DNA from: Siphonodentalium dalli
Lineage: Eukaryota > Mollusca > Scaphopoda > Gadilida > Siphonodentaliidae
Direction: 5' to 3'
Assembly: GCA_032622095.1 (NCBI GenBank)
Contig: CP136067.1
Coordinates: 200,988,681 to 201,052,680 of the forward strand
DNA: 64,000 nucleotides
Positions 1-64,000 of the stretch are shown in pieces. Below the pieces are notes generated by a model that had not been told where the DNA came from, did not search any database, and saw only the letters and a program-made list of their open reading frames with translations. Numbering within the stretch: the stretch's first letter is position 1; each line of letters begins with the position of its first letter. The position numbers and the translations under genes were made by a program.

Positions 1-1723
1 CGCTTCGAGGAAAAGTGTTCACACCATTGGTTATTTGTTAAACGATTACTAGTTTGAATTCCAATAGCACCCACTTGGTCATATACAGGGACGTAATTTC
101 CGTCAAGCTTGATAAATACACGATATATTAATATATCGGCTCCGTATACTGGAAATATATTTGTCAATGTCACAGCTATAATTGTCCAGCTGTGTTCAAT
201 GTTATCACCGAAGTGAAACAAACTCTCTTTACTTCTACCACCGCAGGAATAGACTAACAAGGACCGCTCTTTATTGTTCCATGTCGTCAAGAACTTTTTG
301 AGTTCGATCACTTAATGACTAGCAAAATAATTATAACATCGGCGAGCTAACACCTCCACGTCTTCCACGAAAGACAATCGACGAGATAAAATGCATTATG
401 CAATGGCTACTTCTATGAACACGCTTAGACGCCATGCACAGAAACTCTCAAAAATACGTGTACTTTCCTCATTGAAGAAAATAATGTTTATAGGTTGTTC
501 GTGTGTGATCACCATAATATATACACACCGTATGAACAGTTGTGTGCCCATCGTATTGCTTCTATTGTGGAATAATATACATCGGTTAATACATCCCGCG
601 AAGTTACTCATGGTCTATCACACGTTCAAGAATTCACATACGGGTTGCTGACTAAATTACGGAAATTCAGTTGAGTAACTTCGCTCCAACAGATACATTA
701 TTCATGCACAGCGCATACATTGTAACACCTTTGGTCAACGAAATTACATTGGCCCCCGGTGGTTTGTAACGGTCTCTGATCTGGGGCGCGAAAATGTCAT
801 GTACCCGCCACCTGAAGGTAGCAACCACAGTGCTGATAATTTTGAAAGCAAACCGCGAAACATATTGATTTCTAAATACAAACTCAAACAGGAAAACACA
901 TGATCGATTGTATACATAACATGGTCCAAGTAAATTTGCCAACAACTGTATCAAAACAATTCTTCCATCCATTGCTATCGAAATAAATATATAATTAGCA
1001 CAACCAGTATGCAGCATATGGCTGTTTGTTGTTATTATTACATGAACATCACTACACATGAATGAATGGTAATCAATCAACTAGTTGCTTGCCCGCGAGT
1101 ATACATTCACCAAAGTCTTCAAATGATATGCACCCCCGCATTACCATGCAGTACCAAATTTATAAATGAAATTATGATAACACTCATCAGTTTCGATAGA
1201 TATATCGTTGCCAATATAATTATGCGATATGAGATACATGTACACCGTCGTATAGCCGCATTTTAAAGTCAACTCTTGACATGTCCACGCAAATATTAAT
1301 GTTCACAATACGTGTAGCGCACATATGACGAAAACCACATGCCGCACTGTTTTGGTCGACGGGCATCGCCATATATGCTTTACCAATCTGATATGACATG
1401 ATCCCGTTGATAAAACTAAGATTGAATTTTAGGTTAATGAAACTCTGCACGCGCGAATTTGGTTATTATCGCGGTAACCCGCGATGCTATAATACAGTCC
1501 GCTCCAGACATTCACACCACTGGGGTCATCAATGTATCCAGACAGACCCGCGATCTCTCCCGCGATCAGAATTGAAATGTTGACTTTTTTTCAGAATAGT
1601 GGCAATGACGGGGACGCGCGTTTGGTGGACCCCACTTCGCGGCCACGTTTGTGCGAATCGCGTTTAATAGCGGGCGCGATTGAAACGTAATGTTTTCATG
1701 TGAGTTCGTGATGGACGTACTGT
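1..1723. other. No recognisable gene
   Basis: I see no recognisable domain, splice-flanked exon or repeat here. The longest open stretch, on the minus strand at 667-1080 (137 codons), has no family signature I know and no clear splice sites. The sequence is ordinary AT-rich intergenic or intronic DNA up to the truncated 5' edge of the LINE. Confidence 0.5.
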
Positions 1724-4375
1724 ATGGAATTCAAGTGTAGAGCTGATGACGATGATGGCAAAGGTGGTGTGTGTCGTTACATAAAAGAATCCATTCACTA
1801 CAAAAATCGATCCGACCTTAGTGAGTTTATTCCACATGTAATAGAAATAATATTCGTCGAAATTAACCCAGGAACAAATGACTGCGTTTATAGACCAAAT
1901 ACTGCGTCAAAGACCAACATTTATCATTTAAAAAAAAATTGACGACATTCTAGCACAAATTAATAATCACAAATCATATATATCAGGAGAATTTAATATT
2001 AACCTACTCAATTTCAACTCACATACGAAAACGAATGAGTTCATAAATAACATTTTAACAACAAAAATTACTAAACCTACTAGAATGACTGATCATTCAG
2101 CAACTCTTATCGATAATATATATACCAATAACCTACAAGGCGAATGTAAATTTGGTATAATCACATGCGATGTATCCGATCACTTCGGCATATTTTATTC
2201 AGAATCTAACAAAAAAAGACAAAACAACACCAATAATAACTCTAAACTACCACTAGTCAAAGAAGTTTTAGTCCGGATAACATAATTAGATTCAAAAATC
2301 TTTTAAAATCTTGAACCTTTCACCCCGTCACACCTTGTAGAGGTGTCGCCCAAGCATATGGAAACTTATTAGATACCTATATGAATGCATATGAATTAGC
2401 TTTCGCCATCAAAAGTGGACATATGCACAAAACAATCATAAAACGCGAACCTTGGATGACATTTGGATTGATTAAGTCAAGTATTGTTAAGAATCAGCTA
2501 TATCTACGCAAATTGAATAAACCAACGGAAACGAACGTAAATAAATATTTGAGTTATCGTACCCTATATAACAAACTAATCAGAAGGAGTAAAAATATAT
2601 ACTATACAAATATTCTTAAAGAAAACATGGGAAATACTTAAAGGTGCATTGAAGATAAATGGAAACACAAATAATAACACCTTCACCGAAAACGGAATAG
2701 AACTTGAAAATTCCAAACTCATATCGGAAAAGTTCAATGACTTTTTCTAAAATATTTGGCGAGAAACTAGCCAACTCAATGAACATGAAAATGACTCTCA
2801 TTTTACAGAATTTCTCATAACCACAAACCAGACGACATCAATTTAATTCCGACCTCTATACAGGAGATCATCCTCACATGTTTCTCTATGACTGGGAAAG
2901 TATCAAGGGATTTCAATGGTATATCAACTAAACTTATCAAGGAAATAATTGAAGAAATAGCCCCAGCATTATTTCATATGTTTAACTTGTCCTTAGAGCA
3001 TGGAATAGTCCCGAACAACATGAACATTTCTAAAGTAGTCCCGATCCCAAAATATACAACCACTCATGAAATTTCCAACTACAGACCTATCAGCATTCTT
3101 CTAGCTATCTCTAAACTTCTCGAAAAAATAGTGCATAAACGATTACTAGACTTTTTAAATAAACAAAACATACTCTATAAACACCAATACGGCTTCCTTC
3201 CTCATCATTCCACCTTCCATCCTGTATTACACCTCCTCGATCAAGGACAAAAATGACAAGAGATTCCACTTTAGCTCTATTTCGCGACCTCTCAAAAGCA
3301 TTTGACACTATAAATCACGATATTTTACTTCATAAACTAGACTACTATGGCATATGAGGCACAGCATACTTATGGTATCAGAGCTATCTGCAAAATAGAA
3401 GGCAATATGTTGAACTCAATGGTACCAAATATAATTTAACGGAAGTGACGTGTGGAGTCCCACATGGTTAATTCTGGGACCGATAATGTTCTTAATTTAC
3501 GTTAACGATTTGTCAAATTCGACAACCATGGACATCTTATCATATGCGGATGATACGACTCTAGTAACTGATGGAAAAAATGGCATCATTGTAGAAAGTT
3601 ATGTGAATAATGAGATACGCAACATATTTTCTTTGTAAAGGTTTACTAGAATAATACGGAACCAAACAAGATATGGAATATTGAGTACGAATCATCCACA
3701 AAATTCTTACGAATCCATATAGATGAAAACCTGACTTTCAAAAAACATGTGTCCTCTGTTTGTTCTAAAATTGTGAATGCCATATACCACATCAATAACG
3801 TTAAACACTCCTTTCCTGGTAGCGCACTTAAAACATTATATTATGCTCTAATACAGAGTCATCTTGTATACGGTGTTCAAATATGGGGACACGTCCCTGC
3901 GGTCAAAACAATTTTCATGCTTCAAAAACGCACGATACGAGTATTATGTAATATGAAATATAGAAGCCACACAGAATCTCTTTTTAAAAAAGAAAATATA
4001 CTCAAAATCTACGACATCCACAAAGTCCAAGCGGTTGTTTTCATGCATGGATGGTATTATATGTGTTTAATAGAGTCATTCACCGACATGTTTACCAAAC
4101 GTAAAACCGGACCAGACACCCGGCAAAAGCACCCACTATTTAAAAAAAACCAAGAACATCTTGGTCCCAACAACTGCCATTCCATTCTTATCTAACTATA
4201 TGGAACAACTTAGATAACGAATATACATAATACCAAACCGGACACACATTCAAACGGCGTTTACATGCCGATTGCATTAACAAATATGCTGCAACAATTA
4301 AATGCAACAATCAAAGATGTCCCGACTGTGTGGTAGCTCGTCAGTAGAGTGACCTCCCCTATCCTATCCTTTGGA
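1724..4375 (+). pseudogene. 5'-truncated, frameshifted non-LTR retrotransposon (CR1/Jockey-type LINE)
   Basis: This is a decayed LINE ORF2. An endonuclease C-terminal half lies at about 1750-2280, read across frames. It shows the IYRPN-like strand, the DFNINLL segment, a LIDNIYTN segment and the SDH motif (SDHFGIFY). Reverse transcriptase follows at about 2860-3640: NYRPISIL, the LSKAFDTINHDIL block, a CGVP block, GP.MFLIYVNDL and the YADDT catalytic box. The thumb/C-terminal region is at 3749-4195. Near 4250-4335 a short cysteine cluster (CNNQRCPDC) resembles the Cys-rich tail seen in such elements. At least four frame changes and stop codons break it, so it cannot be active. The copy starts inside the endonuclease, as expected for 5' truncation during target-primed reverse transcription. 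The exact 3' end is unclear. Confidence 0.9.
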
Positions 4376-4551
4376 GTGCTTAGTTATATCTGATTAATGG
4401 ATACATAGTCACCAATTGATACATGTTGCGTGTACTCATACATGTATGACGTGCACTGCAGTCGATTTGTTGGTGATTTTGGCATACCGTGCCCGTCTTC
4501 AATTCGCAGTTTACAATATTGATAAGAAAAAATGAAGAAAAACACACTTAC

Positions 4552-4830
4552 CAGGTCTGTTTTATCGGCATATTGCATCGCATTGTCGGCTGGAATAGCT
4601 CTGCTTTCGTTTCCCAGGAAATGGCATATCTTCTCGTTCGTATTGTATGCAATATTTTGGCATCCCAGTTTGTAAGCACACGCCCTCTGACATCGCATCA
4701 TGTTCAGACTATGCATGGTATATAGGATGGATATCGAAGGAGATTTCACTGCGTTCAATTCAGGTGACTGACATTTTTCTGCAATCGCATACACGAAGAG
4801 TGCAGCACACATCGCTCGGAGATGCCACAT
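4552..4830 (-). CDS. First exon of a secreted PAN/Apple-domain protein (partial)
   Basis: The minus-strand exon starts at an ATG (4830-4828) and encodes a short hydrophobic signal peptide (LRAMCAALFVYAIA) followed directly by a PAN/Apple-like domain. The cysteine spacing is typical: a first Cys just after the signal peptide, then CQRAC, GC, the aromatic IAYN and the KICHF strand. The exon ends in phase 0 at a consensus donor, CTG|GTAAGT, with the GT at 4551-4550. The upstream in-frame Met at 4872 would put 14 residues before the signal peptide, so I prefer 4830. PAN domains bind protein or carbohydrate in secreted and cell-surface proteins. The next exons should lie below 4546, but the truncated LINE sits there and I found no continuation, so the gene may continue outside the window or be broken. 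Confidence 0.65.
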
Positions 4831-4904
4831 GGCATCACATTGACTGTGGCCTGTCCTATAAAACGAAAGCAACGCGGGTATAAGTGCATTTTGGGCTTAT
4901 ATAG

Positions 4905-5419
4905 TCAGAATAAAAAAGTCAAATATGAACATACTGCAACCAGTCTATCTTGGATAAAATCGAAAATGTGCAGAAATCTGCATCACGAGTTATTTTTATG
5001 AGCCGTAAATATGATCATGTCACGCCATTATTGCGCGAGCTCCACTGGTTACCTCCGAGGGAACGGGTTGAATTCAAAATTTTGAAATTAACGCACAAGT
5101 GTCTGAATAGCGAGGCCCCATCATACTTGGCAGACTTGATTTCTTGATATGTTCCTCCGCGGCCTCTGCGATCTGAAAGTTCTCACAGCCTTGTGTTTGT
5201 ACCGGGTGACCTCGTAACAGCTGGTGACCGGGCCTTTTCCGTGGCTTCACCATTTCTCTGGAATAAATTGCCTGCTCACGTGAGGGCACCCCAGTCGCTC
5301 AAAATGTTCACATCTAAACTTAAAACGCATTTGTTTCAACGTGTGTATCATCCCATCCACTGGGCTATAACTGTATATTATTATATGATCATTAACTTTC
5401 TCCCGCGAACCCTATAGTA
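4905..5419 (+). pseudogene. LINE C-terminal fragment (L2/CR1-like RT tail)
   Basis: One frame runs from about 4930 to 5417 with a single in-frame TGA at 5145-5147. It encodes the C-terminal tail found after the reverse transcriptase of L2/CR1-like LINEs. It has a LDKIENVQKSASRVI stretch, then RKYDHVTPLLRELHWLP, FKILKLTHKCLN, APSYLADL, PLRSESS, GDRAFSVASPFLWNKLP and FTSKLKTHLF. No endonuclease or YADD box is present, so this is a strongly 5'-truncated copy. It is a different family from the LINE at 1.7-4.4 kb. The 3' sequence (5420-5690) contains gcgcgg-type motifs that may be its untranslated region. Confidence 0.8.
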
Positions 5420-5689
5420 ATTGATTGGCGCGGCCTGGTTGATAAATCACGATATTAACACTGCGCGGGGTTAATACAAAAATTTGTGTTACGACATGCG
5501 TAAGAGGTGGCTGTCTACTCATATTACGCGTAGCTTTGCAATCAGCAAATCAAAATTGCATATTCATAACTCATTTGTCGTTGATTTTCGGAGAGAGTTT
5601 AAGAAAATGTGTTGTTTATTGAACATAGTTGTCTATTTACCTCACACAGTAGTACTCTAATTGGCTACCCGGTGAAACAGTTTATCTCC

Positions 5690-6990
5690 CTCCTGGGTAT
5701 TTCCCCCCCCCCACTCAAATATATTTTTTTCCTCACTTATTTTATATTATTATGGTAAGAAATGCCGAGAAAACTATTAAAAACATTGTTTAACTTAACT
5801 TAACCCCTCACACAACCCAATAGCATAAATATGTCAAAATATTACCTTACAATTTTATCGTTTATTTTGCTTTATATTGACAGCGGCTACATATGACAAA
5901 AATTAAACGTATGATATTATTGCTTAAATTGCTTTATATAGTTATGAAATGGCGAGAAATTAACTTTATATGAGCAAAATTTGATAGAGTAAGAATTTGG
6001 GGTGGGGGGAGATACCCAGGCCTGAGTATCTTCCCCCTACCCAGCGCCAACATATGACAAAAATTAAACGTATGATTGTATTGCTTAATTTGCTTTATAT
6101 AGTCATGAAATGGCTAGAAATTAACTTTATATGAGCAAAATTTGATACTCAGGCCTGGGTATTTCCCCCCACCCCAAATTCTTACTCTAATCAAATTTTG
6201 CTCATATAAAGTTAATTTCTCGCCATTTCATGACTATATAAAGCAAATTAAGCAATAAAATCATACGTTTAATTTTTGTCATATGTAGGTGCTGGGTGGG
6301 GGAGATACTCAGGCCTGGGTATCTCCCCCACCCCAAATTCTTACTCTAATCAAATTTTGCTCATATAAAGTTAATTTCTCGCCATTTCATGACTATATAA
6401 AGCAAATTAAGCAATAAAATCATACGTTTAATTTTTGTCATATGTAGGTGCTGGGTGGGGGGAAGATACTCAGGCCTGGGTATCTATCCCCCACCCCAAA
6501 TTCTTACTATAATCAAATTTTGCTCATATAAAGTTGATTTCTTGACATTTCATGACTATATAAAGCAAATTAAGCAATAAAATCATACGTTTAATTTTTG
6601 TCATATGTAGGTGCTGGGTGGGGGGAAGATACTCAGGCCTGGGTAACTCCCCCCCACCCAAAATTTTTACTCTAAAATTTTGCTCATATAAAGTTAATTT
6701 CTCGCCATTTCATGACTATATAAAGCAAATTAAACGATATAATCATAAGGTAATATTTTGACATATTTATGCTATTATTGGATTAAGTTAAACTTCAAAA
6801 TAACCAACAAAAAAAATAATTAATAGTTATCTCGGCATTTCTTACCATAATATAAAATAAGTGAGGGGAAAAAATGTACGAGTGGGGGAGATACACAGGG
6901 TGGGGGGAAGATACCCCGGGGGAAGATACCAAGAAAGGGGGAGGGGGAGATACCAAGGAAGGGGGGAGATATCGTGTTACACTGGTAAAG
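5690..6990. repeat. 1.2 kb fold-back repeat with ~160-bp internal tandem units
   Basis: The outer arms are inverted copies of each other. 5695-5815 (C-run, CTCACTTATTTTATATTA, then TAAGAAATGCCGAGA) reappears reversed at about 6785-6900. Inside, a unit of roughly 160 bp is tandemly repeated at about 6150-6660 (a shared word starts at 6281, 6440 and 6603) and is present once in reverse orientation at about 5995-6150. Each unit junction is a G/C-rich palindrome centred on AGGCCT between runs of G and C (GGGGGAGATAC...GTATCTCCCCC). The far right end (6890-6975) is a purine-rich GGGGGAGATAC array. No protein is encoded. It behaves like a fold-back or MITE-like element expanded by internal duplication. 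Confidence 0.75.
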
Positions 6991-7014
6991 AATGCCACTA
7001 GTTCATATAATAAA

Positions 7015-7160
7015 ACACTTGTTGCATGGTTTCGAAGTTGACATGAGGTTTTATTAACACTTGGAAGTTAATATTCACATCGGTCTGTGGCCTTGGTGAA
7101 TATTAACATCCTCGGGTTAATAAATCCTCATGTCTACCTCGAAAGTATGCAACAAATGTG
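7015..7160. repeat. Small imperfect hairpin element
   Basis: CACTTGTTGCAT...GACATGAGG..TTATTAAC at 7015-7061 is repeated inverted at about 7110-7160 (GTTAATAAATCCTCATGTC...GCAACAAATGTG). An inner AATATTCAC/GTGAATATT pair gives a nearly continuous stem. Its size and structure suggest a fold-back MITE. I saw no coding capacity and no second copy in this window. Confidence 0.65.
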
Positions 7161-7251
7161 TATAATTGATTTGACAAAGGCTCCATTGTGTGTTAAAATT
7201 AAACAGCGTTGACAGAAATGCATATCGATAGCGTGACGTAGAATTAAAGAG

Positions 7252-7457
7252 AAAGTTATGTTAAACATATCCGAATTCATGCGATAGTTCATAATGGATT
7301 TCAGGTTATGTTAAACATATCAGAATTGAAGCGACAGTTCAGAATGGACTTCAGGTTATGTTAAACATATCCGAATTCAAGCGATAGTTCAGAATGGACT
7401 TCAGGTTATGTTAAACATATCCGAATTCAAGCGATAATTCAGAATGGATCTCTGGTT
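7252..7457. repeat. 50-bp minisatellite, four copies
   Basis: GTTATGTTAAACATATC.GAATTCA.GCGATAGTTCAGAATGGACTTCAG recurs every 50 bp starting near 7255. The copies differ at a few positions only. It is an ordinary short tandem repeat. Confidence 0.9.
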
Positions 7458-9146
7458 ATGACGCTGCAGTCGTAGGACGACTTTTTTAACAGAGTCCACA
7501 TAAAGAAACAACTGTGCTATATTGTTTTCGCAAGAAATGAGTTCGTGTCATACACGTGTTTACGGCATTACGGCTTTCTTCTTTCAATTGTGCGCTATTT
7601 TCAAGTTATTCCCTCGTTGTTAAACGATCTTAAAATATATATGATGGTGACCGGGTTAAAGATACAGCCTCGTTCATGAGAAAATTATATCTAAAGCAAA
7701 GCCCGGCGATGGTGCTGTTGTGGACCCCTTTATGACATGTAACTGGCAAATTCATCTATACATATCGCTTACTTGTTCGCAGACAACGCTTCAGTCATGT
7801 GCCATAATTAAAACAAGGCATTTAGTTCACGCTGTAGCTTTATTTGCCCCATGGGTAATTGAAACGTTCAAAAATAAATCTGTCTTCTTTTAGAAGAATA
7901 CAAAACTGACGACGAACTATTTGACACGTGCATTTTCGCGCTATTCTTAAGCTGGTTCTCTCTCGCGAAAGCGGATTGGACCAATGCAAACGCATTCAAC
8001 CAATCAAAGTTGTAAAATTCGATATCCTAGATTTATAGGCGATTCCGCCCAAATTTGTTTAGGGCTATGTCTTTATTATGCCTTCCCGACAGTACAGCCG
8101 GGTTCCGTCATATTTACATACACTATTGTTCTACGCGCATCTAATTAACTTATTCTCATGAATTTACTCGTATACATGGATGTGGTGCAATGATTAACAA
8201 GCATTTGTATATAAACTTGGCTGGTAGGGGGTTAAGGCATACACCTGGTTTGTGACGTCAAACGCGTCATTTCGATAACTCTTAACGTGATTTCCCTAAA
8301 ACGTCTGCCACTTCAAGGTCGTACTGGTCAAGGGCAAGCCATGTTTCTATGTTGGATGTACGACCATATCGTGTTATGTATCTTTTTTGGTTTATGGCTA
8401 TACCTATGTCATGTGGTCATTGGAATATGTACAACTATAGGGCTGTGCAGATTATTTTAAGGTAACTATATTCATTGTGCTTTCCACCTCGACTTTATTT
8501 TCGTTGATTTTTGTCTGATAAATCTGATCATATTTATGACACAGTCATTATATATCAGCTATAACACCATAAGGAATACTATAGTATATGTATTATATAC
8601 CTGCTAACCTTTATGTATATTAAGCACGCGTTCGTTTTACAGCCACGATGCTGTCCGCGATTTTGGTGCACCTTTCGCGCGCGTTCGGAGTTTGAAAATC
8701 TACGTTGCTTGATAACAGGATGCATTTTGCCCGATTTTTCAGCTTGGAGGTGTGGTTTGGTAATTTAAGCCACACGGTTCTATCTCTGGTGACCATAGTA
8801 GGTCGTGAACGTAAGAACCGAAACCTAAAAATAAACGCAATGTATGTGAAGTTCTTTTATAACCAGAGGCGTTCACCTGATGACTCCACTTGCTGGCTAT
8901 TATTCTGATTCTCAACATTTTTCGGCTTGATCTTAGTAAACATTTTCCAAATTATATAACACACGCTTCCTAATGTTATCAAGCTATGCTGACAATCAAA
9001 CATAAGTTATTATTTTGTAGACTGCACTGTAGCAGTATAATGTTTGCAAACTATACTGGGAAGATCACTTATAAAGAGCGTTTCATTTGCATATACATGT
9101 TATATACACTTATCTCTATACAGTTCATATTAGAATTGGGTCATTT
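7458..9146. other. No recognisable gene
   Basis: The stretch holds only short open frames without recognisable domains. An ATG-started 67-codon frame at 8705-8908 has no support from splice signals or family resemblance. No repeat structure stood out before the satellite that starts at about 9147. Confidence 0.5.
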
Positions 9147-9805
9147 TCCATTTTAATCTCTTCATACATTGATAATGCAAGTCTGGGTCCACCCCTATAC
9201 ATGTAACAGTCCCATTTTAATCTCTTCATACATTGATAATGCAAGTCTGGGTCCAGCCCTATACATGTAACAGTCCTATTTTAATCTCTTCATACATTGA
9301 TAATGCAATTCGGGGGCCAGCCCTATACATGTAACAGTCCTATTTTAATCTCTTCATACATTGATAATGCAATTCGGGGGCCAGCCCTATACATGTAACA
9401 GTCCTATTTTAATCTCTTCATACATTGATAATGCAATTCGGGGGCCAGCCCTATACATGTAACAGTCCTATTTTAATCTCTTCATACATTGATAATGCAA
9501 TTCGGGGGCCAGCCCTATACATGTAACAGTCCTATACATGTAACAGCCCTATACATGTAACAGTCCTATTTTAATCTCTTCATACATTGATAATGCAATT
9601 CGGGGGCCAGCCCTATACATGTAACAGTCCTATACATGTAACAGCCCTATACATGTAACAGTCCTATTTTAATCTCTTCATACATTGATAATGCAATTCG
9701 GGGGCCAGCCCTATACATGTAACAGTCCTATACATGTAACAGCCCTATACATGTAACAGCCCTATACATGTAACAGCCCTATACATGTAACAGTCCTATT
9801 TTAAT
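9147..9805. repeat. Compound satellite: 64-bp unit with inserted 17-bp subunits
   Basis: Eight copies of a 64-bp unit (containing TTTTAATCTCTTCATACATT and ATAATGCAA) start near 9151, 9215, 9279, 9343, 9407, 9471, 9569 and 9667. Spacing is 64 bp until 9471 and then 98 bp. The extra 34 bp are two copies of a 17-bp subunit, CCTATACATGTAACAGY, which is also the end of the 64-mer. The array closes with a run of five or six 17-mers (about 9715-9800). The first two units carry GCAAGTCTGGGTCC where later ones have GCAATTCGGGGGCC, so the array grew from left to right. Confidence 0.9.
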
Positions 9806-10335
9806 TCCAAATGTTGTTTTCCCGTATGTATGGTAAGTGCTTTACTATTCATACAATTATGTACGATATGAGCATAGCTGTAATCGCCACTAAATTTATC
9901 ATCTGGCAGTACAGCCAATGTATAAGCATACACTTTTATTTACACACAAGGAATGTTCCTGGTAGTAGAATCAGGAAAGTATATGTGTACGTTTTTACAA
10001 TAATTCGTGTATAGTATCATTATTTGTGTATTGCTTGGTTTGCGGCCCTCGTGGTATTCCCATCCCTTTGATTTAAGATTGCTGAACGGTTTGACTGGTA
10101 CGTTGCCGTTCTATACTTATTCTACATTTATGTTGACATTCAAAATTGTCCGTGTGGCGCTTCGGAATGTATACCTAGGTTTATTACGCACCTTTGTCAA
10201 TGTTACCGAAGACCGATTTACCCCTGCAATATACGGTGTTCCCGGCCCCCTTGATCTCTATATTGTTACAACAGAAATTAATATTTAAAATGAATTCACC
10301 TTTTTTATATTTGTGAATCTGGAAATAATGAATCG
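9806..10335. other. No recognisable gene
   Basis: Two adjacent plus-strand open frames (9811-10014 and 10007-10288) show no family signature. This is probably flanking DNA between the satellite and the Crypton-like relic, or that element's 5' region. Confidence 0.4.
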
Positions 10336-11690
10336 ATGACTGAAAGTGACACAGTTTGTTGAAAGCATCCTAGCTGATGACTTTTATTTCGTTGAATGTT
10401 CTCAATCAGACCAAGAGGTGCCCACTTTGACTGCCTCTGCCTCGGTGACAGCGACACAATGTGAAAGTCAACGCGACTCCAGTGCTCAGCATGAAGTATG
10501 TGAACCATCAATAGCAAGAAATAACATAAAGGATTTACGAAAATACATAGCAAGTCAGCGGCATGAGATTGAAGAACTTGAAGTGCAAGGTACGTGTAAT
10601 GCTGTGTCAGAGTTGCAAGCAGACAGTAATAATTATGAGACTGAAGAAGTTCAGAACGAAGAAAATCAACAAACAAATGATGAAAATATTACTTCAGTAG
10701 GCCTATGTCCAGAAATACTGAGTTTGCACCGGTGTGCAATATATCTGACCTTAAGAAGTATGTGGCGAGTAAAAGAAACCCAAATACAATTAACAACAGA
10801 GTCCTGCACCATAAAGCTAACAAAATGGTTGCGAGTGCAGGGTGAGGGCAGGGAACCAGAACAGATTACACCGACTGAACTGGATACATATATCGGTGGT
10901 TTCTTATTGACTTCACGTAAAGAAAATGGATCCGAGTTCCAGTCAGGTAGCTTAATAGCTTGCACAGAGGAATTCAGAGACACTTGAAAGACGCCAAATA
11001 TGGAGAGAAAATACTGACGTCTGACAAATTTCAAATGAGCAGAGATGTACTGAAATCCAAGAGAAAAGAGTTGAGAACGGGGATTTGGGAACAAACAGAA
11101 CAAAGCGGAGCCATTGACAAACTGCTAGGATTCCGCGGGTCCAATGAAAATTCACAATTAAAATTTGGAGATATTGAATTGAAAGTTGACAGAATATCTT
11201 GAGTTCAATGAACGCCTTAGCAAAACAAGAGATGGTAATTCAACGACGAGACCATTCAGTCCAAAAATATTTCCAAACGAAACGAACAAAAAAGATGCCC
11301 AATAGAAATGTACAAACTCTATGCAAGAAACCGACCACAAAAAATGATGGATGCTGGATCTCCTTTTTATATTTCTGTCAATATGCATTGGACAACGGGA
11401 CCGAACATTTTATGGTTTCTGGCTCAGCCTATTTGTGTAAACAAAGTGCAATCTATGGTGAAAGACATGTGCACAAAAGCAGGAATCCCTGGAAATAAAA
11501 CCAAACATTGGCCGAGGAAGACGCTGTGCACACAATTACTCTATGCTGGTGTGAACCCCCAAATTATCTCCCAATTATCGGGTGATAAAACTGTGAACAG
11601 CTTGAATAACTATGCCACAGCTTCCATACATCAGCAGACAGTGTGTGTGCTATTCTGCAAGGCAACAATTCAAATAATACAAATGTGATT
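10336..11690 (+). pseudogene. Crypton-type tyrosine recombinase relic (KCTD1/DUF3504-like)
   Basis: Read across at least four frames, the sequence covers most of a DUF3504-type tyrosine recombinase. An acidic N-terminal region (10346-10720) leads into the N-terminal core-binding part (KLTKWLRVQGEGREPEQIT, then LDTYIGGFLLTSRKENGSEF). RHLKD and the SRDVLKSKRKELR block follow at 10960-11202, then the NERLSKTRDGNSTT..FSPKIFPN segment (about 11200-11300) and the catalytic half at 11308-11640. There the HxxR motif is preserved (HWPRK, near 11506-11520), followed by QLSGDKTVNSLNNYAT with the presumed nucleophile Tyr. Frame changes occur near 10960-10985, 11190 and 11300. An ATG at 10336 opens a short frame (MTESDT) that shifts into the main one, so the N-terminus is probably also frameshifted. 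The family cuts and rejoins DNA through a 3'-phosphotyrosine link. This copy is dead. Confidence 0.85.
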
Positions 11691-13111
11691 GTTCCCAGAG
11701 CATTGTGTTCCGCTAATGATTCTCAATGTGTTGCAGCGACTACCGGTTCTCATAATTTTAAACCACTGATGCCCATAGCCAATGAATTACCACAGTGAAA
11801 GTTATTGCATGTCGTTACTGCCAAGTAACTGGATGATAAACACTTATTACATTGAGGCCGCTACTTATTTGAAGGAAGTAGTCCCCAACACAGGTACCAG
11901 TATCACTATCAGCTATTGTTTTTGTTTTTAATTCAAAATCGTTGTACGCTCTATGGTATTTGGTAATGTCTGATGTCAAACTGTCCTAATATTGATATAT
12001 GTGAAATTTAAAATTTTCGTCTGCACCACTAGGCACTACTACTAGTAGTACTGGTACTAGACACTAGAAAAATATCCCTGAATTAGTGAATAGTATAGTA
12101 AAAATTTATAAAAATATAAACTGTACAAATTTAATATTTCAAAAGTTTTAATAACTCATTGACAAATCATTCAAATGCCAATGGATTGGAATTTTGATTG
12201 TTAACTTAATAGGAATTTACATGTATTTTGTTCTGATTTATTAAAAAAAAACTTACCTGAAACTGAAAGTGAAAGTTGAAACATTTTGTATTTTCGAAAA
12301 CCACCAGTTTTCCAGAATTTCGAATTAGCCGTGATGTAGCAAATTAGCAAGTTTGATGGAGATTCTCCAACTCCTTATCTAGATCCGTTCGATAGATTCA
12401 AGAATTTTATTTTATTTGATCATTTTGTAAACTTCATCTCTTAGCTGTGTTGCACCGTGTGAACTTGAATTTTCCACCCTCGAAGTCAAACATTGACTAA
12501 ATCACACAAACTTTTCATTTTATAATTCTCGGAATAAGTTGAGTCACTCCCCATGAAGAAATACAGATTATCGAACTTCATTGCTCATTAAATCCAAAAT
12601 ATACATAACCATCTCCTGTCAGGTCCCAACATACTTAATGTTACACACTAACTATTGTGAAATTGCGAACAATTTACATTCGATGCGGCATCCGTCATCA
12701 AGTTGAAGGACGCATACCGAGACATTGGTAAACTGGTTCCACGCCAAAAATTAAGTCCCAACGGATTAACTCCTCTTCTACCGTGATTTCGCTTTCGTAT
12801 TTAAGTTTTCTCAAATCATTAGCATTTTTTAAGTTCCGCCGGTGTGAAATAAATACAGAACTGCATTCCCGTTCGAACTGTGGCTTCTCGTTCAATATTA
12901 TCCTTCCGCCAAAATCGATCTCGTGCAGGACAAAATGACAGTTCGAACCGGAATGCAGCTCTGTCTATATATTGTTTACCCCATATATACCAATACGTGT
13001 ATATGCTAATTCATGTATTCACGCAAACATGAAAACAAAAAACATATATGTACTCCGAATCAGTGATTCGCACGTTTGGTTCGAAATTTATATATTCCGT
13101 AGATTTCTCAC
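11691..13111. other. No gene seen; contains one spaced inverted repeat
   Basis: Nothing coding is recognisable. At 12855-12881 and 12938-12965 lies an inverted repeat built on CTGCATTCCCGTTCGAACTG, with about 56 bp between arms, possibly the core of a small MITE. The rest is AT-rich, with a palindromic ACTACTACTAGTAGTA stretch near 12036. Confidence 0.5.
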
Positions 13112-13278
13112 CTTCAAAATCATGTGGTGAAGAATAACTGCCAAACACAATCACCCGAAACTTCCGACAACAGTTCCACACTGGTAATCCAGGTAAAATA
13201 TTCGACACTTCCGATCTGTAGGTCGGTGGTTCCGTTCCACCATTGGCCACGACAGTCACGCGATTAGCGCCCTGCCTT
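13112..13278 (-). CDS. Possible exon with kelch-like motif (partial)
   Basis: A 167-bp minus-strand open segment lies between a plausible acceptor (CAATTCAG|A, AG ending at 13279) and a donor (GAAG|GTGAGA, GT at 13111-13110). It encodes RQGANRVTVVANGGTEPP..RSEV..ILPGLPVW, then FRVIVFGSYSSPHDFE. The pattern of a hydrophobic strand ending in GG or FG, a loop and then SEV..L resembles one and a half blades of a kelch/galactose-oxidase-like beta-propeller, which binds partner proteins. No neighbouring exon was found, so it may be an isolated exon of a long-intron gene or an exon relic. Confidence 0.35.
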
Positions 13279-14509
13279 CTGAATTGCTACATGATTCACA
13301 CAGCCAGCGTCATATCTCGATTTTTTTCTGAACAATCACAATGTTGCAAACATAATTTAAATTCGATTTACGTCCATGCTTTGTTTTGTCAGAGCTATTT
13401 CCGGCAGCAAACATCATCGTTGATGTCAGTCGATTGTATACTTTGATGTGGCACCCTGTCCAGTTGTCTTATAAGAGTTTGCATAAAGCACCCAATGCAA
13501 GAACAACTGCGCGGTTTGGTTGCCATTATACAATGCTCTGCTCATTCTTATCGTGATGCAGTTATATATGCTTACAGGGACCCAAGGCAATCACGATTGG
13601 TGAATGTGCAAACAGTATAAACTATAATCACCACTGAGAAGAACATTGGTAAATCGTTACTCGTTTTTCTTATATTCATCACTGATATCTCACAACTACA
13701 ACATTTTGAAACCATTGTTATGTAAACAAAACCGTTACCGTGATTTGTCAACACTGACACTGATATGCAAAATCACATTATTGAGAGTTATAAAACTTCG
13801 CAGTTTGCAGAGGATCAGGCTTGTTATCTGCCTCGAATAATTTAATCCGGAAAAAGGCTGCTCACGCGTAATGTGTTCGCCTTTCACTAGCTACTGTACA
13901 GATGTGGCTGTAAATAAAAAACGATACTGGTAATAGTTGATAAGCCAACCCATCATTATTCAGTTATGAATAATACTAATTTCGACCATTCTAAAACATG
14001 AACCGACATGCCATGTTAAGCCATACCATGAGAAAAGCTACATGTTTCACTAAAACTCTAATTTATGTACACGTAAAAGTAAAATATCTTAATGGCATAC
14101 TTTTTGGTATCACGTAAGGCGTGAATGTTTCCAGTCACTTGTAAACACAGTTGTTTTCAACAGGTGAATCCGTACATCATGGCAATACAGTACCAATCAG
14201 AAGAAGTGGTATTTTCAGGCGCACATTTATTGCGATATTGAGCGTGGTTAATGGCACAAAACAAAATATGTCATGCTTATTATTGCAATATTGAACGCAA
14301 AATATTGTGATATGAGCGCGCTAAATTTTATACAAATCCGATAGTGTTATATGTATATGAGATAAGTACTGTGCATATATTGTACATATAGTGTACATAT
14401 AGCATTTACAACTATAAGTATATACATATCTAAAACATTGTCTCTATATATACAATAAACAATATAGAAGAAGCAATACTTAAGTGCAAAATGTTGAGAT
14501 ATTAAGCGC
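13279..14509. other. No recognisable gene
   Basis: Only short open frames without signatures occur here. From about 14220 to 14330 the DNA repeats words of the following hairpin element in diverged form (TTATTGCGATATTGAGCG, AATATTG), suggesting an older related insertion. Confidence 0.45.
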
Positions 14510-14692
14510 AAAATATTGCAATAATATCACAAGCGACATGCATATAAGGCGTTTCCACTTGCAATTTTATTGCGATATTGGGCTCGAAAATAGCGCACAT
14601 TAAGTGCGCTATTTTCGAGCCCAATATCGCAATAAAATTGCAAGTGGAAACGCCTTATATGCATGTCGCTTGTGATATTATTGCAATATTTT
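14510..14692. repeat. Perfect 89-bp-arm hairpin (183 bp)
   Basis: Arm 14510-14598 and arm 14604-14692 are perfect inverted copies by eye, separated by ATTAA. Every pair sums to 29202. The arms contain GCGATATTGGGCTCGAAAATAG and end in the word TGCAATATTTT. No protein is encoded. Diverged relatives lie just upstream (about 14215-14330). A perfect stem suggests a very young fold-back element or a recent inverted duplication. Confidence 0.9.
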
Positions 14693-14734
14693 GACTGGTA
14701 CTGCATATCAATAACAGCTAGTTGGGATCTTCCA

Positions 14735-16110
14735 TGAAACTGTATACTGTAGAGGAGCGGTCTTGACCAGATTTTTTTTTTTATAATTTTTTTTTTTACA
14801 CACGGAAAAATTATATATCATATGAAAGTAGAAGATGTCGGCTTCATGTTCCGCCCTGCTGTAAAATGTGAAAGTGGTGCCGTTGCCATGGAAACGGAAT
14901 GTAAACAATGTAGACACATTTTGAGATAAAACCTTTTCAGCAAATGGTAAAAACTAATTTAATCCCATTCTAGGACAGGAACAGACGTTGAAGATCATTT
15001 GTTGATTATTTGTCCATTATAACCATGTTCCAACTATTCCAGTATTAAATAAGATGCAGATGTAGGTTATAAGGGTCTTTATTGCCATTTTGGGGTGAAA
15101 ATTGGTGATTTTTGCCAAAAATGCGATAATTTTGGAATTGGAGCATTTATTGGATACTACATTGGTTACAGTAATAATTTATGCATAATATGATGGCATC
15201 ATATGTGTACTTAAAATAAATCTGGATAAAACTGCCAAAAAGGCACAATACCATGAGAAATACCTGTTACCATGGTAACGATATTAAAAAATACAAAAAA
15301 TGCCTTTATTGGAAAGAAATGAAGTCCTCTAACCCTTGCGACACAATATAACTTTTTGAAATTTGTTTTCTATGACATGCAATTTTAATCTGGACTTCTG
15401 TGTTGTGTCATTGTTGCAGTTTATTCAGCTGTTGTCATGGAAACGGACCAAATTTCGTCAAATAATGATGTTTTTTCAATAAAGCTGACATTTAAAGCAT
15501 GTAATTTTATGAAGCAAAGCGTATTATGACAACCCGTTATAGATGTCTCAAAACCTGTTTCAACGATAACTATGTTCCAACTATTGAAGTAGTAAATATG
15601 AATCACATATAAGTTCTGAGGGTTTTAATGCCATTTTGAGGTGAAAAATTATGATTTTTCCAAAAAATTTGATAATTTTGGAATTGAAACATTTATTAGA
15701 TACTACATTGGTTACAGGAATAATTTATACATATTATGATGGCTTCTTACGTTTGCTTCAATCTGATTTTGATAAAACTGCCGAAAAAGCTCAATACCCT
15801 GAGAAATACCTATTACCATGGAAACGATATTGAAAAATACCAAAAAATGTCATTATTGGAAAGAAATGCGGCACAAATTAACTTTTTGAATGTTTTGTTC
15901 TATGACATGCACAATTAATCCAGACTTCTTTGTCGGATCACTGTTGCGGTTTATTCAGTTGTCATGGAAATGGACCAAATTTTGCCAAATAATGATATTT
16001 TCTCCTATAAACCGGACATTTAAAGTGTTCAATTTTATAAAGCAAAATAAATTTACCATTATGTGAATGCATTCTGACATATAATACTCATCATTTTATT
16101 CCCAATTTCT
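14735..16110. repeat. Interspersed family B, copy 1 (with an internal ~545-bp tandem duplication)
   Basis: The block runs from ACTGTAGAGGAGCGGTCTTGACCAG to about 16110. It is the reverse-orientation counterpart of 25590-26430 and shares a segment with 18818-19080. Inside, a ~545-bp segment is present twice: GCCATTTTGGGGTGAAAA at about 15080 and again at about 15630, followed both times by ATTTTGGAATTG and ACTACATTGGTTACAG. It has no coding content. X-box-like palindromes occur at 14882, 15266 (a perfect GTTACCATGGTAAC), 15431, 15812 and 15958. Confidence 0.75.
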
Positions 16111-16289
16111 CAGGTGTTTCTTTGAATTTGGACAAAAATTGTCGTTTAAATAGTGATATGTTTTGCACAATTGTTTTTTATTTTATCCGAAATTGTGTGA
16201 AAAATTAAGGGTATATTTAAAAACAAACATCACGTATCAGGAAAATGCAATAATAGGATTTCAAAAGATTCTCAGGTAATATATATCCG

Positions 16290-17540
16290 ATTAATATATC
16301 AATATGTGGTTAGTTTGTCAATAGATGCAGCTTCTTTGCAATTACTAGTATTTGGAGCTACTTTGTCAATATAATAGGTTACTTAGTCAATATATGCAGC
16401 TAATTTGTCAATATATTTTGTTAGTTAAGTCAATATATGCAGCTACTTTGTCAATATTTGTGGTTAGTTAGTCAATATGTGTAGCTCCTTTGCCATTATA
16501 TGCAGCTAATTTGTCAATATATGCAGCTACTTTGTCAATATATGCAGCTACTTTGCAATTCTATGCAGCTACGTTATCAATATATGTGGTTAGTTAGTCA
16601 ATATATGCAGCTACTTTGTCCATTAATTTGGTTAGTTAGTCAATAGATGCAACTTATTTGTCAATATATTCTGTTAGTTTGTCAATATATACATCTACAT
16701 TGTCAAAATGTGCAATTGCTTTGACAATATATGCAACTACTTTATGAATATATGTGGTTAATTAGTCATTATATGCAGCTACTTAGTCAATATATGTGGT
16801 TAGTTAGTCAATATATTCAGTTAATTTGTCAATATCTGTAGCTACTTAGTCGATATATGCAGCTAATTTGTCAATATTTGTGGTTAGTCAATATATGTAG
16901 CTGATTTGCCATTATATGCAGCTTATGTGTCAACATATGCAGCTAATTTGTCAATATATGCAGCTACTTTGCGAGTATATGCAACTACGTTATCAACATA
17001 TGTGGTTAGTTAGTCAATATATGCAGCAACTTTGTCGACTAATTTTGTTAGTTAGTCAATATATGCCGTTTTTTGTCAATATATGTGGTAGTTTGTCAAT
17101 ATATACATCTACTTTGTCAAAATATGCAATTTCGTTGACAATATATGCAGCTACGTTATCAATATATGTGGTTAGTTAGTGATTATGTGCAGCTACTTAG
17201 TCAATATATGTGGTTAGTTGGTCAATATATGTATCTACTTTGTCAAAATGTGCAATTGCTTTGACAATATATGCAGCTACTTTATCAATATAAAAAAGAA
17301 AGTCTGTTATAGACTAGTAATGGGACGGGACTCTGTCCGAAACAGCATCAACTCAACCGATATCCCAACTGTTGTGGACCGAGAAGACTTGGTCTACAGT
17401 ATATCCAGCTCATTGCTCTTGTCAATATATGTGGTTAGTTAGTCAATATATGAGGTTACTTCGTCAATATATGCTGTTACTTCACCAATATCAGCAGTGC
17501 ATTGCTCTTGCCAATATGTGTAAACAATTAGTCAATATAT
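16290..17540. repeat. ~1.2 kb array of 21-bp units
   Basis: Two alternating variants of a 21-bp unit fill the region: TTTGTCAATATATGCAGCTAC and AGTCAATATATGTGGTTAGTT. The period is a multiple of three, so long open frames such as the plus-strand one at 16916-17179 arise by chance and read as a repeated CQYMQL-type peptide. I do not regard these as genes. A non-repeat segment of about 115 bp (17290-17405) interrupts the array near its right end. Confidence 0.85.
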
Positions 17541-17574
17541 GCAGTTAATTCGTAATTATATAGACCCCCCCCCC

Positions 17575-17740
17575 ACAATTTTTTCGGAGGACAGTCAGAA
17601 ATATGAGGGAGATATATATATGCAACTCGCGATGTCCCGTTCTTTATAATGATACATTCACAAGAGAATATATGCAGCTCATTGCTCTTGTCAATATATA
17701 ATACAAGGCCGTCCGGCCACAGTGTCCTCCGAAAAAGTGG
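17575..17740. repeat. Possible small inverted-repeat insertion in the 21-bp array
   Basis: TTTTTTCGGAGGACAGTC at 17578 is mirrored by GTGTCCTCCGAAAAAG near 17722-17738, and satellite words flank and partly fill the space between. It could be a MITE of about 160 bp. The arms are short, so this is tentative. Confidence 0.4.
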
Positions 17741-17754
17741 CTTCATTTGGGGCA

Positions 17755-18295
17755 TCAATTTGATTCAGATATGATCACACAAACTAAAGTTATCATCCGG
17801 AAACCAGAAATTGACAGGATTCTAAGTCGTAAAAGGGCCATAACTCTCACAAAAATGGGCAGAGAAAACCCATAATCGAACCTGACCTGTATTTTCGGCT
17901 GATAAACTATCATACTAAATTTGATTCAGATATGATTACACAAACTAAAGTTATCATCCGGAAACCAGAAATTGACAGGATTCTAAGTCGAAACAGGGCC
18001 ATAACTCTAGCAAAAATGGGCTTGAACTTGATATGTATATAGTGCTGATAAACTCACATACCAAATTTGGTTCAGATATGATCACACAAACTGAAGTTAT
18101 CATCCGGAAACCAGAAAATTACAAGATTCTAAGTAAAAAAAAGGGCCATAACTCTCGCTAAAATGGGCCGAGCAAACCCATATTCGAACTTGACCTGTAT
18201 TTTGGTCTGATAAAGTCAACTATAAAATTTGCTTTTGATCTAATAAACGAAACTAAAGTTATCATCCGGAAACCATTTCCGGACGCACACACGGA
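17755..18295. repeat. ~155-bp tandem repeat, about 3.5 copies
   Basis: TTTGATTCAGATATGATCACACAAAC followed by AAAGTTATCATCCGGAAACC recurs near 17760, 17921, 18070 and, diverged, 18222. Each unit also carries AGGGCCATAACTCT and an AAAATGGGC word. The array ends in a GGACGCACACACGGACGG tail. No protein is encoded. Confidence 0.85.
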
Positions 18296-18817
18296 CGGAC
18301 ACCGGCTATTTTTATATTCAGGGGTGAAAAATATTTCATTCGAGTCGAGGAACCGACCCATCAAAGCTCAGAGTTAACAGATATCGATTTTTGAAATCTG
18401 TTATTTTTCACCACCTGGTATATTTAAGGCCTGGCAAATATTCGACGAATGCCGACACATACTCTCGATACCAAATTGCTTCGGAACAAAATGTTGATAT
18501 ATAACACTTTTTGATGCTTTTGGGGCAATGTTATACTGTAGTTGACAGTGGTTAGCATTATTTTTTGTCAATTAGTCGATTCTGATAACTGAAGCGGCAT
18601 TTCAAGAAATGTTGTTGTTGGAATTTGATGATATGGGGACACTTGAATCGGATTGTGTGCCTTTAACATAAGGCAGCTGTGGCGTTCCATTGCTATGATG
18701 ATGTTCTGATGGCGGTCACGATGACGGGCGGCAACGATGGTAATGATGACAAATGCTGCTGATGATGTGGTGATGATGGCGGTGATGATGATGCTGATGG
18801 TTATATTGTGTCGCAAG
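18296..18817. other. No gene; imperfect (GAT)n tract
   Basis: There is no recognisable coding sequence. An impure GATGATG-rich tract fills about 18685-18800 and produces spurious open frames rich in Met, Asp or Ile. Confidence 0.6.
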
Positions 18818-20335
18818 CATTATAGGACTTCATTTATATCCAATAATGCCATTTTTTTGTATTTTTTTCAATATCGTTTCCATAGTAACAGGTATTTCTC
18901 ACGGTATTGGGCATGTTCGGCAGTCTAATCAAAATGCATTTTAAGTAGACATATGCAGCTGTTTATTACTGTTACCAATGTAGTACATGTACCTAATAAA
19001 TGTTCCAATTACAAAATTATCGCATTTTTGGTAAAAATCACCATTTTCACCACAAAATGGCAATAAAACCCTTATAGTCCATGAGCCAGGCTCCCCAAAA
19101 ATAAAAAATGGTACCAATTTGGTGGGCAAATTCTACCAAACGTTTTCACAAAGCTCCTAATCTGAAGTTTTGGTCAGTGCTGGGGCACACTGGGTCAGTG
19201 TAGCTTAGTGTGGTAAATGTGTGTTTCCATGGCAACGGATGGTGTTTTTGGCCGGTATAAAAGATATGCCTATAATGGTCTATACCAAGAAAGTTTAATG
19301 CGGTAACTCTATGTTGGCATTGATATGGGGTGCCAACCTTGGTGGGCTTTCCTTTGACACTGAAGATTTCACATCTAGAGGTCAAGGGCACATACAAAGG
19401 TCAAGGTCATTGACCAAAATATTGGCTTTGTTCATATCGGGTCATACATTTTCAACCCGCTGCGTTGTATATCAGTTTTGAATATGTTATCTTTACTCGG
19501 AAATAATCTAGAGCATATAGGCTGCACGGAGAATTGTGTTATTGTTGCAAACGATAAGTCAGTCGTGAGATATAGGCCTCTAAACCTTGTGGCCATTTTA
19601 CAAAATGGGTCAAAATCATTTATTTCCCAAGATATCCTGCTTTTGTGTATATTATAGAGTTATTTAGTTATCTGGGGTCCTTTAAGGGCTGAATTGTGAA
19701 TTTATTGACTAAAGCATGAAAATTTTACATATATATGTTGGTTAGTTATAGGGAAAACGTTTTGGGGGACGTGCCCAGGTGGGGTGGTGGTCCAATGTCG
19801 TTATAAATTCAGGTTTCCATGACAACGGCACCATATATTTAAAGAAAAATAAAAAAGGCCGCAGTTGAAATCAACGAACCTTGTATTTGAACTGTCATGC
19901 TTTAGTCACTAAAGCCAAGATTCAACCCTGAAGGGATCCCACTATAAGTATCTAACTCTAAACTCTACACCATGTCCATGAGCTTGGTGACAAAATTACA
20001 CAACTTATGATAAAAGCATGAAACTTGGCACATAATTATGTTCCTTGCACCATACTGATCATTTTCAGATATAGGGCCCATCGAGATGGGACTCTCCTCA
20101 GCAACGGATGCTCGGCAACTACCCGAAATAATAAAATGTATCTTATGGTGATGGTTTACAGCATTTAAACAATAGTAATTATTATTTACATATTGGAGGT
20201 TTAGTTGTCACATATGATAACATGTAATGGTTTGTGATATCATTTTATATCATGTTGTCCATAACAACCATTGCCATGCAGCTACCCGAACAAGAAAATG
20301 TATTGTTTTAGATACAGCACACCCCACATTATTAA
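18818..20335. repeat. Interspersed family B, copy 2
   Basis: This 1.5 kb non-coding block aligns end to end, inverted, with 24720-26430. Shared landmarks in order are the TTGTGTCGCAAG word, CCATGAGCCAGG, the TTTCCATGGCAACGGATGGTG segment, TCTAGAGGTCAAGG, CATATCGGGTCATACATTTT, a GATATAGGCCT word, and GGCAACTACCCGAAA and ATGCAGCTACCC near the right end. X-box-like sites are at 18876, 19223 and 19813. It is probably a non-autonomous element or part of a larger one. I could not define termini or target duplications. Confidence 0.8.
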
Positions 20336-20429
20336 ATATGTAACACAAGCCGATGTGCCCGACTTCGTTCGGGCTATTTAGGGATTTATGTGTGATCTCC
20401 TCCGCCTGGACAAACTATTGTTAGATCGG

Positions 20430-20730
20430 TCCAAAAACATGCCTATATGAGCGTATATGAGCGAGGACAAGGTCAAGGACATTGTCACACGTGAAATTGG
20501 ACCCGCCCATATTGTTCCCGGGATCAAAGTACATGTAGGCCTACATACCAAACTCGAGTCGGATTGGTTGAGGTCCAGAAACATGCCTATGCGAGCGTAT
20601 ATGAGCGAGGTCAAGGTCAAGGAAGCGGACGCATGTGAAATTGGACCCGCCCATGTTGTTCCCCGTATCAAAGTAAGCCTACATACCAAATTTGAGTCGG
20701 ATAGGTCGAGTAGTTTTCGAATCTATAACA
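20430..20730. repeat. 144-bp tandem duplication
   Basis: AACATGCCTAT...GAGCGTATATGAGCGAGG is followed by GAAATTGGACCCGCCCAT and ATACCAAA.T.GAGTCGGAT. The set occurs twice, offset by 144 bp (ACATGCCTAT at about 20437 and 20581). Both strands stay open across it, so it mimics short ORFs. The wording ATACCAAA..GAGTCGGAT resembles the 155-bp repeat at 17.8 kb. Confidence 0.8.
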
Positions 20731-23700
20731 CAATCTATATTTGAAATAATAGTATAGTTTTCAGCCACCATATATGCAAGTCATTAAACAAAACTTTATA
20801 ACTTTTTGTCATAAATGCACGGGCAGTTGAATTTATCGGACGCGGACAATTTCTTGCGTCGCAGTTCACCACCCAGTGCCAATGGTAATGAACAATTCAG
20901 CACTTTTCCGTCAGAACAGTGATATACGGTTAGTTGCAGGAACTGGTCAATTGGTGCATTCTGATAAGACTAATGGTATCACGCAAAGAACTGCAAAAAG
21001 ACCATTGGTCTCTTTATATTAATTCACGCCGGTTGATGCAAGATAAAAATGTGAACTTGGTGCAGTTAAATTATTCAGTTATCCAGAATGCACAGGTGCA
21101 TATAAGATTGTGAATAGAATCATGAACAATTCGTCGTGACGTCAAACAACAATTCCCATGTCGTGTTCCGACACATCGTTAATTCATAGTATGATGGCGA
21201 CACACATATACGCTGGTAGCGAAAAGAATATTTTATCAATTGTGATGTACCCTCCTGTGATCCCCATTCCCGACAAGAGTGGTCCCACTTCGATAAACAA
21301 ATAGACTACACTATATATATTGGGTCTCTTATATCGCGGAAATATCTATAAGTTTTAAAAAGAGTAACATCATTATGTCTATCTGTTTGTCAGTTCGCGA
21401 TTTTTCTCCCAGACCACTGGACCAATTTTGGGATGGTGACCCGGCCAAATCGAAAAAGTGCAGCTGCCAAATCGAAAAAGAGCACTAGTTTTCGAGATAC
21501 CCCTACCCTCGGTAGAACAAGTTGAAAAACAACTTTTTTTAAAAGAAGAAATATATATTGTTCAGGAAAATGATAGTGAAAAATAACGGAATTGGTGGTG
21601 CTATTGTCAAATCGACGATGAACGATACCCATCAGTTACTTTTTCCATAAATTAACGATTTTGGTAAAGCGAGGCTTGCGGCTATGTCATAACTTATTTG
21701 CCAACATTGTTGGTGTTAACATTACTACATCATATCATATCTATACTTGATATGAAAAAAAATATTGGTTAATCTGGATTGTCCTGTCATTTGGAGCCGA
21801 AACATTTATTTTTTGCTGAAAAATCGCTGTTTTTCACAAAAATATTTTGTTTTCAAACATTATCATTCAAATGGATATTACAATAACGCCAAACTATTTA
21901 ATCCATATGGTGTAGCAGTTATATAAAAAGCATATGTAGACAGAATTTAGCAGAAATTTACAACTGTTTGTGAATTAATGGATTTTAGCTACCCCTTCCC
22001 CATAAAGTTTTTGGTTGAAAAATTACATATTTTTGTTAAGAACTTTACAAAATTTTCCAATTGAACATAATGGGACCCAATATGACTCGTCTGCTGAAAT
22101 TTGGCCCGGGGCATTGCTGAAGTGATTAAAGACGTTATCAGGGTTCCAAACCCCAAGTTGCAACAACAACAACAACAACAACAACAACAGCAACAACAAC
22201 AACAACAAAAACAGATAGTATAAATAAACAGCTATAAACAAACATACATCTACATCGACTTTGTAGGACAGAAATATTATTATAAACAACATATAACAGA
22301 CTGTCTAAATAGAGTCTCATACATATCAAACCTTTGTTGTTAAGGTGATTGTTAGTGTCCCTCAAAATAATAAGTAATATATAGAAAATAAATATTATGT
22401 TCAACTGAATCCCCACTATAGTCTCAACAAGGTGGCAGTTCTCTCCGTTTTATATACCAGTATATCTAAATCAAAAGCACAATAGTGTGATGTGTAGCTG
22501 ACAGAACGTTGTCATAATATTCAGTTCTTTGTGTGTTCGCAGGCTTTCGGAAAACGAGCCCTCCAAAGTAATTAAATATTTCCTGATCGAATAACCTTTT
22601 CTCCACACCCTCTGCTAAAACGTATACATCATTTTAGTTCGTGGTATGTTCAAGATTTCAGATAGAGTAGGGGGTCACAAAAACAATAACAAATTGTATT
22701 TGCCAGCCGACTATTGCAAAGTATACCAGACTCCCAGGAGCCAACATATGCGTATAAATTGTGTACTTCCTGATAGAACTACCCTCTGTCCACAGCCTCA
22801 GTTGAAACAGAGCGAGTATTTCATCTGGGAATAGTTTTCGTACAGATGGACACGAACTGGTGACGTTTAGCATAAACTGCACAATTTTGATACCTTTGTC
22901 GCCATTTTGTCCACTTTTTTTTTATAGTGGTGGCTTAATTTCTACTCAAACAGGCAATGTGGTCCATAACTGATATACATATCACTATACGTGTGCTCTA
23001 TTCGGGACATTTAAGTAAACATTGATAATTTGTTTAGAAATTTAGTACACATACTTCGAAATTCGATTTGGCCTTTGTCACAAAGGCCAAATCCTCGTGA
23101 TATGGCACACAATAATCGGATTTGGATTGGACATCATATCTGGTTGCGCAACTGGTCATTTAATGCTATAGGTTTATAGATAGGTATAATATAGGTATAA
23201 ATAGTAAAGAATGATTAAATTTAACGAAATTTCCCAATTTTATTGCATCAGGATCAGGATTTTGACCGCCATTTTTCATTTTTACAAACGAATTTCACAA
23301 GAAGTGACAGATATACGTAACGTATATCTGTCATATTGTGTGAACTTCGAATGTAAAAACCAATACGTCATTGTAACACAAATACTAAGTTGTATTGCAT
23401 GTTTTCTGTCATATTTGTAACTTAAGATGAGATCGAAATGAGTGGAGTATATCCCCGCGGTCCCCGGAAATGCGGTCATCTTGATCCGTCGCCATCTTGT
23501 CTGGTATCTACATATCCAGTTTTGTTTCGTGTTAATATCGAACAGTTCAAACGGACATCATAGCGAACAACAATTGTGTAAAGTTTAATCAAAGATGCAC
23601 GATGGTCAAGTTAGTTTTCGGGCTTTAAGGGTTATGTGTGGGGCCTGGATCGAATCGCGTAGAATGAGGGCGTATATTAATCATGGCCCAGTAATGCATT

Positions 23701-24719
23701 CACGAAATTCCAAGTGTTAAACTCAGATATCCATAAAACAGTAATTTATATAGCTCTGGAACGAATTGGAATAGCTAATTTTATATTTCTCAACGAATGA
23801 CTCAGTCTCTATATTGACGAAATCGATAGGATAAATATCGTATGGACAGCGCCTGCGAGTTGTTCTCCTTTGGGTGAGGGTTAGCATTCCGGCTTTTACT
23901 CGGGAACTATCCATAAATGCGCCATCGCATTATATTCTAATGACATGTAATACTACCTGATCTATAGTATAGTGTTCTTTCAAATATAGTTGAAAAGGGA
24001 AAATTTCTTCGAATTGTCACGAAAAATATTTTGCAGTCGTCACGATGTCATGATAGTAGAGAAATCGACAACTACATTCAGAACATATCAACTGCATTCA
24101 GAACATATCAACACATGTTGTATTCGTTCATTCTAAGACGATTCACTCGACAGTTGACTATCTATGGACGTTTTTTGTTACAGTAACCACGCTACAGTAG
24201 TCGGCAAAAACGTCGTTAAATTTCGAGGGACGACCTTTGAAATAGGACCGATATCCTTAGTATTTTGGCGGCAACTTTTTTCTGTGCGGCAAACGGGATT
24301 CGGAATCAGTGATAATGTTGCCAACATATAACACTTGTCCCAATAATAATATAACACCCCCTCCATCCGCGCCTTGACTATAATGCAAAGTTTTTTGGCG
24401 CGTAATTTATATGACGTCTGTGTCAACAGCGTGGCCGCTGTTCTTGCTGAGAAACCTCGTATAATTTTTACGTCTTTTCTGAACTGTCAAAAAGTTCACT
24501 GAAAATACGAGGTTAAGTCATATGCCTAAAACTCTGATTTCTGATCATTGGATTTCGGTCCTGATGAGAATTTATCTGATGTATTTTGATACGTAGATTC
24601 CGAATTCGAGAAAAACACTTTTCGCGCGAAAAATCGTTTTACGAGCTCTTTGAAGTTTGAATACAGCCGACGATATGTAAAATGTATTTCAGACAAATCT
24701 ACCATCAATTCTGGTCCCA
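20731..24719. other. No recognisable gene; microsatellite and two short perfect hairpins
   Basis: I found no domain in any open frame. Structured sites are the (CAA)n tract at 22161-22208, a 12-bp-stem hairpin at 23065-23093 (GATTTGGCCTTT mirrored) and a 13-bp-stem palindrome at 23305-23333. The remainder is AT-rich and featureless to my reading. Confidence 0.5.
22161..22208 (+). repeat. (CAA)n microsatellite
   Basis: A nearly pure CAA tract of about 16 units has one CAG interruption. On the minus strand it gives a spurious poly-Leu/Val frame. Confidence 0.95.
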
Positions 24720-26430
24720 AAATGCCACCCAGAAGAGTGCGAATTATACATTTTACTGACTGGGTAGCTGCATAGCAACGGTTGTGATGGACATTATGAT
24801 AGGAAACAAGGACACAAGTCTGTGTAATTCATCCTATGTCACAACTATACCTCAAATATGCAATTCAAAAGAACTTAAGTTGAATGAAATACTGTAATAA
24901 GCATTTTATACTTTCGGGTAGTTGCCTAGACAGCGTTGCTAAGCAGCGCCAAATCTCGGCGGGTTCCATATCTGAAAATGATCAGTAAGGTCCAAGGAAC
25001 ATATATTGGAAGTTTCATGCCTTTATCATAAGTTGTGCATTTCTTACATTCCCATGCACCAATCGCCTGGACTACACAGAAGCATGATATATTGTGAACT
25101 AACTTATTTTGACCCATTGTGGAAAATGGTCACCAAGTTTAAAGGCCTATATCTCATGACTGACATGTCGGTTTCAACAATTATTTAGGAGCAAAGATAA
25201 CGTATTCAAAACTGATCTATAAAATCAGTGGGTAGAAAATGTATGACCCGATATGAAAAAAGCTAATATTTTGGTGAATGACCTTGCACTTTGTGTATGA
25301 CCTTGACCTCTAGAGATGAAATATCTCATGCCAAAAGAAAGCCCGCCAAGGGTGTCACCCCATACGAATGCAAAGATATAGTTAATGCATTGAACTTTCT
25401 AGTTGTAGACCATTATAGGCATTTTTTTACACTGGCCAAAAACACCATCCGTTGCCATGGAAACACAGATTTTGCACACTAAGCTACGCTGCCACAGTGC
25501 GCCCCAGCCATCATATAAACTTGAGCTTAAAAGCTTTGAGAAAAATGTTGATAGAATTTGCCCACCAAAATGGTACCATTCTCGGTCCTGGCTCATGGAC
25601 TATTATAACCTATATATATGTGTATCCTGTTTAATACTGGTTGGAACATAGTTATGGTTGAAAAAGGGTTTGAGACATCTATAACGCGTTTCCATAATAT
25701 GTTTTGCTTCATTACACGTAATGTCCGGTTTATGGACAAAATTTCATTATTTCTGATTATTTGACGAAATTTGGTCCGTTTCCATGACAACAGCTGAATA
25801 AACCTCAACAGTGACCCTATCAAGAAGTCTCGATTAAAAGTGCATGTCATAGAAAACAAATTTCAGAAAGTTATATTGTGTTGCAAGGGTTATTGGACTT
25901 CATTTCTTTCCAATAATGCCATTTTTTTGTATTTTTTCAATATCGTTTCCATGGTAACAGTTATTTCTCAGGGTATTGTGCCTTTTCGACAGTTTTATCC
26001 AAGTTTGATGTACCCGTATGAAGCTATCACAATATGCATACATTATTACTGTAACCAATGTAGAATCTAATAAATGTTCCAATTCCAAAATTATCGCATT
26101 TTTTGCAAAAATCAACAGTTTTTACCCGAAAATGCCAATAAAACCTTCATAACCTATATGGGCATCCTAGTAACTACTAGAGTAGTTGGAAAATAGTTAT
26201 CGTGGAAAAATAACATCAAGAAATAATCTTCAACATATGTTTCTGTCCTGGAATGTGCTTAAATTCTTTTTTACCGTCTGCTGAAGGGTTTTATCTCAAA
26301 ATGTGTCTACACTGTTTACAAGCCGTTTCCATGACAACGGCACCACTTTCAAAGTTTACAGCAGGGCGGAACATGAAGCTGACATCTTCTACTTTCATAT
26401 GATCTATAATTTTTCCGTAGTTGGGGCCAA
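24720..26430. repeat. Interspersed family B, copy 3 (inverted relative to copy 2)
   Basis: This is the reverse-complement counterpart of 18818-20335, extended at its right end (25590-26430) by the part shared with copy 1. That part ends at CCAAGACCGCTCCTCTACTGG, the mirror of the start of copy 1. X-box-like palindromes lie at 25451, 25778, 25945 and 26325. The 26303-26488 and 14708-14917 open frames are homologous parts of the repeat and not independent genes. Confidence 0.8.
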
Positions 26431-29160
26431 GACCGCTCCTCTACTGGTCTCACGACACATATCAGTGAGTCAGGCAAAGATATTTTGATAAAAAATATCC
26501 AACCAACGGTGTACTCCCGGTAAATTGTCGTAATAACTTGAAGATAACATGCTGAATGATGACAATGTCTCAGATCCACAGGTTTCAATGAAAATTGATG
26601 AACACGGGATGAATTGGTCCTTGTAATTGTAAAGTTGGAATTGTAGATATGTGATCACCCGTCACTGCGCGGCGTCAGTTCATTGTTTACGGTGTTGTTG
26701 TTGTTGACAATGAAGCTCTTATTAATTAGAATCGTGCGTACAGTAAATATACATATATATCCTCTCTTTTAAATATACATGCATGTACCTTGAAACAATC
26801 AGATTCAGAACACTGTCAACATTATAATTGTAATAGCTGCTCTTTGTTGTTATCATTGTCACTATTGGTAGACATAGACGCTCGTGTTAATTGTACCGGT
26901 ATACTCTTGTATCAGTAAATGTGCCACTGTTTTGAAACTGAGTCACAGCACAGTCAAGTTGAACATCAGCACTGAGTCGAATGAAGTCAGGTTACAGCCG
27001 ACCCCGGATCATGCCATGATTGATTGGCATGAATCTCTACTCTCGAATTTAGTGAAAATTGTCAATGATTGAGCTGGGTTTCGCATAACTGAAACTTGTC
27101 CGGTTATCAAAGTAACCGAAATCAGACCATCTTAACAACTGTCCACAATCGAAAAGGAAATAGTTTTCCAAAAAACTAAATGAGGTGAGTGCTAAAGCGG
27201 GAACTTAAACCCGAAATGAGAATAACGTAATCATGATTATACGTACGGAGCTGCATAACACCGAATGAATGCCGACTTAATAATGTTTATTAAATATCAG
27301 CATAGTAATATTCAGTCATACTGTATGGAGTCATTTCCGTATATAATATGGTCACCGATAAATATACTATTGAATTTTGACGGCATGACTTTGAATCACG
27401 AAAATATTTAATTTAGACAATTTTCACGGGCACATAAAGTAACGGTAAAAAACCGTCTAACTGATGAAACGGTATGGGACCGTCTATTATGACGGCTCGA
27501 AATCGTCGAACCGACTGTATTTTCTAACAGTGTAGTTGGTTTTCTAACAGTGTAGCTGTCGTCACAATTTGGTAAGATTCATGCCAAAATTGTGTACCCA
27601 CGGTTATATTTAACCCAAATGCTTCCATCGTTTTAAATATTTACGCCGACGGGTGATCGTTGTCAATCACAGAATTTCTTTTAAGTTTTCTGTCAAATTA
27701 TGTAGAAACGTTAACGGCGCATGCTGCCATTCTACATATAGCGTCGATATGGAGTGGATTGCTACACCTTTCAGCATTGACTGCGGTATTAGATGCATAG
27801 TTGCCTACTCCTAGCAATATTTTGCAAAATGTATAACGTATCGCATTCTAGCCCATAGTATTTCTTTCAAGTTACTGCAACTCCCCATATTTCACATCCG
27901 TGTATGTCAATATATGTACGTTTGGTAAAGACAAACGATAAAAATGTGCTTGAAATGTTGATAACTTACATCCAGTCCCTTCTGTGATTCCGAACATTGA
28001 TCTGATATATATAAATCATCATTAGTGAGTGCAGTGGCTCGGTATATGTGCATTGTTTCATGATAGTATTTGCACGAACAAATCAATATATAATTGTTTT
28101 CGATAAGGTAGACTGAACTTACAGCAAGATCATTCGAGCGACAATTTTATGAATATCTCATTTTCATGATTTTCTGACAAGAATGTAAGTATCGATTTCT
28201 CTCGCGGCGATATATCATTCCCATATTTGTTTTAAATGTCCATGCTTTCATTTAAACTGACTCCGATCAAGTTTCTCACACAGATACCATACCCTATTTT
28301 GACCTTAGATAGTGTATCTGCTAACATACGATAACTTACCTTTCTTGTCGTCTAAAGGCAATACGTCCACATTCGCAAAATATCTACAACAATACCTCGC
28401 AACGATTGATGCAGAATAGTGAAATAGTTATTGGATGGCAATCGACCGTGTAACTTGTGTCCATTAGATCTCGCTGCTATAAGTATTTGGAGCACTGCAG
28501 GGAGTTTGTCTTAATATACTGATCGCAATTGCCGGAACAATTTCCATGTGGTATGGTACGCGTCGATCGGTGGGTAAATTGTCCATTTTCCTCTTAGTTG
28601 TGTATGCTAAAACAGTACTGGTTATCGAGTGAACTATATATCTCCAATTTAAAAGCTGACATACTTAAACAGTTTTACCGTGCAAGTGTATAGAGAGTAA
28701 TTTATAATGATTAATAACTGGTCTCGATATATTTATATGTTCGGATGATCTGAGAGCGTGCTGATGACAGGCGGGTGTGCTATGCACACACGAAGGCTCT
28801 TTTCACCCCCAGAAATACCACTGGGAATAGTAGGTAATTACCTTACCCATCGTCTCCATCAAACAACTGCTACTGCGTTCTCGACACCCGTTAATAATAA
28901 TTCACTGTCGCCAAATTAAAGTGAACTGAATTTATGTCACAACTCTGGGACAGCTCACGTCGCATATATATCTATAATATATATCTATATTTGCGAATGT
29001 CTGTTTGCATGTCTGTGTTCTATATAAATTCACGTGGGACCCTCTGGTGACACCAATGAGGTCTAACCGGGATATATTTTTACGAGGAAGATAACGGTGT
29101 GGGTTATATTTGTTTAAAGTGACGCTTTTCTTGTCAGTGACAGAAATGGCGAGGGGCAGC
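26431..29160. other. No recognisable gene
   Basis: No domain, exon or tandem repeat was recognised. Short open frames lack signatures. A few short inverted words occur near 27430-27530 (AACGGT/ACCGTC and CGTC/GACG series), too small to call an element. Confidence 0.45.
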
Positions 29161-29403
29161 AAACATGATTCACATTCTTCTGTATGATACGAGAAACATA
29201 ATCGGTGCCGTGCCGTTTCGATGTTAGATGCATATGGGGGTCTACATTTAAATGTGTGTAGTCACCGGTTACCACCGAAACGTATACATATATACCTCCA
29301 TTCTATCAGGATTATAATCCTGTGATTTAAGGATGTCAAAGGTGGCGACGTTTGTGTCAGATGTGCATGTCGGGAAAGGGGCATTCAAATTGATATCCAT
29401 ATG
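29161..29403. repeat. Degenerate ~150-bp array unit (left of the palindrome)
   Basis: The sequence CTCCATTCTATCAGGATTATAATCCTGTGATTTAAGGATGTCAAA..., then GGGGCATTCAAATTGATA, is a diverged copy of the unit arrayed at 43648-44500. For example, 44205-44320 reads CCCCATGATACGAGGATTATAATAGTGTGATTTAAAGACGGCAAA, then GGGGCATTAAATTTGATA. The unit is cut by the palindrome at 29398-29403. Confidence 0.75.
29398..29403. repeat. Putative target-site duplication, left (CATATG)
   Basis: The left arm starts with CATATG. To its left the sequence (GATATC) no longer mirrors the right flank (TTTAGC). CATATG is self-complementary, so it can be counted either as arm or as a direct duplication. Confidence 0.55.
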
Positions 29404-29631
29404 TGATGATAAGGCCCCTGTTTGGGGGTATTTCAGGAACGATAACTCTATTCTCCGCAGTACTACCGTTGGAGTTTGACCTATATTCTCCGCCCACGCG
29501 TCGGTCTACTTGTACCGGTTGGACATGTCCGGACATGACCCGCTGGTTATATCCTGACTTTTCCATATGAATGGTATAGTATCTACATGTATATCACGTG
29601 ATGATCTCGGTGGGGTAGCTTCAGTCTTTAA

Positions 29632-29750
29632 TTTTAAAGGGACACTATAGGCTCTCACTGGGGATGATTATTAAAGTGACACTCACTATGGATGAATGTT
29701 AAAGTAACGCATGGCGCACACTGTGGGATAATGTTAAAGTGACACTCGCA
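29632..29750. repeat. Subterminal repeats, left arm
   Basis: Four spaced copies of a TTAAAGTGACACTC-like word start near 29634, 29671, 29699 (diverged to AAAGTAACGC) and 29733, about 28-37 bp apart, within 350 bp of the palindrome end. In DNA transposons such subterminal repeats are often transposase-binding sites. That role is only an analogy here. Confidence 0.6.
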
Positions 29751-29753
29751 TTG

Positions 29754-29972
29754 AAAACTTCAAAAAGTTCAAAAAGTTCAAAAAGTTCAAAAAGTTCAAA
29801 AAGTTCAAAAAGTTCAAAAATTTCAAAAATTTCAAAAAGTTCAAAAAGTTCAAAAATTTCAAAAACTTACAAAAGTTCAAAAATTTCGAAAAACTTCAAA
29901 AACTTAAAACAAATTCAAAAACTTAAAAAACTTCACAAATTTCACAAATTTCACAAATTTCAAAAAACTTAA
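29754..29972. repeat. 9-bp minisatellite (AAAAAGTTC)n, left arm
   Basis: AAAAAGTTC repeats with drift to AAAAATTTC and CACAAATTT toward the interior. The period of nine keeps a frame open that reads as repeated KSS, which I regard as spurious. Confidence 0.9.
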
Positions 29973-30090
29973 AAAATTAAACAAAATTCAGGATTTAGTC
30001 ATAAATGTGACCCGCTATATCAAATCCAGTCGGAAGTCGGGATTTTTTTTATCCTGTGCCAATGCATTCTCTTATATATGCGAGTCAACC

Positions 30091-30167
30091 AGCCGCCGCC
30101 GGCGGCGGCGGCAACTACATAATCCTATGGCATGCAAAGAAATTGGCGGCGGCGCTGCCGCCGGCGG
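30091..30167. repeat. GC-rich inverted repeat, left arm
   Basis: Two (GCC/GGC)n blocks, AGCCGCCGCCGGCGGCGGCGG and TTGGCGGCGGCGCTGCCGCC, flank about 35 bp. The pair sits between two direct copies of TTCAGGATTTAGTCA (about 29990 and 30168). It stands out against AT-rich surroundings and lies 150-230 bp beyond the 3' end of the arm's main ORF. Confidence 0.75.
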
Positions 30168-30317
30168 TTCAGGATTTAGTCAAAAATATGGCTTGTTTCC
30201 ATTCATCGGATAGCTATGGGGGTACGGTGGTGAGCGCCACTGAAAAAAGCAAGTGAGCGAGGGAAAAAAGAGAAAAATAACATGACAAGTAGTACATAGT
30301 ACAATTTATTATATTAA

Positions 30318-31016
30318 CTATTCACAGTCACTTTCGTCCGAATTGTCATCAAAGGAATCAACCTTTTTTATTTTTAATGAAGAATCACCATAACTCCATA
30401 CTATTCCAAATGTCCATACGAGTTCATAATCTAAATCTGAAACAGGTCTAGTGTTTTTTACAATATAATCCAAAGACACTTTTTCTTCAAATAACTTTTC
30501 AACAGTGAAAATTGTACATGGTTCTCGGAGAATAATGTATCCATATATTCTCGTCACCTCTTCGAATTTCAAAGTTTTTTCATTGAGAATCCTGTCTTGA
30601 TATTCAGCAAAGCGAGTAAAATTATTTCCAACTAATTCACGAATTGCGTTTATTTCGTTTTTAGGAACACCATGAAATATCCAATAATCTGAAAACATTT
30701 GATCCAATATATCCATTAAGAAATCAGTTTCAAATTCTGATCTCTCAATCAAACATCTCAGTCGACTCTGTCCCTCAGAGAAATGTCCGTTTAGCAAAGT
30801 CTCCATTATAATTCTACTTTCCCTCGAAAACCAAGCTTGCTTAAGTTCTTGTTTGATTTCTTGATCCATTTTTGACATTTCGATCAAATTATTATAAATT
30901 TTCAAAAGCATCTCTGCTGGTAACACATCAATTCCATCCATAAGGAATTGTGTTGTATTCACCCACAACAAGTCGTTTGGTGTACACAGATCGGAATGTT
31001 TTTGTTTGCTCTTCAC
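30318..31016 (-). CDS. Palindrome ORF A, left copy, unknown protein
   Basis: The frame is open for 232 codons and points outward, from the palindrome centre toward its left end. The first codon of the maximal frame is GTG, so translation would start at the first ATG (30941, 207 codons) or the frame continues a spliced upstream exon: an AATTAG acceptor-like site lies just before it. The protein would be hydrophilic, mainly helical and acidic, ending in DSFDDNSDESDCE. Near the ATG, VLPAEMLLKIYNNL weakly resembles the start of an F-box (LPxE...I...L). That is too little to assign. There is no signal peptide or membrane segment. An AATAAA-like site follows the stop. The arms leave the copy identical to the right one. 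The codon usage looks protein-like, but function is unknown. Confidence 0.5.
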   Translation of the reverse strand: MKSKQKHSDLCTPNDLLWVNTTQFLMDGIDVLPAEMLLKIYNNLIEMSKMDQEIKQELKQAWFSRESRIIMETLLNGHFSEGQSRLRCLIERSEFETDFLMDILDQMFSDYWIFHGVPKNEINAIRELVGNNFTRFAEYQDRILNEKTLKFEEVTRIYGYIILREPCTIFTVEKLFEEKVSLDYIVKNTRPVSDLDYELVWTFGIVWSYGDSSLKIKKVDSFDDNSDESDCE

Positions 31017-32329
31017 TAATTACTTCTCGGTTCTTTGTGCGTTTAATTATGCAGCCAACTTCACATCGTAACAATAATAAAAGGGACACTTCATCTATAT
31101 CAGTCTCAAAACGTGTTGGTACACATCTGTGTGGAAACTAAAACCAATCACTCTTCGTCCGTCATCCGTACATAATTGTAATATGATTTTCTCAGAAACC
31201 ACGGGATCCCTTTGGCTGAAATTTGGTCTCAACATGGGATCAGAAATTATCCATGGAAGACAACAGTGTCCGTGTGGGGAGAAGCTTCGTAGTGTTTCGC
31301 TGTCGCCATGGTGTTTGTTTGGGTATAGGCATGGGTGGTGAGTGTGGTTCTCATATGGTCTGAACTAGCCTTTACTGACTGAGGTCATTTAGTGCACATG
31401 TCATCACTTCACTGATAACCATTATATGGTCAAATCCCTACAATATCAAACGCAATGTTTCAATAATGGGTTTTCTTAAAATTTTGACTAAATATTGGTT
31501 ATATTATACGCATCAGCGATCCTTCTTAATAACGCTCTGTATATTTTCAAACGCATTGCACTAAATGGGTTTGGAATAGCCATACAGGAAAGGAGAAACT
31601 GAGGTCCTGGGTAGGTCGACTGCATATAGCAGTATATATGGGATACAGACATGGACAGCAATGGGTTCCTCGTGGCTTCTGGCCTACACATGACATATTA
31701 AAGTTAACCACACCCATCGGCGCGCCTTTAATGGGCTATGAAGCGCCATACAGGCTCGAACCATGGCCTTCGCCATGTGTTTCTATTTGAACCCACATTA
31801 GTAACTAAATAAAATCTTTCTCTCCAGGCTGTTTCACGCCATAACCTTGATTTGGAAAGCTTGAAGGGCTAATTAAGCTTCACTTTAAATCCCAACATTA
31901 TTTGAAGAACGTATCTGGTTAAACATGTCCACCATAGTAAGCTCATTTAATTCAAAGAGCTTCACACATAGTCCCACTAGTAATGATGTGTCGTTATTTA
32001 CTGCAGAAATGGTCATATAGAATACAATACAACACATTTTGGTCACATACCTTAAAGGTGCACGTCACTTTCGCAAGATATCGAACTGACCATGTATAGA
32101 GTGGAATGACATGTCGGGTATCAAATGTATAATCAGTTCCAGTATTTCGTCCATAAGGCAGTTTTTGGTTGTAACATCATTGTGTATGACGGTTCATTCA
32201 TATGATACCTTAGCGGTTGCACACGATACTGTCTGTTGTATTTTATGTCTTATATCATGTATATTAATTGCTCTATGGATGGTAGGAGTATGGCACTGGT
32301 GTCTGGTTCTTCGATGTATTCCAGTCATA
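31017..32329. other. Palindrome left arm, unstructured part
   Basis: No domain or tandem repeat is visible. The sequence has its exact mirror at 40716-42028. Short open frames here also appear mirrored and carry no signature. Confidence 0.5.
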
Positions 32330-33720
32330 GTTCATTCATATTATTACTCTAAAATATCCATTAAATGGAGAAACTAAAGAGCCCATATTATGTAGACTAG
32401 TGTATAAATACTTACTTCATGCATTATTTTCATCAATTATATGTATTATAACTCCCATCAAGATAGGCTGTTATACAGAGGAAACAAAGCATGTACCAAG
32501 TGACAGTCTGTACCAAGTGACAGTCTCATGTCACGAAAGGCCTACTATGTGGACACATTTTCTTATCAAAACGCTCTATTATGTAGGGGGTTATCAACCA
32601 TTGGTCTGGAAAAGGCATACGAGCGGAACGCGTGTATACACATTTATTCGATGTACTCTTTAATCGTCGATTTCTCTTTATTGTAGTTAATTTATAGCAT
32701 TATTAGTAGGAATCTAAACTCGCCGTTATATTGAGAAAATAATGCGTCAATACCAGTCAATACTGCTTTATTGGCGTTAAATGAAATTATTGAATCATGT
32801 ATCGCAGCTAAACAAGCGAGACAACTGATCAGAACACAAAAATTAGTAATATTTCTGAAGCCTTGAGTGGTTTGTAATACACAGTGTAAATTTTCATTAT
32901 TGCTACCATTTAAGGAAACATGCCCCCGATAGGGCTACTATGCGAACACATATCTATATTAATTTCACATATTCCTTACCGTTCATTCATATATACTCCA
33001 AGCTCTCTGTTAATACAGAGGCATCAAAACATTGGTATGGAAAAGACCTACTATGTGGATGCGTGTATACATATTTACTTGATGTATTCTTTAATCGTTC
33101 ATTTCTCTTTATTATCGTTCATTTATAGTATTATTAGAAGAAATTTAGTCTAAAATCTCCATTACATGGAGACAATAAAGAGCCCATATGGTGTAGACTA
33201 ATGCATAAATACTTCATGTATTCTTTTCACCAATTATATGTATTGTACATCCTATACATTTAGTCCGTTATACAGAGGAAACAAAGCATGTACTACGTGG
33301 CAGTTTCATATGACGATAAGACCTACTATGTGACACATGTGCATATTAATTTCACATATTCTTCTCAAAACGCTCTATTTTATACGGGGGTATCAAACAT
33401 TGGTCTGGAAAAGGCCTGCTATGTGGACGCGTGTATACATATTGACTTCATATATGCATTCATAGTTCATTTCTCTTAATTGTCGTTCATTTAATAGCAT
33501 TATTAGTAGAAATATAGTCTAAAACCGTCGGTATATGGAGAATATATAGCGTCAATACTGTTTTATTGTTGGTAACTCAAATTATTGCATCATGTATCGC
33601 AACCAAACAAGCGAGACAACTCATAAATTCTTAATAGTTCTGATGTCTATGGCAGTTTACAGAGTGTATATTTTCATTGTTGTTACCATTTTAGTGCATA
33701 CATTACTGATTTCTGTGTAA
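32330..33720. repeat. Degenerate ~400-bp tandem repeat, left arm
   Basis: A unit with ACAGAGG...CAAA.CATTGG, GGAAAAG..C.TACTATGTGGA, GCGTGTATACATATT, TTTCTCTTTATT and TAGCATTATTAGTAGAAAT recurs near 32630, 33061 and 33430 (those positions mark the GTGTATACA word). TTATACAGAGGAAACAAAGC occurs at about 32470 and 33268. The copies are strongly diverged from each other but identical to their mirror copies in the right arm. Confidence 0.7.
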
Positions 33721-34984
33721 GAACGCTGGTCTCCATTGTTGTTATGATTGTGCCTATAACTGTCCATATTCTTAAAGCAAGTACGGTACCTCTATGTGAT
33801 ATGATGTATAAAAATTTCCATTTTCACAGGTAAATCACGTATAAACGCTCTTTAATGTATAGTTAAACTGAGTTTCACATGCAGGGCTATGTCTTTGTGG
33901 GCTATATCCGTGGTATACTTCAGTATATACACGAAGTGAATGTGTTCTAAGTATGCGTATCTGACTTATGTATACGTCCGTGTTTCTTAAAGCAAATCCA
34001 ATACATATTAGTGCGTTATATTATGATGTACATTAAGTGCCCTTTTCACTGTTAAATCAAGTAAAAAAGCCCTCTACTATAGTTAACTATTCAGTTCCAC
34101 ATACGCTATAAGCTCTATGGTGATCCGGTGTGTCTTATCAATATGCCATTATATGCACGAATGTAATGTGTTCAAATATGTGGGTTATGATGTATACTTT
34201 AATGTTAAAGTATATAAGCACTCTTTAAAATATGCATATGCAGAATGTTGCCTCTTTACACTGACAGAAAAAAAAAGGAATATATAATTTTGAGTACTAC
34301 TCTTCATAAAACGTTAGAAAACCATAATCTAACAACGAATATCGAAGAACAATGTAATTACTTGATAAGCATTGTAAATATTTCGTCTGTTTTAAATAAA
34401 ATGGAAATATTTCGTCTATTTGAAATACAGTTGGAAGCAACAATCAAGTATTTAAATGAAATTTGGACCAAAATCTTATAATTTGAGAAAACGTATATAA
34501 TTTCTATCGAAGTCTTATAATAAAGGAAGGCTTTGTGCGAATCCATTCGGTCTAATGTGTGAACGTGTTCATCATCGCAAATATAATGATGCAGAAATGA
34601 ATATTTCCTAGAAAAATGTTAACATAGCTTGTATTTAACCGAAATAATATAGCATTTGAGTTAAAATGTTTCATATTAGGACCATAACGAACCAATGCAT
34701 AAAAATACAATATTTTGTTTTTCATTCTCGATCAAAATAATGCAGAGTTGTCAATTATCAACAAAAAACAAATACTTTGAAACAAAAACGATGACATAAG
34801 AACGAATATCCAAGAGCTAGTGTGAAAATAACCCTCACATTTATAAAAAAAAACAATAAAAATTCAGTTTTCGAGTAAGTCCTTCAAAATTATTGAATGT
34901 TTTCGTCTATGTTGGATCAAATTTGACACAAAAATCAATTAGCTCACTAACAGTTCGCGCAATCTCATATTTTGAGAAAACGTT
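33721..34984. other. Palindrome left arm, unstructured part
   Basis: This part has no recognised gene. Three of the substitutions I noticed between the arms fall here: 34123 (A, partner 38922), 34564 (C, partner 38481) and 34701 (A, partner 38344). Confidence 0.5.
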
Positions 34985-36068
34985 TGCAATTTTAGACAAC
35001 AATATTGCTAGTGAAGGTGAATATTTCATCCTGGAACTCATGAAATATGATAAAAATAGATGTAAAGACACTTCACGAGCCCTCATATCTTTGAGTTATG
35101 AACATAAAGTCATCTCATAGTGCCATTGTACCCCATAATTTGGGCAGGAGAAATATGTATTTCATATTTGACCCTTCATCTATGGTAAAAACTGAATTAA
35201 GGGACATGGGAGTGGTGTCCTAGACATTAACCTAGAGCATAAATTGACTCAATTTTGCAATTTTAGGCAACATTCTTGCCAGGGAAAGTGTATATTTCAT
35301 GTTGGAACTCATCAAATGTGATAAACATGCATCAAAAGACACTTACTGAGCTCTGATGACTTTGAGTTATGACAACAACGGCATCTCATACTAGATTGTT
35401 AGCCATAATTTGGTCAGGAAAAGTGTAAATTTCATATTTTATCCTACATGTGTTTTAACAATCAATGTAATTACACCCCATCGGTCGCCTAGACACAGCG
35501 TAAATGTTCTCAAGTTTTCAACTGTAGGCCACAATGTCGGCAGTGAAGGTAAACATTTCATGTTGGAACCCATGAAATGTGATAAAATGGATAAAAAGAC
35601 ACTTCGTGAGTACTTATGACTGAGTTATGAACATAAAGGGACCTCATAGTGTATTGTAGCTCATAATTTGGTCAGGAAAATTGTAAATTTCATGTCTTAA
35701 GCTCCATGTGTTTTAAAAATATATTTAATTACAGCCATTGGGTCCCTAGAGATCAATCCACAGTCCATATGTAGTCCATATGCAATTTTAGGGAACAGTA
35801 TTGCTAGTGAAGGTGAACATTCCATGCTGGAACTCATGAAATATGATAAAAATAGATGAAAAGACACTTTCTGAGGCCTTGGTCAGGAGAAATGTGTATT
35901 GTATTTTGACCCTTGATGCGTGGTAGCAATCAATGAAATTACACCCCATGGTATCCTCAGATATGAAGCAACATCATAAATGCACTCAGTTTTGGCAATT
36001 TAGAAAACATTGTTGATAGGGAAGTTGTACATGTCATGTTGGAACTGGTGAAATGTGATAATAATTGA
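34985..36068. repeat. Degenerate ~260-bp tandem repeat, left arm
   Basis: About five diverged copies of a unit containing AATTTTAG.CAACA.T...GCTAGTGAAGGTGAA, TTTCATG.TGGAACTCATGAAAT, AAAGACACTTC, GAGTTATGAACATAAAG and CATAATTTGGTCAGGAAAA. In the mirror arm the GTGTCTTT word falls at 36968, 37178, 37444, 37701 and 37974. Confidence 0.8.
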
Positions 36069-36287
36069 TCAAAAGACACTCGTTAAGCCCTGATGGGTTT
36101 CAATTATGGTCATAAAGGCATCTGATAGTGTCATTATACAACGGGGAAATTTGTGAAGCGCTAACAAAGCGTATCTGCACGGTGTTATACGATCCAAAAT
36201 GATCCTGATATAAGAAATGCAATCTAGATCATACTCAGTATCTTCGTATCGACTGAATATATCGTTATTCGATGGTGTTCCTGACAT
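36069..36287 (-). CDS. Palindrome ORF B, left copy, unknown small protein or first exon
   Basis: The frame starts at an ATG (36287) 222 bp from the spacer, points outward and is open for 72 codons. Its first half is acidic and protein-like (MSGTPSNNDIFSRYEDTEY, then DLDC). The second half overlaps the edge of the ~260-bp array, so the true coding part may be only a first exon. It is co-oriented with ORF A in the same arm. A TATA-like TTTATAATA lies between it and the centre (36434-36442 on this arm). No family is recognised. Confidence 0.35.
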   Translation of the reverse strand: MSGTPSNNDIFSRYEDTEYDLDCISYIRIILDRITPCRYALLALHKFPRCIMTLSDAFMTIIETHQGLTSVF

Positions 36288-36508
36288 ACCTCCGTCTTTA
36301 CTTTTCTTATGCCTTTGTAGATTGTAGTTCTTCGATAATATATTTCTGCACCAATGGCACCCGTGTATTGTCTCGAATCATGGGAAGAACTATCGTCCTT
36401 ATACCAGCGAAAAGATGAGCGAATATGGTGTGGTATTATAAACTCGCCGCGTTCGTACCTCTATTTATCGTTTAGAGTTATTGTTCTTAGATAAAAAAAA
36501 TAGGCGCG

Positions 36509-36536
36509 GCGGCAGTGGGGATGAGGGGGCCGCACG
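36509..36536. other. GC-rich 28-bp spacer at the palindrome centre
   Basis: The arms cease to pair after 36508/36537. The inner 6-bp pairs (36503-36508 with 36537-36542) are preceded by one mismatch (36502/36543). The spacer is nearly all G and C (GCGGCAGTGGGGATGAGGG and on), unlike the AT-rich arms. It does not match any sequencing-adapter sequence I know. Confidence 0.85.
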
Positions 36537-36602
36537 CGCGCCAATTTTTTTTATCTAAGAACAATAACTCTAAACGATAAATAGAGGTACGAACGCGGCG
36601 AG

Positions 36603-36611
36603 TTTATAATA
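36603..36611 (+). promoter_or_regulatory. TATA-like site near the palindrome centre (mirrored at 36434-36442)
   Basis: AGTTTATAATACC occurs about 70 bp outward from the spacer in each arm and about 150 bp before the ATG of ORF B. The two mirrored copies would form a divergent promoter driving both arms outward. This rests on position and sequence likeness only. Confidence 0.3.
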
Positions 36612-36757
36612 CCACACCATATTCGCTCATCTTTTCGCTGGTATAAGGACGATAGTTCTTCCCATGATTCGAGACAATACACGGGTGCCATTGGTGCAGA
36701 AATATATTATCGAAGAACTACAATCTACAAAGGCATAAGAAAAGTAAAGACGGAGGT

Positions 36758-36976
36758 ATGTCAGGAACACCATCGAATAACGATATATTCAGTCGATACG
36801 AAGATACTGAGTATGATCTAGATTGCATTTCTTATATCAGGATCATTTTGGATCGTATAACACCGTGCAGATACGCTTTGTTAGCGCTTCACAAATTTCC
36901 CCGTTGTATAATGACACTATCAGATGCCTTTATGACCATAATTGAAACCCATCAGGGCTTAACGAGTGTCTTTTGA
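36758..36976 (+). CDS. Palindrome ORF B, right copy
   Basis: Exact mirror of the left ORF B: ATG at 36758, 72 codons, acidic N-terminal half, outward orientation. It lies 222 bp from the spacer and about 5 kb upstream of ORF A on the same strand, so the two could be a first and a later exon of one transcript. I could not confirm a matching donor/acceptor pair. Confidence 0.35.
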   Translation: MSGTPSNNDIFSRYEDTEYDLDCISYIRIILDRITPCRYALLALHKFPRCIMTLSDAFMTIIETHQGLTSVF

Positions 36977-38060
36977 TCAATTATTATCACATTTCACCAG
37001 TTCCAACATGACATGTACAACTTCCCTATCAACAATGTTTTCTAAATTGCCAAAACTGAGTGCATTTATGATGTTGCTTCATATCTGAGGATACCATGGG
37101 GTGTAATTTCATTGATTGCTACCACGCATCAAGGGTCAAAATACAATACACATTTCTCCTGACCAAGGCCTCAGAAAGTGTCTTTTCATCTATTTTTATC
37201 ATATTTCATGAGTTCCAGCATGGAATGTTCACCTTCACTAGCAATACTGTTCCCTAAAATTGCATATGGACTACATATGGACTGTGGATTGATCTCTAGG
37301 GACCCAATGGCTGTAATTAAATATATTTTTAAAACACATGGAGCTTAAGACATGAAATTTACAATTTTCCTGACCAAATTATGAGCTACAATACACTATG
37401 AGGTCCCTTTATGTTCATAACTCAGTCATAAGTACTCACGAAGTGTCTTTTTATCCATTTTATCACATTTCATGGGTTCCAACATGAAATGTTTACCTTC
37501 ACTGCCGACATTGTGGCCTACAGTTGAACACTTGAGAACATTTACGCTGTGTCTAGGCGACCGATGGGGTGTAATTACATTGATTGTTAAAACACATGTA
37601 GGATAAAATATGAAATTTACACTTTTCCTGACCAAATTATGGCTAACAATCTAGTATGAGATGCCGTTGTTGTCATAACTCAAAGTCATCAGAGCTCAGT
37701 AAGTGTCTTTTGATGCATGTTTATCACATTTGATGAGTTCCAACATGAAATATACACTTTCCCTGGCAAGAATGTTGCCTAAAATTGCAAAATTGAGTCA
37801 ATTTATGCTCTAGGTTAATGTCTAGGACACCACTCCCATGTCCCTTAATTCATTTTTTACCATAGATGAAGGGTCAAATATGAAATACATATTTCTCCTG
37901 CCCAAATTATGGGGTACAATGGCACTATGAGATGACTTTATGTTCATAACTCAAAGATATGAGGGCTCGTGAAGTGTCTTTACATCTATTTTTATCATAT
38001 TTCATGAGTTCCAGGATGAAATATTCACCTTCACTAGCAATATTGTTGTCTAAAATTGCA
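36977..38060. repeat. Degenerate ~260-bp tandem repeat, right arm
   Basis: Mirror of 34985-36068. Two of the noticed substitutions lie here: 37529 (C, partner T at 35516; it changes Phe to Cys in an overlapping minor frame) and 37853 (T, partner C at 35192). Confidence 0.8.
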
Positions 38061-39324
38061 AACGTTTTCTCAAAATATGAGATTGCGCGAACTGTTAGTG
38101 AGCTAATTGATTTTTGTGTCAAATTTGATCCAACATAGACGAAAACATTCAATAATTTTGAAGGACTTACTCGAAAACTGAATTTTTATTGTTTTTTTTT
38201 ATAAATGTGAGGGTTATTTTCACACTAGCTCTTGGATATTCGTTCTTATGTCATCGTTTTTGTTTCAAAGTATTTGTTTTTTGTTGATAATTGACAACTC
38301 TGCATTATTTTGATCGAGAATGAAAAACAAAATATTGTATTTTAATGCATTGGTTCGTTATGGTCCTAATATGAAACATTTTAACTCAAATGCTATATTA
38401 TTTCGGTTAAATACAAGCTATGTTAACATTTTTCTAGGAAATATTCATTTCTGCATCATTATATTTGCGATGATGAACACATTCACACATTAGACCGAAT
38501 GGATTCGCACAAAGCCTTCCTTTATTATAAGACTTCGATAGAAATTATATACGTTTTCTCAAATTATAAGATTTTGGTCCAAATTTCATTTAAATACTTG
38601 ATTGTTGCTTCCAACTGTATTTCAAATAGACGAAATATTTCCATTTTATTTAAAACAGACGAAATATTTACAATGCTTATCAAGTAATTACATTGTTCTT
38701 CGATATTCGTTGTTAGATTATGGTTTTCTAACGTTTTATGAAGAGTAGTACTCAAAATTATATATTCCTTTTTTTTTCTGTCAGTGTAAAGAGGCAACAT
38801 TCTGCATATGCATATTTTAAAGAGTGCTTATATACTTTAACATTAAAGTATACATCATAACCCACATATTTGAACACATTACATTCGTGCATATAATGGC
38901 ATATTGATAAGACACACCGGACCACCATAGAGCTTATAGCGTATGTGGAACTGAATAGTTAACTATAGTAGAGGGCTTTTTTACTTGATTTAACAGTGAA
39001 AAGGGCACTTAATGTACATCATAATATAACGCACTAATATGTATTGGATTTGCTTTAAGAAACACGGACGTATACATAAGTCAGATACGCATACTTAGAA
39101 CACATTCACTTCGTGTATATACTGAAGTATACCACGGATATAGCCCACAAAGACATAGCCCTGCATGTGAAACTCAGTTTAACTATACATTAAAGAGCGT
39201 TTATACGTGATTTACCTGTGAAAATGGAAATTTTTATACATCATATCACATAGAGGTACCGTACTTGCTTTAAGAATATGGACAGTTATAGGCACAATCA
39301 TAACAACAATGGAGACCAGCGTTC
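38061..39324. other. Palindrome right arm, unstructured part
   Basis: Mirror of 33721-34984, no gene recognised. Confidence 0.5.
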
Positions 39325-40715
39325 TTACACAGAAATCAGTAATGTATGCACTAAAATGGTAACAACAATGAAAATATACACTCTGTAAACTGCCATAGAC
39401 ATCAGAACTATTAAGAATTTATGAGTTGTCTCGCTTGTTTGGTTGCGATACATGATGCAATAATTTGAGTTACCAACAATAAAACAGTATTGACGCTATA
39501 TATTCTCCATATACCGACGGTTTTAGACTATATTTCTACTAATAATGCTATTAAATGAACGACAATTAAGAGAAATGAACTATGAATGCATATATGAAGT
39601 CAATATGTATACACGCGTCCACATAGCAGGCCTTTTCCAGACCAATGTTTGATACCCCCGTATAAAATAGAGCGTTTTGAGAAGAATATGTGAAATTAAT
39701 ATGCACATGTGTCACATAGTAGGTCTTATCGTCATATGAAACTGCCACGTAGTACATGCTTTGTTTCCTCTGTATAACGGACTAAATGTATAGGATGTAC
39801 AATACATATAATTGGTGAAAAGAATACATGAAGTATTTATGCATTAGTCTACACCATATGGGCTCTTTATTGTCTCCATGTAATGGAGATTTTAGACTAA
39901 ATTTCTTCTAATAATACTATAAATGAACGATAATAAAGAGAAATGAACGATTAAAGAATACATCAAGTAAATATGTATACACGCATCCACATAGTAGGTC
40001 TTTTCCATACCAATGTTTTGATGCCTCTGTATTAACAGAGAGCTTGGAGTATATATGAATGAACGGTAAGGAATATGTGAAATTAATATAGATATGTGTT
40101 CGCATAGTAGCCCTATCGGGGGCATGTTTCCTTAAATGGTAGCAATAATGAAAATTTACACTGTGTATTACAAACCACTCAAGGCTTCAGAAATATTACT
40201 AATTTTTGTGTTCTGATCAGTTGTCTCGCTTGTTTAGCTGCGATACATGATTCAATAATTTCATTTAACGCCAATAAAGCAGTATTGACTGGTATTGACG
40301 CATTATTTTCTCAATATAACGGCGAGTTTAGATTCCTACTAATAATGCTATAAATTAACTACAATAAAGAGAAATCGACGATTAAAGAGTACATCGAATA
40401 AATGTGTATACACGCGTTCCGCTCGTATGCCTTTTCCAGACCAATGGTTGATAACCCCCTACATAATAGAGCGTTTTGATAAGAAAATGTGTCCACATAG
40501 TAGGCCTTTCGTGACATGAGACTGTCACTTGGTACAGACTGTCACTTGGTACATGCTTTGTTTCCTCTGTATAACAGCCTATCTTGATGGGAGTTATAAT
40601 ACATATAATTGATGAAAATAATGCATGAAGTAAGTATTTATACACTAGTCTACATAATATGGGCTCTTTAGTTTCTCCATTTAATGGATATTTTAGAGTA
40701 ATAATATGAATGAAC
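39325..40715. repeat. Degenerate ~400-bp tandem repeat, right arm
   Basis: Mirror of 32330-33720, with the same three diverged units in reverse order. Confidence 0.7.
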
Positions 40716-42028
40716 TATGACTGGAATACATCGAAGAACCAGACACCAGTGCCATACTCCTACCATCCATAGAGCAATTAATATACATGATATAAGACAT
40801 AAAATACAACAGACAGTATCGTGTGCAACCGCTAAGGTATCATATGAATGAACCGTCATACACAATGATGTTACAACCAAAAACTGCCTTATGGACGAAA
40901 TACTGGAACTGATTATACATTTGATACCCGACATGTCATTCCACTCTATACATGGTCAGTTCGATATCTTGCGAAAGTGACGTGCACCTTTAAGGTATGT
41001 GACCAAAATGTGTTGTATTGTATTCTATATGACCATTTCTGCAGTAAATAACGACACATCATTACTAGTGGGACTATGTGTGAAGCTCTTTGAATTAAAT
41101 GAGCTTACTATGGTGGACATGTTTAACCAGATACGTTCTTCAAATAATGTTGGGATTTAAAGTGAAGCTTAATTAGCCCTTCAAGCTTTCCAAATCAAGG
41201 TTATGGCGTGAAACAGCCTGGAGAGAAAGATTTTATTTAGTTACTAATGTGGGTTCAAATAGAAACACATGGCGAAGGCCATGGTTCGAGCCTGTATGGC
41301 GCTTCATAGCCCATTAAAGGCGCGCCGATGGGTGTGGTTAACTTTAATATGTCATGTGTAGGCCAGAAGCCACGAGGAACCCATTGCTGTCCATGTCTGT
41401 ATCCCATATATACTGCTATATGCAGTCGACCTACCCAGGACCTCAGTTTCTCCTTTCCTGTATGGCTATTCCAAACCCATTTAGTGCAATGCGTTTGAAA
41501 ATATACAGAGCGTTATTAAGAAGGATCGCTGATGCGTATAATATAACCAATATTTAGTCAAAATTTTAAGAAAACCCATTATTGAAACATTGCGTTTGAT
41601 ATTGTAGGGATTTGACCATATAATGGTTATCAGTGAAGTGATGACATGTGCACTAAATGACCTCAGTCAGTAAAGGCTAGTTCAGACCATATGAGAACCA
41701 CACTCACCACCCATGCCTATACCCAAACAAACACCATGGCGACAGCGAAACACTACGAAGCTTCTCCCCACACGGACACTGTTGTCTTCCATGGATAATT
41801 TCTGATCCCATGTTGAGACCAAATTTCAGCCAAAGGGATCCCGTGGTTTCTGAGAAAATCATATTACAATTATGTACGGATGACGGACGAAGAGTGATTG
41901 GTTTTAGTTTCCACACAGATGTGTACCAACACGTTTTGAGACTGATATAGATGAAGTGTCCCTTTTATTATTGTTACGATGTGAAGTTGGCTGCATAATT
42001 AAACGCACAAAGAACCGAGAAGTAATTA
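40716..42028. other. Palindrome right arm, unstructured part
   Basis: Mirror of 31017-32329. A GGTTCGAGCC word near 41286 resembles a pol III B box, but no A box or tRNA fold accompanies it. Confidence 0.5.
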
Positions 42029-42727
42029 GTGAAGAGCAAACAAAAACATTCCGATCTGTGTACACCAAACGACTTGTTGTGGGTGAATACAACACAATTC
42101 CTTATGGATGGAATTGATGTGTTACCAGCAGAGATGCTTTTGAAAATTTATAATAATTTGATCGAAATGTCAAAAATGGATCAAGAAATCAAACAAGAAC
42201 TTAAGCAAGCTTGGTTTTCGAGGGAAAGTAGAATTATAATGGAGACTTTGCTAAACGGACATTTCTCTGAGGGACAGAGTCGACTGAGATGTTTGATTGA
42301 GAGATCAGAATTTGAAACTGATTTCTTAATGGATATATTGGATCAAATGTTTTCAGATTATTGGATATTTCATGGTGTTCCTAAAAACGAAATAAACGCA
42401 ATTCGTGAATTAGTTGGAAATAATTTTACTCGCTTTGCTGAATATCAAGACAGGATTCTCAATGAAAAAACTTTGAAATTCGAAGAGGTGACGAGAATAT
42501 ATGGATACATTATTCTCCGAGAACCATGTACAATTTTCACTGTTGAAAAGTTATTTGAAGAAAAAGTGTCTTTGGATTATATTGTAAAAAACACTAGACC
42601 TGTTTCAGATTTAGATTATGAACTCGTATGGACATTTGGAATAGTATGGAGTTATGGTGATTCTTCATTAAAAATAAAAAAGGTTGATTCCTTTGATGAC
42701 AATTCGGACGAAAGTGACTGTGAATAG
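42029..42727 (+). CDS. Palindrome ORF A, right copy, unknown protein
   Basis: This copy is identical to the left ORF A and points outward (toward the right end). The maximal frame opens at GTG 42029. The first ATG is at 42104, giving 207 residues. AATTAG directly before 42029 could be a splice acceptor. The acidic tail DSFDDNSDESDCE precedes the TAG, and an ATAATAAATTG polyadenylation-like site follows within 20 bp. It is the longest open frame in the whole window and the only one of its length without a stop or frameshift. That, together with its exact duplication, makes it the best candidate for an element-encoded protein. No catalytic motif is visible. Confidence 0.5.
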   Translation: MKSKQKHSDLCTPNDLLWVNTTQFLMDGIDVLPAEMLLKIYNNLIEMSKMDQEIKQELKQAWFSRESRIIMETLLNGHFSEGQSRLRCLIERSEFETDFLMDILDQMFSDYWIFHGVPKNEINAIRELVGNNFTRFAEYQDRILNEKTLKFEEVTRIYGYIILREPCTIFTVEKLFEEKVSLDYIVKNTRPVSDLDYELVWTFGIVWSYGDSSLKIKKVDSFDDNSDESDCE

Positions 42728-42877
42728 TTAATATAATAAATTGTACTATGTACTACTTGTCATGTTATTTTTCTCTTTTTTCCCTCGCTCACTTGCTTTT
42801 TTCAGTGGCGCTCACCACCGTACCCCCATAGCTATCCGATGAATGGAAACAAGCCATATTTTTGACTAAATCCTGAA

Positions 42878-42954
42878 CCGCCGGCGGCAGCGCCGCCGCC
42901 AATTTCTTTGCATGCCATAGGATTATGTAGTTGCCGCCGCCGCCGGCGGCGGCT
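42878..42954. repeat. GC-rich inverted repeat, right arm
   Basis: Mirror of 30091-30167. Confidence 0.75.
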
Positions 42955-43072
42955 GGTTGACTCGCATATATAAGAGAATGCATTGGCACAGGATAAAAAA
43001 AATCCCGACTTCCGACTGGATTTGATATAGCGGGTCACATTTATGACTAAATCCTGAATTTTGTTTAATTTT

Positions 43073-43291
43073 TTAAGTTTTTTGAAATTTGTGAAATTTG
43101 TGAAATTTGTGAAGTTTTTTAAGTTTTTGAATTTGTTTTAAGTTTTTGAAGTTTTTCGAAATTTTTGAACTTTTGTAAGTTTTTGAAATTTTTGAACTTT
43201 TTGAACTTTTTGAAATTTTTGAAATTTTTGAACTTTTTGAACTTTTTGAACTTTTTGAACTTTTTGAACTTTTTGAACTTTTTGAAGTTTT
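43073..43291. repeat. 9-bp minisatellite, right arm
   Basis: Mirror of 29754-29972, read here as (GAACTTTTT)n. The identical copy number in both arms matters, because minisatellites normally change length quickly. Confidence 0.9.
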
Positions 43292-43294
43292 CAA

Positions 43295-43413
43295 TGCGAG
43301 TGTCACTTTAACATTATCCCACAGTGTGCGCCATGCGTTACTTTAACATTCATCCATAGTGAGTGTCACTTTAATAATCATCCCCAGTGAGAGCCTATAG
43401 TGTCCCTTTAAAA
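43295..43413. repeat. Subterminal repeats, right arm
   Basis: Mirror of 29632-29750: GAGTGTCACTTTAA words spaced about 28-37 bp. Confidence 0.6.
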
Positions 43414-43641
43414 TTAAAGACTGAAGCTACCCCACCGAGATCATCACGTGATATACATGTAGATACTATACCATTCATATGGAAAAGTCAGGATATAACC
43501 AGCGGGTCATGTCCGGACATGTCCAACCGGTACAAGTAGACCGACGCGTGGGCGGAGAATATAGGTCAAACTCCAACGGTAGTACTGCGGAGAATAGAGT
43601 TATCGTTCCTGAAATACCCCCAAACAGGGGCCTTATCATCA

Positions 43642-43647
43642 CATATG
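43642..43647. repeat. Putative target-site duplication, right (CATATG)
   Basis: The right arm ends in CATATG and is followed by TTTAGCGCCGAG. Joining the left flank to this point restores an array unit without a gap (see findings). Confidence 0.55.
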
Positions 43648-44500
43648 TTTAGCGCCGAGTTCGACCAAGTTGGTACACATTCTTCTCCATGATAAAGAAA
43701 TCTAATTGTGTGATTTAAATACGCCAAATTTGTGCCGTTTGTGTGAGAGACGGGGGCGCTACATTTGTTACCAATTTGTTTAGCCGCATATTTCCACCAA
43801 TTTTGTTATATATTTATCTTCATAATACGTCTAGTTGTGTGGTTTAAAGTTGTCAATAGTGGCACCGCTTGAGTCAGGGATCAGGAGGGGATGGTCACCA
43901 GAACTGATAAAAACATGTTTGGCGACAATTTCCACTAAAATTAAAAACAAGTTTTTCTCCAACGAGAGTAAGTTATAGACGCCATGTGGTATACATTTGG
44001 TGCCTACATTTGCCGATATCTGTTTGCGTTTATTGTTAAAGGCAGAAAATGAAGAGGGCAGCATAAATGATGAAATATATTTGTCGCAGATTTCTACCAA
44101 ATTTATACACAATCATCTCCATGATATTGCGCCGTTCGAGTCAGTGTGCACCAAGTTACTCAAAAGAATATTCTTAGCGTCGATTCCCACCAAATTGATA
44201 CATTTTCCCCATGATACGAGGATTATAATAGTGTGATTTAAAGACGGCAAATTGGTGCCGTTTGGTGAGGGATTAGGGGCATTAAATTTGATAAGAATTT
44301 ATTTAGTTGCCGATTACCATCTGGCTGATATATAATAACCTCCATGTTATCAGGAACATAGTTGGCATGGTTTAGATAATTACGACAAAAGTCACACTGT
44401 TCGAGTCATTATTTGGGAGAAGTGAGGCACCAAACTGTTAAAATTGTATTTAGTACACTCCGATGATACATGAAATCAAATCATGTGGGCTAAAGATGTC
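43648..44500. repeat. Degenerate ~150-bp tandem array (right of the palindrome)
   Basis: About six diverged units share TTTAG..GC.GA.TTCCACCAA.TTG.TACA, CTCCATGATA, GTGTGATTTAAA, GGCACCG.TTGAGTCA.GG or GTGCCGTTTG.GTGAGGGA and GGGGC.TTAAATTTG. Periods vary because of small indels. No protein is encoded. The first unit is cut by the palindrome. Confidence 0.7.
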
Positions 44501-44504
44501 ACAC

Positions 44505-45452
44505 ATTATGCTGGCATCACCACGACAAGGATCAGCAAAGCTCGACTCAGATAACTCTCCTTTCCGACCATATGACTGCCCACAGAAACATGCATACTAG
44601 TACTGAACATCGACATAACTGAAACCTGAAATACAAATGTATACTGTCTTCGTAGAAGAATCGATTGTTCGTTGACCCCGAGAAATTAGCCCATGTCAAT
44701 TATCAGTGAAGTGTCGTTATATAAGGATTAACTGTCATGTGGACTGTTTTTATGGAGATGTAACCGTGAGATAAGCGGTCATAACATGTGTAAAACCCGA
44801 AGAAGGGTTTTACATAAAAGTTATGACCACTTACCTCACGGTTACAGCTCCATAAAAACAGTCCACATGACAGTTAATCCTTATATTTATATACATTTAG
44901 CGAAAAAGCCACTTTTGTAAATATATTTAAATCGAAAAGTGTATCGTGACAAAACAAGCCCAAAATATCCCATAGCACCCTTGACAAAAGTTAACAGGAA
45001 CAACTGAAACCTGATGATTTATTAAGTAAATCCTGCGCGAATCCAAATGCGCCCAAAACATTACGCGTTCGTCTTTCCAAACCCGAATGACGTATCGATG
45101 TTGTTATGAGCTTGGAGTTATACGCTGTTGCGCACTCACCGAGAAATAACTACAACTAGCCACGTGGGCGCCGACCAATCAGAATTCTGGATTTAGTGAT
45201 TATAACACTTAGTATGTAAATATAATGCATTGAGAATTAAGTACGTCGGGGGTTATTTGAATGCATGATATTAGCTAATCTCTACGGCTCCCAAAGCACA
45301 CTTACACTAAGGTCCGCCCTGAGTTATGTGTATTTAATAGTTTTTAAAAACTTTAAAAATGAAAAATATTTTTTAAACGTCTAATTTACGGGGTCAGTAA
45401 TAATCTCTTTGGGTCCAGAACGAAACTTAAGAATAGCTTGGCAAGATTCATT
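44505..45452 (-). pseudogene. Decayed WSC-domain exon split by an insertion
   Basis: 44505-44652 is a clear nucleotide relative of the WSC exon at 48530-48670 (shared CCATATGACTGCCCACAGAAACAT and ACTGAAACCTGAAAT words), and 45406-45452 continues it (CTTTGGGTCCAGAACGAAACTTAAGAATAGC). Between them about 750 bp is inserted, including the hairpin-ended element. Frames and several cysteine codons are damaged, so this is a dead exon copy. Confidence 0.7.
44719..45224. repeat. Hairpin-ended 0.5 kb element, copy 1
   Basis: One terminus is a 168-bp imperfect hairpin (44719-44886) whose arms contain AAGGATTAACTGTCATGTGG, a GACTGTTTTTATGGAGATG word and GTAACCGTGAG. The apex is GTAAAACCCGAAGAAGGGTTTTAC. 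The remaining ~340 bp run to TTAGTATGTAAATATA. The same arrangement occurs inverted at 56742-57249. It has no coding potential. Confidence 0.8.
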
Positions 45453-48305
45453 GAAGGCATATAATTTATTCTCCAGGAAACAGAAAGTGTGTCATTTGTG
45501 TCGACTTTGAATTGTAAATGCCAAATTGGCTGATGTGACATACGCAAATAGCAGCTGTTCCACGTTTGTATGGAACATCGAAAACAGCTGATGCAATTCT
45601 ACGAATGCGGCAAATCTTTCTGAAGGATACATGTATGGAATTTGTATTAGTAATTTAACTTTTCAAAACTCTTACCTCGTTGGTATTTGAAATTTTAAAG
45701 TTTTACCTTTTTCCTTAAATTACGAAGTTTTAGGGCTTTTGAATTGTAATTATCCTCTTTCGACCAGTGCATTCCAAATTCATTTCAAATATCTTTTAAG
45801 CCGTTCCGGGACCTTGCTCTCCGACTCTAAATTTCTGCCAAGTACACGAGAAACACACTGTCTGCATGTGATGGGACCCTGACCTAATGTAATCCCCCTT
45901 CTTTCATATGCTTTGTAGACACTCCCCTCTTGTTCTTGTCATCCGTTAAATTTTTGTCACCGCCAATATTATGTGGGTAAAATGACAAATATGTTTAAGC
46001 CATTTTTCTTTCTTACTAAAACCTCTGTTGACTAACAGAAAGACCTTTGGTCAACCCGCCAGTGCACTGCTCTGACTTGGTTTCTGTCATTCTAGTTTGC
46101 TAGGTGTGGTGTTGCTTACCCTGGAACTCGTGTTACTTAGTCAGACACCCACTCACATGTATTGGTTACACATACAAACAGAAAAGATTGGACAGGATGA
46201 CGCTTGTGACGTGCGCATTCATTGTCGCCAGAAAGTCAGTTATGTGCGAAATTAAATGCACATCGAGGCTTGACGAGCGTGAGCGCCTTTAACTATTTCA
46301 ATTTCTGCTAGCGCACTATGGATCCCGTCCCCATATAAACATGACTGTTGATAATATTAAGAAATCGTCTTAAAACATGTGTTCGATATGCGACAGAATA
46401 GCGTTTCCGGTGCCATTAATGATTCATTTACACATGTCTCCGAATAGCTTGTTTCGATTGTCTTGAGAACATCAACATACTCTATGTCTGTCTTACTGGT
46501 GATCTCTGCATGAGAGCAATATTTTATTCCCCCGAAATTAGTTTTAAAATATGGCAACCATTTTGATATTCACATTTGAGTCCATCGGCGCTCTGCAGCC
46601 AACATTGTTGGAGAAATCTTCTTACAATTTAGTCATGCTCAGGTTCATGTTCGTATGGACGTTATCGAATTTGAACGATTGTTGAACAAAATAGTGGCTG
46701 CCGGCAGCCATCTTGGACTTTACTCTTTGCACAAAGAAATCCAGCCAGCAGTGCTTTTAGCACATTTATACATGACGTATGATAAAATGACAACAATACA
46801 CCATGAATGTTCTACTGTAATTGGCATAATCTACATACTCATCTGATGTGTTCTTTCTTGTGTTATTGTTCATTTGTTTTGAAATTACTTGTACAAAGTT
46901 ATTCTTAGCTCTCTGTTAGATGGAGGAAATAAAGGATTATATATGTGAGTCACATGTGTTTAGACTGGTGATGTCATCATTTAACGCCACGATTGGTGTG
47001 CCATGGTCGCCGTTGTCAGTTTTCGGGTCCGTAATTTCGTCAGTAGATGACCGGTTGGTATATATTGATCTTTTCTCAGTTTTCGCATCAGTAACATCAT
47101 CATCTGGTGTGAGTTGATAATTGTATTCCGATGTTTGTGTCCAAATAGGATGTTTGTAATCGGGATAATGTTATATTATAGGCTGTACCAAATTGAGTTT
47201 GTACTGTTCTGAATAATAAGAATTTGCATATCTCAATATGCCAAAGGTGTCTCATTTGTTTACCATGATTATATTTTATTTAACTGAATGTGTTTGTATT
47301 CCGTCGGTATTGTTCTAATTGCAAAACATATTTTGTACACCTATCCGAGTCCAAATGGTGTTGGGATTGGGATCTAAGGATAGCATTAGACCTATCAATT
47401 ATTTAAATATAACGCCATCGCAACAACTAAAGCCTCGAGCTTACATTGTCGACGCATAGCATCAGATAAACACTATAACGCCACTCTAGGTTTATTAATT
47501 TTGTTTTCTTTGTTTGGACAGCGTGTACGGTATATACAGTTATTATAATGCACCCTCTTATTGGGGAAGAACATTAACTATGGAACGCCATCGAATGCCT
47601 TTAATTTTGTATCATGTTTTATATTCGATGTATTTTAATAATAAATACAACAACCCATGGTTCAAAAAATATCGCAGACAATGTTAATAAACTTGGTTTG
47701 TGCTATAAAAGGAGAGATCACCATCTGAACTCTTTGAATTGATTCACTGCAAATATTAACGAACAACAAGAAGATGCAGTTATTCAAGATTTGAGAGGCA
47801 CCATATGCATACCAAGTATATATCAAAATGTTAAGATCAACATTGGACATGAGCAATATTTATCGAGTATATGCAAGAACGTGGTAACCACCATGTTACG
47901 TTTCAAGAGAAGAAATCATTACTAATTAGTTGAATCGGGATCCGCGGTAGGTTCAGGTTACTTGGACAGAAAGTGCAAATTATGTAATTTAGAACCCGGT
48001 GATGTATTCCAAGTAACTCAGAAATGCCATGTACTACCGAATCGGTGAGAGGATATATAAAGCCATATTTCTACCAAAAACCGAATAATATTAAACTGAA
48101 TGAAGAATTCAAGTCATGGACGGGAAAGTGAACACAAAATCGTTCAATATTTATTAAAACGGTTATGCCATTCTTCAGGCTCCCCTGGTGCACAAGTTAG
48201 GACACCACCATGGGTTGTTGAATTAAAAATAATTTAATAATATAAAATCAAATGTTTACCCTTCTATGAAAAATGATGGATAAGACACACTAATTCACAC
48301 ATCAT
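45453..48305. other. No recognisable gene
   Basis: No exon or domain was recognised. 46290-46350 (TTTCAATTTCTGCTAGCGCACTATGGA, CCCGTCC, ATATGACTGTT-like words) is a diverged copy of 63650-63715, marking an old dispersed repeat. A short inverted pair (CAGCTGTTCCA/TGGAACATCG..CAGCTG) lies at about 45552-45595. Confidence 0.5.
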
Positions 48306-48486
48306 TTGATGGACGGGTGACAGTCCGTACTCGCATGCAGTTCGTCCAACATCTACCGTACTTGATTGACAGGTCACATTTCCAGACTTGCACACAGTTC
48401 GTCTAACATCCACCATTCTTGATGGACATGTCACATTTTCAGACTAGCACACTGTTCGTCGACCCTCCCCACACTTGATAGACAGG
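48306..48486. repeat. ~60-bp minisatellite behind the WSC exon
   Basis: On the minus strand the words GTCCATCAAG, a GGTGGATGTTAGACGAACTGTG block and TGTGACCTGTC repeat about three to four times at roughly 60-bp spacing. The first unit overlaps the 3' end of the WSC coding segment, so the array appears to have grown out of it. Confidence 0.75.
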
Positions 48487-48720
48487 TCACATTCCAGTTT
48501 CGTACACACTGTTCGCCCAATACCCGCCGCACATGAGGGTGGAATCACCAAAACAAGGGTAAGCACAGTTCCACTCGGGTAACTCTCCGTGCCGTCCATA
48601 TGACTGCCCACAGAAACATTGATACAAGAACTGAACGCCGGCATAACGGAAACCTGAAATGCAAACGTATGCTTTCTTTGGGTCCAGAGCGAAACTTAAG
48701 AATAGCTTAGCAAGATTCAT
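48487..48720 (-). CDS. WSC-domain exon (partial gene)
   Basis: The minus-strand frame encodes the C-terminal two thirds of a WSC domain: YVCISGFRYAGVQFLYQCFCG, then SYGRHG, NCAYPC, GDSTLMCGGYWANSVYETG. The conserved elements are the YAGVQ strand, CxCG, SYG..G, the C...C pair, the GD....CGG turn and the W.NSVY end. WSC domains bind carbohydrate, often in extracellular or cell-surface proteins. The N-terminal GC[YF]-type start of the domain is missing and should lie on an upstream exon (higher coordinates). An in-frame TGA follows M in YETGM, close to the usual domain end, so this may be a last exon. A decayed paralogous exon lies at 44.5 kb, suggesting a tandem family of such exons. The splice acceptor is uncertain. 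Confidence 0.7.
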   Translation of the reverse strand: MNLAKLFLSFALDPKKAYVCISGFRYAGVQFLYQCFCGQSYGRHGELPEWNCAYPCFGDSTLMCGGYWANSVYETGM

Positions 48721-48974
48721 AGTGTGTATTCGATTAGGTACTCTTCTATGTTCGCGAACGACAGGTCACCTAGACCATATCTAGAAAAAGTAGCTAAACC
48801 TATTGTATGTCTATTTCGTGATATTTCTCCCACACCATGGACTTATTTCAACCAAATTTGGTAACTCGGGGTAACCTGGCGTATGGTATAGTGGTGTTAG
48901 TTTTTCAAAGTGTTTATTTAAAAACAAATAATTCAAACAAACAAAGTTTAATTGAGCAAGGAGTTGAGTATATT

Positions 48975-49125
48975 TAAGAAATAAATACACGGTGTAGAGG
49001 TGTATATGGTCTAGTTGTACCACAAAAAAAATGATTGTAGGACGACGCGTAGCGTCGTCCTACAATAAGTTTTTTGTGGTACAACTTGACTATACACACC
49101 GATACCATGTATTTATTTCGTTTGT
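48975..49125. repeat. Hairpin element with TTGTACCACAAA arms
   Basis: The core stem TTGTAGGACGACGC (49035-49048) pairs with 49052-49065 around GTA. Further out TTGTACCACAAAA pairs with TTTTGTGGTACAA, and more loosely AAGAAATAAATACACGGTGT pairs with its mirror up to about 49125. It is a fold-back MITE with diverged relatives at 49911-49985 and 51427-51536. Confidence 0.8.
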
Positions 49126-49910
49126 AATACGACTGTAATTCTTGTTAGGCGTACTCGATTTCTTTGCACGGAGTACTCTGGTAACAATTGGGGTCAAGTG
49201 ACGTTGTTTGAAAAAATTGTCAACAGAAAGTGCTCTTTGATAAATTTCATGAATAAAAACTCAATATTGAGACAACATAATAGCCATTAACAATCCGCAA
49301 TAATAAATTCTATCTATGGCAACTTATTTATAACCACAAATACAGGTCCCAATCATCGTATGTGAATTATATACGGCTGAAATACCCGAATTTAACACAT
49401 GCACGGAGTACGGTGACGGGATTATCACGGACTCGCTCGTCCTGTGTGTTTGGTTATGCATTTACAATACATCCATTCCATGTTCATATAGATGAACACT
49501 ACGACTTGGTGAGTTATTTAGATGTTTCTTTTATTCTATGTTATTGAAGGCCTAAATTATGCCATGTTTTGACCTGTTGACTAGGAAAAAAACATCACTT
49601 ATTTGTCACAATTTTGACAAATTTTGTGTTCAATTTGAAATTGAACAGAACCCCAACTTTAAAATATTTTGCTCTGTGAGTGTCAGGTGTCTTATATATA
49701 TTATGACTGGTTGGTCATTACACGTATTCTCTGGTGCCTGATAATAGTGTTGACAGCTATTATTAAATTTTGGAATAAATTCCTTTACGATTATTAGCCA
49801 AAACTCCCGTACATCACTATTATTAGACCATCCCAATTATAAGACACCTTGCCAAGTTCGTACCCCCGAGTTACCCTGAATATGTTGATCCCGTGTATGT
49901 GGTACAATTC
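49126..49910. other. No recognisable gene
   Basis: Short open frames only (49362-49547, 49559-49741), without signatures or splice context. Confidence 0.45.
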
Positions 49911-49985
49911 TACTTTTTCAGATTGTACCACAAAATTATTTGTTTTATTAAATCGTCGTGGCACAATAAATCGTAATGTGGTACA
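49911..49985. repeat. TGTGGTACAAT palindromic words
   Basis: TGTGGTACAATTCTA, AGATTGTACCACAAAAT, CGTGGCACAATAAAT and again TGTGGTACAATTCTA lie within 80 bp. They are the same end-words as the hairpin at 49.0 kb and the insertion at 51.43 kb. Confidence 0.55.
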
Positions 49986-50242
49986 ATTCTATCGTTAGTC
50001 CATACACTGTGCAATTATTTCTTTAATCATATTTTTGGAGAAGTGGGGAATTAAAAAAATTAACAAAATGTGTGAATTGAGTAATAATAGTTTAATATGG
50101 TGAAATGTGATTTTATTAGGATGCAATTTTCAAACAAGCTCATTTGTAGTAGTTGTTCATAGTGACTTGGCAATCTTTAATCGTGAACTGTCCACTGGCA
50201 TTGCTGATTTCTCTTGTCGCCTGCTAAGTGAGATTAAAGATA

Positions 50243-52631
50243 TAATTATAGCGAACGAGATGTAGCACTATTGGCAGTGGCGAATCGATTCTGGTTGCTT
50301 TCTACTCGAGACGTAGCACTTTTCGCAGTAGATTGAACTTGATTATGGTTGGTTTCCACCGGTATGCATTGCAGAATCTCTGAATAACGTTTCTTCTGTG
50401 TTGTCGTTGAGTCTGTATTATACGATCGTATAAATTGTTCACACCTATGGTTTCTATTCCTGCATGCGACAGCAGAGTTACCGTTGTTGCCCAAACACAA
50501 TAGTGTGTATAAACCTTGCTTAGTTTAGCTAAGTGTGATATCAATTTCATCAACTTCTCGATAGTGTGGACGTCTATCGGTCTCCGTTCATACCACACCA
50601 ATGTAGTGTCTGGTTCGAATGATGATAACATTCTTGGCTTCTGTAAGAGGAAAACACAATCAGTATGTAATTTAGACACGTATAATTGGTATGATTTTAA
50701 AGGGCAGTTTTCCTTTCCTGATTCATACATCCTCCATTTTGGTGCGTTGCCATCTTTGGTGGACCCTGGCCTGGTTTTTGTGCCTCGTTGTACTTCATTT
50801 CCAGATAACGATGAGCATTTCCATCTTCTTTCACACAATAATCCTCTTTCTTTAAACTGCGGATGTTTTCCCTGCCTCGTCGACCAAAATTCAGAGTTAT
50901 GTGAAACCAGACCTTCCCCTGCAGAGCTGTATAATTTGATTGGTCAAACACTGAACCCGATTTAATAGCCATCTCTCCCAATAGCTTTTGCGAATCATTC
51001 TGGCATATTGCATCATGGTGCTTTGAAACGTGTTTACCATCGCGTTTCAATAATTTCAAGACACTCAAAAACATATTATTTGATCTGTTGAATTCCGAAT
51101 CTGTAGCAATATTAATGTTTCTTTCAAATGGAGGACTCCTCAGATGGCGATTTATCGATGCTCGTAATCCGATCATAGCTGACTTTCCATAGGTTTCTTT
51201 TCTGTTTGTTCGGATCTCTGCATAGAACCGCCTCAGCAAATAGTCAAGTCCAGCAACATTCAGATCTTCGAAATCTTCTCTCATTCAATTTGCTGTCAAC
51301 CATTCTGAAATTGAAATGTAATTTGTTTCATTGCATTAATTGTAAATATGTTGAAACAGAGAGTTTTGAAACATAAATTTATTTCTGTGAAAAGTCGCAT
51401 GCGGCAATCTGATTAAATCAATTGTTTTGTGGTACAATTTTATTTTTTCAGATTGTACCACAAAAAAAAATTGTGGTTCACTCTGAAAACATTTAATTGT
51501 ACCTGAAACAATTTAATTGTACCACAAAACTGGATTGAGATATATGTTGTATGAGACTATCAGTATGCTTACTTTTGAAGTGTCCGATGCCCCATTTTGT
51601 GTTCCCCTTTAGTATTTAGACTGTCTTTTGCAGAAACCATGCATTCCATTTCTTGTTCAGTTAATCTGCGAAATCGGTCATCTGTTGAATCTTGAAATAA
51701 CAATTTGGAAGAAAATAACATTTTGGTATGAATCTATGATGCCTGATTTTAATAACAGCAAAAAATTGTTTTGGCTCTATTTTTTTATTTAACTCTTAAG
51801 AAATAAAGACACAATTCAGAGGCGTGTATGGTAATGTAATAACAATATTTTAAGACAGCAATTTTCTTTCACATTTATGTTCTGCATTGGAAAATAATGC
51901 TTCCATCATTCAAGAAACACTTAAGAAATAAATACCACTTGTCAAATGCCCCAGTACATACCTCTGTAGCTATATCATAGTGTACAGCTGTTGAACTTGA
52001 AGAGGAACCAATATGGGTCTGGAATGTTGCATATTCAGTTGTAGTTCTACGTGTAATTGTTGGGTTGGGAACCGTTGGTTGGGCTGTGGTGCAGCTGGCC
52101 TTAGTCTGAGTAATACCTCCACCTGTTTGCCTTGTGTTCACACTTTCAAGCTGAAATATGGAGAAGTCCTGTTGATTTAGACCCTATTTGTTTTTTGTTG
52201 TTTAATTGTTATTCCAATGCAAAATACATAATTACTTGTGTATTACTGAATACTTGTACAGTGGTAGGCCTACTGGTAGAAATTAAATAGCTCTACCATA
52301 AATAATTTTGGAATTTCCAACTTAATTTATTTAAATTATTTTTGAAATCTGATGTGATCATTTAAATTCCATGATATTTTAAATACAGGGATCAGTGCGA
52401 TACATCATAATGATTCATAATATGACCAACATAAAGGAAAGCCTATATCATATGCATAGCATTCAGAATATTTATTGTAATAAAGTTATTATTTTGAGAA
52501 AAAATATTTATGTATTGTACCATGTTGACTTCTGTCTCAAATTCGCTGTCGGTACTGTCCCGTGGAATGTCCATACCATACTCAGAGTCTCTGATATTAC
52601 TGCCTTCCAATTCCATTGTGAAATTTGCCAT
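50243..52631 (-). pseudogene. Four-exon Crypton-like tyrosine recombinase gene, decayed
   Basis: I read four minus-strand exons. E1 is 52631-52521 (37 codons, MANFTMELEG..., donor G|GTACAA). E2 is 52150-51962 (63 codons, acceptor TTTCAG, donor GAG|GTATGT). E3 is 51690-51573 (SAKDSLNTKGEHKMGHRTLQ, donor A|GTAAGC). E4 begins at 51304 (acceptor CAATTTCAG). E1-E2 and E3-E4 phases agree; E2-E3 do not. E4 encodes the DUF3504-type recombinase: LRRFYAEIRTNRKETYGKS, LRASINRHLRSPPF, VWFHITLNFGRRGRENI, CPLKSYQLYVSKL, DTTLVWYERRPI and IRSYNTDSTTTQ with the likely nucleophile Tyr. It is dead: a TGA at 51283-51281, frameshifts near 50770 and 50460, and the usual HxxR box appears as HYCVWAT, so both the His and Arg positions look replaced. 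A domesticated host gene that later died is an alternative to a transposon copy. Confidence 0.8.
51427..51536. repeat. ~110-bp TGTGGTACAA palindromic insertion in intron 3
   Basis: TGTGGTACAATTTTATTTTT...AGATTGTACCACAAAA, followed by AATTGTACC words ending in AATTGTACCACAAAA, lies inside the intron between E3 and E4 of the Crypton-like gene. A related sequence at 54046-54110 lacks it. Confidence 0.65.
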
Positions 52632-53233
52632 CTGTGAGGTATTTCTGTCAGTATTTGGCGACCATTAAAAAAATAAGGGAATAGCAGCCATTTCTATATA
52701 TTTAAATTTTAATTCAAAGTTCTATTTTCAATTTTGTCTTACAAAATTTGTTTATTGAAATTATTCTGAATATTACACTATATTTTATTTCAACTAGTAA
52801 AATTAAACTAATTTCATCTATAAAAAATAGTCATTATTAAACTAACATGTTCTATATTTATAAAAATTTTATTTGACCAAAACTGATCATTGAAATTGAA
52901 TAAACAAACAATCGTGACTATAACAACTTTTAGTTTGCGTAAATAACCATTCAAATTCATATTGTTTATTTGGTATAGAATCCAATTATAAGATTATTAC
53001 CAACACATATAAAGGACATAACAAAAGGACATTTACATCAATACATGTAATGATGTATACAATCAAGTACATTGATACTCAAAGTGTGGGTTAGAATATT
53101 CATGAGTTGCCTAACTTTTTAATTAGAGGTTTGGTAACTGATAGTAAATAGTGGTAACTGATAGTAAATAGTTATTTGCCAATATGTGGTTATAATCTGA
53201 TAATATCACAAGAGCGGGTTTTAGTTTGCAAGC
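52632..53233. other. No recognisable gene
   Basis: Very AT-rich sequence, probably the 5' flank of the Crypton-like gene. No coding signal. A short direct repeat (GGTAACTGATAGTAAATAGT) occurs at about 53125-53170. Confidence 0.5.
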
Positions 53234-53540
53234 TCATTCCTTTTTTTTATACATTTTGTAAACTCCCATCATACAAATTTTCTTTATGAATGTGTCGACT
53301 TCATTTGGACTTAATATGAACTTAACTTTTTCACCATCGCTATAGTTAATAAGTTCTGGAATATTGGACTGAATTTTCTCGAGCATTATCTTTCTCACAG
53401 GGTTAAGGGGCTTACAATCTATACTAAAATGCTTTTCGTCCTCCACTCCATTCTTACAAATAGTACAAATTCGGTCTTTTAATTCAAGTTTTGGTCTGAA
53501 CCATTGTGATTGGCCAAAAAGGATGTGTTTTCAGCGGCGC
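53234..53540 (-). pseudogene. LINE zinc-binding C-terminal fragment
   Basis: A minus-strand frame reads KDRICTICKNGVEDEKHF, then DCKPLNPVRK, and ends in MYKKKE. The CxxC...H....C arrangement with EDEKHF..DC is the zinc-binding tail found after the reverse transcriptase of several non-LTR families. Only the tail is present, so it is a severely 5'-truncated copy or exon relic. It resembles neither of the two LINEs at 1.7-5.4 kb. Confidence 0.7.
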
Positions 53541-55499
53541 CCGTGCCTTTCATTTAAATTGTAAGGAAACACGACTTCTGTCATTTCTGTGTTGAACGTT
53601 GTTGGGACAACATGAATATAACCACCGACTATAGACCTTTTTCATTATAAAAATGGATCTAAATGATCTAGTTTAGCATTCTAATCTTATTCGCCCTCTG
53701 GGGAACAAAATAAAAGCTTTGAACTTGATTCCGAAATATCGAAGATGATCGAATACAGAGGCCGTGGAATATACAATTATAATTATATATTTTATCGTTT
53801 AATACACTTATTAAGTAACTTCCTTTGGTCGTAACATATATGAACATACCATAACACCATCTGGACCATATTCATTGGCAACCAAACTGCGTTCAAACGA
53901 CGAATCGCTAGAAAAATCGCAAGCCATTATTGTCTCTTTACCGTTTACCGTTACGGTTGTCAAGATGTAGCAAAATTCAATGGATTACGGGTGCACGCGC
54001 AGGTGTATTCCGTTGGTGCCCCGTTTGCGCGGAGTTAGAAAAAAAGGTGAAAAGTCGCGTGCTGCGATCTGAATAAACCTATTTTTTAGGTACAAAACTG
54101 GAATGAGATATCCATGGTAACTAGGGTTACTGACCAATCAGGACATGGCTTTTAAGCATAGTTAGGAAGGGTCGTATTACAACAAACAATATTTAACAAA
54201 CAAATCATTTTAATTGTAAATCAAAATTTTTAAACTTTAACACGCTGCTGAAGAAAGGCTCTGTCTAAGATCAAAATGTGCTCAAAGCTCCACAGAAGCA
54301 AAACACATCTAAATCGAAAGTGCTGGATCTAATAAAGTTTCCCGAATTCGTTAGTTTATTCCAAATTTGTATTTAAAATCTTTTTTTTTTAATATAATTT
54401 TTATCTAAAGAAGAAACATTGTTTTGCTAAATTCAGCCGAAATAAGTATCACAAAGACGTTAGTTTTTCAAAAATTTTATTTTAAAATAAAAAAATATAT
54501 TAATATAATTTGAATTGAAACAAATTTGTTTTGTTAAATTGAGCTAAGAATTCAATCTCCGAAAAAATAAAAGATTTGCTCTAAATGTACATTTAAATGT
54601 TTTATATGTTTTTTTAAATAAAAATGTTTACACGTCATGTTGGCTGGTCCAGATTCTTACTCCCCGAATTGTGGAGAGTAAGATTCTAGACTGGTGAACA
54701 TAACGTGGCTATGTTCCCGAATAACTATTAGCATGTGTTCGTCCGACTTATAACAATTGACTGCACGCAATCAGATTAACTTGATATCGACATTGAGCGT
54801 GTGCTGATCATGACATCTAAAACGGTAGCTCAACTATTCTTTCGCCAGCATTGGAAATTCGTGTGTTTCACCGACAATCAGGGAACGATTGTGACAATGG
54901 TGTTACTATAGATATGATAATGGTAGCCTGTCGTTCACAAGCATAGGACACGGATTCAAATACGTCCATTGAAGTCATAGGTCAGAATCGGCATCTCTGG
55001 TTTAGACTATGTTTTACTCTAGTTTAGACTAGATTTAATTAGGAGTACAGTTTGGTTTTATTGTAGTAAAACTAGGTTTTACGGGAGTAAAACTAGGTCT
55101 TAGTGTAGTTAAACCCAGTTTTGTGATAGGCTCAGTTTTAGTGTTTTGGAATTCGATCTCAATTAAAACTAGATTTTATAGGCGTGATAAAGTTGAATAG
55201 CTATATCTGATTTATCCGTGCCATACGTCTCGTCTCGAAAACATATCTTTAGATATACTTTGAAAAAACCCACCCTACCCCAAGTTTTACTAAAACCTAG
55301 TTTGGTGAGTTTTATTATTCGCGAATATGGGAGTTTTTCTTTTGAATTGGGGAGGCGTTTATGCTCGGGGTGTTTGCCACTTAATATTCCTGTGCAGTTT
55401 ACGTACATATATGAGAGTCTCGGTGGAGTAGGGGATGTGTTAATGTCGGTACTTATGAGATATCGTCTAACAAATATGTTAGTGTTGTGGATGCTTTAT
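53541..55499. other. No recognisable gene; small hairpin and degenerate minisatellite
   Basis: A stem formed by AGATTCTTACTCC and GGAGAGTAAGATTCT lies at 54642-54698. At 55010-55165 a degenerate repeat of GTAGTAAAACTAGGTTTTA-like units occurs. Open frames at 55169-55733 show no family likeness. 54046-54110 is an uninterrupted relative of the intron sequence at 51.4 kb. Confidence 0.5.
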
Positions 55500-55504
55500 T
55501 TGGG

Positions 55505-55645
55505 GAGCAGGACGTTTCGGCACCTGGACGTTTCGGCACCTGGTTTTCTGGACGTTTCGGTACCTGGATTTTCGGCACTTGGCTGTTTCGGCCCAGGTGC
55601 TTGGACGTTTCGGCACTCCATCGAAGACGTTTCGGCACTTGTTTC
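55505..55645. repeat. GACGTTTCGGCACCTG repeat cluster
   Basis: GGACGTTTCGGCACCTG or close variants occur about seven times in 140 bp with irregular spacers of 0-15 bp. The inverted form occurs at 62865-62965. Confidence 0.85.
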
Positions 55646-55719
55646 TTTTTCTTTTATTGTCAAGTATAATATTGTCTTTGATGTTGTGTTTATATTCGCC
55701 GTGTGTTATGATAAATTCG

Positions 55720-56740
55720 GTAGTACATACTAAAGCGTGTTCACACAGTCCAAGTGATGCGACATTGAATACAGCAGATGCGCCGTTTGTTTTATTACGA
55801 ACAATGGTGGTTCCCGTTTACCACACTTTATGTTCTTGATATGTATGTGTGTGTGTGGGATTTATGTTTGTGTATATGTATGTGTGTATATACATACTAT
55901 ATAACTCAATTTCATTACAGATACTAATCATGTACGTAATATTGTTTTCTCATGTACCATGTATAATGGCTGAGAATAAAGCATTACTTACTTACTTAAT
56001 TATTTTGATTTAGCCTCCCCCTTTACGAACAATGTAACGCATGCGCAACGCTCTACAGTATTGAAAATTGTGTAATACTTGTGTCTCAATTATGTCTGTT
56101 ATATATGACGATTTGAGTAAAATTAAACCTATCTATCAATCTATCTATCTTGAGCAGACGGATACGATTATGATACATACTAAAGCGTGTTTACACAGTC
56201 CAGGAGATGCGACATTTAATGCAGCAGATGCGCCGTTTGTTTTATTACGAACAATGGTGGTTCTCGTTTACCATACTTTATGTTCTTGATATGTATGTAT
56301 GTGTGTGGGATTTATGTGTGTATATGCATGTGTGTATATATATATTATATAACTCAATTTCATTACATATACTAGTCATGTACGTAATATTGTTACATCG
56401 TTATTTACAAGATCTTGGTTTCAAAAATAATGAGAAAACAGCACTATATATTGATCATGAATTATACCTAATGTAAGTTCTTGTTTTGGTTCGCTTAAAA
56501 TCTTTAGAGAGGTCTGTCGAAATTTGATTTTTCTGTTCCGGACATGATAATGGAAAATTGGACCATAACTGATTATTGTCTGCATTGTATTTTATCTATG
56601 TATACTTGTAATTACGGTACGTTCCAATATTCGGAGCAAACCCTGGGAAGTTCTAATTTGTATATAGTGTATATACGTTTTCTCATGTACCATTGATAAT
56701 GGCTGAGAATAAAGCATTACTTACTTACTTAATTATTTTG
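55720..56740. repeat. Duplicated ~120-bp segment and microsatellite-tailed repeat ends
   Basis: CATACTAAAGCGTGTTCACACAGTCCA to GTTTACC.CACTTTATGTTCTTG occurs at 55725-55850 and 56175-56295. GGCTGAGAATAAAGCATTACTTACTTACTTAA occurs at about 55965-56000 and 56700-56732. A (CTAT)n-tailed segment spans 56030-56155 and recurs at 57251-57395. AATAAAG or AAATTAAACC followed by short tandem ACTT or CTAT tails is the look of SINE/LINE 3' ends. Confidence 0.65.
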
Positions 56741-56741
56741 A

Positions 56742-57249
56742 TATATTTACATACTAAGTGTGATCATCACTAAATCCAGCATTCCGATTGGTCGGCGCCC
56801 ACGTGGCTAGTTGCAATTATTTCTCGGTGAATGCGCAACAGCTAATAACTGCAGCCTCATAACCACATCGACACGTCATTTGGTTTGGAAAGACGAACGC
56901 GTAATGTTTTGCCCGGGGCGCATTTGGACTCGCGTAGGATTGACTTAATAAATCATCGGGTTGCAATATAAAGAGAAATTGTTCCTGTTAACTTTTGCTA
57001 TCGGATATTTTGGGCTGGTTTTGTCACGATACATTTTTCGATTTAAATACATTTATAAAAGTGGCTTTTTCGCTAAATGTATATAAATATAAGGATTAAC
57101 TGTCATGTGGACTGTTTTTATGGAGATGTAACCGTGAGGTAAGTGGTCATAACTTGTATGTAAAACCCTTCGGGTTTTACACAAGTTATGACCACTTGCC
57201 TCACGGTTACATCTCCATAAAAACAGTCCACATGACAGTTAATCCTTAT
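56742..57249. repeat. Hairpin-ended 0.5 kb element, copy 2 (inverted)
   Basis: TATATTTACATACTAAGTGTG starts the copy, and the 161-bp hairpin (57089-57249) ends it, with apex GTAAAACCCTTCGGGTTTTAC. It is colinear with copy 1 in reverse orientation and almost the same length (508 against 506 bp). The hairpin arms match better here than in copy 1, suggesting a younger copy. Confidence 0.8.
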
Positions 57250-57250
57250 T

Positions 57251-57395
57251 TAGCATCCCCCTTTACGAACAATGTAACGCGTGCGCAACACTCTACTATA
57301 CTCAAAATTGTATAATAATTATGTCTCAATTAAGTCTGTTATATATGACGATTTGAGTAAAATTAAACCTATCTATCTATCTATCTATCTATCTT
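57251..57395 (+). repeat. (CTAT)n-tailed repeat, second copy
   Basis: CCCCCTTTACGAACAATGTAACGCGTGCGCAACACTCTACT... ends in AAACCTATCTATCTATCTATC. It matches 56030-56155. The hairpin element lies exactly at its 5' edge. Confidence 0.7.
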
Positions 57396-57551
57396 ACGCA
57401 AACGGATATGATTATAATCCGGTTGTACCTGCTAGCTTATCGTAACAACAGCTGTCTGATTAATTCGCACTATAATCACACTTTGTTGTTTTTGCAACAG
57501 TTATATGATTAATTCACACTCTAATCAAACATACTTTGTTGTTTTTTGCAG

Positions 57552-57659
57552 ATGAATCAAGCCTTTCTAGAGGCCAACGCCCCTGAATTCTATCAAATCG
57601 ACGTCCACTGCGTCGAGACAAGCAGCGATGTGACTACTATTCAGTGTTCCGAGCCATAG
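57552..57659 (+). CDS. Possible terminal coding exon, unknown protein
   Basis: A strong acceptor (TTTGTTGTTTTTTGCAG, ending at 57551) precedes a 35-codon segment, MNQAFLEANAPEFYQIDVHC then VETSSDVTTIQCSEP, and a TAG stop at 57657. Only phase 0 stays open past 12 codons. It contains two cysteines and no recognised domain. It would be the last exon of a plus-strand gene whose other exons I did not find. The inverted-repeat element starts about 45 bp downstream. Confidence 0.35.
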   Translation: MNQAFLEANAPEFYQIDVHCVETSSDVTTIQCSEP

Positions 57660-57701
57660 ACAAACGACTGCCATCGAACATCAGACTCCAACGATTCGTC
57701 T

Positions 57702-60700
57702 TTTAGTGTGGTCGTCAGAGGGTTCGACCCGGAAGAAATTGGTATAGAAGCGGTTTTGGTGTCATTCGACGCGGGAGAATCTCGTGTATAACATATCCAA
57801 AATCCGCTAAAATCCGCTTTGGGCAAAATTCAGGATCCAACATGGCGTCCAACATGGCTGCCGTTAGTCAAAAGATACTCTGACTGAGATTAATTCGATA
57901 ACAGTGAGAACAAATGTTGTCATATGTATACAAATGTATACATTTTTGGAAAGGTAAAATGTTGTGCCACCTGTTTATGGCAAAAATGGAACCCATCGTC
58001 CCAGATGGCCGCCAAAATGGCGGCCTAAACTAGAAAATTTGAAGTTTTTGCCTAATATCTTAAAGATCAATTCCTGTTGGTTGATAATGGTTCAGACTGG
58101 CGACATTGATTAGTCATATTCATGTTAATTCATCATTGGAGCAATGAAAGATACCATAAATGGGGTCCCAGACTCAGCTACACCCTCAAAAATTCGATTT
58201 TACAGAACGCGGTATAAAATTCCACAAAACTCTCCATTGTGATTACAGTCATATATCAACAAGAAATGGACAGAACTGTACAATGTAAGTTGGGCATACC
58301 AATATCTATAAATACTCCAATTCAATGAAACCCAAATTGGCGCTTTGTCTCAAAATGGCTGCCAAAATGGCGGTCAAAATATGGAAAATGGCGGATATTG
58401 ATCACAGTGTCATTCAATCCATTATAAGTAGTGGTTGATGAATAAAATTGACTAAATAAATACGAATGTATACCTCTTTATGATGCCATTATGCTAGCTC
58501 TATGTAAAAACTTAAAAATCAGTACCAAAAATGGCTGCCAAAATGGCCACCCGATGTGAAAAATAATATTTTCTATCACTTCTGTTTATCACTTGTTGCT
58601 CTCTGAACTGGGAAACAATGGGTATATTCTTTCAATGATCGTGTCAACTGATCATTACAGCAATGACATTTCTAATAGATTAGATCATAGTTTACTCTGG
58701 TCCTTCACTAATAAGTTATAACGAATGTGGTATGAAATTTAACCAAAATCGACTTTGGGGTTCTGGTCACATTTGATATTTATGGATGAACAGATCTTGT
58801 CTACAAAATAATTTATCAAATAGACCAAATAGACAAAAAGAAACAATAAATTTTATCTAATATGGTTCCAAAACGAAAATGGTAGACTCTGCCCAGCTTA
58901 TGACATAATGGAAGTTGTAAGTGGTGGATGCAGTTGATAGTTGGCTCATATACATGTATGTGGCTCATATACATCAAAACTATTTATTTTCAATCTTTTG
59001 GTGGCTTCCCGTGGGTTGACAAAATCTCGACTCATCAGTGCTATAATGTCGTATATCCATTTTGGCGGGAAATGAGTATTTGATACCATTCGAATCGTGA
59101 GAAAAAATCCAATCCGATGGGCCAAACTGTCCTTGCATTGGATGACAAATATTCGCACAAACCAGTGAAGCAAATGTCGTATCTCCAGCGATCTTTACAA
59201 TTATTCGTGCTATGAGGTCGTATGTCCAACAGCAGCCAATCGGACGCTTCATGTTGTCCACGTGACTTCTGTTTTGTGTTTGTGAATTCTAAAATGTGTG
59301 CTATATGGCAGTATCTCCATGTTAGTCACGTGATGATTTGGTGATTTAAATTTTGTGATTGTTCCACACATTTCTGTATGATGATGCACATGGGTGAATG
59401 TTCATAGTGTAGAATAGGCACTTTTTAGTTCATAGACACATGCGATTGCCACCATATTTAGCTTAATCTGCATTTATTAGCACAACTTCATTATAGCACG
59501 GAAACGAATCGTCGCTGGCATGTCATATCTCCAAACAAGCTATTGCTTTTTAAAAGAAAACGAGGGAATAAACAGAAAACAATATGTGGTTCAATGAACA
59601 GCTAATATCAGTTTTCATTGGGATAAATACAACAATACGTCATGCTTTGTCAACATTAGGAGAAATGCTGTCTAAAAACTTCAACCTTCATTTTCTCGGA
59701 AAGTTGAAAATGTGGGTTACATTATAGCACTGATGCGACGAAATATTAACTATTCGGGCTCGGCCATCATTTTCAAGTTTCAAGCTGGAAATAAATGTAG
59801 CCCATGGATTCCCCATTCGACATGTAAGAAAAGTAATTTTACTCTGATCTCTTCCCAGATATCAACTCTCCGGTAAATGGTGATCTCTTATGTTCTAGAA
59901 AATACGTGTGCCAAATACATATATGTATGAAGAAACTATCCCCATACATTGTTTACACATCGACTCCGTAAGTATGTGGAGGTTTTCTTGGACAAGCGGG
60001 ATTTTCAAACCTCGAAACCGTCCGTACAAACAATAAAAGTTAATAGGAAATGACGTTGGATGTAGGTCTAGAGTACGTCGTCCGCATGAAATAGTTTTCG
60101 TGTCATTAATTTGCACATATTTCGTGCTCTGATAAGCATGGATGAACGCCTTATGTGGCAGTTTGATTGTCTAACATCCGGAAAATAACATGTTCATTGT
60201 TCACATTTCTTAGACAAACATGTTGTTAATCACCATGTTCATGTGGCATTTCTATCCAATGACAACCTTGAAATGCCAGTTAATCAAGCTAAATGGTTGA
60301 TACCTTTACGCCTACGGGTCAGATCCAGCCGTGACGCACATTGTGTCTACATATCATTGATGAAATTCACTAAATGTGTAGAAGATATAGGTGCGTCTAT
60401 ATATGTACTAGAATGTTTCTATCCACATGTATATACCCACAATCGCATGACACGGAATTGTCACATAAAGTGTGAAGGGTATACAATGTACGTGCGAATT
60501 TTCATTTTTCCTCTTGATATTGAAGAAAATAATTTTACTTTGAAACTCCCCAGCTCCGATAACCAACTTGCCCACCAATTAAATAAACCCCAGATTATTC
60601 GCTTTTCCCTCCTGTCCTTTTCACTTTCGCCAGCACTGGAAAACCTATTATAGCCTGATGCTTCCGGACTACCACCGATGCCCATATATTTGATGTTCCG

Positions 60701-61985
60701 AATAGTCGTTATAAGTAGAAATGTTGACACTGTGTTTTCAAATAATCCAGATTCGTAGCAATTTAATTTCTTTTTAATTAATTTCCAGATAGTCCCTCGT
60801 AATAAGTGGACATCGTGTTGGATCCTGCAGTAGATACTGCTTAGTTGGAACATTTCGGGCTGAACTGATTGTGGTAGTAGATTATTGGCAACATGTTTAA
60901 TAGGTCTGTCATCGTTAGCTCACAACCGAAGTGTTGTTTCGGCTTTCCTCTGAGCAGAACTTAAATTTCGACAATTTTCGGTGGCCATTTTGGTAGCCAT
61001 CTTAGCATTTTGAATCGTGATTGGCTACTCATACCCACAAAAAACATTGATTTCAATCAATGATGTGTATTGGTGCCGAATTGGCGTTTTGTCGAATGGG
61101 TTTTCGTGAATAACTACATATTTGCCATTTTCATTATTATTGGCGACCATGTTGGACGCCATCTTGAATTCTGTATTTTTCCCAAAGCGGATTTTAGCGG
61201 ATTTTGGATATGTTATACACGAGATTCTCCCGCGTCGAATGACAACAAAACCGTTTCTTTACCAATTTCTTCTGGGTCTAACCCTCTGACGACCATTCTA
61301 AATATCTGCCATTTTCCATATTTTGACCGCCATTTTGGCAGCCATTTTAAGACAAAGCGCCAATTTGGGTTTCATTGAATTGGAGTAATTATAGATAATG
61401 GTATGCCCAACTTACATTGTACAGTTCTGTCCATTTCTTGTTGATATACGACTGGAATCCCAATGGCGATTTTTGTGGAATTTTATACCGCGTTCTGTAA
61501 AATCAAATTTTTGAGGGTGTATATGAGACTGGGACCCCATTTATGGTATCTTTCATTGCTCGGATGATGAATTAACATGAATATGACTAATCAATGTCGC
61601 CAGTCTGAACCATTATCAAACAACAGGAATTGATCTTTAAGATATTAGGCAAAAATTTCAAATTTTCGAGTTTAGGCCACCATTTTGGCAGCCATCTGGG
61701 GCTAGGGGTCCCATTTTTTCTATAGATATGTGGCATAATACTTTACCTTCGCAAAAATGTATACATTTGTATTAATATGGCAACATTTGTTCTCATTATG
61801 TCGAATTAATCTCAGTCAGAATCTCTTTTGACTAAAGGCGGCCATGTTGGACGCCATCTTGGATCCAGGATTTTGCCCAAAGCGGATTTTAGCGGATTTT
61901 GGATATGTTGTAGCAGAGATTCTCCCGCGTTGAATGACACCGAGATCGCTTGTATACCAATTTCTTCTGGGTTGACCCCTTTTTT
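57702..61985. mobile_element. 4.3 kb element with ~0.68 kb inverted repeats
   Basis: Left arm about 57719-58397 and right arm about 61300-61981 are inverted copies (positions sum to about 119700 at both arm ends). Shared words include GAAGAAATTGGTATA, CGGGAGAATCTC, CCAAAATCCGCTAAAATCC, the CATGGCGTCCAACATGG block and GGTATAAAATTCCAC. The left end resembles a third end copy at about 61140-61300 (GTCGTCAGAGGGTT in complement), nested just inside the right arm. The interior (58400-61130) encodes nothing I recognise; the 136- and 130-codon open frames at 60243-60853 overlap on opposite strands and lack signatures. Long inverted repeats and a MULE fragment next to it suggest a Mutator-like origin, but I cannot see a target duplication. 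Confidence 0.65.
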
Positions 61986-62005
61986 TGCGTACCACGACCA
62001 CACTA

Positions 62006-62105
62006 TTTGACTTCGAGGCTGGAATGTGGCAGGAAATTCGACAGCGTTTTCCGGGGGACCTGCGTCAAGGTTGTGCTTTCCACTGGTCACAAGCCGCGTT
62101 CAGTG
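62006..62105 (+). pseudogene. MULE-type transposase fragment
   Basis: The frame reads DFEAGMWQEIRQRFPGDLRQ, then GCAFHWSQAAF. That matches the C-terminal part of the MULE transposase core, where the DFE carries the catalytic glutamate and GC.FHW.QA follows. The first two catalytic aspartates are absent. It starts about 25 bp beyond the right end of the inverted-repeat element and stops resembling the family after about 33 residues. It may be a captured or leftover piece of the parent transposase. Confidence 0.6.
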
Positions 62106-62182
62106 TGATTGACAATAATTCTCCAACAAATACAAAAACGGAGATGAAAACTCATTTATTCGCTCTGACAAATACTGTTTAA

Positions 62183-62864
62183 AAAAACGCTCTTTATTTA
62201 TACCATATCAGGAATAGACTATCATGAAACTCTCTTTTCTGGTCCATGCTTGCACATTGCAATTAAATTCAATAATTATTCACAAATCCAAACGAAACTA
62301 CCACGCACTGTGCGGCGAAACATTACTTCTTGTGTTGCATGCCCGAAATAATTTCGTTTGACCCAACTATTGGATGTATTATGAGTAGAAAACCCAAACT
62401 TTTGCTCACATTGGATTTTGGTTATGATATAGATGATATATTCCTCTACAAAATGGGTCGCAGGACATCCCAATGGCATTAAAGCTGTTATCCGACGAGA
62501 AGATTTTCCGAAACCAGCGAAGTACATCCAGGGAGACACAGGCGAAGTTGTTTGGCTTATTGTTCCGTTACGCAGAGAGGCGCATCTCAGTAACCTCACT
62601 CCTAGAAGCTTCTGCCTGCTTGTATATCCACACCTAGAGACATTGCTACATGCATGTTCATAACATGTTGTGCTATTCCGTTCGGCATTCGTTCATTAGC
62701 ATTGTATGAATTGTGCACTTTATATGTTTACCATCGTTACCATTCGTTCCACCAAGTGTTTGTTTTTGTTACCAAGTTACATGTTTTATCACATTTTAAT
62801 GAAATAAAGAATACAAAAAACAAAAAAACAAATAGGGTCTTCGCTCATAATTGCGTTGGTCCGA
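62183..62864. other. No recognisable gene
   Basis: Overlapping open frames on both strands at 62276-62663 have no signature I know. From about 62700 the sequence is AT-rich. Confidence 0.45.
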
Positions 62865-62965
62865 AACTGAGCAGGTGTCGAAACGTCCAAAGCGACGAAA
62901 AATCAGTTGCCGAAACGTCCAGGTGCCGAACGGCAACCCAGGTGCCGAAACGTCCAGCATTCCTT
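62865..62965. repeat. GTGCCGAAACGTCCAG repeat cluster (inverted form)
   Basis: Four variants of GTGCCGAAACGTCCAG occur within 100 bp. It is the reverse-complement form of the cluster at 55505-55645. Confidence 0.8.
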
Positions 62966-63056
62966 TAATGCTGCATAGGTTTGTTCTTGCGATTAGCTCG
63001 TTCGGATGTCACTTTGGCGACAGAGAGCTTGGACATATTTGACTGATCCGTTTGAC

Positions 63057-63580
63057 ACGTTCGACACGAACACGACTTTTGTAACTTATTCCCTATTCCT
63101 TATTCGCAAAAATGTCTCTTTCGGTCAATTTGACGGCATGAGTTGATGGTCATTATAAACACACAGCCGCACCCGCGGGGGGGGGGGGGGATACCACCCG
63201 ATGGGTGAAAATGGGGGTATGGTCCATTTTATTCCTTATTTGCAAAATGTCTCCTTCGGCTCGCCCCAAATACCTATAGAAACCCCGGGGTTACCAGACG
63301 ACGGGGTGAAATGGGACGTTGACCATTTAGGAGAACGGTAAGGATTTTGGCCAATTTGACGGTATGGGGGTGGTCGGCCTAAATGCCCCATAGCAACACC
63401 GCAATCCCTCACCCGGGGTCTATACCACATATTTACCCCTCAGGGTGGTACCCTGGGGCAAGGTGTGTTTTTTGTGGTATTTGAGGACGAGCGACCCGAC
63501 CCGCCCATGACAAATTGACCGAAAGACATATTTTTTGGCGAATAAGGAATAAGTTCAAAATGTCATGTTCGTCCATGATA
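63057..63580. mobile_element. ~0.52 kb inverted-repeat (MITE-like) element
   Basis: Arms of about 75 bp, 63061-63137 and 63507-63578, share ACTTATTCC(CTATTCC)TTATTCGC, AAAAATGTCTTTCGGTCAATTTG and CGAACA.GAC. The interior has a G13 run (63178-63190) and G/C-rich blocks (ACCCCGGGGTT, CACCCGGGG). No protein is encoded. Confidence 0.75.
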
Positions 63581-64000
63581 TTCGATAATAACTAACCGTT
63601 ATACAGAATAGTATTGTCTTTAATAATTTCAACATTGCTCATAAATGTATGCCGTTTCAGTTTTTGCTAGCGCCTTATCGACCCCGTCCTCGTGTAAATA
63701 TGACTGTTTTGATAATGACAATGTTTTCATGTTTGAACGCCAAAATCGTCAAATTTGTTCGATATCCGGTTTTATGCAACGTCCGCAATAAGTTGTTTTG
63801 TCAGCTTGCTATGACGTGCATGTATTTCCGGTCCCGCACACAATACGTACCTAGTGATATGCAATGATCTATACAGAGACTCGGCGTCATCAGTGCAACT
63901 GAATCCCATTGGTCGCTTGTCAAGTCTCTTGGGCTATCATCTTTATAGCACCCGATGTAACGACCCCTCACATTCCGATCTGTATGGAATATACATGATT
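63581..64000. other. No recognisable gene; diverged dispersed repeat
   Basis: 63650-63715 (TTTTTGCTAGCGCCTTATCGACCCCGTCC, ATATGACTGTTTTGATAAT) is related to 46290-46350. Nothing else is recognised to the window end. Confidence 0.5.

Follow-up and report, generated by a model that had tools for sequence, protein, structure and literature searches.

How a near-perfect palindrome of some 14 kb comes to lie in a chromosome, where extended perfect palindromes are believed to persist only briefly, is the question raised by the stretch of DNA analysed here (64,000 nucleotides, C7:200988681-201052680, hereafter the window). By searching the whole 2.23-Gb genome, assembled in nine chromosome-sized contigs, we find that the palindrome is one of hundreds of mobile elements that appear to be built and spread as palindromes.

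The symmetry was computed over the window by pairing position i with 73045-i, and it runs from 29398 to 36508 in the left half, far beyond chance. Six arm mismatches are present (34123, 34564, 34701, 35192, 35516 and 36502, the last near the centre) where the preliminary description had counted five, while its statements that the arms differ by no net insertion or deletion (we find zero indels), that a 28-bp spacer separates them and that a 9-bp minisatellite keeps its length in both were borne out. The palindrome of 14.25 kb that it reported is real and symmetric over 29398-43647, but it included the terminal 6 bp at either end, CATATG, a sequence palindromic in itself. Since the tips TGATGATA...TATCATCA recur in other copies with differing 6-bp target-site duplications (TSDs), and since an empty site has one CATATG, we assign this hexamer to the TSD and the element proper to 29404-43641. 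The features are as follows.

29404-43641, no strand: palindromic mobile element, 14,238 bp (symmetry, tips, empty site)
29404-36508, + strand: left arm, 7,105 bp (symmetry)
36537-43641, - strand: right arm, 7,105 bp, mirroring the left arm with six differences
36509-36536, no strand: non-palindromic 28-bp spacer or hairpin loop region (symmetry), centre of the predicted hairpin described below
29398-29403, + strand: TSD, left copy, CATATG (6-bp TSDs in other copies too)
43642-43647, + strand: TSD, right copy, CATATG (tips and empty site)
29404-29430, + strand: left tip TGATGATAAGGCCCCTGTTTGGGGGTA, common to Polintons (genome tip-pattern matches, end comparisons)
43615-43641, - strand: right tip, inverted copy of the left tip (end comparisons)
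36508-36533, + strand: conserved centre motif GGCGGCAGTGGGGATGAGGGGGCCGC (genome pattern matches; at element midpoints)
29754-29966, + strand: 9-bp minisatellite AAAAGTTCA, left arm
43079-43291, - strand: 9-bp minisatellite, right arm, of equal length
30318-31016, - strand: ORF of 232 aa, of no Pfam, PHROG or PDB family (multicopy in the genome)
42029-42727, + strand: mirror of the 232-aa ORF (ORF and symmetry)
36069-36377, - strand: stop-to-stop frame of 102 aa with a C2H2-like motif and no Pfam match; mirror at 36668-36976 (+ strand)

The arms thus hold only the 232-aa orphan ORF, the short zinc-finger-like frame and non-coding arrays. Genes for an rve integrase, PolB, an ATPase or a capsid protein were not found in them, and a search of the window against Rfam gave no match. 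Nothing credible was returned for the 232-aa ORF from Pfam, PHROGs, PDB, viral contigs or phage records, and a single-sequence AlphaFold model of the protein was uninformative (mean pLDDT 46). Across six copies of the ORF, three of them old, dN/dS was 0.6-1.4 where computable, with no clear purifying selection between old and young copies.

The preliminary description had proposed a genome-wide search for further copies of the arm, and the search found them: the arm recurs as palindromes on C5 and C8, within other flanks. Exact 6-bp TSDs lie directly outside the tips in all three copies (CATATG in the window, ATCGGA on C5, AATACA on C8). The C5 copy has a centre identical to that of the window and carries, in just one of its arms, a 3.8-kb single-copy insert. 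The C8 copy, of 11.1 kb, has a one-sided 410-bp loop that continues one arm and is without the 232-aa ORF, its arms being at 0.6% divergence. Adding ten further elements (nine exact, one with a single mismatch) to these three gave 13 with both ends compared. In 12 of these the two 6-bp TSDs are identical, in one case beyond an additional TGA at the tip; in the remaining element 5 of 6 positions agree. Moreover, an unoccupied paralogous site lies 2.3 Mb away (C7:203366360-203366853): when the flanks of the window element are joined by one CATATG, all 500 bp align to it at 97% identity, and the sequence there runs straight through the single CATATG. Because the TSDs flank the entire palindrome and the empty site holds none of it, the palindrome itself was inserted; it is a genuine mobile element of recent insertion.

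The tips define a large dispersed family, whose ends are common to Polintons; neither the family nor these ends figured in the preliminary description. Allowing up to 2 mismatches, the tip pattern gave 522 genome matches against 4 for a reversed control, and inward-facing neighbouring tips among the listed matches yielded 38 elements of 1.6-18 kb, many of them about 14 kb. Some tip-bearing elements are non-palindromic (e.g. L063), so a palindrome is not required for mobility. The 232-aa ORF is present in at least 150 near-complete genome copies, 60 of which form inverted pairs; most are open, at 85-100% identity. A GC-rich centre motif, GGCGGCAGTGNGG-(2-8)-GGNGGCCGC, has 240 exact matches in the genome and none for the reversed pattern. 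In the best-preserved elements it marks the midpoint: among the 11 tip pairs holding this motif it lies within 15 bp of the midpoint in seven and is displaced by 176-408 bp in the other four, as one-sided deletion would be expected to produce. It recurs between different flanking arms (C8:18M and C8:160M), and no integrase-bearing tip pair among those covered by the list of centre matches contains it. As single-stranded DNA, the window centre is predicted to fold into a hairpin of -23.3 kcal/mol (z -7.2).

An integrase is encoded close to one end of other elements that have these tips and 6-bp TSDs. One such Polinton (C5:73754313-73769040, 14.7 kb, TIR 130 bp, TSD AGTCGG), its gene content judged from end pieces, gave Pfam matches to rve integrase (6e-11), a TBP-like protein (3.2e-15) and a PC4-like protein (2.3e-13), together with an A32-like ATPase fragment below cut-off (0.084). 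At its other end lies a 562-aa ORF whose relatives in sister families adjoin genes for a protein-primed polymerase (PF03175), as at C6:81566911, beside the polymerase at C6:81569372; by analogy with these sister families, the tip-sharing Polintons would have a polymerase of this kind. The integrase end exists in about 28 copies at 98-99% identity, and most integrase matches in the genome are free of stops. A candidate helper with apparently intact genes, the polymerase presumed from its sister families, is therefore present in the same genome.

The window element and the Polintons have a common tip motif, and the Polinton tip matches the palindrome arms of the C8 copy and of element L065 at 94-96% over about 107 bp. 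For the C5 Polinton described above, the match to palindrome arms is limited to the terminal ~110 bp. Among the best 150 matches each for the 232-aa ORF and the integrase, none of the ORF copies is located within a Polinton that bears an integrase. Since the cis-acting ends are common and the core genes absent, the palindromes are best called satellites rather than Polintons. We note, as a point against the interpretation proposed below, that the bulk of the window arms does not derive from the Polinton read, and that the founding event of the window lineage was not seen.

We also compared arms over about 3.1 kb in six palindromes of the 14-kb class. The mean arm difference was 0.14% within an element against 0.76% between elements, in keeping with the recent origin or arm-to-arm homogenisation suggested in the preliminary description. 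The differences between elements fall in blocks, with the same version in both arms of each element: the window and C5 copies are set apart by the initial ~43 bp of the tip and are otherwise almost the same, and in the C8 copy an unrelated 1.1 kb replaces the ORF zone, alike in both arms. The one exception is a pair of elements on C3, 0.5 Mb apart, whose arms intermix. Because the difference within elements is smaller than that between them, and because the block differences are the same in both arms, we infer that the arms are equalised, or copied from one arm, at each multiplication. Replication through a hairpin would equalise the arms as part of every round, and conversion after insertion may contribute to arm identity as well.

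Inverted duplications are also found among the Polintons. At C3:112390802-112403702 both ends are the same 4.9-kb integrase end, and a like duplication, of the opposite Polinton end, occurs at C3:283553769-283567785. Several pairs of integrase ends are mirror-placed around midpoints at differing points of the Polinton (about 327, 602, 1,240 and 1,260 in L067), and at these midpoints a single-copy stretch continues one arm. This form, in which one end is duplicated in inverted orientation around a single-copy loop from one arm, is that of the integrase-end palindromes and of the C8 satellite; the window element has the conserved 28-bp centre instead. The loop geometry is consistent with, though no proof of, a displaced strand folding back and priming on itself, and could also arise by asymmetric deletion at the centre of a palindrome. 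Inversion of the spacer between flip and flop orientations was considered as a sign of hairpin transfer and dropped, because with identical arms such inversion looks the same as insertion in either direction.

We propose, with a probability of about 0.77, that the window element is a non-autonomous palindromic satellite of a Polinton (Maverick) family, which owes its symmetry to hairpin (snapback) replication and its insertion to the Polinton integrase. Protein-primed strand-displacement replication of the Polinton type would release a single strand, which would fold back on itself at the GC-rich hairpin in its centre, forming a 7.1-kb duplex that is open at a single Polinton end. Copying from the open end and round the loop would then restore the full palindrome, which would be integrated anew with a 6-bp TSD, most likely by the rve integrase acting in trans. 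Folding would re-homogenise the arms in every cycle, by mismatch repair in the hairpin or by copying of one arm, and new palindromes could arise through snapback of a Polinton strand somewhere within its length.

Several other explanations have to be weighed against this one. Perfect inverted repeats are a known error of long-read assembly, and the evidence here comes from the assembly alone, so that the false joining of a read or contig to its reverse complement has to be considered; the preliminary description had allowed for such an inverted-read artefact. We give this almost no credence. The same arms lie on C5 and C8 in other flanks with exact TSDs of their own, the insert on C5 and the loop on C8 each affect one arm only, and the window copy has an empty site; with independent copies, their TSDs and the empty site, an artefact is excluded for practical purposes. 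The palindromes might instead form once per locus after insertion, by inverted duplication in place and chromosomal gene conversion, and the greater likeness of arms within than between elements would fit this. It is nevertheless improbable, and contradicted for the window copy, given that the TSDs enclose the whole palindrome, that no part of it is present at the empty site, and that the C5 and window copies share identical centre and arms.

Two further explanations invoke a transposase. A Foldback-type DNA transposon (FB, Galileo, Foldback MULEs) with extremely long TIRs, mobilised by a cut-and-paste transposase, either its own or a related one, is very improbable: the TSD is 6 bp here against the 7-9 bp of Galileo and FB, the tips are common to integrase-bearing Polintons, their kin encode an rve integrase rather than the P-type transposase of the superfamily to which Galileo belongs, and no transposase was detected in the arms. 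What speaks for it are long TIRs that contain tandem arrays and leave hardly any unique centre, as described for Galileo (PMC3688188). An autonomous transposon with the 232-aa protein as a new kind of transposase would account for the abundance of that ORF, its mostly open copies, their frequent inverted pairing and their lack of a known family. This too is improbable, as the C8 copy moved without the ORF, which is thus not needed in cis, the dN/dS values reveal no clear purifying selection, and the tips belong to Polintons.

Going beyond the satellite reading that we prefer, the palindromes might, at somewhat less than even odds, be seen as a lineage of satellite viruses: hundreds of palindromic genomes with a dedicated, conserved GC-rich turn-around hairpin, which would be replicated by the Polinton polymerase, packaged in Polinton capsids, integrated as palindromes and free to exchange tips and gene modules. 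Packaging in Polinton capsids is speculative; a hint comes from size, 11 palindromes being of 13.4-15.2 kb and the six Polintons measured of 14.1-15.1 kb. The size match is only partial, as palindromes of ~5-11 kb occur too. To our knowledge, the replication mode of Polintons has never been directly seen. If snapback replication holds, the palindromes record that mode (protein-primed, with hairpin intermediates) and would be genomes, either defective or satellite, that a virus-like element has left to be inherited, with possible interference with the helper and a possible role as a source of double-stranded RNA.

The preliminary description knew of no named transposon made of two long inverted repeats, and none turned up in the literature searched, although viral parallels exist. 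That literature, with most subscription papers outside its reach, contained no report of palindromic Polinton/Maverick families or of adenovirus SYREC DNA. The nearest relatives are the Polinton/Maverick (adintovirus-like) elements, which have the same tips, a 6-bp TSD, a length of ~14-15 kb, an rve integrase and, in kin, an A32-like ATPase; unlike them, the window element is without core genes, is palindromic throughout and has only terminal sequence in common with the Polinton read. Foldback transposons resemble it in their very long TIRs, internal arrays and little unique centre, but differ in TSD length and transposase, have far shorter arms and bear unrelated tips. Symmetric recombinants of adenovirus, or inverted duplications of its left end, are large palindromes too, flanked at left and right by one and the same protein-capped viral end, but they are virion DNA from cell culture and not a dispersed genomic family. 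A works-like parallel is offered by the snapback subgenomic (defective interfering) genomes of AAV, double-stranded molecules that derive from one or the other end of a linear viral genome and behave as satellites (PMC8235507). These arise by the rolling hairpin of a parvovirus and not from a Polinton, and they form no inherited chromosomal family with TSDs such as the palindromes described here.

The terminal sequences (tips) common to the palindromic satellites and the integrase-bearing Polintons also bound short elements without a palindrome, of 2.2 kb and with a TIR of ~190 bp, at four loci:

C2:44708151-44710560 (L063), short tip-bearing element
L012, L017 and L036, likewise short tip-bearing elements

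The product of the single gene in the L063-type elements is a fusion in which a C2H2-like region is joined to an A32-like packaging ATPase (Pox_A32 1.9e-6), and its C-terminal tail, DESDSE, resembles the DESDCE tail of the 232-aa ORF in the arms of the window palindrome. Elsewhere, tips in the same orientation recur head-to-tail every ~3.04 kb with constant flanks (C1:59885939, C2:214060012-214066126 and C3:68704926-68711062); these series are tandem arrays with one tip per unit. Among tip versions (window 29404-29430 and loci L011-L040) the G/C runs co-vary, as in GGCCCC-TGTTT-GGGG and CCGCC-TGTTT-GGTGG, as if a small near-tip hairpin were retained.

The C5 palindrome, a copy of the window element, carries a 3.8-kb insertion in one arm only (12550-16335 of joined L006-L008, C5:211604550-211608335), which shows that equalisation of the arms is incomplete after an element has inserted. 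Judged by eye, the window also contains ORFs like non-LTR reverse transcriptase (2888-4195, +) and like Crypton-derived tyrosine recombinase genes (50302-51284, −; 10346-11688, +).

In the tip-sharing Polinton family and one sister family the polymerase-side ORF occurs as inverted pairs (C9:120245209/120248084, C5:262278816/262280651 and C3:70579905/70588203), possibly snapbacks of the Polinton end opposite the integrase. From Pfam matches, the tip-sharing family appears to carry two further genes:

L067:3951-4484, −, TBP-like gene adjoining the integrase (Pfam TBP, 3.2e-15)
L066:3247-3765, −, PC4-like transcription coactivator (2.3e-13)

To our knowledge, such cargo is out of the ordinary among Polintons.
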